DNA of 64,000 nucleotides from Onthophagus taurus. Lineage: Eukaryota > Arthropoda > Insecta > Coleoptera > Scarabaeidae. Position numbers and translations under genes: made by a program. Positions within the stretch are counted from its first letter, which is position 1. Each line of letters starts with the position of its first letter. Below the pieces are notes generated by a model, which worked only from the letters and a program-made list of their open reading frames with translations, was not told the DNA's origin and ran no database searches. Shown one piece after another: positions 1 to 64,000 of this stretch. The stretch covers positions 2,673,501 to 2,737,500 of the forward strand of contig NC_091971.1 of assembly GCF_036711975.1 (NCBI RefSeq), given 5' to 3'.

Positions 1-435
1 TTAAAATCAACAATAAGATTGAAAATTAGAGTAATTTTTAAGCCAAAAATGCTTTTTGTATGTTTAGATGATAATTTATTAGAAAGATATTAAAAGATTT
101 ATCCTTACCATTTTTGCGTGTACGCTGTCAACAACTAAAAAGAAGTAGAGAATTTGTTTTTAGAAGGTTGGTAAACTTTCAAAGTTTAAAATAAAAGTAT
201 CCAACAGTCAAATTTAAGTTTAATCTTTTTTTAAAAATAAATGTTTTATTATATTAAATTCAAAAAAATTAATTTATTAAGAAATTAATGAATGATAATT
301 TAAGTTACCAAAATTTTAATTTATGCTATTGTCAGTATTGCAAAATCTGCAAATTAGGTTTGTCTGACGTCACGATGACAGATAACTAACCTACAAAACT
401 GGGTGTAGTTTTCCTATGTACAATTAAAAGACGAA
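1..435. other. Upstream region of Arpc5
   Basis: AT-rich sequence with no convincing reading frame. Its right part must hold the Arpc5 promoter and 5' UTR. A short pyrimidine/TGACGTCA-like stretch (around 363-372) resembles a CRE/ATF site, but this is only a motif match. Nothing else is supported here. Confidence 0.5.
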
Positions 436-1057
436 ATGGCAAAAAACACGTCAAGTTCAGCGTTTAGAAAGATCGATGTCGATCAGTACAACGAGGATAA
501 TTTTAAAGAAGAAGATGCCGACCAAGGGGGGCCCACAGGACCCGATGAAAGTGAAATAATCGGCCTTTTAAGCAAATATCCTTTTAAAACTTATCATAAA
601 TTTGAATCAGTTTTTGAGAAATCGCCTTTTTTATAACCGGCATAGCTTTCCTTAACTCTTTTCTTACAGGAAAACATATTGATGCTTTAAGAACAGTACT
701 AACAAATGCTCCATTGGGGTCAAAAAATCAAACACTCAGAGTGAGTACAAAAAAATTTTTCCTGTTTTTCTTATCAATTTCTAGATAAGTTTTTAAATAA
801 ATATATAACATTTTCAGGATAATGCACTAAGTCTTACATTAAGAGTCCTCCTTGCAATAAAAACATCTCAAATAGAAGAAGCTGTGCAATCATTGAACAT
901 AGAATTAATAGATGTTTTAATGAAATATGTTTATAAAGGTTTTGAGATGCCTTCGGAAGGAAGTAGTGGCCACCTATTGGTTTGGCATGAAAAAGCTTAT
1001 AATGTAGGTGGAGTTGGATGTATTGTTAGGGTTTTATCAGATACGAAACGAGCATAG
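436..1057 (+). CDS. Arpc5: Actin-related protein 2/3 complex subunit 5 (ARPC5, p16)
   Basis: Three coding exons, 436-575, 668-740 and 818-1057, give 150 codons, the usual length for ARPC5. The start MAKNTSSSAFRKIDVDQYNE is the conserved N-terminus. The tail (FEMPSEGSSGHLLVWHEKA, then GGVGCIVRVLSDTKRA) is equally characteristic. ARPC5 is an all-helical subunit of the seven-protein Arp2/3 complex, which nucleates branched actin filaments in the cytoplasm. Intron 2 (741-817) is ordinary GTGAGT...CAG. Intron 1 cannot be joined in frame with GT-AG sites without losing conserved residues. Splicing AT-AC at 576/667 restores ...LLSK-GKHIDALRTVL, matching the family. An AATAAA lies only about 11 nt after the stop. 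Confidence 0.95.
576..667 (+). other. U12-type AT-AC intron of Arpc5
   Basis: The 92-nt intron begins ATATCCTTTT (576-585), the textbook U12-dependent 5' splice site. It ends in AC (666-667). A U12 branch-site consensus TTCCTTAAC lies at 648-656, about 12 nt from the 3' end, in the 10-15 nt window typical of this class. The reading frame (phase 2) and the conserved residues on both sides are restored only with these borders. Confidence 0.88.
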
Positions 1058-1434
1058 TGTTCAATTAAATAAAAATTCACTTTAAGTTTTAAGAGACAAC
1101 AAATTCCGATACATTTTTTTGTAAAAAAATCAAAAAAAGAAAAATGTAATTCCTTGCTTTTACTATTTTTATTATACAATTACTATCGTTCTTTTTTTTG
1201 AAGTATTGCAATTTGTATTTTTAATTATTTTTATTGTCGACTTAGCCTCTTATTTTATTATTAAAGATACAGTACAGGAGTGATGAGTTTTTTTTTAATA
1301 CTAAATAAATAAAATGAAATTAGTTATAAAAAATTTATTAATAAAATACATCTCATTTATAACATATCATTAAAATTCATCAAATTCGTCAAATAAGGCA
1401 CAATTTTCAATATATATTTTGTTCAAATCCACAT
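1058..1434. other. Convergent 3' region of Arpc5 and Crat
   Basis: AT-rich intergenic spacer between two genes that transcribe toward each other. It contains AATAAA-like signals on both strands (for example near 1068 on +, and TTTATT near 1335 for the - strand) and A/T homopolymers. No gene is seen. Confidence 0.6.
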
Positions 1435-4400
1435 TTACATTTTTGATTTTTGTGTTTTCGCGAGAATATCATGCATATCATTTAAACTGTTAACCAAAGC
1501 ATCTTTAAACTTAACAGCTGAAGTATCAGGATGAGCGGTAAAAGCGGAAATTCCAAAATTAATATCTTTGGGGCGTGGATTATAACAACAAGCGTAACCA
1601 TCCGGTACTAAAGGCCCAAAACACATAAATCCATCGCATTTAGTCGCTACTTGACTCGTTGAAATCCTCATATGTGCACTACGAACATAACCTGGGTCGG
1701 AATAAATTTCAGGAATTTTTTCACCAAGTTCCATAGCAGCCAATTTTAACCCCAAAAGATGACGATCCACTCCAAACCCATTCATAGCCTCAACCGTATA
1801 CTTTTTGTGCCCATCAATAGCTTTTCTTAAAGCGGTTACTTTGTCAGCGTTGCTTTTTGTGTTGTCCAACATCGTTTTTGCGAAATCGATGGATTCAATC
1901 GAACAAGATCTAATCGTTTCTGTTCGGCCATGTGCGTATTTTCTGGTTGCTGCTGATTCATAATGAGCCCCGGGTGTTTTATGTACTCTAAAAAATGTTG
2001 TTATTAATAGAAAATAATTTTTATTTTATCTTTACCTGTAAAACGCGTATTGCAAAGCGATTTGAATAAAACTATCCGGACTGAGTTTTTGTGATTTAAT
2101 AAAATCTTTTCCAAACGAATCAAAATGAAGACAGAATAAATCTAATCCATCAGCTTGTCTTAAAAAAGAAAATTTTAAAGTATTAATGTTTAAATGTTTT
2201 TATTAACTTACTCATCAACGTTTTTGGAAGCGACTAAAATTGCTTTTTGTATTTCATCATTTACATTAAATGGAAGACGTTCTGGTATTTTATTATAAGG
2301 AACATCAGGTTTACCTTTACCTGATTCTTTTTTACTACAAAATTAAAAATACCCATGAAGGTGATAAAACAATGAGTTTAGTCCGAAACTTACATAGATT
2401 CATAGATGTAATCTGAAATAACAGCAACAGGTTGTCCTTCACTTGGCGAGTGTTCATAATTTAACCCAACCAACCCATCTTGCCCTATAATAAACTAAAT
2501 ATGGAATAACAAAATTATATTCATTGATAACCTCGTAAAAAGTTACCTGTATCGTTTTATCATACCAACGATTACCACCATTTTGCTTGCTACCACCTCC
2601 ATGTAATAATTGTCTCCCAGCAATGGTCTTTCTATTTTCATTAGGAAGTGGAGACATCGGCCCATCGAGACAGACCAAAAATAAAGATTTTTGTATTTCT
2701 TTTGCGCTCGCCTCATTTTCAGGATCTTAATAAAAACAATTTTAACAAAATAATGTTATTTACATCCTTAGTTTGGAATTTTGTCAAATAAACGACTTAT
2801 AGTTTGGAGAAACTATGTGGTTGAAACTAAAGATTGAAGCAGAAGGAGAAATGGGAACCAACCACAGAGTACTATCCGTGCAAAAAATCATGGCCCTTTG
2901 TCTACTTTGCTATTTTTTTTCTCCTAAACTATTTGACGAAAAACTTTCAAATTTGAACTGGTGGTAAGCCGATGTGTTCTTATTGTGGGGCATATTTTAT
3001 TTTTTCGATATTCCATATAGTTTCGCGGAAAATCGCCGTTTAGTAGGATGCAGTTATTTCGCTGTTATACAGTACGTCGCGCCTTTATGTTACCTACATA
3101 AAGAAATAAGGCGCGACGTCCTGTCTGGGACGCACCATCTGTTTCGATTGGACAGAACCCCCGTCACCCCGCAGAGCTTATTTCTGTTTCTCTTTAATTT
3201 GTAATTCCATTAAATCGCTCTTAAAAAATTAGGAAGCTCTAATTTTGAATAATTGATAACGGAATCCGACAACCGACATTATTTGACATATTTTGGTCAA
3301 ATCCGCGAGAAAATCCACCCAGCCGTTTTCGACATAACGGCGTCTTACGAAACCGCGATTTTCCGCGAAACTGTATGGAATATCGAAAAAATAAAATATG
3401 TCACTCATTAAGAACACATCAGGCTACCACCTGTTCAAAATTCAAATTTTTTTGTATGATAGTTTTCGAGAAAAAAAATCGCAAAGTTGCCGGTACCGTA
3501 AAAAATCGAGTACTTTTTTCATTTAACTCGCGATAAAAAGAAAATCGTAGATTCGAACATTTTTAAATTGACATATCTTACGTAGAAATGTTCAGTGGTT
3601 ACAACAAACTTTGTCGTAATTTTTTTTATCGAACGGTTGCGAAGATATCTATCTCTAAAGTGCCTTGACTTTTTGCATGGATAGCAGTCATCAACTATTA
3701 ATAATATCCGATAATATAATATCCGTAAACTAAGGCAGGAGGAAGAAAGACTAAAATACCAAGAAAAAACAAACAACGAATTTCAAAAACTAGAACAAAC
3801 AGACAATTTAACACTGGAAGAAAGGAGGAGAATTTTTAATGAGATAATGCGAAATAAAGCTATGGAGGTATGTCGAATGAGAAAATATAATAATTAGAGA
3901 AAGAGGACACACTGTATGACACTGTAAGAACGAATTCGTAAGACGATAGAGCAAACTATAGAACGAATAGAGATATAGTTAAGAATATGGAATAAGGGAG
4001 GCGAAAAAGAACAGTTGGGAAGAGTTTGGAATAAGCTTAAGTGAAATATACGGATTAAATAACAAGAAATTCTGGAATTAAATAAGAAAATTGAAGGGAG
4101 ATTAAAGGAAACAAATAAAAGACGTCAAAGATAAAAACAACGAGATAAAGACAAATACAAGGGAAATTCTGGACTTATGGGCGGATTTTTATGCAGAAAA
4201 GTTTGAAAGGAAAGTAGAGACGGGCAATAAACTACACCTAATATTCGTGGATCTAAAAGCAGCTTTTGACATGGTTAACCATAGTATTATATGGAAGTGT
4301 CTGGAACAACTAATGGTACTACAAAAACTAACAAAAATAATCGAAAACCTGTACAGGAAAGTCAAAGGCATAGTACAAATGAAGCGAAAAACATCAAAAA

Positions 4401-6277
4401 CTTTTAAAATGAGCAAGGGAATAACACAAGGCGATAGCTTAAGCCTCTTGTTATTTATAATATTAATGGACAGAATGATAAAAAATACAAGAACAAGAAC
4501 AAATACATATCGAACAGTAAAAATAGATCATTTACAAATATGCTGACGACATAGCGCTGATAGCAGAGAACCATAAAAGGCAAGAAAGTTGGTTGATATA
4601 TGGACAGAAGAAATTGAAAAGATGAGCCTAGAATTGAACGTAAATAAATGTAAAATTGTGATAATAAATAAAAAGGAAATAAGAAATAACCTGAAAGAAA
4701 TATATGAGTACTTGGGCTTTATAACATCACAAGATGGAAGGATAGATTTAGACGTAAATGTAAGAATAACGAAAACAAACAGCGTAAGTATATCATACTC
4801 TAAACAGAACAATTTTTGGGAAGAAGGAGATAGATAAAAAGATAACATGAAAGTGTACAACTCGGTGGCACTTCCAATATTAACATATGCTAGTGAATCA
4901 TGGACACTCTAAGATAAACAAGAAGGAAAGATCACAGCACTGGAAATGAAATTTTTACGGAAAATAGTGGCAAAGACGAAGTAGTAGGCTGGGAGTAGAT
5001 TAAGAGGAGATAATCAGCAAAATAGAGAGAAAACAACTAAACTGGTACGCCCACATAATTAGAATGGAACATAACACAATAGTAAAAAAGGTATTTGAAG
5101 CAAAGAATAAGGATAAAAAAAGAAGGGGAAGATCTAGAAAGAAGTGAGAGGTTAGAATAGTAGAAGTTGGGAAGAAGATAGTGAAGACTCTAGCAGATAT
5201 AAAAGAATTAGCCAGGAACCAGAGGGAGTGGAAGAAGTGGATGGAGGAATAGGAACAAGATTTATCTGACGCCATCAGTAAAAGAAAAAGAAGATCATCC
5301 TTAATTTACCTTTAATTAATTGTTGATAAGCTTTCCCCCAATTATCCCTACTATCAGAAGTTAAAATTCCAATTGGAGGAGCTGTTGCAACAGATTGTTC
5401 CATAATATCATGTAATTGTTGTAACAGTTGGTTTTCACTAATAAGTTGATTGTTATCGCCAAATAAATGCACTTTAAAGAACTAAAACCAAATACATAGT
5501 TATTATTTTTACTTAAACAAATTTAAAAAAATTATTTACGTGATTATTATGCATAACCACAACATGTTTTGAGGTAGGATAATACTCTAATTTATCACGT
5601 TTCAACCCTGGAATTCTACAAGTTCCAATAACTTGTTTGTATTGATTCATATCCAAAGGATCTTTACCCATCATATCAGTAGGAATTTTATCACTTAAAA
5701 CACAAAATTAAATTAAAAAATATTTAAAAATCAATATTACCTACTTATCGATTAATAATTTATATTCCATAACAGCCAAGATTAACCTCGCTGAGTAAAC
5801 AAGTCGTTCATGCTCAGTTTTAAAATTTTCAATGGGATAAACTAAAGCCGGACTTGAATGAATGATTACAGGGTATCTAAAATCTAAATACGCCGAGTGT
5901 AACCACCACTCCGAAAGCCAATTTTCAGTGCTTTTCGCTTTTTCAACGAGATATTTTTGAAGTTTCGCTCCGATTCCATTTTCATCAGAGAATTTCTTAA
6001 TTAATTCTGTTGTGCTGGCGAATTCTTTGTCACTCAAATGTGGTTTAGCGGTTAATAAAAATTTATCAAGGGTTTGTTTGAGGGCTGGAACGGGTAATCT
6101 TGGTAAGTTTTGAGAAACATTTCTGGCGTTTAAGAAAGAAGGAAGAATACTGGTCTCTGCTCGTGTCAAGTTGAACAATTTTGGTCTTAAAATCTAAAAT
6201 TTAATTAAACATATGTTAAAGTAAAAAGATTTTTATAAACTTACTTTATTTGTTGAGGCAATCGCTCTTCCATACAT
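1435..6277 (-). CDS. Crat: Carnitine O-acetyltransferase
   Basis: Nine exons read right to left: 6277-6245, 6193-5745, 5693-5540, 5481-5310, 2725-2547, 2494-2394, 2334-2212, 2158-2036 and 1987-1435. All join in phase and give 628 codons (human CRAT is 626). The enzyme transfers acetyl groups between CoA and carnitine. Visible marks are KLPRLPVP-type N-terminal sequence, TENWLSEWW, GGGSKQNGGNRWYDKTIQ, the catalytic histidine in NYEHSPSEG (about residue 344), FGKDF, AFYRVHKTPGAHYESA, and STSQV followed by CFGPLVPDGYACCYN. The first exon (MYGRAIASTNK, continuing ILRPK) is basic and lacks acidic residues, like a mitochondrial presequence. The last three residues, SKM, resemble a peroxisomal PTS1. 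Dual targeting is known for CRAT. The second exon uses donor AA|GTAGGT; reading through would hit a stop. An upstream non-coding exon is possible (acceptor near 6297). Confidence 0.93.
2880..3510. repeat. Foldback (inverted-repeat) element in the Crat intron
   Basis: The left arm (about 2890-3065) and right arm (about 3325-3505) are inverted copies. Both contain ATTTTTTCGATATTCCATA and TTTCGCGGAAAATCGC in opposite orientation. The centre (3067-3125) holds a second hairpin built on GTCGCGCCTT / AAGGCGCGAC. There is no transposase and the outer ends are not sharply defined, so this is a foldback or MITE-like remnant in the large Crat intron. Confidence 0.7.
3725..5290 (+). pseudogene. Decayed non-LTR retrotransposon (LINE) reverse transcriptase
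   Basis: Fragments of one reverse transcriptase lie in several frames: VDLKAAFDMVNH (motif A, about 4247), GITQGDSLS...LLF (motif B, about 4420), YADDIALIAE (motif C, from 4539), then YLGFITSQDG, PILTYASESWTL and QREWKKWMEE near 5230. The order and motifs are those of a jockey/CR1-like LINE. Many stops and frameshifts show it is dead. It is 5'-truncated and sits antisense to Crat in intron 4. Confidence 0.85.
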
Positions 6278-6856
6278 TTTCGTATCACAATACGGGCTGG
6301 AATTAAAAAAGATTTTAACCAATTTGTTGATATAAATAGATTAATAAAAGTCGAACCTTTCTAAATGGAGCATCGTTAGGTGGGGAATGTGAGTTTAAAC
6401 GTATACAGGAGAGATAAGTAACAGTGAAAGTTTTTTACTCCCACCAAAAGAAATATTATACAAAAAATATTTATCAAGGAATTCAAGTGTTGTCTGTGAG
6501 TTTTATAATAAACAGGGATAAAAGTGCCAGTCATGATCGTTTTTAAAGAGACAAAGTTTAAAGATATGTTATATTAAGGAGACTTTTAATCACTAATCGT
6601 TGTTTATTTACATATTCAAATTAATCGTTTTACTTACCGGTGTTAGTGTTAAAGTATTTTCAACTTCAACTGAGGTGTTATCCCGTAACAATCAGTTTAA
6701 ATAGTTATTTTTAAAATTGTACAATGAACAATGAACCTTATTATTGGAAAACATAACCTAACTTTTTTTAATCAATCATTTTTTATTTATAAATTTTTAA
6801 ATACAAGAGTTAATAATGATTAATTAAAACAATAAATGTAAATAAATACAGTTTAT
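6278..6856. other. Crat upstream region and Ntmt 3' flank
   Basis: About 580 bp of AT-rich sequence between the Crat start and the Ntmt stop, two genes on the same (-) strand. It must contain the Crat promoter and any 5' UTR exon, and the Ntmt 3' UTR. A splice-acceptor-like TTCCAG (minus strand, near 6297) suggests a 5' UTR intron. No reading frame is supported. Confidence 0.5.
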
Positions 6857-7604
6857 TTAAGTGATTTTACGTAACGCAAACATGTATACAGGGTATAATT
6901 CTTTTGGAAAACTAGTTTGTTTTATTTTTTTAAAACAATTCACATTAGCTTTTTTAAATATATCCATATACATAGAAAAAGGTCTTGTAACTGAGGAGTC
7001 TTTTTCATCATCTTCAACTGCACCCGAAGAAGTTACATTTTCTTTTATAATAATCACTCCATTTTCTCTTAAACTTTCACTAAAAAAAATGTTTAAATTT
7101 CAATACATTTCAAATTCACCAATATTTACTACATTATTACCTGCATTTTTGTATAAAATAAATTAAATCTTCTTCAGTTAAATGTCCTAAAACCCACTGA
7201 CACCAAATGATGTCGTATCTGTTTGGTTCAGGCGAAAAATTTTGTAAGCCGCATGGATTAAATTCTCCTATTTTACTTAAAACGGTTGGTCCTAAATATT
7301 CTTTAGCTTGATCTAAAAAATTAGAATTTTGTTCTACTAAATCGACTTTGTCGAAGATATTCGATAATAAATATTTTGTGATTCTTCCAATTCCTGCCCC
7401 ACAATCACACGCGTATGTTTTTCCTGGTGGTTTTTTTAATTGGAAGAGGTGCTTTAAAAATTGCTTTGACCCTTGAATATCCACGCGGGATATATGACCA
7501 AATCCACCCAGCATTCCTTGAACAGTCGCTGGTATTTCAGCCCAATAATTTTCGGCATTTTTGTAAAAATCATTTTCCTCGTCTTCTTTTTCTACAGTTT
7601 CCAT
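6857..7604 (-). CDS. Ntmt: Alpha N-terminal protein methyltransferase 1 (NTMT1/NRMT-like)
   Basis: Two exons, 7604-7141 and 7079-6857, join in phase (AG|T, serine) and encode 228 residues, the family length. The enzyme uses S-adenosylmethionine to methylate the exposed alpha-amino group of proteins starting (Met)-X-Pro-Lys. Recognisable parts are AENYWAEIPATVQGMLGGF near the N-terminus, the SAM-binding loop CDCGAGIGRITKYLL (about residues 66-80), VDLVEQN, YDIIWCQWVLGHLTEEDL, and after the intron ENGVIIIKENV and PVYMFALR. The intron is GTAATA...TTTTAG and 61 bp long. The gene lies head-to-head with Rgl, so the two may share a promoter region. Confidence 0.93.
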
Positions 7605-8496
7605 AATTATAAACAGTATTACATTAAAGATTTTATTGCAAATAGTTCACTTTTTCTAAAAAAATTTTAGGTTAGGTTAATTTGATTTAAGATTTTTGTG
7701 AGGTTAGGTTCACCAAATAAATTCTAATTATATACCTATTTCAGTGTTTAATATCCTAAATTTTTAATAACATCCCTTATAGTCATAAAGTAATTTATAA
7801 AAATAATTTTTTAAATTATAAATAAAAATTAAAAAATGGCGCCATCTATCAGTAATAATAATTTATATAAATTTTCATCAATAAAAGATCTTCTAATCAT
7901 AAAAGTCGTGATACTTTAAATACAAAACAATAAACATAAAAAAAATATTATTTAATTAATTAATTATTCGATTAAATCTAAATTAATCTTCATAAAACAC
8001 AAATTTTAAAATAGTGCCACCATCTATTGATACACAATTGAAATTAATAGAAAGAAAAATAATACGCGCGTTTCAAGTTGGCAAACCTGCAAAAAATGTA
8101 CGTAACGTGATGTCAGGAAGAGAAAGTCTCTCAAAAGTTTTTTTATTGAAAGAAAACATCACTCCCTTATCTAGTGTTTAACATCAAACATCACATATTC
8201 GTACGGTTTGTTATTGTAATTATAAAAAACATTTAATCATATTTACGTAGGAGGTCGCTTTAATCGGTAAATAAGACATTTGACAGCTGTTCGAGTTCAA
8301 TTGTTTTACGAATATAAAAAGTTTTCGTTGAGTTTCCTTGAAGATGTTTTAGTATGATTTGAACGGAAAAGCACGGTGCGAAAGGTGTTTGATCGTTTTA
8401 TTTATGAAAAAACTTTATCGTTGAGTTTTTTGTGGTGTGATGGATGGAAAAGTTTCGACGCAGCTGGGCGGACTTTCGCGAAAATGAAGAAGAAAA
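7605..8496. promoter_or_regulatory. Shared upstream region of Ntmt (-) and Rgl (+)
   Basis: About 890 bp between two divergent start codons. Two short related stretches, GGCGCCATCTATC (near 7838) and GTGCCACCATCTATTG (near 8014), may be repeat-derived. The right part (8200-8496) is probably Rgl 5' UTR. It contains an 18-codon upstream ORF starting at ATG 8444 whose stop overlaps the proposed Rgl start as ATGA (8497-8500). No core promoter can be proven. Confidence 0.45.
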
Positions 8497-11400
8497 ATGA
8501 ACGATGCAGATAGCTTGGTCAGTATCATTTACATTTAAACTAATTTATTCCAATCAATAATTAAAACAATAATTTATTGCTTTAGATGGTCTTAGTGTCC
8601 GTTAACCTCAAATTCCCGATTAATTTATGTGCGAACATTTCTAACCTCTCTCTCACGTTACGTTTTCTTAAAGTAACTTCTTGCAACAACTTCTTGTATT
8701 TGCGAAAAGAATTGAGAGGAGATTGTAATTACTATTTACAATTTGGATTATTAAGAAATGGTATTGTTGTTTATGATTACAGGGGAATCAAACAAACGGT
8801 AATTTAATTTTCGAAATGTATTCAGTGAAAGTGGAAAGTTTTTGTACTTTATTTGAATCAAAAAACTAAATCTTTTTGGTTGGACGTTTATTGAATACCT
8901 TAATTTTTGTGTCAAATTCTTTTTGCGGACTTTTTTTCGTTCTAACCTTGGCATTTTCTAATTTAGACGTTTAAACTGTGAATAGAGAACCTGTTTGTAG
9001 GACATGATTTATGAACTTTTTAATTTATAATGTTTCATTTAAATAAAAATAGGTAAAGTTGATGACAAGGAGGTAAGTATGTTTTATTATCAAGTTAATT
9101 AACAATTTAATGTTATATAACCTCAAAACCTGTTTTAAGAGAAAAATGGTCTACACTCATTTTATTATATGGCACTTTTGAAGAAAACAATGTCTTGATC
9201 TTCCAATGCAATGTGAAGATTTCTTATGATTTTCTGATCCAAAAGTCACATGGTTACTAAACTCTTGGCTTTTCAAAGTACTGCTATTTTGGAATTAGGT
9301 TCTTCTGCAATTCCAAGTTTGCTTAAGCAGCTAAGCTTGTGGTTAAATGATTCCAGAACGCAGATCAATAGTTTTTGGGTATTCCTAAGTTTGTACTTGA
9401 TAGATTCCAGAACATAGCACAAACTGATTCATAATCAAACTCATGTATCAAAAATCAACATTGTTTTCTAACATTTTGATTATTTTATAACCCATAAAAT
9501 TGACATTTAAAAATTTCTGTACGGTTTTATGTTTTAAACTGTTCCATTCAATTTTATTATTGGCTTTTAAATGAAGTAAGTAATTACAAAACCACTTTGC
9601 TCATTATATCGTTTCTAAGTGCAGCTTTTAACGTCGAAGAAGAAACAAGATTAGATGCACTTTATAGCAATTCACTTCGGTAAACCTCTCCATCAATTTA
9701 TTAAGCAACCTCGACCCCTGTTTCACCGTTATTTCCACATAACAGACAACTGGAAGAAAGCTTCTACGACTTTTAAACCCGATAACTTAATTGGTTCAAT
9801 TAATCCCGAACAAGACCGTTAATTGTTCCCTCGTTTTCAGGCGGGGCATTTATGATCTAACTTTATTATAACCTATATCGTTCGATAGATGAATGAATTT
9901 TTTTATGATAGTATTTCCTGTTTTAAGTTATCGTTTATAGTGGCGTCAGTTTCGAGTTTTTTAAATGTTCCCAATGGAGATATATTGCACGTGTGATAAT
10001 AATTTGCCAGCGGAATGGGATGAGTGTTTTGTAAGTATCGAGTTACTAATGTATTCTTCGTAACTATTACTACTTGTTACGATTTTGCAACCCTATCGAT
10101 TTAAATTGGGGGATTCTACAAACGTTTTCTTTTTTTGGAAACAATCCTACAATTGTTAGTGTTACACCAACGAATTAAAATTATCTTTTAATCTTTTTCT
10201 ACTTTATATCTATACCTATTGTTATTGTTTTTTATTGTTAATTGTAAAGATAAGGGAAGATATTGTACTGAAATTGGGATATAATATATTTTTTTGATTC
10301 AATAAAAGTAATAAGTCGAGATAAAAATCATAAAGTTGGTAAAGGAATGAAAAATTGGGAATTAAAGAAAAATCGCAATGTCAATTTAAACAATAATGAG
10401 CAATCTTCTTGAAGGAGAAGATAATAAATATAGATAAATAGCAAAACTATATCAAGATTAAGTCAGATGACATCTCTCAAGATCATTTATCATCTTCCTT
10501 AACATCATTACAATCCTTACTATATTCTCTAAGCACTCTCAATATCTTCTTAGCTTCCAATCATTCCTTAATGACGTCTTTTTCCTTAGCATCATTAATG
10601 TAGTCTAATATTATCTTTGCTTCAACACATTCCCGGACATATCTTGTTTAAATGTAGTAAATTTCCTTTGGGGCATGAAACGTATAAAGACATAAAGTAT
10701 CGTATAACATTAAACCCTGTTAAAGAGCTCTTTCAGTTGAAAACAAAGTTGAGTTATGGTTTTTGGGCGCGTTCCAGTATCGTTCCCTTCATCACTATAG
10801 ATTCTATTGAGAGCGTAGAAACTGGAACACACCTCTCGAAACGTCGTCAACGCCCTTTAAGTACGTTGACACGGCTAAAATTATGCGCGGGCCACGATTC
10901 CGGAATTGTGGGAATCGGAATTCTTGTCGCTTTGTTTTTCACGACTTCCGCGTGTTTATTATTCCATACAGATAGATCGGAAAATCGCTTATTTTTTTAA
11001 CCTAGATTTATCGATTTATTGTCGTAAAAAATGTTGTTGGGAATTTTTAAGAAATGATGTTGTAATTTTAGCTTTTTGTATTTTTTTTTATTTTGAAAAA
11101 CTGTTTTTCTACCACCTTTTAAATACGTCATTGAACGGAACGGAAATAGTCCCTGTTATCTTCGTTTTTTTTCCGACAGGTCAACATTTTCCGAATACTT
11201 TAAATTATACAATTCTGACGTAATCTTCAGTTTAACCTCGACAATTTTTTTTTAATATTTCCTTCTATTTTAAAACAAAACACCTGTTTTATAATTGTTA
11301 AACAAAAACTTTATTTGTTTGTTTCATTTAATTAGGCTCCCGTTTAAGTTCACACCTTAACGTTTTGTGTGAATCATCATTTTAGCTTCCTATATCGATT

Positions 11401-14400
11401 TAAATTTCCTCCCCAAATTTCCCGGTTTCCCGCATCTCGCATTTCCTCTTTACTTTACCCGTCCCATTTTCCCCCTTCAATACCTGCCTTTCTATGTCTA
11501 TCTCTTTTACTCTGCCATCTGCAGTGGATTTTAGTCGACGTGGTCCTACGGGAACGTTTTCATCAATCCCCCGTTTTAGGGGGTTGTTGTACGTCTCTGA
11601 TGGGGGAACCATCAACCCCTTGGAGCTAAATATAGCATCGAGTGTACGAAGGGACTTGGGATTCATGGCGTTCGAAGGTTCGTTCACACTAGACCTTAAA
11701 ATTTCTTACTTCGGCAAGGATTTCCTAGGGGAGTTTTTTTAACAGATTTTTTTATGGGTTGGGTTAAAATTAATTTTGGTGAGTTTGTAGATAAACAAGA
11801 AATATGGGGTGTGGAAGCAATTTATGATTACATTTTTAAAACATATTTGTCAGATCTTAATCATATAAAAACTATTTTTCATTTCACATAATGTCTTTGT
11901 TATCATCAATATAAAAGTTAATCATCACAACATCCAGTCCAAAAGACCAAAGTAAAACCACACAATTCGCATCGAAACACAACATTCGCATGCGCCCCAC
12001 TGCTTTTACAATTACTCACTCCTCGAGGAGGTTTGTTTTGGATTTTGGGTTCAGTCGCGTTCGAAACGCGAAGGCGGAGTTGGTTGGCGTCTGTCGTTTA
12101 TCGAATCGCGTGGTTCGTTTTCGTTTTTATCGATCGCGACACGACCACTTTTTCCATTTAAAAAAAACCTTTTATACCTGAACCTTTACCGGCGGGAATT
12201 CTCATTGACGAGTCAATGAAGAATGTTGTTACCGACCGCTTCGACCACTGTGGCTTTTCAGGCGGACTTTTTTCAAACTGAAAAGTCGAAATTTTATGAC
12301 GGCAAGTGTTATTCGAATTCTGCGAATGTTGTTGCGGGTTGTACTGAAAGAAATAAGGATCAATCACCGAAAAGTGGCAAGTTTAGGTTTTGTGTGTGTA
12401 CGGGCTATAATAGGAAAGCGAATAAAAAGACTTTAACTAAATGGTATATAAAGGTAAGGAAAATATTTTCATCTTAAATTTTGTTTATTTGAAGTATAAG
12501 TACTTCAAAAAATGAGAAGAGGTTTTTTTTGTAAATGTTATGTTGATGCAAAGCAAAGGCAATAAATATTATTTAGAGTCTTATGATAACTATTACTTCT
12601 ATGTTATTTTTCTCATAGTAGTTGACATTGATATAGTTTGAGACTCAGAGCTTCTTTGCTATTAGTCGTGATATTCCTTTTGACTGCATGAAATGACTAT
12701 TATTGCAAATTTCTCTTTTCTGTACTCCGTAAAACTATTTTTTTGGCCAACTGTTGAAGGCCAACAATTTTGTCCTGTTGTAGAAGACGCCAACCTCATT
12801 ATGGGTTGTAGCGCAATAGTGTGCCTATATAGACACCGAGTGAGAAGATCGCCACCGTTCAGGTCTTCATGTATTAATTTGATGGCTTCGAGTATTTGAA
12901 AATTGAGAGTTGGCTAATGAGAAAAATGTTCCATGGTATTATCCAGGGTAGATTGCGCTCGCATAAAGCATTAAAAGAGCCAAAAATTCCTTCTTTTGGC
13001 ATTGAGGTTGAAAGCGATTTTTAACCACCTTGTATTAACAGCGGTTCTTGTGAGTACAAAACTTCCTTTGCTTCATTGTAATTATCTACACAAAGATCTT
13101 CATATATGTTCATTATTCTGCCTGTCATTTTGATGCTTATATTTGTAGCACCAAATTCGAAAACTGTTGGAAATTGTCATCTCCCCAAACTATTCTTATA
13201 GCACCGTGATATTTCTCTATCTCTTGATGAGTTTTTTTTTAAGTCATAAATATTGTTATTGTACTTAACCTTTGGCATTAACCCGTGGGCATTGCATTAT
13301 GATGTATATCAGTTAGCACATCATCCACTTCTGCTATATGTTTGCTAGATGCTTGTATCCGCCTAATATTTTTGAAGTACCAAAATTTACAAAATGAGAC
13401 TGTGGTTAACAGTGACTAGCTAATAACTAGCTGATTTTGCAAAAACAGCTTGCCCAAAGACAAAATTGTATCTAGAGAAACATCGAAAAGTAAGTCGTTA
13501 CGTCCATTTTTTTTATTGGAATTTATCATTTAGAAGCGGTTTGGAAAATGACCAGATGATGAAGATGTTATCATCTTTGCATTCGCAATATTTATTTTAC
13601 AAACCACAACATTTGGAAAAAAAAACAGAATTATTTTTTTATTTTTGATACTTCCACGACCTTTTCTTTTTGTCACTCGTGATAACTTATTTATTACACA
13701 TATTTTTGCGGCTGTGGTTAACCTTTGACAACTCATGACGAAAATGAAATTTTATTAGGCTCAATTTATTTTTGTTTATAACACATTTTCAAGTGATTTT
13801 AATTTTGGGTAAACACATTCTTTTTACTTATTTCTTTTAATAGATATTAATAGAAGTAGGTTTTAATTACTACCATTTTTTCTTGATAGTGATATGTGAA
13901 AGTGAATGTAAAAGTGAGTGCAAGTAGGAAGGACAAATAAACGATTTTAATAAAAAAATTTATTATCATACATTTATCATTTATTTTTTATAAATACCTA
14001 AGGTAATAAATTAGTTTAAATATTTTAATTAATCTGATTAATAACGAAAACTTCATAGTATGCAAATGACTAATTTGTTTTATCATTTTTTATTAAATTT
14101 TTATCGATTTAATTTTAAATCATTTTATTTTTTTCCAGATGTTCCTAACCTTATAATAAGATTTACGACAGCTGGTTAACCGAAAAGATCTAATTCGATT
14201 CAATAAGCACGACCTCTCAGATAAAAATCTATTCCAAAAAGCATCTGTTCTTGTGTTGCTTGTATTATACCTGAAAATACTGCTGGAAAAGAAACTAAAA
14301 ATACAAAGAGAAATCACCTGCCTTCTCAATTTCTACCTGAAAAAAATTAATGGTCTTTACAACCATCAATCTTTACATCTTTTATTTTAATATACTTAAT

Positions 14401-17400
14401 AAATTTTTAGTACACACAGATGGCATTTAACATTTAACAAAGATTACACTGAGCATGCATTTAAGTGGTCTGCTGATGTCGGATAAAACATGCTTTCCTT
14501 GTGTGACATGCTTTTTCGCAATGGTTGAGTTGCAGAAGTAACTCTAAGGAATGTTTCGGTGTAGTGACTCGATTCGTAGAAATGTCTAAAGAAAATTTAT
14601 TATCTCATTTCATTTAACGCGTTACAAAAAAAAATCTAAGATATTCATATGTTCGTAATTTATATTTTTAATACGCCTTATATTATCAATGTATTTTTGG
14701 TTTTGATCAATTAAATATATTTTCCGGGAAAACCTTAATACCACATAATAACTTGTTAGCGTCATAATTTACGCGTTTTGCGGCTAAATGTTGATTCACA
14801 ATAAAAAAAATACCCTATTTATAGAGATAAACGTTAAAATGTGCGTAATTATTAGCAAACGGGAGCTTTAGAGGTGATGGGAATGGAAAACGTAGAAGTG
14901 CGATTCGCCAATTAGCAAGCAATTATAACCGTCCTAACTATATTTAGGAGTCACGTGCGAAATTGAGTATGCGCGTAAAGATAAATTATGTTGCCGGTGC
15001 AGACATGGAATGCGAAGTATTTTAGCATTTTTAAGGAGCGGCCTCTGCCTTAGCAATTTCATTCCTCATCTTGTCAGGAAGTGGTTGAATTTAATCGGTT
15101 TCATCCCACTCTTAAATAATTTTAGAATGTTTCTACTAATAATAATAACATTTGGTCGAATGAAAACACAGGTTTGTTTATTAAAACGTGGAGTGTATCG
15201 AATAAAATTTGTTTCTGTTTTAGAGGAGGCTTTTAATTAATGGAATACGCGTTTTAAACGAAATCAACTTTGCGGGCTGCACATACACGTGCGCTCCGGT
15301 GAAATAGAGCGAACGAAAAAATAACAATAAGAGGAGAATAGTCACGTTTATTGTAACGCGCGGTTTTATGCACGTGCGAAATGTAACTTGGAGATAGCGA
15401 AAAGAAATGTTTAATGTTTAACATGTTTCGAATGTATTTCCAATTATGAAATTGTAAGACTCGAAGAAAACGACATTCTATAATCGAAATTAACGATCGT
15501 TAATGTGAACGCAAATATGTAGATTTATGAGTTTTACGACGTAGTAGTTGAAGATAAAATTTTTCGATTTGGTATTAAAAAAGGTAAAATCGTAAAGTTA
15601 TGATATGATATTCATGGGAAACATTTTGTAAGGTTGTGATTGTTGTCTTTGGGGAGGTTTTAAAAATATCATCGTGGGTAAAGTAACTTTAGTGGTTTCG
15701 TGTATACGTTTGAGTTCATGCATGAAGTAGCAACTGCCCATCACCGTGACACGGATAATTGCCATTCCTGCTTTGGGGGCACCCGCTTTACCTCTCTCCT
15801 ATCCAATTACATTATGTTGTCGTCCAGAGGGTGACGGCAAACTTTAACTTTTGCCTCTTCACTACTTGTATTTTAGCACTTAGCGAAGTTAATGACTCAT
15901 CAAATAACAAAGAAATTGAAAAGAAAAATTATAGCTCACAGAAATTATTATTTACAAAATGTTTTCTTTAAAATGATAGCTTTAACTTTCTTTTAGTAAA
16001 ACTTGATTGAGTGCAATATAACTTAATACGATTTTGATTAAATAATTTAAACATTATTGATTAATTAAAAAACTTATGAATGAAAAAAAAACAAAAAAAC
16101 AATGAAAGTTTATTTTTAATTTCATTTATGACGGTATTAATTGACGTCATTTAGTAGTAAACATCGCCACTTAAAATAATTGTTCGAAACATTAAAAAAT
16201 ATTGATTATATTTCCTTTTACGTAGGAGACCCATTTATTTTTTATAACACCGAGGAAATTGATGTTCTGCAAAAAAAATATTCAAAGAAAACAATTTGTA
16301 ATTATTCATTAATAACACACGTGTAACTCAACTTCTGAGAACAAAAAATACTAATGTATCATATTTCTTTATGAGAAAACGCAGACAAACTGTTAAACAA
16401 ACCTTTGTGCGATTTTTGTTTATTCTTCTTAAACCGCTGACAATGGCGAAAAGTTAATATGAAACTAAAAAAACGAAATAAAGAAAATCCATTGTTTGTT
16501 GGATAGCTACTACAACATGTAACGGTGATTCACTAATAATAGTTTTCTAGTGTACTTGAGAGGTCTCAAGGTTTGAAGTTATGTTAAGCTTGTCGAGTGT
16601 TTTTAAATCGCATTTAATTTTAAATGAGTCGGTTAAAATTAACTTCATCGATTTTTGTTAAGTAAAACAAAATATTTTTAAGTCATACTAGTAATATTAT
16701 CGACGGTAGTTGTAGTTTTAATTGGACCGCGTTATACATCACTTGACTAAGCGACATTTTATCGTTTTTAGAGATTTTCATGCTATTTGGTAGGTAAAGG
16801 TGTAAATGCTAAGCTAAAAGCTAAGCGACACATTCGGGCTTAATCGCGAAAGAAACTTTCCGTTGTCAATGTCAACTTTAATTCCATTATTATATTCGTA
16901 ATCTTCATAAAATAACTTTTAAAGTGAGTCCAAACTTGACTCATTTATCTCAAAAAACCAAAAAGTGCGAACTTTCAACTTTTAATTTTGACATATTTGT
17001 CAACTTCATAAAAAATCCTTTAAAATGAGTCCAAACTCGACATATTTAACTTTAATGGAAATACAATCACTTTCGGTTTGAAACGTCAACGTCAATTTTG
17101 ACATATTCATCATCTTCATTAAAAACCCTTTGAAATGAGTCCAAAGATGACGCACTTATCTCAAAAAACAAAACAGTTAGAATAAGAAACATTAAACCCT
17201 AAGTTAGCAACAATGAAGATAGTTTTAAATGTTAATACCAACCTTAATTTTTCATTTTATTTTTATTATATTTTTGTTTTTGTGACTAATATTAAGATAT
17301 TTTATAAAAATTAAGAATATGTCAAAATGATATTGACATTTCAAACCGGAAGTTGCTTATATCTCGGGTCATATTGGAATTAAACGTATCATGTTTGGAG

Positions 17401-20400
17401 TCATTTTAAAGGATTTTCCACGATTACAAATATGTCAAAATTGACGTTGACATTCTTAACCGGAAGTTGACCATAACTTCATTAATATTGAAGATAAATA
17501 TGTCGTGTTTGTACTCATTTTAAAGGATTTTTAATGAAGATTACAAATATGTCAAAATTGAGGTTGACATTTTAAACCTGAAGTTAGATATCATGTAATA
17601 GAAGTTTTATAACTGAAATTAATCTAGTGTTAGTACATTAAAATTATTCATTCAAACAATTTAAAGTGTACATTCACTCCCTTCTCCGTATTAATTCGTT
17701 ATATTGAGGTTTTTTTGTTGTACACAAAATAATTTCTTTAAAATCTAAATTTAAAGTTATTTGAAATCAACGTTCTATTCAAGATCTCTATTCGAAGAAA
17801 TAAATCAATTTGTGACTAGGTTTTACTAAAAACCTTTTGACCTATATAAGAAAAGGGTAAACGACGTTGTCGTTTCAACGTTGAATTATAATCTCTAGTT
17901 TGATATCGAACGATTCCTCGAATATCTGAATACATGCCAACTCTGAATATTTATCTGTTTATCCAAAACCGGAAGTTTGTTTATTGAATTTTAAGAAAAA
18001 TCTTGTCTCGGAATTCGTTTACTTTATAATCTTTTGAATCTTTTTTATAACGAAATAAAGATTATGTTTTGTTTCATCTTATCTATATTTAATGTGACAC
18101 ATTTTTCATGTTAATTTATGACTAAAATAATAAATTATTGTGGTGTTTCTTGATAAATTGATTACGTTAGTTTTATTTTAATGTATAACTTGATAGTATT
18201 AATTGCTTTTTCTAGTATATTTTTGCTTTTTTCTAGCAGCCCACATGGCGTTTGTGGGGCGAAGAGAAAGCAGATGGAGCTCTCTATACGGTTTACCTTA
18301 AGAAAGTACGTTATCATAGACCTACAAGAAGCCTTTCCTCTCCACACTCGGTAAGTATCCAAAATTTAAAAAAATATGTTTTTTTATGTTATCTAAAAAC
18401 AAGTTTTGATCATTATCTACTTTGCTTTTGCTTCAAGGAAGTCGTGGAAATTCCAATTTTGTAAAACGCTAAATTAACAAATCAGGTTTTGTTCTGGTTT
18501 ATCTTTGTCAAACGAACACCGAACCGAGTGGATTAAAAAGTTTTGTTAAAAATAAAATTGTTAGCGGAATATTTTCAATTGGTTTTTGTAGAAAGTTTGC
18601 AGAAACTGCGGAAGTCTGAACAGATTATACACATCCGGATCGTTAGGGAAACTTTTTGTTGTAATGCCCAGAAAGTTTAAATCCGCAGGTTTAATAAACT
18701 TTTTGGTGGAGTTTATAATCAATTATTTTTAATTAGTAATGGATAAATTATATTATCCTACAACAATAATCACACATACTAAAATAATTATAACATAGAA
18801 ACAAAATAACTAAAGTGTATGCGTCATCGAAATGTTCTTTCACACGTTGAGCTCCGAGTTATCATGTTTTTCGGAAGCTCTACACGATGAAGTGATACCT
18901 TACAATCTTTCTTTACTTTAAACACGAGTTCATCGTCCGATGTCGCGCTTCTCTGCCATTTGAATGGATAATGAAGAGTAGCGACCCTAGTAATCAATCT
19001 TTAGTTGTTAAGGAAATGATTTTTATACCGTCTTAGACTTATAATGTTTTGAGAAGATTGGATTCACACACGCTGTTTTTTTTAAGAAGTTTCTGTCATA
19101 AATTTATTAATTTTATATATTTCTAGGAACTCCAAAAAAGCATTGTTCTGTCAGTGTATTATCGTTGAATCAATATTATTATCAAATTCGTGTTGTGTAT
19201 TGAACATCCTTCCGTTGTCATTCAGATTATTAATTTTTACTGTAATATTACTTAAATTTTCGTTAAACATTAAATTAATTTTAACTCTTTTGATGTCATG
19301 CTGTGTAGTATTCTTCAAAAACAAATTCAAAAGTGGCAAAATCGGTAGAAAATTGACAATATAGAAGATGTGAAGTGGAAGAACTCTTCATCGTGTTCAG
19401 TGTTGTTCTCATTTTTATAGCCTCTTTTGTATCCACTGGAGGTAGTGATCATTTTATTTTCCATAACGTCGTCGTAGCACCGAAACTTCGTGCATAAAAG
19501 TGCACACTATTTTTTTATAACAATGCTTTTTTTTCTTATTTGAACAGATTCCACGGAAACTGTAACGTAAAATACTTTGAGTCAAACATAACGCATGCAA
19601 CGAGTTCACAAAGTATATTAAGCTTAATATCTTTAAATAAATCATTCATGGTACATTTAAATTGCAAATAATCACATTCCACGCAAATTCTTGAATTAAA
19701 ATGTTAGATTAAAAGGTAAAGTTTTGTTTTAAAATTTACTCCTTTGATTAACTAAAGAATTTAATCACATTAATTTTCACAATAACATACTTTTCGTTCC
19801 GCTTATGATAGCAAAGAGAAATTCATTTCAAATAATCTTTCTTCATTATTTATCATTCGACACAAATATTGCGAAATCACCAACTTTCAACCACAAGGTT
19901 TTTAATAATTTAATGCAAAAAGAAAACCTAAACTAAGATTTAGTATTATACTTGTTTTGTTTTTCACAATAAATGAACCAAATAAACAGGATTCCCCTTC
20001 CAATTCTACTTCGTCGTCGTACGACTAAAGGAAATTGGTGATTTAAATTCGCGTATCACCGCCGCAACTACACTATAACGTTGTTCACCGCGCCGGAAAT
20101 GACCAGTTACGTTTTATTTTTGTACCTAACGAAATTGTTTACGTTTTTCCCATTCTTTCTTCAAGGTGAAAGAGGTATCTCTAAAAAAAGAAGTAATCGA
20201 ACAAAACGATTTTTTAAATCTTATCTTAAAAACTTAAATTGAGTAATTATTTTTTAAAATCAACAATTTTCAAGGTGATAACATAAAAAAAGAAATGAAC
20301 AGCACATCAAATCTTTGAGAAAGCGATTCTCGATAACCTAGAAATATTTAGCTCGACTTTAATCGCTTTAATTACCTCTTTTTTTCACTTCAATCGAAGT

Positions 20401-23400
20401 GTTTGTTTGAATTTCTAGTTTACGCTTTTTTTCTTCGTTTTCTCGAACACTGTTTACGTCGTAAAACGCTTTAACAAGAATCAAGAGAGAACATATGGAA
20501 GACACTTGTTCCGTAACGAAATTTGAAATTTCACGACGATACAAATCCTCAGAAAAACTTTTATAATCTTATTGTATTATTTGTTGTTTTGTTTTCAATC
20601 CTCGGACAAAAACACCATAAATTTTCGAATGCCTATTTATAATGCCCAATATAGGAACACGCTTAGGTTTATTTTCTACACGTAGGTAGAGAACGTTCGC
20701 TTTTGATAAACAAATCATCTATTTTTATTGCTAAATTTAACGTCTTGGTGCGGATCTTGTATATTTTCATTTGTCGGGGAAAGACTGATGGAATGTGATA
20801 ATCTTTTGGGCTATTGTTGAGCTATCGGTCACGTCCTACTAAAGAATAGTCAAGTAAATACGCTAAGGAAGTTTTTGTGTTCATATGTGTAGCGGTACTT
20901 GGTTTAAAAGAGAATACAATAAGCCTATTGAGTTAAAATAGGGTCTCTGTTTAGTTTATCATGTCTAGACAATCATTGAATTTTTTTAAAAGGATTTAAA
21001 AAAAAATTCAGAAGCAAAAACCACATTGTTTTAAAATAACATTTATTATAACTTTTCTATATCGATATTTTAATAATTTTTTTTATTATTGTTAATTTGC
21101 AGGATTCCGATGATGAAATATCACATTTAGAATGGGAAACAGTACGGGTGAGATTCGTAAAAGCCGGCACTTTGAAAAAATTAGTCGAAGCTTTATCAAC
21201 GGACGACGGAGAACTAGAAACCACCTACATAAACGTGTTCTTGGCCACGTACAGGAGCTTCTCGACACCGAAAGAAGTGTTAAAATTATTACTACAACGG
21301 TACGAAGAACTTTCCGAGTCGCAATCGGCCGCCACTGTAAATGGAAAAGGAGATCATCACGAACAACACAAAAAGTATGAAACATTACTTACAAAAAACT
21401 GTATAAAGTTTATTTTTAGGAAACCGAAACAACTTTGGCATCTCAGAAGCTATAAGAAACTGATTAAATTGAGGTTGTAAAGAGAAACTGGGGTATATAA
21501 AATTGTGTACATACTGTTTTTCTTTAATTTCTACTTCATTCTTTGTAAAGATTACAATTGGACCGCGTTATGGATCACTTGACTAAGCGACAAATAAATA
21601 ATGTGGGATTTTCGTTTTCATTTCTCTAAAAATATAAGACTTCTCAGAATAGACTTCTATTATATCATAACCAACTTCAGGTTTAAAATGTCAACCTCAA
21701 TTTTGACAATCTTCATTAAAAATCCTTTAAAATGAGTACAAACACGTCATATTTATCTTCAATATTAATGAACTTATGGTCAACTTCCGGTTAAGAATGA
21801 CAACGTCAGTTTTGACATATTTGTAATCTTCATTAAAAATCCTTTAAAATGAGTACAAACACGACATATTTATCTTCAATATTAATGAACTTATGGTCAA
21901 CTTCCGGTTAAGAATGACAACGTCAGTTTTGACATATTTCTAATCTTCATTAAAAATCCTTTAAAATGAGTGCAAATACGACATATTTATCTTCAATATT
22001 AATGAACTTATGGTCAACTTTCGGTTAAGAATGACAACGTCAGTTTTGACATATTTCTAATCTTCATTAAAAATCCTTTAAAATGAGTACAAATACGACA
22101 TATTTATCTTCAATATTAATGAACTTATGGTCAACTTCCGGTTAAGAATGACAACGTCAGTTTTGACATATTTGTAATCTTCATTAAAAATCCTTTAAAA
22201 TGAGTACAAACACGACATATTTATCTTCAATCTTAATGAACTTATGGTCAACTTCCGGTTAAGAATGACAACGTCAGTTTTGACATATTTGTAATTTTCA
22301 TTAAAAATCCTTTAAAATGAGTACAAACACGACATATTTATCTTCAATATTAATGAAGTTATGGTCAACTTCCGGTTAAGAATGACAACGTCAGTTTTGA
22401 CATATTTGTAATCTTCATTAAAAATCCTTTAAAATGAGTACAAACACGACATATTTATCTTCAATATTAATGAAGTTATGGTCAACTTCCGGTTAAGAAT
22501 GTCAACGTCAATTTTGACATATTTGTAATCGTCGTGAAACTCATTTTAAAGGAGATTAAAATGAGTCCAAACATGATACGTTTAATTCTAGTATTACTCG
22601 AGATATAAGCAACTTCCGGTTTGAAATGTCAATGTCATTTTGACATATTCTTAATTTTTATAAAATGTCTTAATATTTGTCACAAAAATAAAAATTAATA
22701 AAAAAAAAATAAAAAATTAAGGTTGGTATTAATATTTAAAAATTAAATTGCTATCTTCATTGTTGCTAACTTAGGGTTTATATTTTTTATTCTAACTTTT
22801 CTGTTTTTTGAGATAAGTGCGTCATCGTTGGACTCATTTTAAAGGTTTTTTAATGAAGATGACAAATATGTCAAAATTGACGTTGACGTTTCAAACCGGA
22901 AGTGATTGTATTTCCATTAATATTAAAGTTAAATATGTCGAGTTTGGACTCATTTTAAAGGATTTTTTATGAAGTTGACAAATATGCCAAAATTAAAAGT
23001 TGAAAGTTCGAACTATTTCGTTTTTTGAGATAAATGCGTCAAGTTTGGACCCACTTTAAAGGTTATTTTATGAAGATTACGAATATAATAATGAAATTAA
23101 AGCTGACATTGACAACTGAAAGTTTCTTTCTTAGCTTTATCCTTTAAAACAAATAGTATTTTAGGTCTTTCGGTATTCTGCATTTGCACCTTTACCTACT
23201 AGACAGCATGAAAATCTCTAAAAACAATAAAATGTCGCTTAGTCAAGTGATGTATAACGCGGTCCAATTCATATATTTGCAATTAAAACTTTTGTGGGAA
23301 TCAGATAACTCATTTGAAACCCATTTAATCTGTCAAAAAGCAACTGCGCTCTGCAATGCAACAGCAGAATCTTAATACGCCAAATTGTTGAAAAATATTT

Positions 23401-25473
23401 GAAGGGGTAAAGTAGAAATCATTGTGAGGTATTAAAGATTATTGAGAGGAATTGAAATTGAAGCAGTGGAGAATAATTCAGAGTTATTTAAACTTATTGA
23501 AAGACATTGAGAGATATTAATCATCATTAAGAACAAATTAAATAGAGCTATATTGAGATCAAGATGTAATTAGCAGCAATTAGAAATTAGGACCAAAAAA
23601 ATTACATCAAACTTTTTTATGTAATAGTTCTTATAGCTTCTGAGATACGCAATGACGTGGAAGCAATTTGATTTATTTTAGTTTAACACATTTAAATCAT
23701 GTTTTTAAAATTGTTTTTAATTCCAGGACTTTAATATCTGCACTTCACGTATGGTTAGATAGTTACCCAGAAGATTTCAAAGAACCACCAAATCATCCAG
23801 CTTTACTTCAACTCGTTCACTTCTGCGAGGAGCAACTTCCAGCGACTGAATTAGAAGCGAAAGTTCGTCACCGCTTGGATAGATACAGCCGGGAACCTCG
23901 CGTCGATCCAGTATTAAATCCACCACCTGCGTTTGCAATGCGAAAATTTTGCAATGAATCCATCGTCTTATGGAAAAGATATCGACTTCCAGATGTTCCT
24001 GTAAGACATTTCGCCGAACAACTAACTCGTATGGATGTGGAATTATTCAAAAAACTTGTACCACATCAATGTCTTGGAGCAGTTTGGTCTCGACGCGATA
24101 AATCTCGATCACACGAAGCCGCAACCGTTTTAGCAACGGTGAATCAATTTAATGCGGTTTCTTTTCGTGTGATTTCTTCGATTTTGGTGGAGCCGGATAT
24201 TAAAGCATCGGATCGGGCGCAAATTATTACTTGTTGGATTGATATTGCTCAAGAATTGAGAGTTTTAAAGAATTTCTCGAGTTTAAAAGCGATTATAAGC
24301 GGGTTACAAAGTAATCCGATTTATCGGTTGCAAAAAACTTGGCAAACGATTAGTAAAGAAAAAATTGAGTTGTTTGATGAATTAGCAAGGATTTTTAGCG
24401 AAGATAATAATCAATGGACCCAAAGAGAGTTATTAATGAGAGAGGGTACTGCGAAATTTGCTGATACAGTCGGCGAAAATGATAAACAATTACAGAAAGT
24501 TTTTCAAAAACAAAATACTCACACTGCAAATATTTCTTTTGGGACTATACCGTATTTAGGAACTTTCTTAACCGATTTAACGATGATTGATACAGCTATT
24601 CCTGATACGATTTCGGATGGGTTGATAAATTTCGATAAACGTAGAAAAGAATTTGAAGTTTTAGCGCAGATTAAGTTATTGCAAGGAGCCGCTAATGCTT
24701 ACCAATTATCTGAGGATGTTGTGTTCGATTATTGGTTTAATTCCCTTTTGGTTTTAGATGACAGGGAATCATACCAATTAAGTTGTCAAATTGAACCGTC
24801 GACAACAAACACTGTTATTAAAAATAAGAAAAAGACTGGTCATCAAAAAAATGATTCCATCGCCAGTAATTCAAGTTCGAATAGTTCACAATTTTATTGC
24901 GAATTTGATAGTATGCCAAGTTCGCCTCATAATAGCATTGATAGAAAATTAAGTCCATCATCACAAATGTCCAATTCAAGCAGCAGTTCTTCTTTGCCTT
25001 CTTTGGATACTTCATTAAATAGTTCTCATTCTGGGGGGAATACTTCAACGTTAAATAACAATAATGGAAAGTTACAAGTACCTTCTTTAATGGTTGTAAA
25101 TAATACAGGAACATTAAGTAGTCCGAATCATTCGCAGAAAAGTAACCCCGATTTTTATATTATCAAGGTTACTTATGAAACTGATAGTGTTGAAACCGAT
25201 GGGATTGTTTTGTATAAAAGTATTATGTTGAGTAATAACGAGCGGACCCCGCAAGTTATTCGAAACGCGATGTATAAATTATGTTTGGAGGGAAGTCCGG
25301 ATGAGTATACATTAGCACAAGTTTTACCTGATAAAGAAATGATTCTTCCACAAAACGCAAACGTTTACTATGCAGTGAATACAGCGCATAATCTCAATTT
25401 TATTTTGCGTCCAAAACGGGCGGATGAACCTGAAACTAACGGAAAAACGTCCAAATCTAAAACTAAACTTTAA
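8497..25473 (+). CDS. Rgl: Ral guanine nucleotide dissociation stimulator-like (RalGEF)
   Basis: Proposed exons are 8497-8517, 18237-18350, 21103-21374 and 23727-25473. All junctions are phase-consistent, giving 717 codons. Exons 2-4 are secure; exon 1 (MNDADSL, donor GTCAGT) is inferred from phase and position. The protein activates Ral GTPases downstream of Ras. Domains: the RGL signature WGEEKADGALY (exon 2), a REM/RasGEF-N domain (KAGTLKKLVEAL...TYINVFLATYRSF, about residues 60-200), a CDC25 catalytic domain (VPVRHFAEQLTRMD to about residue 485, with FNAVSFRVISSIL, KNFSSLKAIISGLQ and PYLGTFLTDLTMID), a Ser/Asn-rich linker (about 500-610), and a C-terminal Ras-association domain (about 611-700). 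Introns are 9.7, 2.8 and 2.4 kb; introns 1 and 3 carry copies of one inverted-repeat element. Confidence 0.9.
8518..12050. other. Rgl first intron, 5' part
   Basis: No exon, RNA gene or clear transposon was recognised here. A region around 10740-10960 and another at 11370-11710 are richer in C+G than the surroundings and contain open frames of 80-130 codons without recognisable motifs. They could be regulatory or old repeat DNA. Confidence 0.4.
12051..12453 (+). other. Candidate alternative first exon/promoter of Rgl
   Basis: A CpG-richer stretch (11990-12250) precedes an ATG at 12223. It opens a 77-codon frame ending exactly in phase 0 at a good donor, AAG|GTAAGG (12453/12454). Rgl exon 2 also begins in phase 0, so a transcript starting here would encode a different N-terminus joined to QPTWRLWGEE. 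An arthropod initiator-like TCAGTC lies at 12051. The peptide (MLLPTASTTVAFQADFF...) is not one I recognise. Support is positional only. Confidence 0.35.
12454..16719. other. Rgl first intron, middle part
   Basis: AT-rich intronic DNA without supported genes. A CpG-richer patch at 14880-15380 stands out from its surroundings but has no meaningful frame. Short homopolymers are common. No transposon ends were recognised. Confidence 0.4.
16720..17600 (-). mobile_element. Inverted-repeat element copy 1 (truncated), Rgl intron 1
   Basis: It starts with AATTGGACCGCGTTATACAT followed by CACTTGACTAAGCGACA, the same terminus found at both ends of the element at 21556-23269. The sequence to about 17240 is the inverted counterpart of 22740-23269. 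It then holds about two units of the 117-bp internal repeat (TTTTAAAGGATTTTTAATGA / ACCGGAAGTTG). The far terminus is missing, so this copy is truncated or degraded. There is no coding capacity, which makes it non-autonomous. Confidence 0.8.
17601..18236. other. Rgl first intron, 3' end
   Basis: AT-rich intronic DNA that ends in the pyrimidine tract and acceptor TTTTTTCTAG at 18236. Nothing else was seen. Confidence 0.5.
18351..21102. other. Rgl second intron
   Basis: The 2.75-kb intron runs from GTAAGT (18351) to TTTGCAG (21102). No exon, RNA gene or recognisable transposon was found. Open frames near 19150 are short and lack motifs. Confidence 0.6.
21556..23269 (+). mobile_element. Non-autonomous TIR element with 117-bp internal tandem repeats
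   Basis: Both ends carry the same inverted terminus of about 36 bp: AATTGGACCGCGTTAT..CACTTGACTAAGCGACA on the left, and its reverse complement ending CGCGGTCCAATT on the right. Inside, seven copies of a 117-bp unit begin at AATGAGTAC/GTGC 21731, 21848, 21965, 22082, 22199, 22316 and 22433. Each holds TTCCGGTTAAGAATGACAAC and TTTTGACATATTT. More diverged, partly inverted units follow to about 23100. There is no transposase. AATT lies at each outer edge and may be a palindromic target duplication or part of the terminus. It lies in Rgl intron 3. Confidence 0.85.
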
Positions 25474-26690
25474 AGCACTAAAAAAAATTTTGGAAATTGT
25501 ACTGATTAAAATTTGAAATTGAGGGAAAGTTGCAACAAATAACAGCTGTGATAAAAAAAGAAAGAAAACACAAATGCTATTTAATAAAATTGATTAATAA
25601 AATTAATTGAAAAAAATTAAAGTGGAAACAAGAAGAAAAAAGCATCACAAGCCTATAATTCTCATTAATATTGTATGTATAGTGTATGTATGATGTATTA
25701 TAGTATTATTTACGATATTAACCAACTTTTTATATTTTATTTATTTTTTAAATATTTCAAAAATGTTTTAATTCTTACTATGTTGCTACATAATGCTTTA
25801 ATTTACCCCTTATAAGTTTATTCTCAATTGATATTATTTAAGAATCTCCCTTTTTTTAATGATTTATGTATTATATTATTTTTGTATAGATTTTTACATT
25901 TATGTATTTCTTTGTACAGAAAACAATATTAACTCATTTTCTATTTCAAATTAAGGACCAAATATTAAACAATTAAAGTAAACAATAATCGGAAATGAGA
26001 ATTTAGTACATCCAGTGATAATGACTTTTCAAAATCTTTCCAAAACGAACAAATCGTAAATTATTATAGTTTAAGTCATCATCTAAGCTCAGTTTTTTTT
26101 TGTCACTATTTATATGAATTTGTTAATTAAATTAATTAATGTGATGTGTCTGTATGTTTGTAGTTGATAAGTAAAAATCTTTTTTGTGTAGAGTTATGTT
26201 GTATTCGATTTTGTGCATATTAGAAGAAAATAATGTAACGTTACCTGCCGATATGCCGATTTTATGCGAACCAAAAGAAAAACTAAATTATACTATAAAA
26301 TTTATAAAGGTCAATTATATTATAGACGAAGGTGTTCAACAAAATATTTCGGAATTCATACATCTTTATCTCAATATTTGAGAGCGAATCTTGTTAGATT
26401 CTAACGTTTCATGTGTTTTGTCCTGTAGTTGTTTACTTTTTGTGAAATGCTCTAAGTACTTAAAATGGAAATGATTAGCGAATTTTGATGTACTTTTTTT
26501 TATAATAAATCATTAATAATAATTAATTAAAAATGTTTTGTTTTGCTTCCTTAATTATAATTTCCAGAAGACTTTGTTCGACTTTAAAACGCTATACTAT
26601 AACTTCACTTTAGATGCAACCATCTTACTTTGTTCCACATAAAATGCAACATGTTTTGCAACAATTTGACATTACAGAAAAACTTTGGTA
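25474..26690 (+). other. Rgl 3' UTR and downstream flank
   Basis: Strongly AT-rich with many AATAAA-type signals (for example near 25580-25600 and 26508), consistent with a long 3' UTR. A 65-codon open frame at 26184 has no recognisable motif and was not called. Around 26700 the words GTCCGTTATAGC resemble the pogo-type terminus near the second satellite array. Confidence 0.5.
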
Positions 26691-26749
26691 TAACTAATAT
26701 AGGGAACGCAGTGTCCGTTATAGCTCAATAAAAATATACAATAATCTAG

Positions 26750-28165
26750 TTCTCTCACTAGAACTAACACTAGATCTAGAACTAGAAACATTCCAATTAG
26801 CCTCTCTTAAGATGGCTGGTAGGTGGTAAGTAGCGCTAGTTAGCATAAAATATCACTATGTTGCATATTTTTATTGAACTAAAACTAGAACTGACACTAG
26901 ACTAGGTCTAGTGTTGGTTCTAGTTTTAATTGTTATGCAGCGCTAGACCAAGAACTAGAATCATTCGGGTTTAGCCGTCTTTAAGAGACGTGCGGCTAAA
27001 CCCAAATGATTTTAGGTCTAGGTCAGTTCTAGTGACAGTGCAAGTGTAAAACTAGAACTAACACTATACCTAGAACTAGAATCATTCGGGTTTAGCCGTC
27101 TTTAGAGACGTGCGGCTAAACCCGAGTGTTTCTAGTTCTAGGTCAGTTCTAGTGACAGTGCAAGTGTAAAACTAGAACTAACACTATACCTAGAACTAGA
27201 ATCATTGGGGTTTAGCCGTCTTTAGAGACGTGCTGCTAAACCCAAATGATTCTAGTTCTCGGTATAGCATTCTACATAATAACAGTGCTAGTGTAAAACT
27301 AGAACTAACACTAGACCTAGAACTAGAAAGTATCGGATTTAGCCGCACGTCTCTAAAGACGGCTAAACCCGAATGTTTCTTGTTCTAGGTCTAGCTTTAG
27401 TTTTAATTGTTATGCAGCACTAGACCAAGAACTAGAATCATTTGGGTTTAGCCGTCTTAAGAGACGTACGGCTAAACCCAAATGTTTCTAGTTCTAATGT
27501 TAATTCTAGTGACAGTGCAAGTATAAAACTAGAACTAACACTATACCTAGAACTAGAATCATTCGGGTTTAGCCGTCTTTAGAGACGTGCGGTTAAACCC
27601 GAATGTTTCTAGTTCTAGGTCAGTTCTAGTGACAGTGCAAGTGTAAAACTAGAACTAACACTATACCTAGAACTAGAATCATTGGGGTTTAGCCGTCTAT
27701 AGAGACGTGCGGCTAAACCCAAATGATTCTAGTTCTAGGTATAGTATCCTACATAATAACAGTGCTAGTGTAAAACTAGAACTAACACTAGACCTAGAAC
27801 TAGAAAGTATCGGATTTAGCCGCACGTCTCTAAAGACGGCTAAACCCGAATGTTTCTTGTTCTAGGTCTAGCTTTAGTTTTAATTGTTATGCAGCACTAG
27901 ACCAAGAACTAGAATCATTTGGGTTTAGCCGTCTTAAGAGACGTACGGCTAAACCCAAATGTTTCTAGTTCTAATGTTAATTCTAGTGACAGTGCAAGTA
28001 TAAAACTAGCTAACACTATACCTAGAACTAGAATCATTCGGGTTTAGCCGTCTTTAGAGACGTGGGGCTAAACCCAAATGATTCTAGATCTATGTATAGT
28101 GTCAGTTCTACATAATAACAATGCTAGTGTAAAACTAGAACTAACACTAGACCTAGAAATATTCC
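26750..28165. repeat. Palindromic satellite array 1
   Basis: Tandem units of about 120-130 bp. Each is itself an inverted repeat: CTAGAACTAGAATCATT.GGGTTTAGCCGTC, a short centre, then ACGTGCGGCTAAACCC.AATG.TTCTAGTTCTAG. Units are separated by TTAGTTCTAGTGACAGTGCA-like spacers. A higher-order period of about 480 bp is visible from the matching segments starting near 27411 and 27893. There is no coding capacity. Confidence 0.92.
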
Positions 28166-28841
28166 TAGCCGTGCGTCTTCAGACCCGAAACTATTGCTAT
28201 CTACAGACATGAATCATATATCAAAATAATCTCAAACTCTTCAAGTTTTTATTTTCATCCTTATTAGGGTTCACAGATATTTGAATGACGAATTTGGTGT
28301 CAACTTAGGAAAATTGTTGACCCGGATAGAGATGTATAGATGCGAAGTACGCTAGCCTCACATCAGTGTCAAATTTAAATCATCCCTTAACAATATGCAT
28401 TAAATATTCTTAAAAATATAAAAACTAGGTGTGTAAAAACGATAGTTTTGAAAATATAGGGTTTAAAAATAAATAAATCTTTTGTTGTATTATTTGATTA
28501 TATTATATAATTGATGTGGATATAAAAGGAATCTTCTTCTAGTTTAAGTTTTCTATTTGTAACATTTATCTTGTACTTTTTCATCTTAGATGGCAGTAAT
28601 ATCGCGTTTTAGGTTAATGTTTATTATTAGCATTAACTAGATATTCTTGTATAAACATGAGAGAAAACAATCTTGTATAACATTAATTTCCCATTAAATC
28701 GTTCATTTTCTTTCTTTATCAAACAGTTAATATTAAAAGAAACATAAAAATATAATAAAAATGTTTAAAATATAATTGATTAAATCACATCATAAAAATT
28801 AAAAAGGAGTAAACTTCTTTTGGATTAAATTTCTTGAAAGT
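28166..28841. other. Intergenic DNA after array 1
   Basis: AT-rich sequence with no recognised gene or transposon end. It begins with a degenerate half-unit of the satellite (to about 28190). Confidence 0.5.
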
Positions 28842-29024
28842 CTAAACCCATGTAGCAGCCCTTCTCTCCCTATTGATTCGGGCAATGTCGTAACGAAACA
28901 ATTGAAGACGCATGTCCAACATGGCCGGCTCCGCCGCCGCCGCGCCATGACCACTACCGCCGCCTCCGCCACTAATCCCGTGCCCCCTTTCAGTGCCAGT
29001 GCATGCTGGGACACCGCGGGTCAA
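28842..29024 (-). other. GC-rich open frame, possible terminal exon or promoter island
   Basis: A sharp GC-rich island in AT-rich DNA. The minus strand reads open through a Gly/Ala-rich stretch (SGGGGGSGHGAAAAEPA) into MLDMRLQLFRYDIARINRER and stops 6 codons later at 28842. A possible acceptor (GTGTCCCAG, minus strand) lies near 29008. Composition and the well-formed tail suggest real coding sequence, perhaps the last exon of an unidentified gene. The same island could instead be a CpG-rich promoter for plus-strand transcription. I do not recognise the protein. Confidence 0.3.
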
Positions 29025-29379
29025 GGATATACAATATATACCGAGCTAACTCCCGTCTGTACACGGTCAATCGTTTCAAAAACCCTAACGATTGTGGTTC
29101 GTTTTTAGCCACAGCCTCGGTACCACGAACAAATAAAAATTCAAAAAATAAATTAAAACAAAAACCAATCGAAAATAACAATTAATTTATCCAAGTCGAC
29201 GAGATCTTGATCACACTATCGAATCGTTCGATTTTAATTAAAGAAAACACAAACGGATCAAACAAGGTGGTTGTTATCTATCGTTATTTTGAGATAGTTG
29301 TTTCGTTTAGTTTTTGGCTTTAATTGTTGGTTGTCAAAATTGAGGTGATTTTTGATGTTGTTTTTTTGGTGATGTTGTG

Positions 29380-29500
29380 ATGTGGGGTTTTTGTGAATCG
29401 GAGATCGCCGAGCAGAGAGGAGGTTTGGCGCCAGTCGAAACATGTTGACCTCGAGGAATGGAGGCGGTGCGATGTTAACATGATAGGGGAAGAGATAAAT
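29380..29500 (+). other. Candidate 5' UTR exon with strong donor
   Basis: A GC-richer stretch containing GAGATCGCCGAGCAGAGAGG ends at a consensus donor, AAT|GTAAGTA (29501). It lies just downstream of the GC-rich island at 28842-29024. It holds only short ORFs starting with ATG, so it would be non-coding. It could be a distal first exon of the downstream dysc gene; no acceptor can be assigned. Confidence 0.25.
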
Positions 29501-30354
29501 GTAAGTATATCCGTTTTTATGTCCATATAAATTCACGTAAATGTTTTTTCGAGATTTATTACACTTTTTGATTTCAAAAAATAAATTAAAAAATGGTTTT
29601 CGTTGAAAAAACACTTAATCAAATAAAGTTACTTTGAAGTCCATTAGAAATTCTTTAAGCTAGTTTCCAGATACATCATGAATTTATAATAAAAAGATAA
29701 ATAAGTAAATACAAAGACATAAAGAGAATGCGGAGAACAGAGATGTAGTTTCTAATTGTTCAGTTTGTCTGTTTTTAGGGTTGGCTCGGAATATTACATA
29801 AAGTATATTTCGTAATTTGCCCAACCCTCACCAAAGTATCCATGAAAGCGGAATGAAATCAAGCGGAATGCAGAATTTTGCTTATTTAAGGCGAATTGAG
29901 GACGAAAATGTTTAAATATTAATATTACAGGAAAACCTTGATATAAAGGGTTAATACGGGGAGGGATGTGTCTGTTATAATCAAAAATCCGTTATAAGGC
30001 CCGTTCGTGACGTCAACGCTGAGTAATAATTAAAATTAGAACTTACACTAGACCTAGAACTAGAAACTAAAATCTGTTAATTACTGATAAAGCTCAAATT
30101 ATATGAAAAGAGTTTCTAGTACATTCTGAATAGCTGAAACATATTAGATTAGTACAGATTACTGTTTGACTCTCTAATGAAACTATTCTTCTGGTTCGTT
30201 GTAATTACTGAGATTATCGGAAAATGTAGCCATTCATGCAGTGTTCTAATTTCTTTTAGCTGTAGAAATTAAAGTCGGCAAAATCATCATGAATAGTTAC
30301 ACTGTTAAGTAACGCGTTTATCAAAATGAGTTAAATGAAATTAATTTTATATAT
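29501..30354. repeat. Remnants of a pogo-like end and a satellite half-unit
   Basis: CAGGAAAACCTTGATATAAA at about 29929 resembles a pogo/Tigger-type terminus. It is followed by GGGATGTGTCTGTTATAATC, as near the array 2 ends. At 30025-30070 is an isolated fragment of the palindromic satellite (TTACACTAGACCTAGAACTA). The rest is plain AT-rich DNA. Confidence 0.5.
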
Positions 30355-30756
30355 ATTACATAATGTTTACACATTGTCTTGTCAATGCATACATTAACTA
30401 ATTTATCTAGTTAATGTGTACATAAAATACGAAATGTAAACTTTTACTAGTTGATGTATACAATTACTAATGACGCCCAGTTAAAGCTTAAAGTACGTTT
30501 ACTAGTATATTACATAACGAAACCCACCCAACCCAACCCAACCCAAAAAATGGTTACTACTATACTTACTGCTTGCATTCCATTAAAAAAATTATACCGT
30601 AAATTTTCTTTGTTATAACATTTACTAACATCTATTAGCAAATGCATACACTGCCTAGTTTATGTACACATCCACTAGTAAATGTATACACTTTATGACT
30701 GATAAATACTTTCACTAAAACGTTACGTTAATGTATACATTGGCTGATGTGTACAG
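30355..30756. repeat. Degenerate short repeats (TTAATGTATACA type)
   Basis: Many imperfect copies of a roughly 30-bp motif built on CTAGTTAATGTGTACA / AAATGTATACACT. The series continues past the palindromic MITE (31402-31436), so the MITE inserted into it. Confidence 0.6.
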
Positions 30757-31401
30757 GGTGTCCAAATTTCGATGGGTTTGCAGGGTATCTCAGTTATTAT
30801 GAAAGATAGAAAGTTGCGGCTTTCGCGAACCTGAGCTGCTTTTTTGTGAAACTTACAATGGCGCAAACCAAATTTTCATAGTCCTCTTCGTTTTTGATAT
30901 AAAGCGAGTGTTTGAAATTTGCGATTTTCAGACACCTCCTGTATCTCGGCTATCCGGAAACTCAGTAAAAAACTAAAAACGGGTTCTAATAGATTTTTTC
31001 ACATGGAATCCAATGGTGCACGTAGAATTTTCTAGTCATCACGGTGTTTGAGTTATAAACACAACTCAAATACTGAATACTCAACTTCTAAAATACTTAA
31101 GTGTTTATAACTCAAAAACCGTGATGATTAGAAAAATTCTACGTGCACCATTGGATTCTACGTGAAAAAATCTATTAGAACCTGTTTTTACATTTCCGGG
31201 TAGCCGAGATACAGGGATTTCTGAAAATCGTAAATTTTGAAACACTCCCGTATATCAAAAACGAAAAGGGCTATGAAAATTTGGTTTGCGCCATTGTAAG
31301 TTTCACAAAAAAGTAGCTCAGGTTCGCGAAAGTCGCAACTTTCTATCCTTCATAATAACTGAGATACCCTGCAAACCCATCGAAATTTGGACACCCTGTA
31401 C
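30757..31401. mobile_element. Palindromic MITE with about 300-bp arms
   Basis: The two halves are near-perfect inverted copies, from ACAGGGTGTCCAAATTTCGA at the left to the inverted copy ending GGACACCCTGTA at the right. The centre is near 31080. The terminus CAGGGTGTCC and flanking TA on both sides indicate a Tc1/mariner-type target duplication. No ORF. The structure would form a long hairpin. Confidence 0.88.
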
Positions 31402-31463
31402 ATTGACTGGATAATGTGTACATTAACTGAAATGCACGCTTTACCTGAGCAATATTGATCTGA

Positions 31464-34400
31464 CAAGGGAAGTGTCACAACTGTGTCTCACCGATTTCGA
31501 TGCAATTTGGTACAGTCATAGAATGGGCCAAAATAAGGTTCGCACATTTTTTTATACGTGCGGTAAAAGCCCCTGGGGCGAGTTATAGGGGTTGAAAGTT
31601 TGGAGAAAAAGTACGTTTTCACTTATATTTTGAAAACGAAAAGTGCTATCAAAATTTGGTAAATTGTAACTGATATTCATTTTAAAAGAGCTTTCTTTTG
31701 ATGTGTCACACATATAGCAGAGGGTTAAAAAGGGCGAACTACCCCTATTTTTTTGGAATTATTTAAAAACCACCCTATCGATTTTGGCGGCATTAAGTAT
31801 ACTTCTAGTGCGTTCAAAAATATTAGTTAAGGGTTTTTTCCCATTCGCCCTAGATCAACCCCAGCGAAGTTACGGGGGTTAACATGTAAGCACTTTTCGT
31901 AAGAATGATGTGATAAAATTGTCAGGTATTTTGAAAATACTTTAAACAAAACCGTAAATTAGTCGCACAATAAAATGTTTAGTGTAAAATAAGGCATAAT
32001 ACACCATATAGGGGTTGTTGGGGTTATCCACCCCCTTAAAAATTAATTCTATCCCGGGCGTTATTTGTCGATTACGGCGAAATTTGGTACTGTGTTTGTT
32101 TTATATTTGAAGTAAAAATTTTTGAAAATGGTTATAAGGGTTACAAATTAGGGGTAGTTTTTTGTTTATACCTCGAAGATGAAAACTGCCATCGTAACTG
32201 TGGTATTGTTTTTTAAAAATCTATCTATCGATGTTCCACGAGGTAAACTACCCTCATTTTCTTTAAATAATAAATATAAAACTACTAGATAAATAAGATA
32301 TTTTATTTATTTATGAGTTAAAAAGCAACTGACAAAAAAAATAGTTCAATATACCAAAGAAGTTTATTCTACATTACTAATTGACGTTTTTTATGTATTA
32401 TATTAATTTTCAATATTAAATTTATTTTTATTCTACGTAGTGTTGGCAAAAATGAAAGTCGTGGAAAAAATGTTTTAAACATAAGGATTTTTTACACCAT
32501 GCACATGTTATGACCGCTATATCCCCACAGATATCACACGTTGGCTTCTCACTCGAAAAGCAAACTTCCACGGGATTTTCAAAATGGTCTGGTCTCTCCT
32601 CTATATAGCCACTTGCAAACCATGCGTATTTAAAAACATTTATAAACCGAGGGGAAGCCAACTGGTTATGCGTCAACGATTGCAATTTTAATATGTTATC
32701 CCTCTGATGTAAATTGACATCATACTGGTAAAGAATAATCTGATCAGAGAATCTTCTAATAAAATTTTTCCATATTCTGAAACCAAATACATCTAGGGGC
32801 TGTATTTGACCTGTTGTCCCTGCAGGTATAGATAAATGTTTAAAATTAGTACCTGATGGAGTTATTTCACTAATAACTTCAGGACAATGGCCACTCCAAG
32901 AATCTAATAATAATAATGATTTAGAACCAGTATTTGGAAAATATACATTTTGGAGCCAATTTTTCATGTGTTCTGAAGTTAACTTTCCAGATTTTGATGC
33001 CAAAACGTATATATTGTCTGCTTTAAACATTGTATTTGCTACCCTCGGTCCAAAGCTGCCAGAGGGTTCTTTTAAAACAATAAAAAGTGGAGAAAGAAGT
33101 TTCCCATCAGCAGATATTACGGGTTGAATTGTGTAACTGTGCGTTGTAGATGACACCGACTGGACCACACTTTCTACGGTTTTAACTCCTAAATCGCTTA
33201 ATGTTCTTCCCGAATGGAATTCCAAGTTAAAACCGCTCTGATCCGAATTGTAGGTGTTTTCAGGTCCATATATTTGGATTTGTAGCTTTGCCTCTTTAAC
33301 GAAATCTTTTGCTAAAGTTTTTACTCGATCAACATTTCCAATTTGTTTTTGGGATAGAAATTTTGTTATTTTTCGGCTTACTAACCGATTTGCTTTCTTA
33401 AAACGTTGCACCCAGCTATGAGATGCTTTGAACAGTTGAGGAGATAAATTCTTTTCATTTCTAGCTTGTATAGCCCATCTGCGTATATCAATATCATGTA
33501 GTGGCAATTTATTATCTACGGCGGCTCTCGCTTGATTAATTACAAATTCGGTAATTTCTGCTAATTTTTCTTTGTATGTCCCTCTTTCTTCAATATATTT
33601 AGACCATCTGTGCAATTGGGTCTTTGACGTTACTTTTCGGTATTTGTTTTTTACGGTTTCTAGTTTCAAATAACCTTTCTTCCCACTTGTCCAGTAATTT
33701 ACCGCCTCTAATTTGTACTCGTAGTCGATGTCATCCTTCAATGGACAATGAGCATCAGTATCTTCTACAAACCTGTCAGTTGTATCCTGGTCTTCAATAA
33801 TTTGCTGACCGTCATTGATGCCATTGGATGAATCGAAAATTAATACAGTTTCGTCTTCAATTTGCATATTGTAGTCTTCCATACTTTCCATTAAAATACG
33901 CTGTATATTTTCTTTTAAACTAACTTCTGCTTCATTTACAGGAGTCTGGGGAATATTCATAACAGTAAAAACTGTCATTAGCAAATTTAAAACGTTTATT
34001 GGGTTTATTGTAACCATTGCTTCTGTCAGTTGCTCTGAAACTAAAATCTACCCACTGGGCACACGTTCTTTTATACTAGAAAAAACTATTTTGAGAAATG
34101 ACCTTTAGCAAGCGGCACTAAAAAAACAAATATTGTGCCAAAATTTTTTTGGTAGGTGTATTTTTGGCAACATTATGTAGAATAAAAATAAACTAATAAA
34201 CTATATAAAACAAACACAGTACCAAATTTCGCCGTAATCAACAAGTAATGCCCGGGATAGAATTAATTTTTAAGGGGGTGGTTAACCCCAACCACCCCTA
34301 AATGGTGTATTATGCCTTATTTTACATTAAACATTTTATTGTGCGACTAATTTACGGTTTTGTTAAAGTATTTTCAAAATACCTGACAATTTTATCACAT

Positions 34401-34844
34401 CATTCTTACGAAAAGTGGTTACATGTTAACCCCCGTAACTTCGCTGGGGATGATCTAGAGCGAATGGGAAAAAACCCTTAACTAATATTTTTGAACGTGC
34501 TGGAAGTATATTTAATGCCGCCAAAATCGATAGGGTGGTTTTTAAATAATTCCAAAAAAATAGGGGTAGTTCGCCCTTCTTAACCCTCTGGTATATGTGT
34601 GATACATCAAAAGAAAGCTCTTTTAAAATGAATATCAGTTACAATTTACCAAATTTTGATAGCACTTTTCATTTTTAAAATATAAGTGAAAACGTACTTT
34701 TTCTCCAAACTTTCAACCCCTATAACTCGCCCCAGGGGCTTTTACCGCACGTATAAAAAAATGTACGAACCTTATTTTGGCCCATTCTATGACTGTACCA
34801 AATTGCATCGAAATCGGTGAGACACAGTTGTGACACTTCCCTTG
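31464..34844 (-). mobile_element. Tc5/pogo-like DNA transposon with long inverted ends, apparently complete
   Basis: The left arm (31464 to about 32108) and right arm (about 34200-34844) are inverted copies of about 640 bp with the tip CAAGGGAAGTGTCACAACTG. Both flanks carry TGA (31461-31463 and 34845-34847), so the target was CTGAG. That fits the CTNAG target and TNA duplication known for nematode Tc4/Tc5. The 3.4-kb element encloses one intact transposase ORF on the minus strand. It sits at the broken end of an older mariner copy. Confidence 0.88.
32428..34017 (-). CDS. Tc5/pogo-type (DDE_1) transposase
   Basis: Uninterrupted 529-residue frame. The N-terminal third has a CENP-B/Tc5-like helix-turn-helix region (LFKASHSWVQRFKKANRLVS, about 195-215) for binding the inverted ends. 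The catalytic core has D259 (YNSDQSGF), D372 (LLLDSWSGHC) and D409 (IQPLDVFGFRIWKNF), a DD36D spacing. The C-terminus carries a cysteine cluster (CDICGD...CAWCKKSLCLKH, about 493-515) that could bind zinc. No stop or frameshift is present, so the gene could still be active. The start codon at 34017 was taken as the first ATG; a downstream ATG is possible. Confidence 0.88.
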   Translation of the reverse strand: MVTINPINVLNLLMTVFTVMNIPQTPVNEAEVSLKENIQRILMESMEDYNMQIEDETVLIFDSSNGINDGQQIIEDQDTTDRFVEDTDAHCPLKDDIDYEYKLEAVNYWTSGKKGYLKLETVKNKYRKVTSKTQLHRWSKYIEERGTYKEKLAEITEFVINQARAAVDNKLPLHDIDIRRWAIQARNEKNLSPQLFKASHSWVQRFKKANRLVSRKITKFLSQKQIGNVDRVKTLAKDFVKEAKLQIQIYGPENTYNSDQSGFNLEFHSGRTLSDLGVKTVESVVQSVSSTTHSYTIQPVISADGKLLSPLFIVLKEPSGSFGPRVANTMFKADNIYVLASKSGKLTSEHMKNWLQNVYFPNTGSKSLLLLDSWSGHCPEVISEITPSGTNFKHLSIPAGTTGQIQPLDVFGFRIWKNFIRRFSDQIILYQYDVNLHQRDNILKLQSLTHNQLASPRFINVFKYAWFASGYIEERPDHFENPVEVCFSSEKPTCDICGDIAVITCAWCKKSLCLKHFFHDFHFCQHYVE

Positions 34845-34854
34845 TGAGCAAATA

Positions 34855-35420
34855 AGTAGTAATCGGACTTAGCCAAGTCTGATGAATGACACGAAAGTAT
34901 TTCCCAACTAAACATCTAAATCGTTTCATGGACCAGTTTTGCTGTGAGTGATGCTGCATTCTCATGAAGAAAAATCATTTTGTGTTGCTTATTATGGTCG
35001 CTTTTGACGCAAAATTTTATTCAAATGGATCATTTGTTGTCGGTAGTGTTTAGTATTAAGGGTTTTGCCAGATTTTAACAGTTTATAATAGATCACACCC
35101 TGCTCATTCCACCAAATACTAAGCAGTATCTTTAATCCATAGCGATTTGGCTTTGCAGTCAATGGAGTTACCCATGATCTCTTTCTTTCGTACCTGGCAA
35201 ACAACATTTCGTTGGTGGTCAACAATATTAAATGAGTGTTAAGTAGATTTTCTTTTTCTACGACTGAGTCTAAGAATACATCGTTATTCACCCCGATGTT
35301 AAATAATTGAATAGAGCTAAACCAAACAGGAACCATGTTCTGTGCTGCTTGACCATCGTTTTTTGATATGGCCCTTAAATTTGTTCGTATTTAAAATTTT
35401 ACATTTCGCCATTTTTAACT
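34855..35420 (-). pseudogene. Mariner transposase fragment 1
   Basis: The minus strand reads ARYERKRSWVTPLTAKPNRYG, then LLSIWWNEQGVIYYKLL and KHYRQQMIHLNKILRQKRP. After a frameshift it continues HKMIFLHENAA and SDYYLF. These are mariner (DD34D) landmarks. A stop, frameshifts and a missing N-terminus and C-terminus make it a pseudogene. The Tc5-like element begins just beyond its broken end. Confidence 0.85.
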
Positions 35421-36100
35421 ACTATTAATATTTTCTAAAAAATCAACGTTTGTAGTTTAGTAACGTTATTCAAATACACACTGTATAAATGTTAATGAAA
35501 TTTTACTGATTACGCATTAATGAAATTCGTACATCATATACTGCGAAAGCGGATTGTGTGATTTCGGATTAATTCAGCAGCTGGAATGCCTCTTCAGATG
35601 TACTATAATAAACCTACGTTATGCAGATAGAGAACCGGATAATCTGAATTACAAATGCTTCGCCGTCCATTCGTCATTTTAGGAAATTCAAACACAAAAT
35701 CGAAAGCATCAAAAATAATGTAATATTTTAAATGTTTAAATAGTCTTTTCATTTCGATAAAATGGAACATCAAAGATGTGAAAAAACGATGACACGAACG
35801 TCAATGCACACGTGCGTTTGTAAACTAGTCAGTGATGTGGAATTGATTTCAATTGCAAATTAAACCTCGATTCGGGTGACAGTTCGACACAGCTTTTACA
35901 TGTGTTTTCAAAATTTTAACTACATAAAGAGTTAAAAAAATCGTTCACAGTTCGCTGTTTTGAAATTCAATATCATAAAAACTTGTATTCTTAATAAATT
36001 ATCTTAGTCCGTCTTGGAAACGTTTTCGTTATTTCACCAGTAAAATAATGGAAAATTTACCACAAACGTCGATTTTGCGAGGCAGAACTGAGACAGCATG
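35421..36100. other. Intergenic DNA
   Basis: No gene or repeat boundary was recognised in this stretch between the mariner fragment and the possible myosin-like relic. Confidence 0.4.
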
Positions 36101-36109
36101 CACGTTTTG

Positions 36110-36205
36110 TACGGTATTGACCCATATACAATAACGAAATACCACCGGAGTAACTGTGGAAGAAAGGCTGGGGAAATGCCACCGCACGTGTTTGCTCACA
36201 CGTAA
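36110..36205 (+). pseudogene. Possible decayed myosin motor-domain fragment
   Basis: One open stretch ends in RKAGEMPPHVFAHT and stops. It resembles the myosin head segment just before the P-loop, where family members read VNPY...IY..I..Y....R..EMPPHVFA.AD. The match includes DPY and TKYHR in the right order with a few residues missing between. The following ADNAY-type sequence is lost. A chance match of this length seems unlikely but cannot be excluded without a search. Confidence 0.35.
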
Positions 36206-36465
36206 CATTATGCTACATAACAATAATGAGTTTGGGTATTGTGTTTCTTTAGATAAAAGAATGTTTTCTTAATATGTAATCACGCTGTAATATAATATTA
36301 TAAATTAGAATACAGAATTTTCTTGAACAACGTTATTATAACTTTTTAAAAGAATGTGGATGTAGAAAAGGAAGTTAAAGGATAAGGCATACATAATGTT
36401 AATTAGAAGCATATTCCTATTAATCAATCTAACTAATTGAAGATAATAGATGTGTCATAAAATTA

Positions 36466-36928
36466 CTACCCAGAAAATTGGTAAACCTGGTATAAACCAG
36501 GAGGGACATGATGGACAAAATGACCTTGTTTGAGGTTGGTTGAATATGAGGTTGTTTTGACAACGCTTATAATTTTAGCTAGAATTGATGCGTGTAAGAA
36601 AGAAAACCAGCTTTTGAATACCATCCTCAACACGGTCATTTTGACGCTCATGGTCAAGGCGCTGACCACCCAAATGCAGGAATACGTGGTAGTCACTTTG
36701 CACTAGATTAGAGCTGTACGAAGTGTGTTCAAATTGTTCCCAGCCTATGTAAATGATCCTATCAACTCTTAAGTACCGCTCTAGGAAAGTCAAAGAACTG
36801 AATAAACGTTTGCTTTTGTGCTCCTCAGTCAGCATTTTCGGTACCCAGCGTGAGCATAACTTTCGATAATTTAAACGTTCTATCACAATTGCATAAAGCA
36901 CACTTCTTGATACTTGAGGAAAGCTCAT
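36466..36928 (-). pseudogene. Mariner transposase fragment 2
   Basis: Minus strand: PQVSRSVLYAIVIERLNYRK, then LCSRWVPKMLTEEHKSKRL, then after an internal deletion GWEQFEH, SDYHVF, LGGQR and EDGIQKLV. These are in mariner order, but the catalytic middle is deleted. It differs from fragment 1, so it is a separate insertion. Confidence 0.85.
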
Positions 36929-37356
36929 ATCACATAACGACGAAATTGTAAACGTATTGCCGAAACTTCGGCTAGAATGAATGCCATAGCAGAATAGTTT
37001 AGTGATCGTTTCTGTGGAAATATTTTTTTTCTTTTAAAAAGTCTGCAAAATCCGTTTTCCATGACTCACTTTGTACAAGATGATTTCGTTTGCAGCCGAA
37101 CCTTGATTGCACTTTATTTATAATGGCTAAATTCTTTAACGACGAGCAAAAATACAAGCCAAGGTAACATGCGACCGTGGTACTAATTGATGGTAAGTTC
37201 GTTTTCCTCAAAAATCCTTTCTTGCCTACAATTTTGGGACATCATATCGGTATTACGCTTTTTAATCACAACCAAAACGAAATCCACAGTCGTAACAAAT
37301 AAAAAGGAATCCATAAAAGCAACATAGAGTGATATAAATAATAATAAAACTTCAAT

Positions 37357-37420
37357 TAAACTAAGATTAGAACTAAAACTAGAAACTTTCGGGTTTTGCC
37401 GTGCGTCTTTTAATAAAAGG
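37357..37420. repeat. Isolated half-unit of the palindromic satellite
   Basis: AACTAAAACTAGAAACTTTC followed by GGGTTTTGCCGTGCGTCTT matches one arm of the array unit and stops at the axis of symmetry. It directly abuts the 3' end of the Penelope-like fragment. Confidence 0.7.
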
Positions 37421-38393
37421 TTTGACGTTTCGGATGCCATTTTGCAACCTTCTTCAGAAACTGGTTCGAAGTGATGAGATCAAAAAATCGGTAACTATAT
37501 ATAAGTCGGAAAAAACTAATTAATAATCAGTTAACGCTAATTACAAACTAATTAATAACTAATTGCGTCGCGTCCGGTGTGAGGCGGGAAGAGGTCTTCG
37601 TGTTCACCACCATCTTCCATGTTCTGCTAAGCTCCCAGCCATCCTCTCTGTTGACGTTATTTTTATGTCGGTGAATCTCTATGGCTTCTCTTGTCAGTCT
37701 TTGGTAGTATCTGTTGTCCCTAGTCAGCACCTTTGTTTGTTCGAAGTCTATTCGGTGCCCCTCTGCATGGCAATGTTCCGCAACCGCCGACTGCTGGATC
37801 TTCTTCAGCCTTACATCCCTCTCATGCTCCTTGATGCAGCACTCGACGTTGCGTCCAGTTTGGCCAACATAAACCTTCCCACAACTACACAATAGTCGAT
37901 AGACTCCCGCTCCTTTTAATGGAGTTAGTTTGTACTTGGCTATCGGGAGTGTGTTCCGAATTTTGTTCCGCACTACGATGTCGTTCTTCTTGAGGTGCCT
38001 AGCAATTCGTTCCGCTACACCTGAAACATAGGGAAGACAGATAAATCCAAGTGATTTTGTACTTACCGTGTCCTCTTTCTGCTTTCGCTGCTTGATGGCC
38101 TGGTTGATGTCCCTCGAAGTGTATCCATTCTTCTGCAGCACGCCTCGTAGAAAGTGTTGCTCCTTCTTCAAGTTCTCTCCTTCACAGAGTCTCGCTGCTC
38201 GCTGAAATAATGTACGGATCACGGACCTCTTCTGTTGGGGATGATGATGTGAACATGCCTGTAAATACCTGTTGGTATGGGTCTTCTTTCGGTATACACC
38301 AAGTTCTATATCTCCATTTGTCGTCCTGGTGACCAACACATCTAGGAAAGGTAGTTTTTTGGCAGTTTCTGTTTCCATGGTGAACTTAATCAT
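37421..38393 (-). pseudogene. Penelope-like element fragment with GIY-YIG endonuclease
   Basis: Minus-strand frame (38393-37548, 281 residues). It begins in the reverse-transcriptase thumb region (KKLPFLDVLVTRTTNG) and ends in a GIY-YIG endonuclease domain (AGVYRLLCSCGKVYVGQTGR, about 162-181, then KEHERDV). This RT plus GIY-YIG pairing defines Penelope-like elements. The catalytic fingers/palm are absent, so it is 5'-truncated. Downstream (about 37400-37450) the minus strand has CTGAAGAAGG...CATCCGAAACGTC, resembling the hammerhead-like motif at Penelope termini. At 38393 it joins an inverted copy of itself. Confidence 0.88.
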
Positions 38394-38394
38394 A

Positions 38395-38530
38395 GGATGT
38401 TGAGAGTTGATATGTGGATGACACGTTTGTGATATGGCAACATGGTCAAAAACGGCTCCAAGAGTTCTTGGATCACTTGAACTCTCAACATCCTATGATT
38501 AAGTTCACCATGGAAACAGAAACTGATTCT
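38395..38530 (+). pseudogene. Inverted Penelope RT fragment
   Basis: The plus strand reads VDDTFVIWQHGQKRLQEFLD followed by HLNSQHPMIKFTMETETD, the RT motif with the DD pair. The last part repeats, in opposite orientation, the beginning of the neighbouring minus-strand fragment (about 38367-38411 versus 38481-38525). Together they form a hairpin with a loop of about 70 nt, a junction commonly left by Penelope insertion. Confidence 0.85.
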
Positions 38531-39881
38531 GAAATTCTAATCGTGCATATTTCATTTCGTATGCGTATAGTTATTAATCGGCCTGTCGTTGCGTATTTAT
38601 CATTGGCGTAAACGATGAATTGTTTATGCCGATGTGTTTTCGATACCGAAAGTGTTAAATGCGAAATATCCTTCGATCTCTATTTTGGATGATAAAAAAT
38701 AAATTTTAGTTGAAAAATTGGTTTATTGCAATTTTATTTTCGATAAACGTGTATCATTTTTAATAAATCTTTTTTTTTGGCGGAGGAGCCGGGTAATAAA
38801 TTTTTATAATTACTTTTTTATAGATATATTTTATTTGATTTTAAAATATAAATCAAAATTGGATGTCAAAGCGAATAAATAAATCGTTCAAATCAATTAG
38901 AAATTTTTATGTGTAATCAATAAAATGTCATTGAAGTCGTTTATCTACTTAAAATACTAATCTACTTACATAACATCAAGTAATAGAATCCTTATAGTTT
39001 AAAAAAAAATGTGGAAGGTTAAAAGAATTAAATAAATAAATATTAAAATCAAAAAAAAGATCAAGATTGAACGTTATTTAAGACTTGGGTTTATTAAAAT
39101 TTAAATGGTGTGGTATAAAAATCAATAACGTGTTCAGTTTTATTTGAATTTAGTTTCGTTTTTCCTTATTCTTAGGAATTTTTCACTAAGAAAGTGCTCA
39201 TACCTTATATTGACAACGTTTAAATACAAAATTTGAGTTCGGACCAATTAATGATTAAAATCCAATTACGTCCTGTCGTTTTTACCGGCACGTACATCAA
39301 ATATTTACTCGACCAAAGATAATACTAGTCAGGGTCGGCTCGTTTTTTATTTCTTTACCAATCGAATCGATAACAAAAATTAGACCAAACTAGAAAAATA
39401 TATAAAAAAATTTAAGTAATCCTCGTGTAAAATTACGTCATTTGTATTGTTTACTACTTTAATACTTACTATTACAACGACACGCGATGTAAATGTAGGT
39501 GTTTTACGATAACTCTGATGGAAAAGTAGAAAATTGGACAGACTTTTTTCTTTGTTAAACCGTCAACGATTCTAATCTCATGACTATTCTCTGTAAACCA
39601 TAATAGGATAGTTATCACGACAATTTTGTTCTAACAAGAAAAAAAAGTTTTTTCTTTAAGGAATATTATTTTCTTTTGTATTTTGACGTTGAAAAGAAAT
39701 GAATGACTTCCTATTTTGAGATCAATTGATTTTTGGGTTTTGAAGAATTATCCCCTTTTATTCACCCTCACAGAGAGTTCATCAATCTCTTTCATCGCTT
39801 AACCCATCTGTTGTTATCGTACATTTAAGATGAGATCTAAAAATTTCCTTCTTTTTTATAAAATCTTAAATTATATAATCA
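38531..39881. other. Intergenic DNA
   Basis: AT-rich, with no recognisable reading frame, RNA gene or transposon end. Confidence 0.5.
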
Positions 39882-42800
39882 CAGTAAAATCTCGATATAT
39901 CGAACTTCTAATATAATAGACAAAATATTTTTGAACAAAAAATAGAACTAATACTAGATCTAGAACTAGAAACATTCGGGTTTAGCCGTCCGTCTCATAA
40001 GATGATTCTAGTTTTAGGTCTAGTGTTAGTTCTAGATCTAGTGTTAGTACTAGTTTTAATTGTTATTCAGCGTTAGATTGTTGTATATTTTTCATTGAAT
40101 TAAAACTAACATTAGATCTAGAACTAGAATCATTCGGGTTTAGCCGTACGTCTCTTAAGACGGCTAAACCCGAATGATTCTTGTTCTAGGTATAGTGTTA
40201 GTTCTAATGCTAGTGTTAGTTCTAGTTTTAGCTGTTGTTCAGCGTTAGATTGTTGTATATTTTTCATTGAAGTAAAACTAAAACTAACATTTGACCTAGA
40301 ACTAGAGATATTCGGGTTTAGCCGTTTTTAGAGACGTGCGGCTAAACCGGAATATTTCTAGTTCTAGGTCTAATGTTAGTTCTAGTGCCAGTGCAACTGT
40401 AAAACTAGAACTAACAGTATACCTAGAACTAGAATCATTAGGGTTTAGCCGTCTTTAGAGACGTGCGGCTAAACCCGAATGTTTCTAGTTCTAGGTCTAA
40501 TGTTAGTTCTAGTGCCAGTGCAACTGTAAAACTAGAACTAACAGTATACCTAGAACTAGAATCATTAGGGTTTAGCCGTCTTTAGAGACGTGCGGCTAAA
40601 CCCGAATATTTCTAGTTCTAGGTCTAATGTTAGTTCTAGTGCCAGTGCAACTGTAAAACTAGAACTAACAGTATACCTAGAACTAGAATCATTAGAGTTT
40701 AGCCGTCTTTAGAGACGTGCGGCTAAACCCGAATGTTTCTAGTTCTAGGTCTAATGTTAGTTCTAGTGCCAGTGCAACTGTAAAACTAGAACTAACAGTA
40801 TACCTAGAACTAGAATCATTAGGGTTTAGCCGTCTTTAGAGACGTGCGGCTAAACCCAAATGATTCTAGTTCTAAATATACTGTTAGTTCTACATAGTAA
40901 CACTGTTAGTGTAAAACTAGAACTAGCACTAGACCTAGAAGTAGAATCATTCGAGTTTAGCTGTACGCGTCTTAAGACGGCTAAACGCGAATGATTCTTG
41001 TTCTAGGTACAGTGTTAGTTCTAATGCTAGTGTTAGTTCTAGTTTTAGCTGTTGTTCAGCGTTAGATTGTTATATATTTTTCATTGAAGTAAAACTAGAA
41101 CTAACATTTGACCTAGAACTAGAGATATTCGGGTTTAGCCGTCTTTAGAGACGTGCGGCTAAACCCGAATGTTTCTAGTTCTAGGTCTAATGTTAGTTCT
41201 AGTGCCAGTGCAACTGTAAAACTAGAACTAACAGTATACCTAGAACTAGAATAATTAGGGTTTAGCCGTCTTTAGAGACGTGCGGCTAAACCCAAATGAT
41301 TCTAGTTCTAAATATACTGTTAGTTCTACATAGTAACACTGTTAGTGTAAAACTAGAACTAGCACTAGACCTAGAAGTAGAATCATTCGAGTTTAGCTGT
41401 ACGCGTCTTAAGACGGCTAAACGCGAATGATTCTTGTTCTAGGTATAGTGTTAGTTCTAATGCTAGTGCTAGTTCTAGTTTTAGTTGTTGTTCAGCGTTA
41501 GATTGTTGTATATTTTTCATTGAAGTAAAACTAGAACTAACATTTGACCTAGAACTAGAGATATTCGGGTTTAGCCGTCTTTAGAGACGTGCGGCTAAAT
41601 CCGAATGTTTCTAGTTCTAGGTCTAATGTTAGTTCTAGTGCCAGTGCAACTGTAAAACTAGAACTAACAGTATACCTAGAACTAGAATCATTAGGGTTTA
41701 GCCGTCTTTAGAGACGTGCGGCTAAACCCAAATGATTCTAGTTCTAAATATACTGTTAGTTCTACATAGTAACACTGTTAGTGTAAAACTAGAACTAGCA
41801 CTAGACCTAGAAGTAGAATCATTCGAGTTTAGCTGTACGCGTCTTAAGACGGCTAAACGCGAATGATTCTTGTTCTAGGTATAGTGTTAGTTCTAATGCT
41901 AGTGCTAGTTCTAGTTTTAGCTGTTGTTCAGCGTTAGATTGTTGTATATTTTTCATTGAAGTAAAACTAGAACCAACATTTGACCTAGAACTAGAGATAT
42001 TCGGGTTTAGCCGTCTTTAGAGACGTGCGGCTAAACCCGAATGTTTCTAGTTCTAGGTCTAATGTTAGTTCTAGTGCCAGTGCAACTGTAAAACTAGAAC
42101 TAACAGTATACCTAGAACTAGAATCATTAGGGTTTAGCCGTCTTTAGAGACGTGCGGCTAAACCCAAATGATTCTAGTTCTAAATATACTGTTAGTTCTA
42201 CATAGTAACACTGTTAGTGTAAAACTAGAACTAGCACTAGACCTAGAAGTAGAATCATTCGAGTTTAGCTGTACGCGTCTTAAGACGGCTAAACGCGAAT
42301 GATTCTTGTTCTAGGTATAGTGTTAGTTCTAATGCTAGTGTTAGTTCTAGTTTTAGTTGTTATTCAGCGTTAGATTGTTGTATATTTTTCATTGAAGTAA
42401 AACTATAGCTAACACTTGACCTAAAACTAGAGATATTCGGGTTTAGCCGTCTTTAGAGACGTGCGGCTAAACCCGAATGTTAGTTCTAGTGCCAGTGCAA
42501 CTGTAAAACTAGAACTAACATTATTCCTAGAACTAGAATCATTAACGTTTAGCCGTCTTTAGAGACGTGCGGCTAAACCCAAGTGATTCTGGTTCTAGGT
42601 ATAGTGTTAGTTCTACATAGTAATACTGTTAGTGTAAAACTAGAACTAACACTAGACCTAGAAGTAGAAATATTTGGGTTTAACCCGAAACTTTCTAGTT
42701 ATAGGTCTAGTGTTAGTTCTAGTTTTAATTATTATTTAGCATTAGATTGTTGTATATTTTCATTGAACTAATACTAGATCATAAGGCGGCTAAACCCGAA

Positions 42801-42985
42801 TGTTTCTAGTTCTAGGTCTAGTGTTAGTTCTAGTTTTAGTTGTTATTCAGCATTAGATTCTTGTATATTTTGACCTAGAACTAGAAAATTTCAAGTATAC
42901 ATTAAAATTTTGTTCATATCACGAACTTTTGGTTATAACGGACACACCCTTCCCCTTATCTATCCGTTATATCGAGATTTTGCTG
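39882..42985. mobile_element. Pogo-like TIR pair enclosing satellite array 2
   Basis: The left end CAGTAAAATCTCGATATATC (39882) and the right end, whose reverse complement reads CAGCAAAATCTCGATATAAC (to 42985), form a terminal inverted repeat of the pogo/Tigger type. TA follows the right end; the left flank has CA. No transposase lies between, only the palindromic satellite. It may be a non-autonomous element whose interior has amplified. Confidence 0.65.
39945..42890. repeat. Palindromic satellite array 2
   Basis: The largest array. Units recur every 127 bp (GGTCTAATG at 40367, 40494, 40621 and 40748). From about 40900 a higher-order unit of about 436 bp repeats, shown by GAACTAGCACTAGACCTAGA near 40921, 41357, 41791 and 42229. 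Each core is GGGTTTAGCCGTC..GACGTGCGGCTAAACCC, flanked by inverted CTAGAACTAG / CTAGTTCTAG arms. Units are nearly identical, suggesting recent amplification or gene conversion. Confidence 0.93.
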
Positions 42986-44694
42986 TAATTTATTTCTATT
43001 TATTTAAAACGTAGCAAGAAATTTCTAAAAATAAACTGCTTAGGTTAAATTATTGCGACATAATGGGTTACAGCATTGGAATACGCATTGCGTGAGTTAA
43101 GCTCACCACGCCGATAGCGGCGCCGGTGTTTTTGAATTTATTTGCGCCCGTTCAAATTAATATAATCCAGGATGTGGGGATTATCGTGCGGTACACCGCG
43201 CAGTTAAACGCTTTAATGTGACAAGATGGATGGCGAAAATTCCGACGAGGTGCTCCCTTATTATTTGGTCGATACAACAACTTTATAAATAAAGACGTTT
43301 ATCGGAGAAATTCATCTTTTAATCGTTCAATATTATAATTCATAACATTTCAAGTTCAAAAGTGTTTAGGTTTGTATTTATTTTACCTCTTTGTTTATAT
43401 TTTTCTGTTTCTACCATTCTGCTTTTTATAGAAGCAGGTTTTTAGTCGTCTTGATTCTTGTGGGCTTGTTGTGTGTTCTTGTAGCTTTAGTATAAAAATT
43501 TGTTCTATTTCAATACATCCCAGGTAATGGATACATTTGGAGTTTTTCTCACATTTATGTTTTTCACCTTTCTTTTATATAATGAGTTTTGGCGTAAATA
43601 TGGTAAGTAACAAAAACATCATATTGATAAAGCGTTTCTTGTCTATAATTGGTGTGCTAGATTTTTCTGAAACGTTTACACATTTTCCTCACTTTAAAAC
43701 GAAATATCTTCCACTTTATAAAAGGACCTATTCATTCAATCACTCCATTCATTTTGAGTTCAAAAAAGAAACTTTATGAAGGAAAAAGGAATTAAATCAA
43801 TCGGGTTGAGTTTTTTTTCTTTCAGGTAATTTTAAATTATAACTGCATAATTTAACATCAAATCGATTCGATAACAAGTTTAGTAAAGCATATTAATTTT
43901 AATCAAAAGCTTCCGTGCTCTCTATAATTCTGGGTAATAATAATGAAAACGCCAGTGCACCCAAAGTACCACCATTTCCAAGCCGGTTTATTGCGGCAAG
44001 GCTTACCAAGGCGTATTTTACAGCTTGAGACCACCGAGACAATGGGCCCGGATTTAATCCGGGGGTCGTTCCTTCCACCCACTCTTGGCTGACGTTCGGC
44101 GGCACCCTTTGCCAGCAAAGGAATATGAGGAGGCGGGAAATGGGAAGTGAACACCACGACGCGCGACGAACTTGGAAGTTATCGAGAACTTTTGATGTCG
44201 CGGAGATTAGTAGGAGCCGTTTCGAGCGTGAACTGAAACTTGAAGGACTCCTGTTACATACTCTTCACAGGTCTTTGTATTTTGTCAAGTTCAAAAAAGA
44301 AAAAAAAAGTGTGAAATTAATAAGCCGTATTTTTGAAACATATTTCCGAATCTATTTGGTTGAAAACTTCTACCTTTCGTTTGAAGTCAGCAGATATTAT
44401 AATACCTTCGCCATTGAGAAACGAGGACTCCCGGAGATTAGCTGCGAATCGTTCAATTCCGGGAGCTGAAATTTACATTTTTCTCGAATGACATTAGCAT
44501 AGTATTACCGGCGGTGATGTTCAGGAGGACGAAGAAAGACGAACGAAAAGCTAAACGAAAAGCGTCTCTTTTTTCATCTTTTTATTTTTCTCTTCTCTAT
44601 ATTCCAATCTCGATCTGACATCCACAGCTTCTATATCCAGCTTCTTATTTATCAAAAATTTTTTATTAAACACGTTTTTTTTTTCTTGTTTCAG
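42986..44694. other. Upstream region of the first certain dysc exon
   Basis: Mostly AT-rich, with two GC-richer islands. One is at 43075-43250 (CGCCGATAGCGGCGCCGG; a 20-codon ORF starts ATGGATGGCGAA at about 43225). The other is at 43930-44260 (ATGGGCCCGGATTTAATCCG, CGTTCGGCGGCACCC). Either could be a 5' exon or promoter of dysc. The minus strand of the second island is open for 68 codons, but I do not recognise the peptide. An acceptor TTTCAG ends the region. Confidence 0.4.
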
Positions 44695-44741
44695 ATTTTC
44701 TTCTTGTCGTTATCGTGACGGTAGTGGTGATCGGCCGGAGC

Positions 44742-47700
44742 ATGCGTTCCGGCGATGAGTTCTCAGAGCTCGGAGGTGATCCTGGTGGTGGAGGTGGAGG
44801 TAGCAGTGGTAGATATGGCCCGGGGGCTCCTGGAGGAGGACCCGCGGCGTGGTCGTCGTCGGCGCGGGCTACACCGGCTGGTAGCCGAAGTCGAACACCA
44901 GCCGAAGTCACCGACGACCCTCTCGGGCCAAACGGAAGCCCCAGGACGACGACACATTCAAGAGGACCTGGAGTTGTTCCTGGAGGCGGGGGTGGTGGAC
45001 GACCCGGACTTTATTATTCGCCACCGGGCACTTCTTATACGATCATCGAAAGACCTTCTTCGGCAATGCATCATCATTCACAGGGTCGAGATTATGGAAT
45101 GCAACATTTTAGCACGATGAGTCCTAGAGGTAACAAGCAATAAATAATACCTTCTTTCCGTTAGGAGGATTATGTTTGTTGGCTTATTAAGACTTGTAAC
45201 TTTAAAAGCAAAGTTTCGTGTCGTTTGGCTTAGAGATTAACAAAGCGGAAAAACCGTAAGGAAGTAATAAAGATTTTACGATGGACTAAAAATACAAAGA
45301 TTATTAAAAAGTAAAAATAAATAGGGGTAGTTTAAATATTAACACTAAAGTTAAACTGCAGATTGCTCGTGGGAACGAAAATTCAATACTTAATATATTT
45401 TTTAATTTTTCGTTGGATTATTAAAATTTTTATTCTACTACTTTTACGTTTTAAAGAGTTTCTTTCTTTAATATCTTTTTTTTAAACCTACATAAAACCG
45501 TTGAGTTTTATGGAAATGTTAAATATTTTACGAGCGAACTACAAGGAATATTAAATTATTTCATGTTAAAACTTAAGTCATTGTTGAATAATATTGAAGT
45601 TTTCTTCTTATTAAAGATTGAAACAATCGTCGGACAAAAGATAGCGTTAGTTAGAAGTTATTAAAGTTACATTTGCATCATAGGCTCAGATGTTTGCGAA
45701 ACAACTAAAACTAGAATTAACACTACCATTAAAACTAACACTAAAACTAAAACTAGAAACATTTGGGTTTAGCCGTCTTAAGAGACGCAGGGCTTAATTC
45801 TATAAAAATTTATAACGTAGCATCGAATCGCAGTTAAAACTAAAACTAACACTAAACCTAGAACTAGAAACATTCGGATTTAGCCGTACGTCTCTTTAGA
45901 CGGCTAAACTCGAATGTTTCTAGTTCTAGGTCTAGTGTTAGTTCTAGTTTTCGTTCTGACATTAAAACTAACACTAGCATTCGGGTTTAGCCGTCTAAAG
46001 AGACGTACGGCTAAATCCGAATGTTTCTAGTTCTAGGTCTAGTGTTAGTTTTAATGTCAGAACGAAAACTAGAACTAATACTAGATCTAGAACTAGAAAC
46101 ATTCGGGTTTAGCCGTCTAAAGAGACATACGGCTAAATCCGAATGTTTCTAGTTCTAGATCTAGTGTTAGTTCTAGTTTTAGTTCTGACATCAAAACTAA
46201 CACTAGACCTAGAACTAGAAACATTCGGATTTAGCCGTACGTCTCTTTAGACGGCTAAACCCGAATGTTCCTAGTTCTAGATCTAGTGTTGGTTTTAGTA
46301 TTAATTCTGACATCATAACTAACACTAGACCTAGAACTAGAAACATTCGGATTTAGCCGTACGTCTCTTTAGACGGCTAAACCCGAATGTTTCTAGTTCT
46401 AGATCTAGTGTTAGTGCTAGTTTTCGTTCTGACATTAAAACTAACACTAGACCTAGAACTAGAAACATTCGGATTTAGCCGTACGTCTCTTTAGACGGCT
46501 AAACCTGAATGTTCCTTGTTCTAGATCTAGTGTTAGTTCTAGTTTTCGTTCTGACATTAAAACTAACACTAGACCTAGAACTAGAAACATTCCGATTTAG
46601 CCGTACGTCTCTTCCGACTGCTAAACCTGAATGTTCCTAGTTCTAGATCTAGTGTTAGTTCTAGTTTTAGTTCTGACATCAAAACTAATACTAGACCTAG
46701 AACTAGAAACATTCGGATTTAGCCGTACGTCTCTGTAGACGGCTAAACCCGAATGTTTCTAGTTCTAGGTCTAGTGTTAGTTCTAGTTTTACACTAGCAT
46801 AATAACTTAGTGTTATTATGTAGAATACTATACCTAGAACTAGAATCATTGGGGTTTAGCCGTCTTTAGAGACGTGCGGCTAAACCCCAATGATTCTAGT
46901 TCTAGGTATAGTGTTAGTTCTAGTTTTGCACTTGCACTGCCACTAGAACTGACCTAGAACTAGAAACATTTGGGTTTAGCCGTACGTCTCTAAAGACTAA
47001 TTAAGAGACATACAACTAAATCCGAATTTTTCTAGGTCTAGTATTACTTTTGATGTCAGAACTAAAACTAGATCTAAAACTAGAAACATTCAGGTTTAGC
47101 CATTTAGAAATCTAGCGCTACATAACAATTACAATTTTTTTTATTTTTCTTTCCTTCTAGGTACATATTTGGGTTCGAATCCGAATTTTCGTAGCACCCC
47201 GGGTAACAACAACAAAAAGCGTCCAATTTCGCCCGAACAAGTATTGAGACTCTTCGGTAACACTCAATCGAACGCCAAGTTGAATTCGGAGCGTCCTCGA
47301 AGATCACCGGCTAGCAGTCCGCCTTCTACAACTCATCAAAGCAACTATCGCGTTCCATATGGACCCAGTTTACATGAATTGTCCACAAGAACGATTACGA
47401 TGGTGCGAGATCCAGCGGATGGAACACACGGTTTCGGGATATGCGTGAAAGGTGGTAAAGAAGCCGGTAAATAGAAATGTAGTACAAATCAGATATTCTA
47501 TTTTCTATTTCGAGTCTATAAATAACACGCGGGAAATTGATTTCTGCGTCAATGATGATATCAATCAGGTTTTGTCACGGTTGTTTTAGTATTTAATGTA
47601 CACAATGAACGCGACTAAAATAGATTGTAACATAAAAGGGATAAAATTAAAAAAAAATATATAACAATAAAAATCTCCTCTTCATAAGTTCCTACTTTAA

Positions 47701-50700
47701 AGTATATTTCATCACCTGTAAGATTGTTTTCGAAACCATTTTCACTTTTCGAACTGGAAAAGAGCATACCACAAAAACTTAAACGCCCATGGCGAATGCC
47801 ATCCAATTCTCAACTGTTGATCTTGCGACTCTTGGCAGCATTTCAGGAATAAAATCGCGATAAGAAGGACCATATTTTACGTATAGATGTGACGAGAAAT
47901 CGTGAGAGAGAGAGGGGGGGAGAATGTGGTATCTAAAACGATTGGGACAGTTGAAAAAGGTTCCCTCTCTAGTCGTTCCACCTTTTTTGTATTGTTCGTT
48001 TTGTCAATTCAGTTTCGTCATATCGATCACATCTGGTCTACTTTTTTTCCTCACCCGCTTTTTTTGAGAGTTAACTTTTGCCGCAGGTGTGGGCGTTTAC
48101 ATCTCGAGGGTTGAAGAGGGTAGTGTTGCTGAAAGGGCCGGGCTTCGACCTGGAGATTCGATACTGGAAGTAAATGGGACTCCTTTTACTGGGATATCAC
48201 ACGAAGAAGCTCTCAAGGTAAGTAAATAACACATAATTTATTATTTCCTTTTAGTACAACCTGTATTTTAACAAATATTACTATTAAAAAGAGTTTGATA
48301 TTTTTAGCTTTAAAACAATTCCTTTTTCGGGTTACAAACGGATGTTGGACGTGGTAAATGAAATATCGGGAGTTGTTAACAGACCGTTTCGGAAAAAGTT
48401 ACGACCTGCCGGGTGGTATTGTAATAAAACCGGGAAAGTTTATTAATGTACACACAACACGATACATAGACGTAGGTGCTATATACAGGGTGATTGTAGT
48501 ATAAGACAAAAAGGCACAAAGAAATAGTTACACATCAATTACAAATTTTAAATGATATTATATATAAGAATGTTTCTTGATATCTTTTTTAACAAAACCA
48601 AAAACAATTTTATTTCGATTTTCCCTTCGGGAAATAACTTTTGAATTATCCTGTATAAGCCAATTGGATCTGAGCTGAGTGAGGTCTTTTGCTGCTAGTT
48701 CGGCACATATAGGGGTAATTGCGTCGTTCTAATGCCCTTGTTAATGATATTACGTGCTATGGTAATACGTTGCGTGACCGGACTTTCTCTTCATTCTAAC
48801 AAGTGAAAATTGATTTTGCAAAATGCTTGGATTAGGGGTAATCTAAAGAGTATTTCAAGTATGAATTTAATTAAATTTGGTCTTATATCTTTTTTTATCC
48901 ATTAAAACAAATCCAATTAAAACATATTGTTATGTTTCGACGACTTAATCCTTTCCCTAGATATCTCCGAGATGTTTTTATACTGGAAATGGAAATTGGC
49001 CGTAAATCGTTGACCGCTCAAGTTCATCCCTCTATATTCATTGCAGGTATCCAATTTCCTGTCGATAATCGGATTTTCTCTGGTCCTCGAGAGATCGTTC
49101 AAATAATAAACGTAGCACCTTCGTAATCTTCAATAATCGATAATGCCATTTTAACAATTTTTTTTATGTGTGCGTGCTAATGTATTTATTTATGTTGTGG
49201 TTATTCTCCGCGGTGGTGTTCATTCACCTGTTCACACCTTTATTGGGTGTGGATATAGAAATCATTTTGTAAATTATAAAAATTAAGGGTCATTTAACTT
49301 TGAGCTACTTTGACATTTCTTCATGGTATAATTGACATTAGAAAAGAAAACTGACCTTTCTCAATCCTATGTAATATTTGATATTGGCAGAAGAGAAGGT
49401 ACTACTGAGAGTGTTTATATAGATAACTAGATACAGCTTATAGAAGACTAAAGTCTGCTGGGAGAAGACTAGATACTGCTTGCAAAGGACTAGATATTGC
49501 TTGTAGATGACTATATTCTGCTGGTAGAATACTTGGCGCTGCTACTGTGGAAGTAGATACTGGTAATGGAACACCAGATACTGCTACTACAAGACTAGAT
49601 ATTGTTGACATAAGACTAGACACTGCTTACAGAAGACTAATACTGCTGTCAGAAGACTAGATACTGCTTACAAAGGACTAGATATTGCTTGTAGATGACT
49701 ATATGCTGCTGCCGTACGAGTAAATACTGGTAATAGAAGCCCAGATACTGCTAATATTAGACTAGACATCACAAGATCACTTTGTACATTTGAAAAATAA
49801 ATTAATATACATGTTTTTTACACAATTAACAAAAATATGTTGTACTATCATGTCCACGGAATTTTGAAACACCTCTATATGAAGTTATATAAATACAGTG
49901 CCTAAATAAAATTTGGAACACACGTAATAAATCAATTCAGATACGCAAGATATCCTTTCGCCCGGATATAGTCGTAGTATTATTTCTTCCGTCCGTTACT
50001 ATACATATATATCCATTATGATGACTGGACAGGACACGGGATAACCAGGAAGAATCCTTTCTCCGGGTTGTTCCCTTCGAACAATGTCCTAACTCAAACC
50101 GACCAAACGGAACTAACCGAAGATAATAAATCTACTTTGAACCGGAATGAAATTCGCCTTTGTCCTTCCCCGCTTTATGCAGGTACGCTTCCATTTCGAA
50201 GCTATTCTACTCTTGCTTCTACATGTTAGTAAGATCGGTGCGGTTTGCAAAACGACTCGGGGGGAAATTCACTTCAGAAGCACTCTCGATGCCGACATCT
50301 TACGATCTGATAGATTCTGGAATGATACGAATCACGTTTGTGAGTACACGACAAGACTCCACTTAATGTAGAATCTCAAACTATTCTGAAGGTCATTATA
50401 AATAGGACAAAAGATTGTGGGTGGAAAATGGGTAAAGGGGATGTCCTTCAGCTTAACCTAGTTTAAAAATAAAAACTAGGTTATAATATATGAGTGTATG
50501 AAAAGAATGAAGTTTTTAAGTAGTATTTGTCTTTTTTTTTAATTACAAATTACATCCTCTAACTTTACAATAATCGGAACCACAATTGTCCCCACTAACT
50601 TAATGTAAAGGCAAAAAGTGGCCCCCATAATAACGATAGTAAAATCCGGTCGAGCGTGCGGACTTAATGTATTGCATTAAGTTCCGGTCGTCGTCGTCCT

Positions 50701-53700
50701 CGAGAACAATTTGCAATTGTAATATTCGCGCGGGAGACGAACGTGGAACTCTACGTTTGACTCGGGAAGTGCCGCAAAACGATAAACATTCCTCTTTTAT
50801 GTGAGAGACCGGACGAGAGTACTCTTGCATATTTTGCTTGATGACGCGACGTAAATTTAACAAAGACAACTAGGCACGTTGGTTTTCGAGTATAGTTTTC
50901 GAGGAGTTCTCGAACAGATAAGGTTTGTTAAGGGAACTTTTTAATTCTCGGTTTTTTCCCATTTTAAATTAAAATAAAGTATTTCTAAAATTATTCCCCA
51001 TTCAAACTCCCATTACACTTTCCCAGCATCAAAAGAGTCTTGATTACAAGTTTCCTGGAACACGAAACAGAAATCGATTTTCTAAAGGCGTTAAGCTTTT
51101 CCGGGAATAAAGCTTTATAGAAATAGCTTCATACAGAAAGTACCTGATTACACAAGTGTCACGTTTATTTCTAGAAAATCAATTTAATAAATTTATTTTG
51201 CTAAAGTCGAATTATTAGGACAGCCGAAACGTGATACCGTAATTTTAATAATACCCTACATGAATAGCAATTATGTATGGAAATTGTAGCATAATTTGCG
51301 GTTGCGCTTGTTCTAATAATGTAAATTGTATTGCTTTGAACCTAACACGCATTAAAATTACATTTAAAACTGTTTCTGTCAATATGTTTTTTATATTTTG
51401 CTAATTTATTAATTAAAAAAAAATGATTCTTCTACATTAAAACCTCATTATAACCTTTTTACTTTCCCCCTTAAAATTATACGCTACCATAAATTTCGTT
51501 GTTACGTAACTTCACGTGGGGGCCGAAAAGCATTAATCTTCTTCATTCCACGGATGCTCGGTTATAAAAAGTTGCGAAAGCGAGATATACGTATATTTTT
51601 CCGACACTTGATGACTAGCTGTTGTTGAAATGGTCCAGTTTCGGCTTTATATCGTTTCTATTCGTAGTTGGAACTCGAGTCCCAAAAGGATATTTAGAAA
51701 TTCAGACAAACCAACATTCCGATGGCGACGTTCGACGTCGACTATTGATTGGACGTCGGCGTGATAAATGATTTGATTGTAACGAGCTTCGTTCTAGTTT
51801 CTCTTTACTACCCCTGGGGTTATGATAAAGTCAAGCTTTCAATCATTCATATGATGAAAAAAGAATGTTGGGAGTTATAAGGATCAATTTCATTTGATTT
51901 TATATTTTCAAGCATATTCAAAGAAGATTTAATTTTTTACTTTTAAGAAATTAAGTTTAGTAATTCACGTTGGAGTGAATTATCACTCTAACTGTAGTTT
52001 GAACTGAAACCGCTTTATCATAAACTCTCTCGTGCCCACTCGTCCAATAATTTCAACACGAATTTTGTGGTTAATTAACCATCTTCTTACTTCTTGTTCA
52101 TAGAACTTATAGATAAGGAAATATCGCAGTTAACTCTTCATCAATTTTGATTTTTACTGTATCTAGTTATACACCATCAGATTAATATAATTAATAAGAA
52201 TAGATAAATTAATTAAGTCAATATTAAAAAGTCCACGTTAGTGGAGTGAGGTGGCAAAAGAAAATCGTTAATGTGTGTTTTACACACTTCCTAAATTCTA
52301 TACAGTTCCGGTAATATATACATGGCGGATATTGGCCGAATAACAGAGGGGGAGTGTGATGGAACAAGAGAGGCATGTATACTGGATTGCGTGAATGACA
52401 TAACTGTAGTGGTGAGGGTGCTAACAAGAGATATGATAGTGTGAAGCTGAATGTAAAAAAAAAGAAAATAATGAAGTTCTGCAAGAGAGGGAGAAAGTGG
52501 GGCCAGAAATGGAGATGGTTAAGGAAATAGGTTGAGAAGGTAAAGGAGTAATTTGGGATTTTTGGGTATGAGTAAATCTCACAAAGATTTAAGACATAGC
52601 AATATATAAATGCAGCATAATAATAAACAATATTTATTGGTTCAGATAAGTAGTAACAGTAAATACATTGGAAATAAACAAATTAACCCAGATATGCCTA
52701 AATTAAAACCACTTTACAAGTCATAATAACTTTATTGAAAACTTATTTAAAGAAGCAAAACAAAGTCTTACAAACAAACCATGAAAATTTGTTTTTTTTT
52801 AAATTGGAAATTCGGGCCGTCCTACATGTAGGACATTCGGCACATGAATATCTATAAACGTAAAATTATTTATTAGTGTGATACTGAACAAAACACTTCG
52901 TGTGTACACCAATGTCACATTTTGCGCATCTCGTTGTAGTTTTTTGAGGGCAATGAGCACACCTAGTTTGTTTTTCTTGGGGCATAACTAAATGATCTAT
53001 TCGGTCGAAACGCATATCTATTTCGTGGGACCTGGTATGTCCTTTTTGATATGACGATGTTGTTTTTTTCTGAACCAACAGCATTACAGCAATTCTCCAT
53101 CTAAAACTAAGTTGATCTAATTCTCCTCCATTCTTGCGATGCAAATGCCATGCGTTTTGAATTGCCATGTCAATACAGTGAGATATCAAAGGAAAATACC
53201 ATTTTTTTCCTCTGATCGAAATTCGATATAAGCTGATATTTTGGTCAGAGCGGTCGACACCTCCCATATTTGTATTGTACATCTGTATAAGATGCGGCTG
53301 CTGTACCTGAATATTCTTCTTTTCTTTTTGCGAAAAACGTGTGACCGAGTGAATTGGGGCAACTCCAGAAAAATTGGAACAAACAGAAACTACACTATTA
53401 TCGTGCCACTTTACTGCAATTATATTCTGTTCTACAATTTTTGCATAATCATAACTCCCTCTGCGCTGCTTCTTTATGAGTTTTGAATCTATAAGAGAAA
53501 TGTCTTTTAGCCTGTTTTCTCTAACCGTACCAGTAGCATAAAAAATCCAGTCAGTTAGTTTTTCGATCAACGGAATTGACGTAAAAAAGTTATCAAAAAA
53601 AAGATGAAATTTTTTATCTGGCCATTCCTTACGTAAAGCTTGCGCATATTCTAAGACTACTCCAGCACCAACTCCCAATTCAGAAAAGTTTTCACTTATA

Positions 53701-56700
53701 TTTGTAGAGGCTCCTTGATAAGGTTCGAACCAATTCAAGTAACCTAACCTGGTACTTCCTACCCATAACTTATATCCATAGCGCATGGGTTTTCGTCGAA
53801 TATACTGCTTACAGCTATGACGTCCATAATACGGAACCATAGCTTCATCAACTGAGTGCATTTCTTCAAGCGAGCAATTCTCCATGAATTTTTGCTTCTG
53901 TAATCATGACGTTATGGCAATCTTTTCCACGTTCCCAGAACATCCTCCGTCTCGGTACTTGCATATATCCACTAAGTATCAAAACGCCTCCTGCTTTTCT
54001 ATATTCGCTTTTCTATTTTTTTGTTGTGCGTACTTATTACTCTGATTCAAAATCAATTCTATTACTTCGTCAAAAAATTTTGAGAAAAGCTCTAAGGGGT
54101 TTTCTGTGATCGCCGAATTCGTAGGACTATCAAAGTTGGTGGGCGGTAATTTCAAATCTTCTTTTATCCAACTGTAGTGCATCTGTCTCTTTTTAGTTTT
54201 TACTTTTTGTTTGTTTCTTGCTGCCGTGTTTTGTGATTGTAACTCTGATAGAGGTGATCTGATGAAAAATCACTGTCGTAGTTACTTTCAATTACGATTT
54301 CCACCGGCGCTTGTAACTGTGATGCCGGTAGGTTATTCACTGTAAGATCATTTTCTGCTCCAGAATCTTCATCTGTCAGGTCGGCTGCAGCGTTTACAGG
54401 AGGAAATATAGTTATTTCATCAACCTGGCTGACAATGTCGTCATTGTCCTCAAGCATAGCAAGGGCTTCATGAAGCGAAAACCCCCTGTAATTAGATGAA
54501 CATGATAGTCGTTTATTATCCTAATGTCCTATATATAGTACACCCGTCTTTCACCCCCCTAATTTATACTCTAATTTACTGAATAATGCAAAACTTTTAA
54601 ATAATACTAATTATACAACTATTTATTGTTACTGTAATCAAAGAATCATAATATTATTCTAATTTCTATAATTGAAAATTACCTTACCTTTCAAAGCGAA
54701 CCGGGCAATAATCCATTTCCAACTTATCTTGACTTTCGGATGCACTTAAAAGAAAATCTAAAGAAAACACCTAAACTGCAAGTTATCACTCTCACTGCTA
54801 CATCTAAAATGCACGACTTCATGTGACGTGCGCATTTCCAGGCGCTTATGACCTTGCAAGTTTCAACAGGAATTGACCGTCCTAAATGTAGTACATTAGG
54901 CATATCTGGGATAAATTCGAAACAATGAACCAAAGAGAATTGAGTCAGTTTGGCTAGCACCAGTCAATGGTGCAAGCCCACTATTTTTCATCAATTCTCA
55001 AGTTAAATTACTACTACTAGAAATTAAACTAAATGACACAATATGATGTACGTCGCAGAATCAAAAGAAAAAGAGAGAGGACAGAACAAAAAAAGCAAAT
55101 AGAAAAAGAAAAGAATAGAAAGGGCAGCGAAGGAAGACAGAGAGAATAGAAGAGAAGAGAGAATAAGAAAAAAGAAGAAAAGGGGGAAAGGAACTGGCGC
55201 TATTCCGTCTACTCAAAGCCATTTTGTTGGTTAAGCAAAAGTTTCTTTAGTTCTATCTTGAATATTTTACAAGATAAACGTTTTAAAGAATCTGGCAGAG
55301 GGATGTCCATGTTAGGCACACAATAAGAGAACGATCTGTTATAAATTTTATAATTGTGCCTTGGTTAAAGCATGCCGATGCCTACCATTGACATTGTGAA
55401 CATCAATTCTGTAGCGTATTTTATTATATAGATAAGGCGGACTCCCAAATATAATGATACAAGCATAACGAATGAAGAACTCTTCAACGAGCCATGCTTA
55501 ACCAACCAACCCACCCAACCAAGCGAGTGATATATATGCTCCCATCTTTTTATTCCGTAAATAAATCGCAAACATAAATTTTGTAACTTTTAAATTTTAT
55601 GAGAAGCTCCGTAATTAAACATAGAGAGCACTAAAGTGTCAAATAATTGAATTTTTAGTTTAGTGCTTAAAATGTTCTTATTAGAGTATAACAGTTTTAA
55701 AGTGGAATATGCTCTTTGAAGTAGCGAGGCAGCATGCTTCCTAAATCTCAGATCAACACAATCTGCATAACAATTAAAACTAGAACTAACACTAGACCTA
55801 GAACTAGAAAGTTTCGGGTTTAGCCGTACGTCTTCAGAGATCTTTAATTCAAGTCCAATTTGATGTTGAAGTTTTAGATACAGGGTGCGGCAAAAAGATA
55901 GGCAGGATTTCAAATAGTGGTTGCTCGGTTTGTAAAACCGGCAACACTGTGCACGCGGTCGCGTTAGGTAGACAAAAGTATGCAGTTGTCAGTTAATGAC
56001 ATGGCTTGGAGCGGAGTGCATCGTGCATTCGTTGTCGAGGAGTATAATAGAAATAGGGAATCTGTAATAGCGACGCAGCGTGCCTTCCGTAATCAGTTTG
56101 ATGTTGGTCGACATGGCGCGGTTCCGGATGGAAGAACAATTCATCGGTGGGTTTTACACTTCAGGGATACAAGTTCTGCGCTTAAACGAAAATCTACTGG
56201 CCGACCAAGGACAGTAACAACACCGGAAAATGTGAATGCAGTAAGCGTTTCCGTACAACAGTCTCCAAGACGTTCAGCTCGTAAGCATGCAGCTGCTTTG
56301 GGAATTTCCGATAGAAGTGTTCGACGAATTTTACACAAGTCACTCCAAATGCATCCGTACAAAATGATGGTAGTGCAGGAATTAAATGAAAGAGATTTTG
56401 AAACCCGTACAAATTCATGCCGAGATATTCTTCAAAACATTCCCCGAGGCGCTGTATTCATGTCTAGCGATGAAGCTCACTTTCACCTATCCGGTACCGT
56501 AAATAAGCAAAATTTTCGTTATTGGTCGGTAAATAACCCACAGGAACTTCATGAGCGACCACTTCACAGTCCAAAGGTTACCGTCTGGTGTTCAATATCT
56601 GAGTTGGGCGTGTGGGGTCCTTACTTTTTTGAGGAAGATGGAATAACGGTAACAGTCAACGGAGACCGATATTTAGATATGCTTAACAATTTCCTACGTC

Positions 56701-59700
56701 CAAAACTTAACGACTTGAACGATAATCAACGAGAAAACCTTTGGTTCCAGCAGGATGGTGCTACATCGCACACCACACGTCGTTCACTTAATCTTCTTCA
56801 AGAAATGTTCCCAAACAAAGTGGTGTCTTTACGAGGTGATGTCGGCTGGCCGCCGCGTTCGCCTGATTTGTCGCCTTGCGACTTTTTTCTTTGGGGTTAC
56901 CTCAAATCGAGAGTTTTTACACATCGTCCGCGGACTTTGGAAGAATTAAAGGCAGCCATAAGACAACAAATTGCCGCAATTCCCCAAGAAATGAACCATC
57001 GGGTAATGACGCGCTTCCGTGAAAACCTACAAGAGTGCATCGACAATAATGGCCGTCATTTAAAAGATATCATTTTTAAAAAATAACTTTCCTAAATGGC
57101 GTGAAATGTAGATTTGAATAGTAATAAAAAGAAAAGATTGCTTTATGTGGTTTGGTTTTTATTGATATCCCAAATAGTACCTATCATTTTGCCGCACCCT
57201 GTATAATTTTTTTTACACAAAATCATCCCAACAACGACCATAAAAGATATCACTTTAATAAAATTTCCTTTTTTGTGATTATTTCACCTCGAAAATTTAC
57301 AGGATATTAGGTCATGTTACTGTGACCACTTAATCACTGAAACGGGGTAGTTTGGGGTTGTAGTTCTATGGCTGCATTCGAGTGAATTTCGATTAAGGGT
57401 TAATGAGTTGGAAATGTACCCAAATTTCAACTAAAAAAATCAAATGAAATAATTTTTATGCTAAAGATAACATTTCCACAAATTATTCATCCTCCTTTGT
57501 AAGCTGTTTACTTCAATTTTATCTTTTTCTACCAAGAACATATTTGTAGTTGGTCCGTCGATGTTATCAATGTTTGCTTTCGCCCGAACGGACGCGTATA
57601 TTCAGCTCGTTGGAAGTTTTATTTATCTAGAGAAGTGAAGCGAACGCGCTGAATAAGCAAAGTTCCTAAATACCACTACGCCGCCCTGTTCGAAATACCA
57701 GAAATTCATAATTCCCCACTAGTTGTGGGGTGTAGTCAGTTGAACAAGTCGATTTACGTCATTAAGGCTTAATACATATTATATGCCGAATTCCATTTTG
57801 GGGGTAATTGAATATGGAGGCTTTTAATTAGGGTTCTATATCAATGTCTTAATTGAAATAGTTAAAATTAGCTACTTCAAATTTATCGTGTATAACACAG
57901 AAAATGTTTGGTATTCAAAACTACGTCTCGACAATATATTTTATGAAATCCTCTCTTTGAAATATGTGTGTCGTCGGAAAGATAGGACTGGAATTTGCTG
58001 TTAGCTATTTAAGTTTCATATAAAAATTTATACGTGGTTATATTTTTATGAAAATTCTTATGTTCAAAAAATAATGATGGAAACAAATCGAATAAAAACA
58101 TTTTTATGTTTAAATAATCGCGTTATTTAAAAGTATTAAAACCAAGGTAATAAAGAAAATGAATTCGGAGTTGGTTCATAGCGGGTTCCGTTTTGCACCC
58201 TTTACCATTCGTAAACACGAAGGTAACGTTTATCGAAACTCGCCCTCGTGCATATAAAAAAAATTCCTTCAATCACACACACACACAATACCAGTGTTTT
58301 TACTGTTTTCCGACATGGAAAAATTCTTTATTCAAAAAAATCGCTTTGCATGTTAAAAACGACACGTTCCGCGAAAATTTAGTCCACAATTGCAAAAAAT
58401 GAACCAAAATATTTTTATGACTTGTATCAATGTTGTTAAAAGATAATGGATTTTTTTTCAAAATGTGGGTGGTGCTTTTTATAGAAAGAAGCGTTTATTG
58501 ATTGTCTATGCGATATCTATTTTTGGTTGGGAAAAAGTTAAGCTTCACGATGAGACAAACAAGTCGTATTTTATAATAAAAGTAGTTGTTTTCACGACTA
58601 ATTTTTAAAACTGGGTGTGTCCTTGATGTGGTGTGTTGAATATCGATTTGACATTATTCATATCGCTCAATAAACTTTTAAACTTTCTTTTCAAATCAAA
58701 AAATGTTTTTTCTTTATAATTTTAAAAAGTATAAGAAATTAGATTTTAAAAATAAAATAATTAATAAACACCCGTCATTTTTAGTGGTTGGTGAAAAGAA
58801 AACTTTTCACACCATACAAAAAGAAATGTAAAAGAGGCAGGAACTTAACTACTCTCCCCTGTGGGCATGTAACCGTAACACCACTTCATTTTACACTTCT
58901 AATTATCTTGCCAACCCTTTCTTTTTTACATTAACGCATTCGTTAGTTTAATTAAATAATTACAACACCCAGCCATTCTTTAAATTTAAAAATTTTGGTG
59001 AATTAACTTATCTTTTTTAAATAAAAACGTTAGCGATTACTTGATATGTAGTTTAATTTAAAGTTAAAACAAGCTTTTAATTAAAGTACTTTTATTTAAG
59101 ATTATTTTACTTTGAATAAAATGGTTTTCTCATTTAAATCACCTTACAAATTAAACCTTCGTTGGCACTGGATCCGTTTCTTTTCTACTTGTTAATTAAA
59201 TCATTTCTTTTTTTATGTTAATTTAATTTAGAATTTAGATAGATTTTTTAATTAAAAGATTGCTTTTAAAATATTTGAAGTAATAGTATTATAAAATCTT
59301 TGGATATCTCTGAATTTATTGAGTCAAGGAACAACATCGTCATAAACAAAAATAGATCAATATTAGGTAATATTACAAGTTGTTTACATGTTTGATTTCT
59401 TAAATCTCAACCCACAGTAGATAATCGATCCCAAGTTCTGTGCGTCAGAGATCACTCAGCTACTATTTATATTATCTCATGCAACCGGTGTATCCAACTT
59501 AAATAGATGAACTCGTAATATAAATTGGTGAACTTGTAATATAAATTTGGAGTGCAAATTAAATATTTTATTCCAAAATAGTCCTAACAAGATTTTACCA
59601 GCAAACAAATTATTGTCAAATGCAATACCTAATGAATTTTGAAAAGAGATAGTTGTAAAAGTCTACAACGTGATTTCCTAGAATAGTGTTTCTCAACCTG

Positions 59701-62700
59701 TGGTACGCGTAATTGTAATTATTAATAAGTAATTGTTTTCTGAATGATGCCGAGTATTTTTATTACACAAAACGACAATAACTTAAAACCTACTTTATTT
59801 AAATTTTGAAACATTACCATAAAATTATAATTTGAAAAACTACTTGCGCCGCCATCTAACAATGGGTAGCTTATGCGGTGGATGAACAATTATTACAGTA
59901 TTTATCCTGGTGTGTTAGGAAGGGTCCCCGAACTGTCTCTGTATTTTTATTATCGTAATATTCTTTTGAATCAGTTCCCAGTTTGCTCTCAAAGTGAAGA
60001 GTGCTCTACTTACTTTTCTAATTATTGTAACTTGTTTTTTTAAACATGGATCAATGGTTAAAATTTGGCACTCTTAAAAACAGAAAAATTACTGGTTTGG
60101 TAAGTGATCCTCCATCATCGAGTACCAGTCCTTGTGAGGAGCAACCTAAGGTTAAGCTTCCAGTCCAGTTCTCCAACCGACAAAAGTAAGAAAATATAGT
60201 GAACAGTATTTATCCTATGGATTTTCATTCGTAATTATTGATAGCATCCCTAGACCTGAGTGTGTTGTTTGTGGGGAAGTACTATCTACCGGTAGTATGA
60301 AGCCTTCATTACTTAGTCGTCATTTGCAAACCAAACACGTAGATTTCAAAGATAAAGGTCTGGCCTTTTTTAAGCGTTTGCTCGAAAATAAAAATAAGTC
60401 GAATATAGACACGTACTTAACTTCTGGTTGTACCAATGAAGATGCTGTTGAGGCCTCCTATCGCATCAGTTACCATATCGCCAGAAATGGTAAAAATCAC
60501 ACGATTGGTGAAAATTTGATTTTGCCCAGCATTAAAGACGCAGTTGTTTGCATGTTCGGTAATGAGTATGTTCAGAAAATTAATGCTATTCCTCTCTCCA
60601 ATGATACTGTGTCTCGTAGAATCAAGGAAACTTCTGGTAATATGGAGGAGACGTTGATAAAGAAAATCACAGTCAATATTTTTCCATTCAGGTGGATGAG
60701 AGTACTGATGTAGCACAATTTGCTGTTTTGATGGTTATTGCAAGATACTTGAAAGGAAATGAATTTGTAGAAGGACTTTTGCTTTGTCATCTTCTTTCCG
60801 AACGCACGACAGGTGCAGATATTTTTCATGCCATTGATTCCTACTTTACCAAAAAGGGAATAAAGTGGTCAAAGTGTTGTGGATTATGTACTGACGGTGG
60901 TAAATCTATTATTCTGGTCTCCTGGGATGTGTCAAAGCAGTAGCTCCTTTAGTACAGTGGACACATTGTTGTATTCATCGACAAGCTCTTGCATCAAAGT
61001 GCCTTCCTACTAGTATGAAAGATGTTTTGGACGATTCACTAAAAGTGGTCAATTTCATCAAATCCCACCACACGAATTCAAGGTTATTCTCTTCATTATG
61101 TCAAGAAATGGGCAGTATTCACAAAACCTTACTCCTTCATACTGAGGTTCGATGGCTATCTCGGGGTAAAGTTCTTACACGTTTGTTTGAACTTAGGCAT
61201 GAAGTCAAAGTGTTCCTTGAGAACCATCCTTTCCGACTTTCATTTAAATTTGATGATCATGAATGGCTTCAAAGCCTTGCATACATGTCCGATATCTTTT
61301 CGAAATTAAACCAGCTAAATTTGTCCCTTCAAAACAGTGCAGTAACTGTATTCCAAGTTACAGACAAAATTGAGTCTTTCGTTAGAAATTATGTATTGAG
61401 AAAAACCAATCTGAAGTTTTTGAAACATTACACGATTTTCTCTCTGAAACGGATGCTCATGTATCTCTAGAAATTAAGAAGCAAATTATACAACATCTGA
61501 ATGGACTGAAGGCTGCTTTCGACAAATATTTCCCCAAACGTAGAACAGACGATTACTGGATTGCGTACCCTTTTAGTGAAAAGTATTTCGAGTGTGCATC
61601 TCTATCACTTCAAGAAAAAGTTAAGTTGATCGAACTGAAAACGGATTCTTCACTTAAGCAAGAATTTGAAAAGAAATCCCTCATTTCATTCTGGGCTGAC
61701 TTGAAAAAAGAATATCTTGAATTATTTAACAAAGCAATAACTATTTTGTTACCGTTCACAAGCACCGTACTAGTGGAGAGAGCTTCTTCGTCCTATACTT
61801 ATTTAAAAAATAAGTACAGGAACAGACTTGCCAGTGTAAGTTCGAACCTGAGACCATATTTATCATCTTCCGATCCAGATTTCAAATTACTGAGTGCTTC
61901 CAAACAGCCTCAAGGTTCTCATTAATTTGCATCTTACATTTTTACATTTTTTAGTTTAACTAAATGTGTATAATTAGTATATAATATGCATTATTTTGTA
62001 ATAACTGGTAGAAATAAAAATATTTCAGTGTTATAGACTTATAGAGTTATTACTGTACCTATATGTACTACATATTAGTAATTATAATATGCATATCATG
62101 GAGTCGAGTAAAAAAAGGTTGAGAAACGCTGTCTTAGAACATTATAAACATGTATTTTCTTACTATTTTTTCCAACATATTTAAATTCTACATATGTCAT
62201 CCCATATATATCGCATGTGGTAGATTTAAAAAATCCATTTGATGTTTTACCATAATAATAACGTTTCAACTACTGAGGTTGGACGTTTTATATCCTTTTC
62301 CCTTTGATATTTTATTCTATTGATAAATTTTACACTAATGGTGCTTGAGTTGATTACGATGTGATGTCATTCAACCACCACCAATTGTAACTGCCACCAA
62401 TATCAATTATAACCGGCTTAACCTATTACCATTTTCAATTGCCGCCGGTTCAGCGACTACTTTTTTTTAATCAAAAAAATCGTTTAAAATTTCAAAATGA
62501 AATTTTCTGTTTGCAATTTCCGTTTGTTTATTAATTTTGGAGCGTATTGTAGTTTTTAGGTATCAATTTTCATTTTATATGTAAAATCCGCTTTTAGTCT
62601 AATTCAAAGTCAAAGTTAATAAGAATCTTTCAAACTCCTCAAGCAAATTGGTTCTAAGTTGTTAGCTTTGTGAACATAAAGTATGCTTTGAGAAAATGTT

Positions 62701-63473
62701 TGCTATGCGGAAATTGATCCTAAAATAAATTTGTTAATAAATTCTAACCATTTTTTATTGTTTCAGATGTTAAAATCATGTAGAAAACTGAGTATGACCG
62801 TAAAATCACCAACGTTATCCGGTGGATTTGGTGTAATGGGTGGATGTAGTTGGCATACAAGACAAACGTGTTCGTGGATGGATCGTCAGGGAAGACCCGT
62901 TTCGCCACCCTTAGAATATAGCAGAGGGGGTCAAATACCGCCTCAAAGATACGGTTACGGAAGATCATCAAGTAAAGATAGAACGGTACGAAGGGTAAGT
63001 TATTCAAAGTAATTTAACAACTCGTAGACAAACACATTTAAAATTTATGCAATTTTCCCCTTTTTGTCGTCTTTATTAATTAAACCGCATTCTTACTATT
63101 CTTAGTATATGCAAGGGTAAATTCATTTTGTCGCAACTCGAACTATTCCGCCTTGATAAAAGGAGTTTGTTGAAAGTGGTCGAAGTAAATTGACTTTTAC
63201 TCGAACAATGCACCGAGAATTCTAAAACGTTGAATTTCTCCGGTTTGTTCTACATCTTGAAATTTTAAGAAAACACTTTGATCTTGTTTTTTTTTTTGGA
63301 TAATAAGAAAACCAAAGATATATTTTAATTAATAATTTCTTTTACAGGTTGATTTATGCATAGAACCTGGACAAAGCTTAGGATTGATGATTAGAGGTGG
63401 TGTGGAGTACAACTTAGGAATTTTTATAACGGGTGTTGACAAGGATTCGGTCGCCGACAGAGCTGGGTTGATG
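44742..63473 (+). CDS. dysc: Whirlin homologue (dyschronic), PDZ scaffold; 5' part, runs off the window
   Basis: Five phase-consistent coding exons: 44742-45129 (exon starts 44695), 47161-47466, 48087-48217, 62767-62994 and 63348-63473. They give 393 codons, with more expected beyond 64000. The first exon is Gly/Ser/Pro-rich and low-complexity. PDZ1 (about residues 205-290) reads TITMVRDPADGTHGFGICVK, then GVGVYISRVEEGSVAERAGL and PGDSILEVNGTPF. Next comes the whirlin-like linker CSWMDRQGRPVSPPLEYSRG. PDZ2 begins VDLCIEPGQSLGLMIRGG and is cut at DKDSVADRAGLM. Whirlin organises membrane and cytoskeletal complexes; fly dysc is known for roles in circadian output and synapses. I chose ATG 44742 as the first ATG in frame after the acceptor; upstream exons may exist. 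Intron 3 (14.5 kb) holds four transposon insertions. Confidence 0.9.
45130..45690. other. dysc intron, before array 3
   Basis: AT-rich intronic DNA from the donor GTAACA at 45130. No gene or transposon end was seen. Confidence 0.6.
45705..47100. repeat. Palindromic satellite array 3 in a dysc intron
   Basis: About ten units. Several are near-perfect inverted repeats of about 90 bp: ACTAACACTAGACCTAGAAC..GAAACATTCGGATTTAGCCGT, centre ACGTCTCTTTAGA, then CGGCTAAACCCGAATGTTTC..CTAGTTCTAG.TCTAGTGTTAGT. The array stops only about 60 bp before the 3' splice site of the dysc exon at 47161. Because it is intronic, it must be transcribed with the gene. Confidence 0.92.
47467..48086. other. dysc intron 2
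   Basis: From donor GTAAAT to acceptor CCGCAG. Short GA-rich tract near 47905. No gene recognised. Confidence 0.6.
48218..49430. other. dysc intron 3, 5' part with a small TIR-like element
   Basis: Starts at GTAAGT. At 48484-48657 a short segment bounded by TACAGGGTGATT and ATTATCCTGTA, with TA at the edges, looks like a tiny Tc1/mariner-type MITE. Termini match only partly. The remaining DNA shows nothing else. Confidence 0.4.
49438..49770. repeat. Minisatellite of about 20-bp units
   Basis: Imperfect tandem repeats of AGAAGACTAGATACTGCTT(AC). A larger block recurs about 190 bp apart: GACTAGATACTGCTTGCAAA near 49469 and GACTAGATACTGCTTACAAA near 49657. No coding role is apparent. Confidence 0.8.
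49771..52682. other. dysc intron 3, middle
   Basis: No exon or transposon was recognised. CpG-richer patches lie at 50600-50830 and 51520-51790, including a small hairpin ACTTAATG/CATTAAGT near 50662. Open frames here are short and lack motifs. Confidence 0.4.
52687..54910 (-). mobile_element. piggyBac-like element, ends intact, gene broken
   Basis: The 15-bp inverted ends CCCAGATATGCCTAA (52687) and TTAGGCATATCTGGG (to 54910) match perfectly. TTAA precedes the left end, and ATAA (a one-base variant) follows the right end, as expected for piggyBac target duplication. A second inverted motif, CCGTCCTA.ATGTAG.ACATT, lies inside each end. Confidence 0.9.
52866..54457 (-). pseudogene. piggyBac transposase, broken
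   Basis: The C-terminal 339 residues are open (53885-52866). They carry the three catalytic aspartates (SVDEAMVPYYGRHS, LFFDNFFTS, NMGGVDRSDQ) and a terminal cysteine-rich domain (CAHC...CAKCDIGVHTKC). Upstream, two acidic N-terminal pieces (54457-54200, 54182-53979) and ILSGYMQVPRRRMFWERGKD in another frame are separated by stops and frameshifts. The segment between MITEA and the open frame is missing about 80 residues. It is therefore a dead copy. Confidence 0.9.
54911..55205. other. dysc intronic spacer with polypurine tract
   Basis: An almost pure purine tract (about 55063-55190; AAAAGAGAGAGGACAGAAC-like) on the plus strand. No gene. Confidence 0.6.
55206..55770 (-). pseudogene. LINE reverse-transcriptase C-terminal fragment
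   Basis: The minus strand reads STKLKIQLFDTLVLSMFNYG, then GIKRWEHIY, IPLPDSLKRLSCKIFKI and ELKKLLLNQQNG in different frames. This is the arrangement at the end of a non-LTR retrotransposon ORF2. It is distinct from the LINE in the Crat intron, and is 5'-truncated and frameshifted. Confidence 0.65.
55771..55848. repeat. Isolated half-unit of the palindromic satellite
   Basis: AACTAGAACTAACACTAGAC then AGTTTCGGGTTTAGCCGTACGTCTTCAGA, one arm of the array unit ending at the symmetry axis. It lies between the LINE fragment and the DD41D transposon. Confidence 0.8.
55881..57201 (+). mobile_element. Tc1/mariner element of the DD41D type, apparently complete
   Basis: Length 1321 bp. The inverted ends begin CAGGGTGCGGCAAAA.GATAGG (left from 55881, right ending CCGCACCCTG at 57201). 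They are flanked by TA on both sides (55879-55880, 57202-57203). One intact transposase ORF fills the interior. Intact ends, target duplication and ORF suggest a recent insertion into dysc intron 3. Confidence 0.93.
55980..57086 (+). CDS. DD41D Tc1/mariner transposase
   Basis: Intact 368-residue ORF. Two N-terminal helix-turn-helix regions (about 15-60 and 80-125, with TGRPRTVTTPENV and LGISDRSVRRILH) bind the ends. The catalytic triad is D164 (MSSDEAHFHLSG), D259 (WFQQDGATSHT) and D301 (SPDLSPCDFFLWGYLK). The 41-residue spacing from the second to the third aspartate places it in the DD41D group, which includes 'rosa'-type elements. No disabling change is seen. The start at 55980 is the first ATG; the second Met (residue 8) is also possible. 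Confidence 0.93.
   Translation: MQLSVNDMAWSGVHRAFVVEEYNRNRESVIATQRAFRNQFDVGRHGAVPDGRTIHRWVLHFRDTSSALKRKSTGRPRTVTTPENVNAVSVSVQQSPRRSARKHAAALGISDRSVRRILHKSLQMHPYKMMVVQELNERDFETRTNSCRDILQNIPRGAVFMSSDEAHFHLSGTVNKQNFRYWSVNNPQELHERPLHSPKVTVWCSISELGVWGPYFFEEDGITVTVNGDRYLDMLNNFLRPKLNDLNDNQRENLWFQQDGATSHTTRRSLNLLQEMFPNKVVSLRGDVGWPPRSPDLSPCDFFLWGYLKSRVFTHRPRTLEELKAAIRQQIAAIPQEMNHRVMTRFRENLQECIDNNGRHLKDIIFKK
57204..59675. other. dysc intron 3, between transposons
   Basis: No exon, RNA gene or further transposon was recognised. A (CA)n run lies near 58277. The rest is AT-rich. Confidence 0.5.
59684..62131 (+). mobile_element. hAT element (Buster/ZBED-like), decayed
   Basis: Termini TAGTGTTTCTCAACC (59684) and GGTTGAGAAACGCTG (to 62131) are the hAT inverted ends. 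They are flanked by TCCTAGAA (59676-59683) and TCTTAGAA (62132-62139), an 8-bp target duplication with one difference. The element inserted into dysc intron 3. Confidence 0.92.
60046..61925 (+). pseudogene. hAT transposase with BED zinc finger, frameshifted
   Basis: It starts MDQWLKFGTLKNRK. It then carries a BED-type finger (PECVVCGEVLS...MKPSLLSRHLQTKH, 60245-60340), the VDESTDVAQFAVLMV segment (60690), CTDGGKS, HRQALASK, LLLHTEVRWLSRGKVL, and the C-terminal dimerisation region ending VERASSSYTYLKNKYRN. These are in hAT order but spread over at least four frameshifts (near 60188, 60690, 60930 and 61400). It is therefore inactive. The sequence is closest in style to Buster/ZBED5-like transposases. 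Confidence 0.9.
62140..62766. other. dysc intron 3, 3' end
   Basis: AT-rich intron sequence ending in the acceptor TTGTTTCAG at 62766. Nothing else seen. Confidence 0.6.
62995..63347. other. dysc intron 4
   Basis: Short intron, GTAAGT to TTTTACAG. No other feature. Confidence 0.75.
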
Positions 63474-64000
63474 GTAAATATTTAATATATCGTGAAATTT
63501 ATAAACACAGGGTTCATGAATAACTCGCATCGTTTATTGACTGGCACTTTCTTTTTATTTGTTATTATTTGAAATTGAACCTTCCGATTTTGATTCAAAT
63601 CGTTGCAAATTGGAATAAAAGTTGAAAATATCGCGCGGTGATATTAAATGGAAAATTGGGGTGGAATCGGGCACACGGAAAAGGTTGGTGGTAGCGTTAG
63701 GTGACGTGGCATCGATTACTGCTTTGGCCCCCTTAAAAGGGAAGCATTTACCACACCCACTTATTTCACCGTTTTCGACTATTTCCTTTACGTTGCTTTT
63801 TCGATGGGAAATTTTCAGTTCAATCTGTTCCGGTTACATTAAAATCCACTTTATCTTTCACTTACAAATTCATATCGAAACATTACAACTCTATTAAAAA
63901 TCTATTTACTATATTCGAATACATATTAAAATACAGAACATCGGGTTTACATATTACTTGGATTTTGGAAATGTATGGAGAAAAAGGAGTTACAGATAAC
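63474..64000. other. dysc intron 5 (start), runs off the window
   Basis: Begins GTAAAT after the PDZ2 exon. A 91-codon open frame near 63622 lacks motifs and was not called. Confidence 0.6.

Follow-up and report, generated by a model that had tools for sequence, protein, structure and literature searches.

Evidence for a U12-type AT-AC intron in the ARPC5 gene of the beetle Onthophagus taurus

Segment 576-667 of the 64-kb stretch of DNA analysed here (the window) is almost certainly a genuine U12-type AT-AC intron of ARPC5, in the dung beetle Onthophagus taurus (Scarabaeidae) or a beetle very closely related to it. Introns of this rare but familiar class are removed by a second, minor spliceosome. 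A preliminary description had proposed this assignment, which is borne out by the splice motifs, their spacing, the reading frame and the identity of the spliced protein in 150 of 150 residues. At the level of sequence, the intron is confirmed by its motifs, the frame, the protein identity and the conservation of its donor at the same codon. From this evidence we infer that the segment is removed by the minor spliceosome in Onthophagus taurus.

Gene structure and class of the intron

The Arp2/3 complex, to which ARPC5 contributes the 16-kDa subunit, belongs to the machinery that branches actin. The complete ARPC5 gene lies on the + strand within the first kilobase of the window, and its features are collected in Table 1. 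Joining the three coding exons yields a protein of 150 amino acids, which is identified as P16-Arc/ARPC5 by Pfam family PF04699 (163.4 bits at a cut-off of 21.9, covering profile positions 1-149 of 150) and matches the solved Arp2/3 16-kDa subunit 1k8k_G with an E value of 1.7e-43. All 150 residues are identical to the NCBI entry 'actin-related protein 2/3 complex subunit 5-C [Onthophagus taurus]' (P0001), a gene-model protein, and the window is therefore very probably from this species. No relative of the spliced protein was found in a comparison with viral contigs and genome contigs.

Table 1. Features of the ARPC5 gene, with positions counted from the start of the window
Feature	Position	Strand	Remarks
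ARPC5 coding exon 1	436..575	+	46 full codons and 2 bases of codon 47
Predicted U12-type AT-AC intron of ARPC5 (intron 1), 92 nt, phase 2	576..667	+	Motifs, frame, exact match to P0001
Predicted U12-type 5' splice site ATATCCTTTT	576..585	+	Minor-intron consensus ATATCCTT (PMC2831892, in part)
Predicted U12-type branch site TTCCTTAAC, likely branch A 655	648..656	+	Minor-intron consensus TCCTTAAC (PMC2831892, in part)
Terminal AC of intron 1	666..667	+	AG 2 nt further, 668-669
ARPC5 coding exon 2	668..740	+	
GT-AG intron 2, GTGAGT...TTTTCAG, 77 nt	741..817	+	Ordinary
ARPC5 coding exon 3	818..1057	+	Includes stop codon

Donor ATATCCTTTT and branch site TTCCTTAAC fit the U12 consensus at every position. 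Hereby, the donor contains the U12 5' splice site pattern RTATCCTT and the branch site contains TCCTTRAY, a degenerate form of the U12 branch site. The likely branch A is located 12 nt from the last intron base and the gap between the motif and the intron end is 11 nt; the resulting spacing of 11-12 nt lies inside the optimum of 11-13 nt between branch site and 3' splice site given for U12 introns in the consulted part of PMC3584512. The donor, the branch site about 12 nt from the end and the terminal AC are thus present as they had been described. U12-type introns have no distinct polypyrimidine tract. The intron ends in CTTAC (663-667), and 10 of the 11 bases 3' of the branch motif are pyrimidines, although this stretch is very short. 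The pyrimidine-rich TCTTTTCTT, with an AG two bases beyond the AC, gives the end of the intron a likeness to a U2-type 3' site. Splicing out 576-667 completes codon 47 (AA/A); without splicing the exon 1 frame runs into a stop at 634-636, in agreement with the stop at 636 noted before.

How often such an arrangement arises by chance was estimated from 300 simulated 64-kb strands, generated by a first-order Markov process with the dinucleotide statistics of the window. The strict arrangement ATATCCTTT...TTCCTTAAC...AC within 200 nt occurs 0.0033 times per simulated strand (once in all 300), and the looser RTATCCTY/YTCCTTRAY arrangement 0.02 times. The + strand of the window holds one strict and one looser arrangement, both of which are ARPC5 intron 1, and neither was found on the - strand. 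A chance origin of the motif pair is unlikely.

Alternative readings and the rest of the window

The intron boundaries were evaluated by translating all pairs with a start at 471-700 and an end up to 740, intron 2 being kept fixed. Among the pairs tested, the annotated protein is reproduced only by 576/667 (AT-AC) and by its one-base slide 577/668 (TA-CA), which yields the same mRNA. The earlier statement that only this splice restores the frame therefore stands with respect to the annotated protein but is too strong with respect to the frame itself, since an open frame also results from 26 GT/GC-AG pairs within the range tested, none of them giving the annotated protein. One such pair, GT 551 to AG 669, would represent a major-spliceosome intron whose 141-aa product carries a single Arg in place of SEIIGLLSKG. 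This pair has a normal-looking acceptor, TTTTCTTACAG, and a defective minor spliceosome is known to lead to the use of cryptic U2 sites in ARPC5L (PMC3958305, in part). However, the 551 donor, AAA/GTGAAATA, is weak in our judgement, the product differs from the annotated protein and lacks residues present in most listed relatives, and a perfect U12 donor and branch site would be left unexplained, so that we consider this reading exceedingly improbable. A twintron, with the U2 pair 551/669 placed around the U12 pair, was likewise rejected: GT 551 falls in a Ser codon whose residue, in the part of the alignment considered, is not conserved, relatives having S, N, A, G, T and other residues there, and GT 551 therefore looks accidental.

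U2-type AT-AC donors resemble ATAAGT. Removal of the AT-AC intron by the major spliceosome, as a member of this rare U2-type class, has in our view a negligible probability; the class is indeed not set by the terminal dinucleotides alone (PMC3584512, in part), but donor and branch site follow the U12 consensus throughout and show U12 spacing. It is also very improbable that the segment is retained and that the gene, as a pseudogene or through a regulated isoform, yields a protein cut short at 66 aa. The frame, left unspliced, does extend to 636, and its 66-aa product scores narrowly above the Pfam cut-off (23.3 vs 21.9 bits), but a conserved ARPC5 is encoded by the downstream exons and the public protein is full-length.

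For the U12-type AT-AC intron, the established order of snRNP steps would apply. Most likely, the U11/U12 particle would recognise the donor and the branch site, after which U6atac, U4atac and U5 would join and the branch A, 12 nt ahead of the AC, would be the site of lariat formation. With the intron spliced out, codon 47 would be complete and the ARPC5 frame restored.

A second candidate U12 pair in the window, consisting of a donor at 49950 and a branch-like site about 3.8 kb further on, was set aside as being near chance level. Pairs within 5 kb occur 0.68 times per simulated strand, compared to two on the real + strand (including ARPC5) and none on the - strand.

As to the other contents of the window, the convergent neighbour of ARPC5 is a choline/carnitine acyltransferase gene, recognised by PF00755 on the ORF 1435-2025 (-) and extending upstream. 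Tandem arrays with periods of about 120-480 bp are located at 26921-28158, 40005-42669 and 45841-46991; by eye, their units contain inverted copies of a ACTAGAACTAG/TTTAGCCGTC motif, and the three arrays appear to belong to a single satellite family. Seven 117-bp tandem copies, 97% identical, occupy 21708-22530, with a unit that by eye is similar to that of a 114-bp array on the opposite strand (17316-17585). The long ORF 32428-34047 (-) matches the Tc5/DDE_1 transposase families and the long ORF 52866-53903 (-) the DDE_Tnp_1_7 family, which is piggyBac-like. A 372-aa ORF at 55968-57086 (+) matches the helix-turn-helix family DUF4817, with HTH_32 below its cut-off; to us it resembles the transposase of a mobile element. 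Rfam gave no family match anywhere in the 64-kb window.

The intron in relatives and in gene models

Proteins translated through the donor carry a trace of it. Where a gene caller or a contig ORF continues through it in phase 2, the protein has Q or K followed by Y-P and F, L, S, Y, C or W, because xxR TAT CCT Txx is translated; a phase-2 GTAAGT or GTGAGT donor would instead give an immediate stop and no such tag. The tag was counted by the pattern [QKSVL]YP after residue 30. Its placement at the same codon was determined separately and, for P0211, P0262 and P0343, by eye.

Among the listed relatives of the spliced protein (best 120 of 528) the tag is found in 5 of 120. Among the short relatives of the unspliced beetle product (best 120 of 233) it is found in 114 of 120, a number to be read with the fact that this query itself held YPF, which could favour tagged matches. 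Five others of the latter 120 (P0180, P0202, P0208, P0227 and P0236) read directly into exon 2 with no intron, and one, P0220, is neither clearly tagged nor clearly intronless. The ORFs of the five intronless entries also continue beyond junction 2, the site of the next intron in the window. With a mammalian query comprising exon 1 only, and thus no YPF, the YP tag was present in 95 of 103 proteins, in which the YP-encoding donor follows, at the amino-acid level, the residue aligned to codon 47. Named sources of tagged proteins here include the birds Amazona, Bubo and Zosterops and the fishes Channa, Seriola, Scophthalmus and Arapaima; the Zosterops protein reads YPD and is off consensus beyond YP. 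The remaining eight are P0249, P0250, P0263, P0330, P0336, P0337, P0338 and P0341, of which P0330, P0336 and P0341 show a normal join to exon 2 and P0263 has YLF at the tag position. Over the three lists, 212 of 214 tagged proteins have a third residue, and in 210 of these 212 it is compatible with a codon starting with T, as in the consensus (L and S being ambiguous). YP fixes TAY-CCN only, and in most relatives ATATCC and GTATCC would leave the same tag, Q being encoded by CAA as well as CAG and K by AAA as well as AAG.

Judged from these proteins, ARPC5 intron 1 is probably inherited, its donor occupying the same codon and phase in further insects and also, as judged from amino acids, in vertebrates; backboned animals appear to share it at the same spot. 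The intron is not universal, since ARPC5 is off the 19-gene Drosophila list (PMC2952598, Table 1) and five of the 120 listed proteins are intronless; the intronless ORFs suggest that the minor intron may have been lost in some lineages, possibly flies. The read-through of the donor represents a recognisable peptide tag (YPF and its kin), and the position of the minor intron is therefore traceable across animals from protein databases alone.

The junction is also a trouble spot for gene models. Among the 119 other listed relatives of the spliced protein (best 120 of 528), ten have an indel in residues 36-62, the zone of the U12 junction (P0015, P0017, P0034, P0037, P0038, P0060, P0092, P0097, P0098 and P0103), and one, P0044, has an indel in the somewhat shorter zone of the GT-AG junction 2 (residues 63-82). 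Indels elsewhere, in 20 of the 119 for residues 83-150 and in 34 for residues 1-35, were taken as ordinary divergence, and P0097, with one residue fewer, may be plain divergence as well. In P0015, P0017, P0038 and P0103 five residues are absent just before the junction. This is what a forced GT/GC donor joined to the AG two bases beyond the AC would give; in the window, the pair 563/669 leads to a 145-aa product with the same kind of five-residue loss. The preliminary description had expected standard gene finders to truncate the gene. For Onthophagus taurus this is not the case, as its public ARPC5 protein is full-length and correct, but in general the expectation is fair, given the ten of 119 listed relatives with an indel at the junction. 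Gene models stumble repeatedly at the ARPC5 minor-intron junction.

Some read-through proteins also bear on the subtype of the intron. An apparent in-frame read-through of the whole intron is found in three proteins, P0034 (Aquatica leii, the one named source), P0133 and P0234; hereby, P0234 was picked by eye and the codons were read by our own judgement. All three have Thr directly before the exon-2 Gly. Their introns would thus end in AC, because Thr is encoded by ACN and an AG end would give Ser or Arg. In addition, SLT or SLI occurs in each of them at a distance of 9-12 nt from the end of the intron, consistent with TCCTTAAC or TCCTTAAT as the branch site. Three proteins are a small sample. 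P0060 (Zootermopsis) has an insert of 8 residues with Arg before the exon-2 Gly, P0092 (Carabus) one of 11 residues with Asn before a Cys aligned to that Gly, and P0098 has Glu at the position before the Gly. With 7-11 residues these inserts look, in our judgement, too short for whole introns and more like forced splices, and they were set aside.

Comparison with known minor introns

The number of U12 introns in insects had been described as low, with reference to about twenty in Drosophila. This holds for Diptera, which have lost most of their U12 introns and retain 15-20; Drosophila is, however, an outlier, and most other insects have several-fold more (PMC3584512, in part). The further statement that AT-AC introns are the rarer type fails for D. 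melanogaster, where they account for 47% of U12 introns, compared to 8.6% in Apis and 8.3% in Anopheles (PMC7367187, in part). A later fly study reported 48 further minor-spliceosome-sensitive introns; its main text contains no 'Arpc5', 'CG9881' or 'p16-ARC', the list of 48 being in the supplement (PMC7644725). Among the matches listed in a search of titles and abstract openings, none was on a minor intron of insect ARPC5. The pan-eukaryotic survey PMC10639083, judged from a part of it, may well contain the Onthophagus taurus ARPC5 intron.

A functional role can be imagined. Present since the common ancestor of insects and vertebrates, the intron might slow down the supply of Arp2/3 through a sluggish AT-AC step. 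Actin branching in insects would then depend on how much U6atac is available, just as ARPC5 splicing does in the cells studied in PMC3728624 (seen in part), and some insect lineages, perhaps flies, would have escaped this control by losing the intron. We regard this as speculative and improbable.

Compared to known systems, the 19 U12 introns listed for Drosophila melanogaster (PMC2952598, Table 1) share class and machinery with the beetle intron, but ARPC5 is not among their genes. Human ARPC5L, a paralogous Arp2/3 subunit, also has a U12-type intron; it is misspliced in RNPC3 patients, with nearby cryptic U2 sites being used (PMC3958305, in part).

The closest counterpart is the ARPC5 intron itself, from a study of blocked U6atac that was reportedly carried out in human cells. 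ARPC5 was named there among the minor introns that accumulate upon the block (PMC3728624, in part). It is the same gene, its intron is U6atac-dependent in that study, and a YP-encoding donor is found, at the amino-acid level, at the same codon and in the same phase in mammalian-, bird- and fish-type proteins. ARPC5 and ARPC5L are already reported minor-intron genes; with ARPC5 among them, the intron is expected. ARPC5 intron 1 of the beetle is real but ordinary, and by its position it would be the orthologue of a known minor intron.
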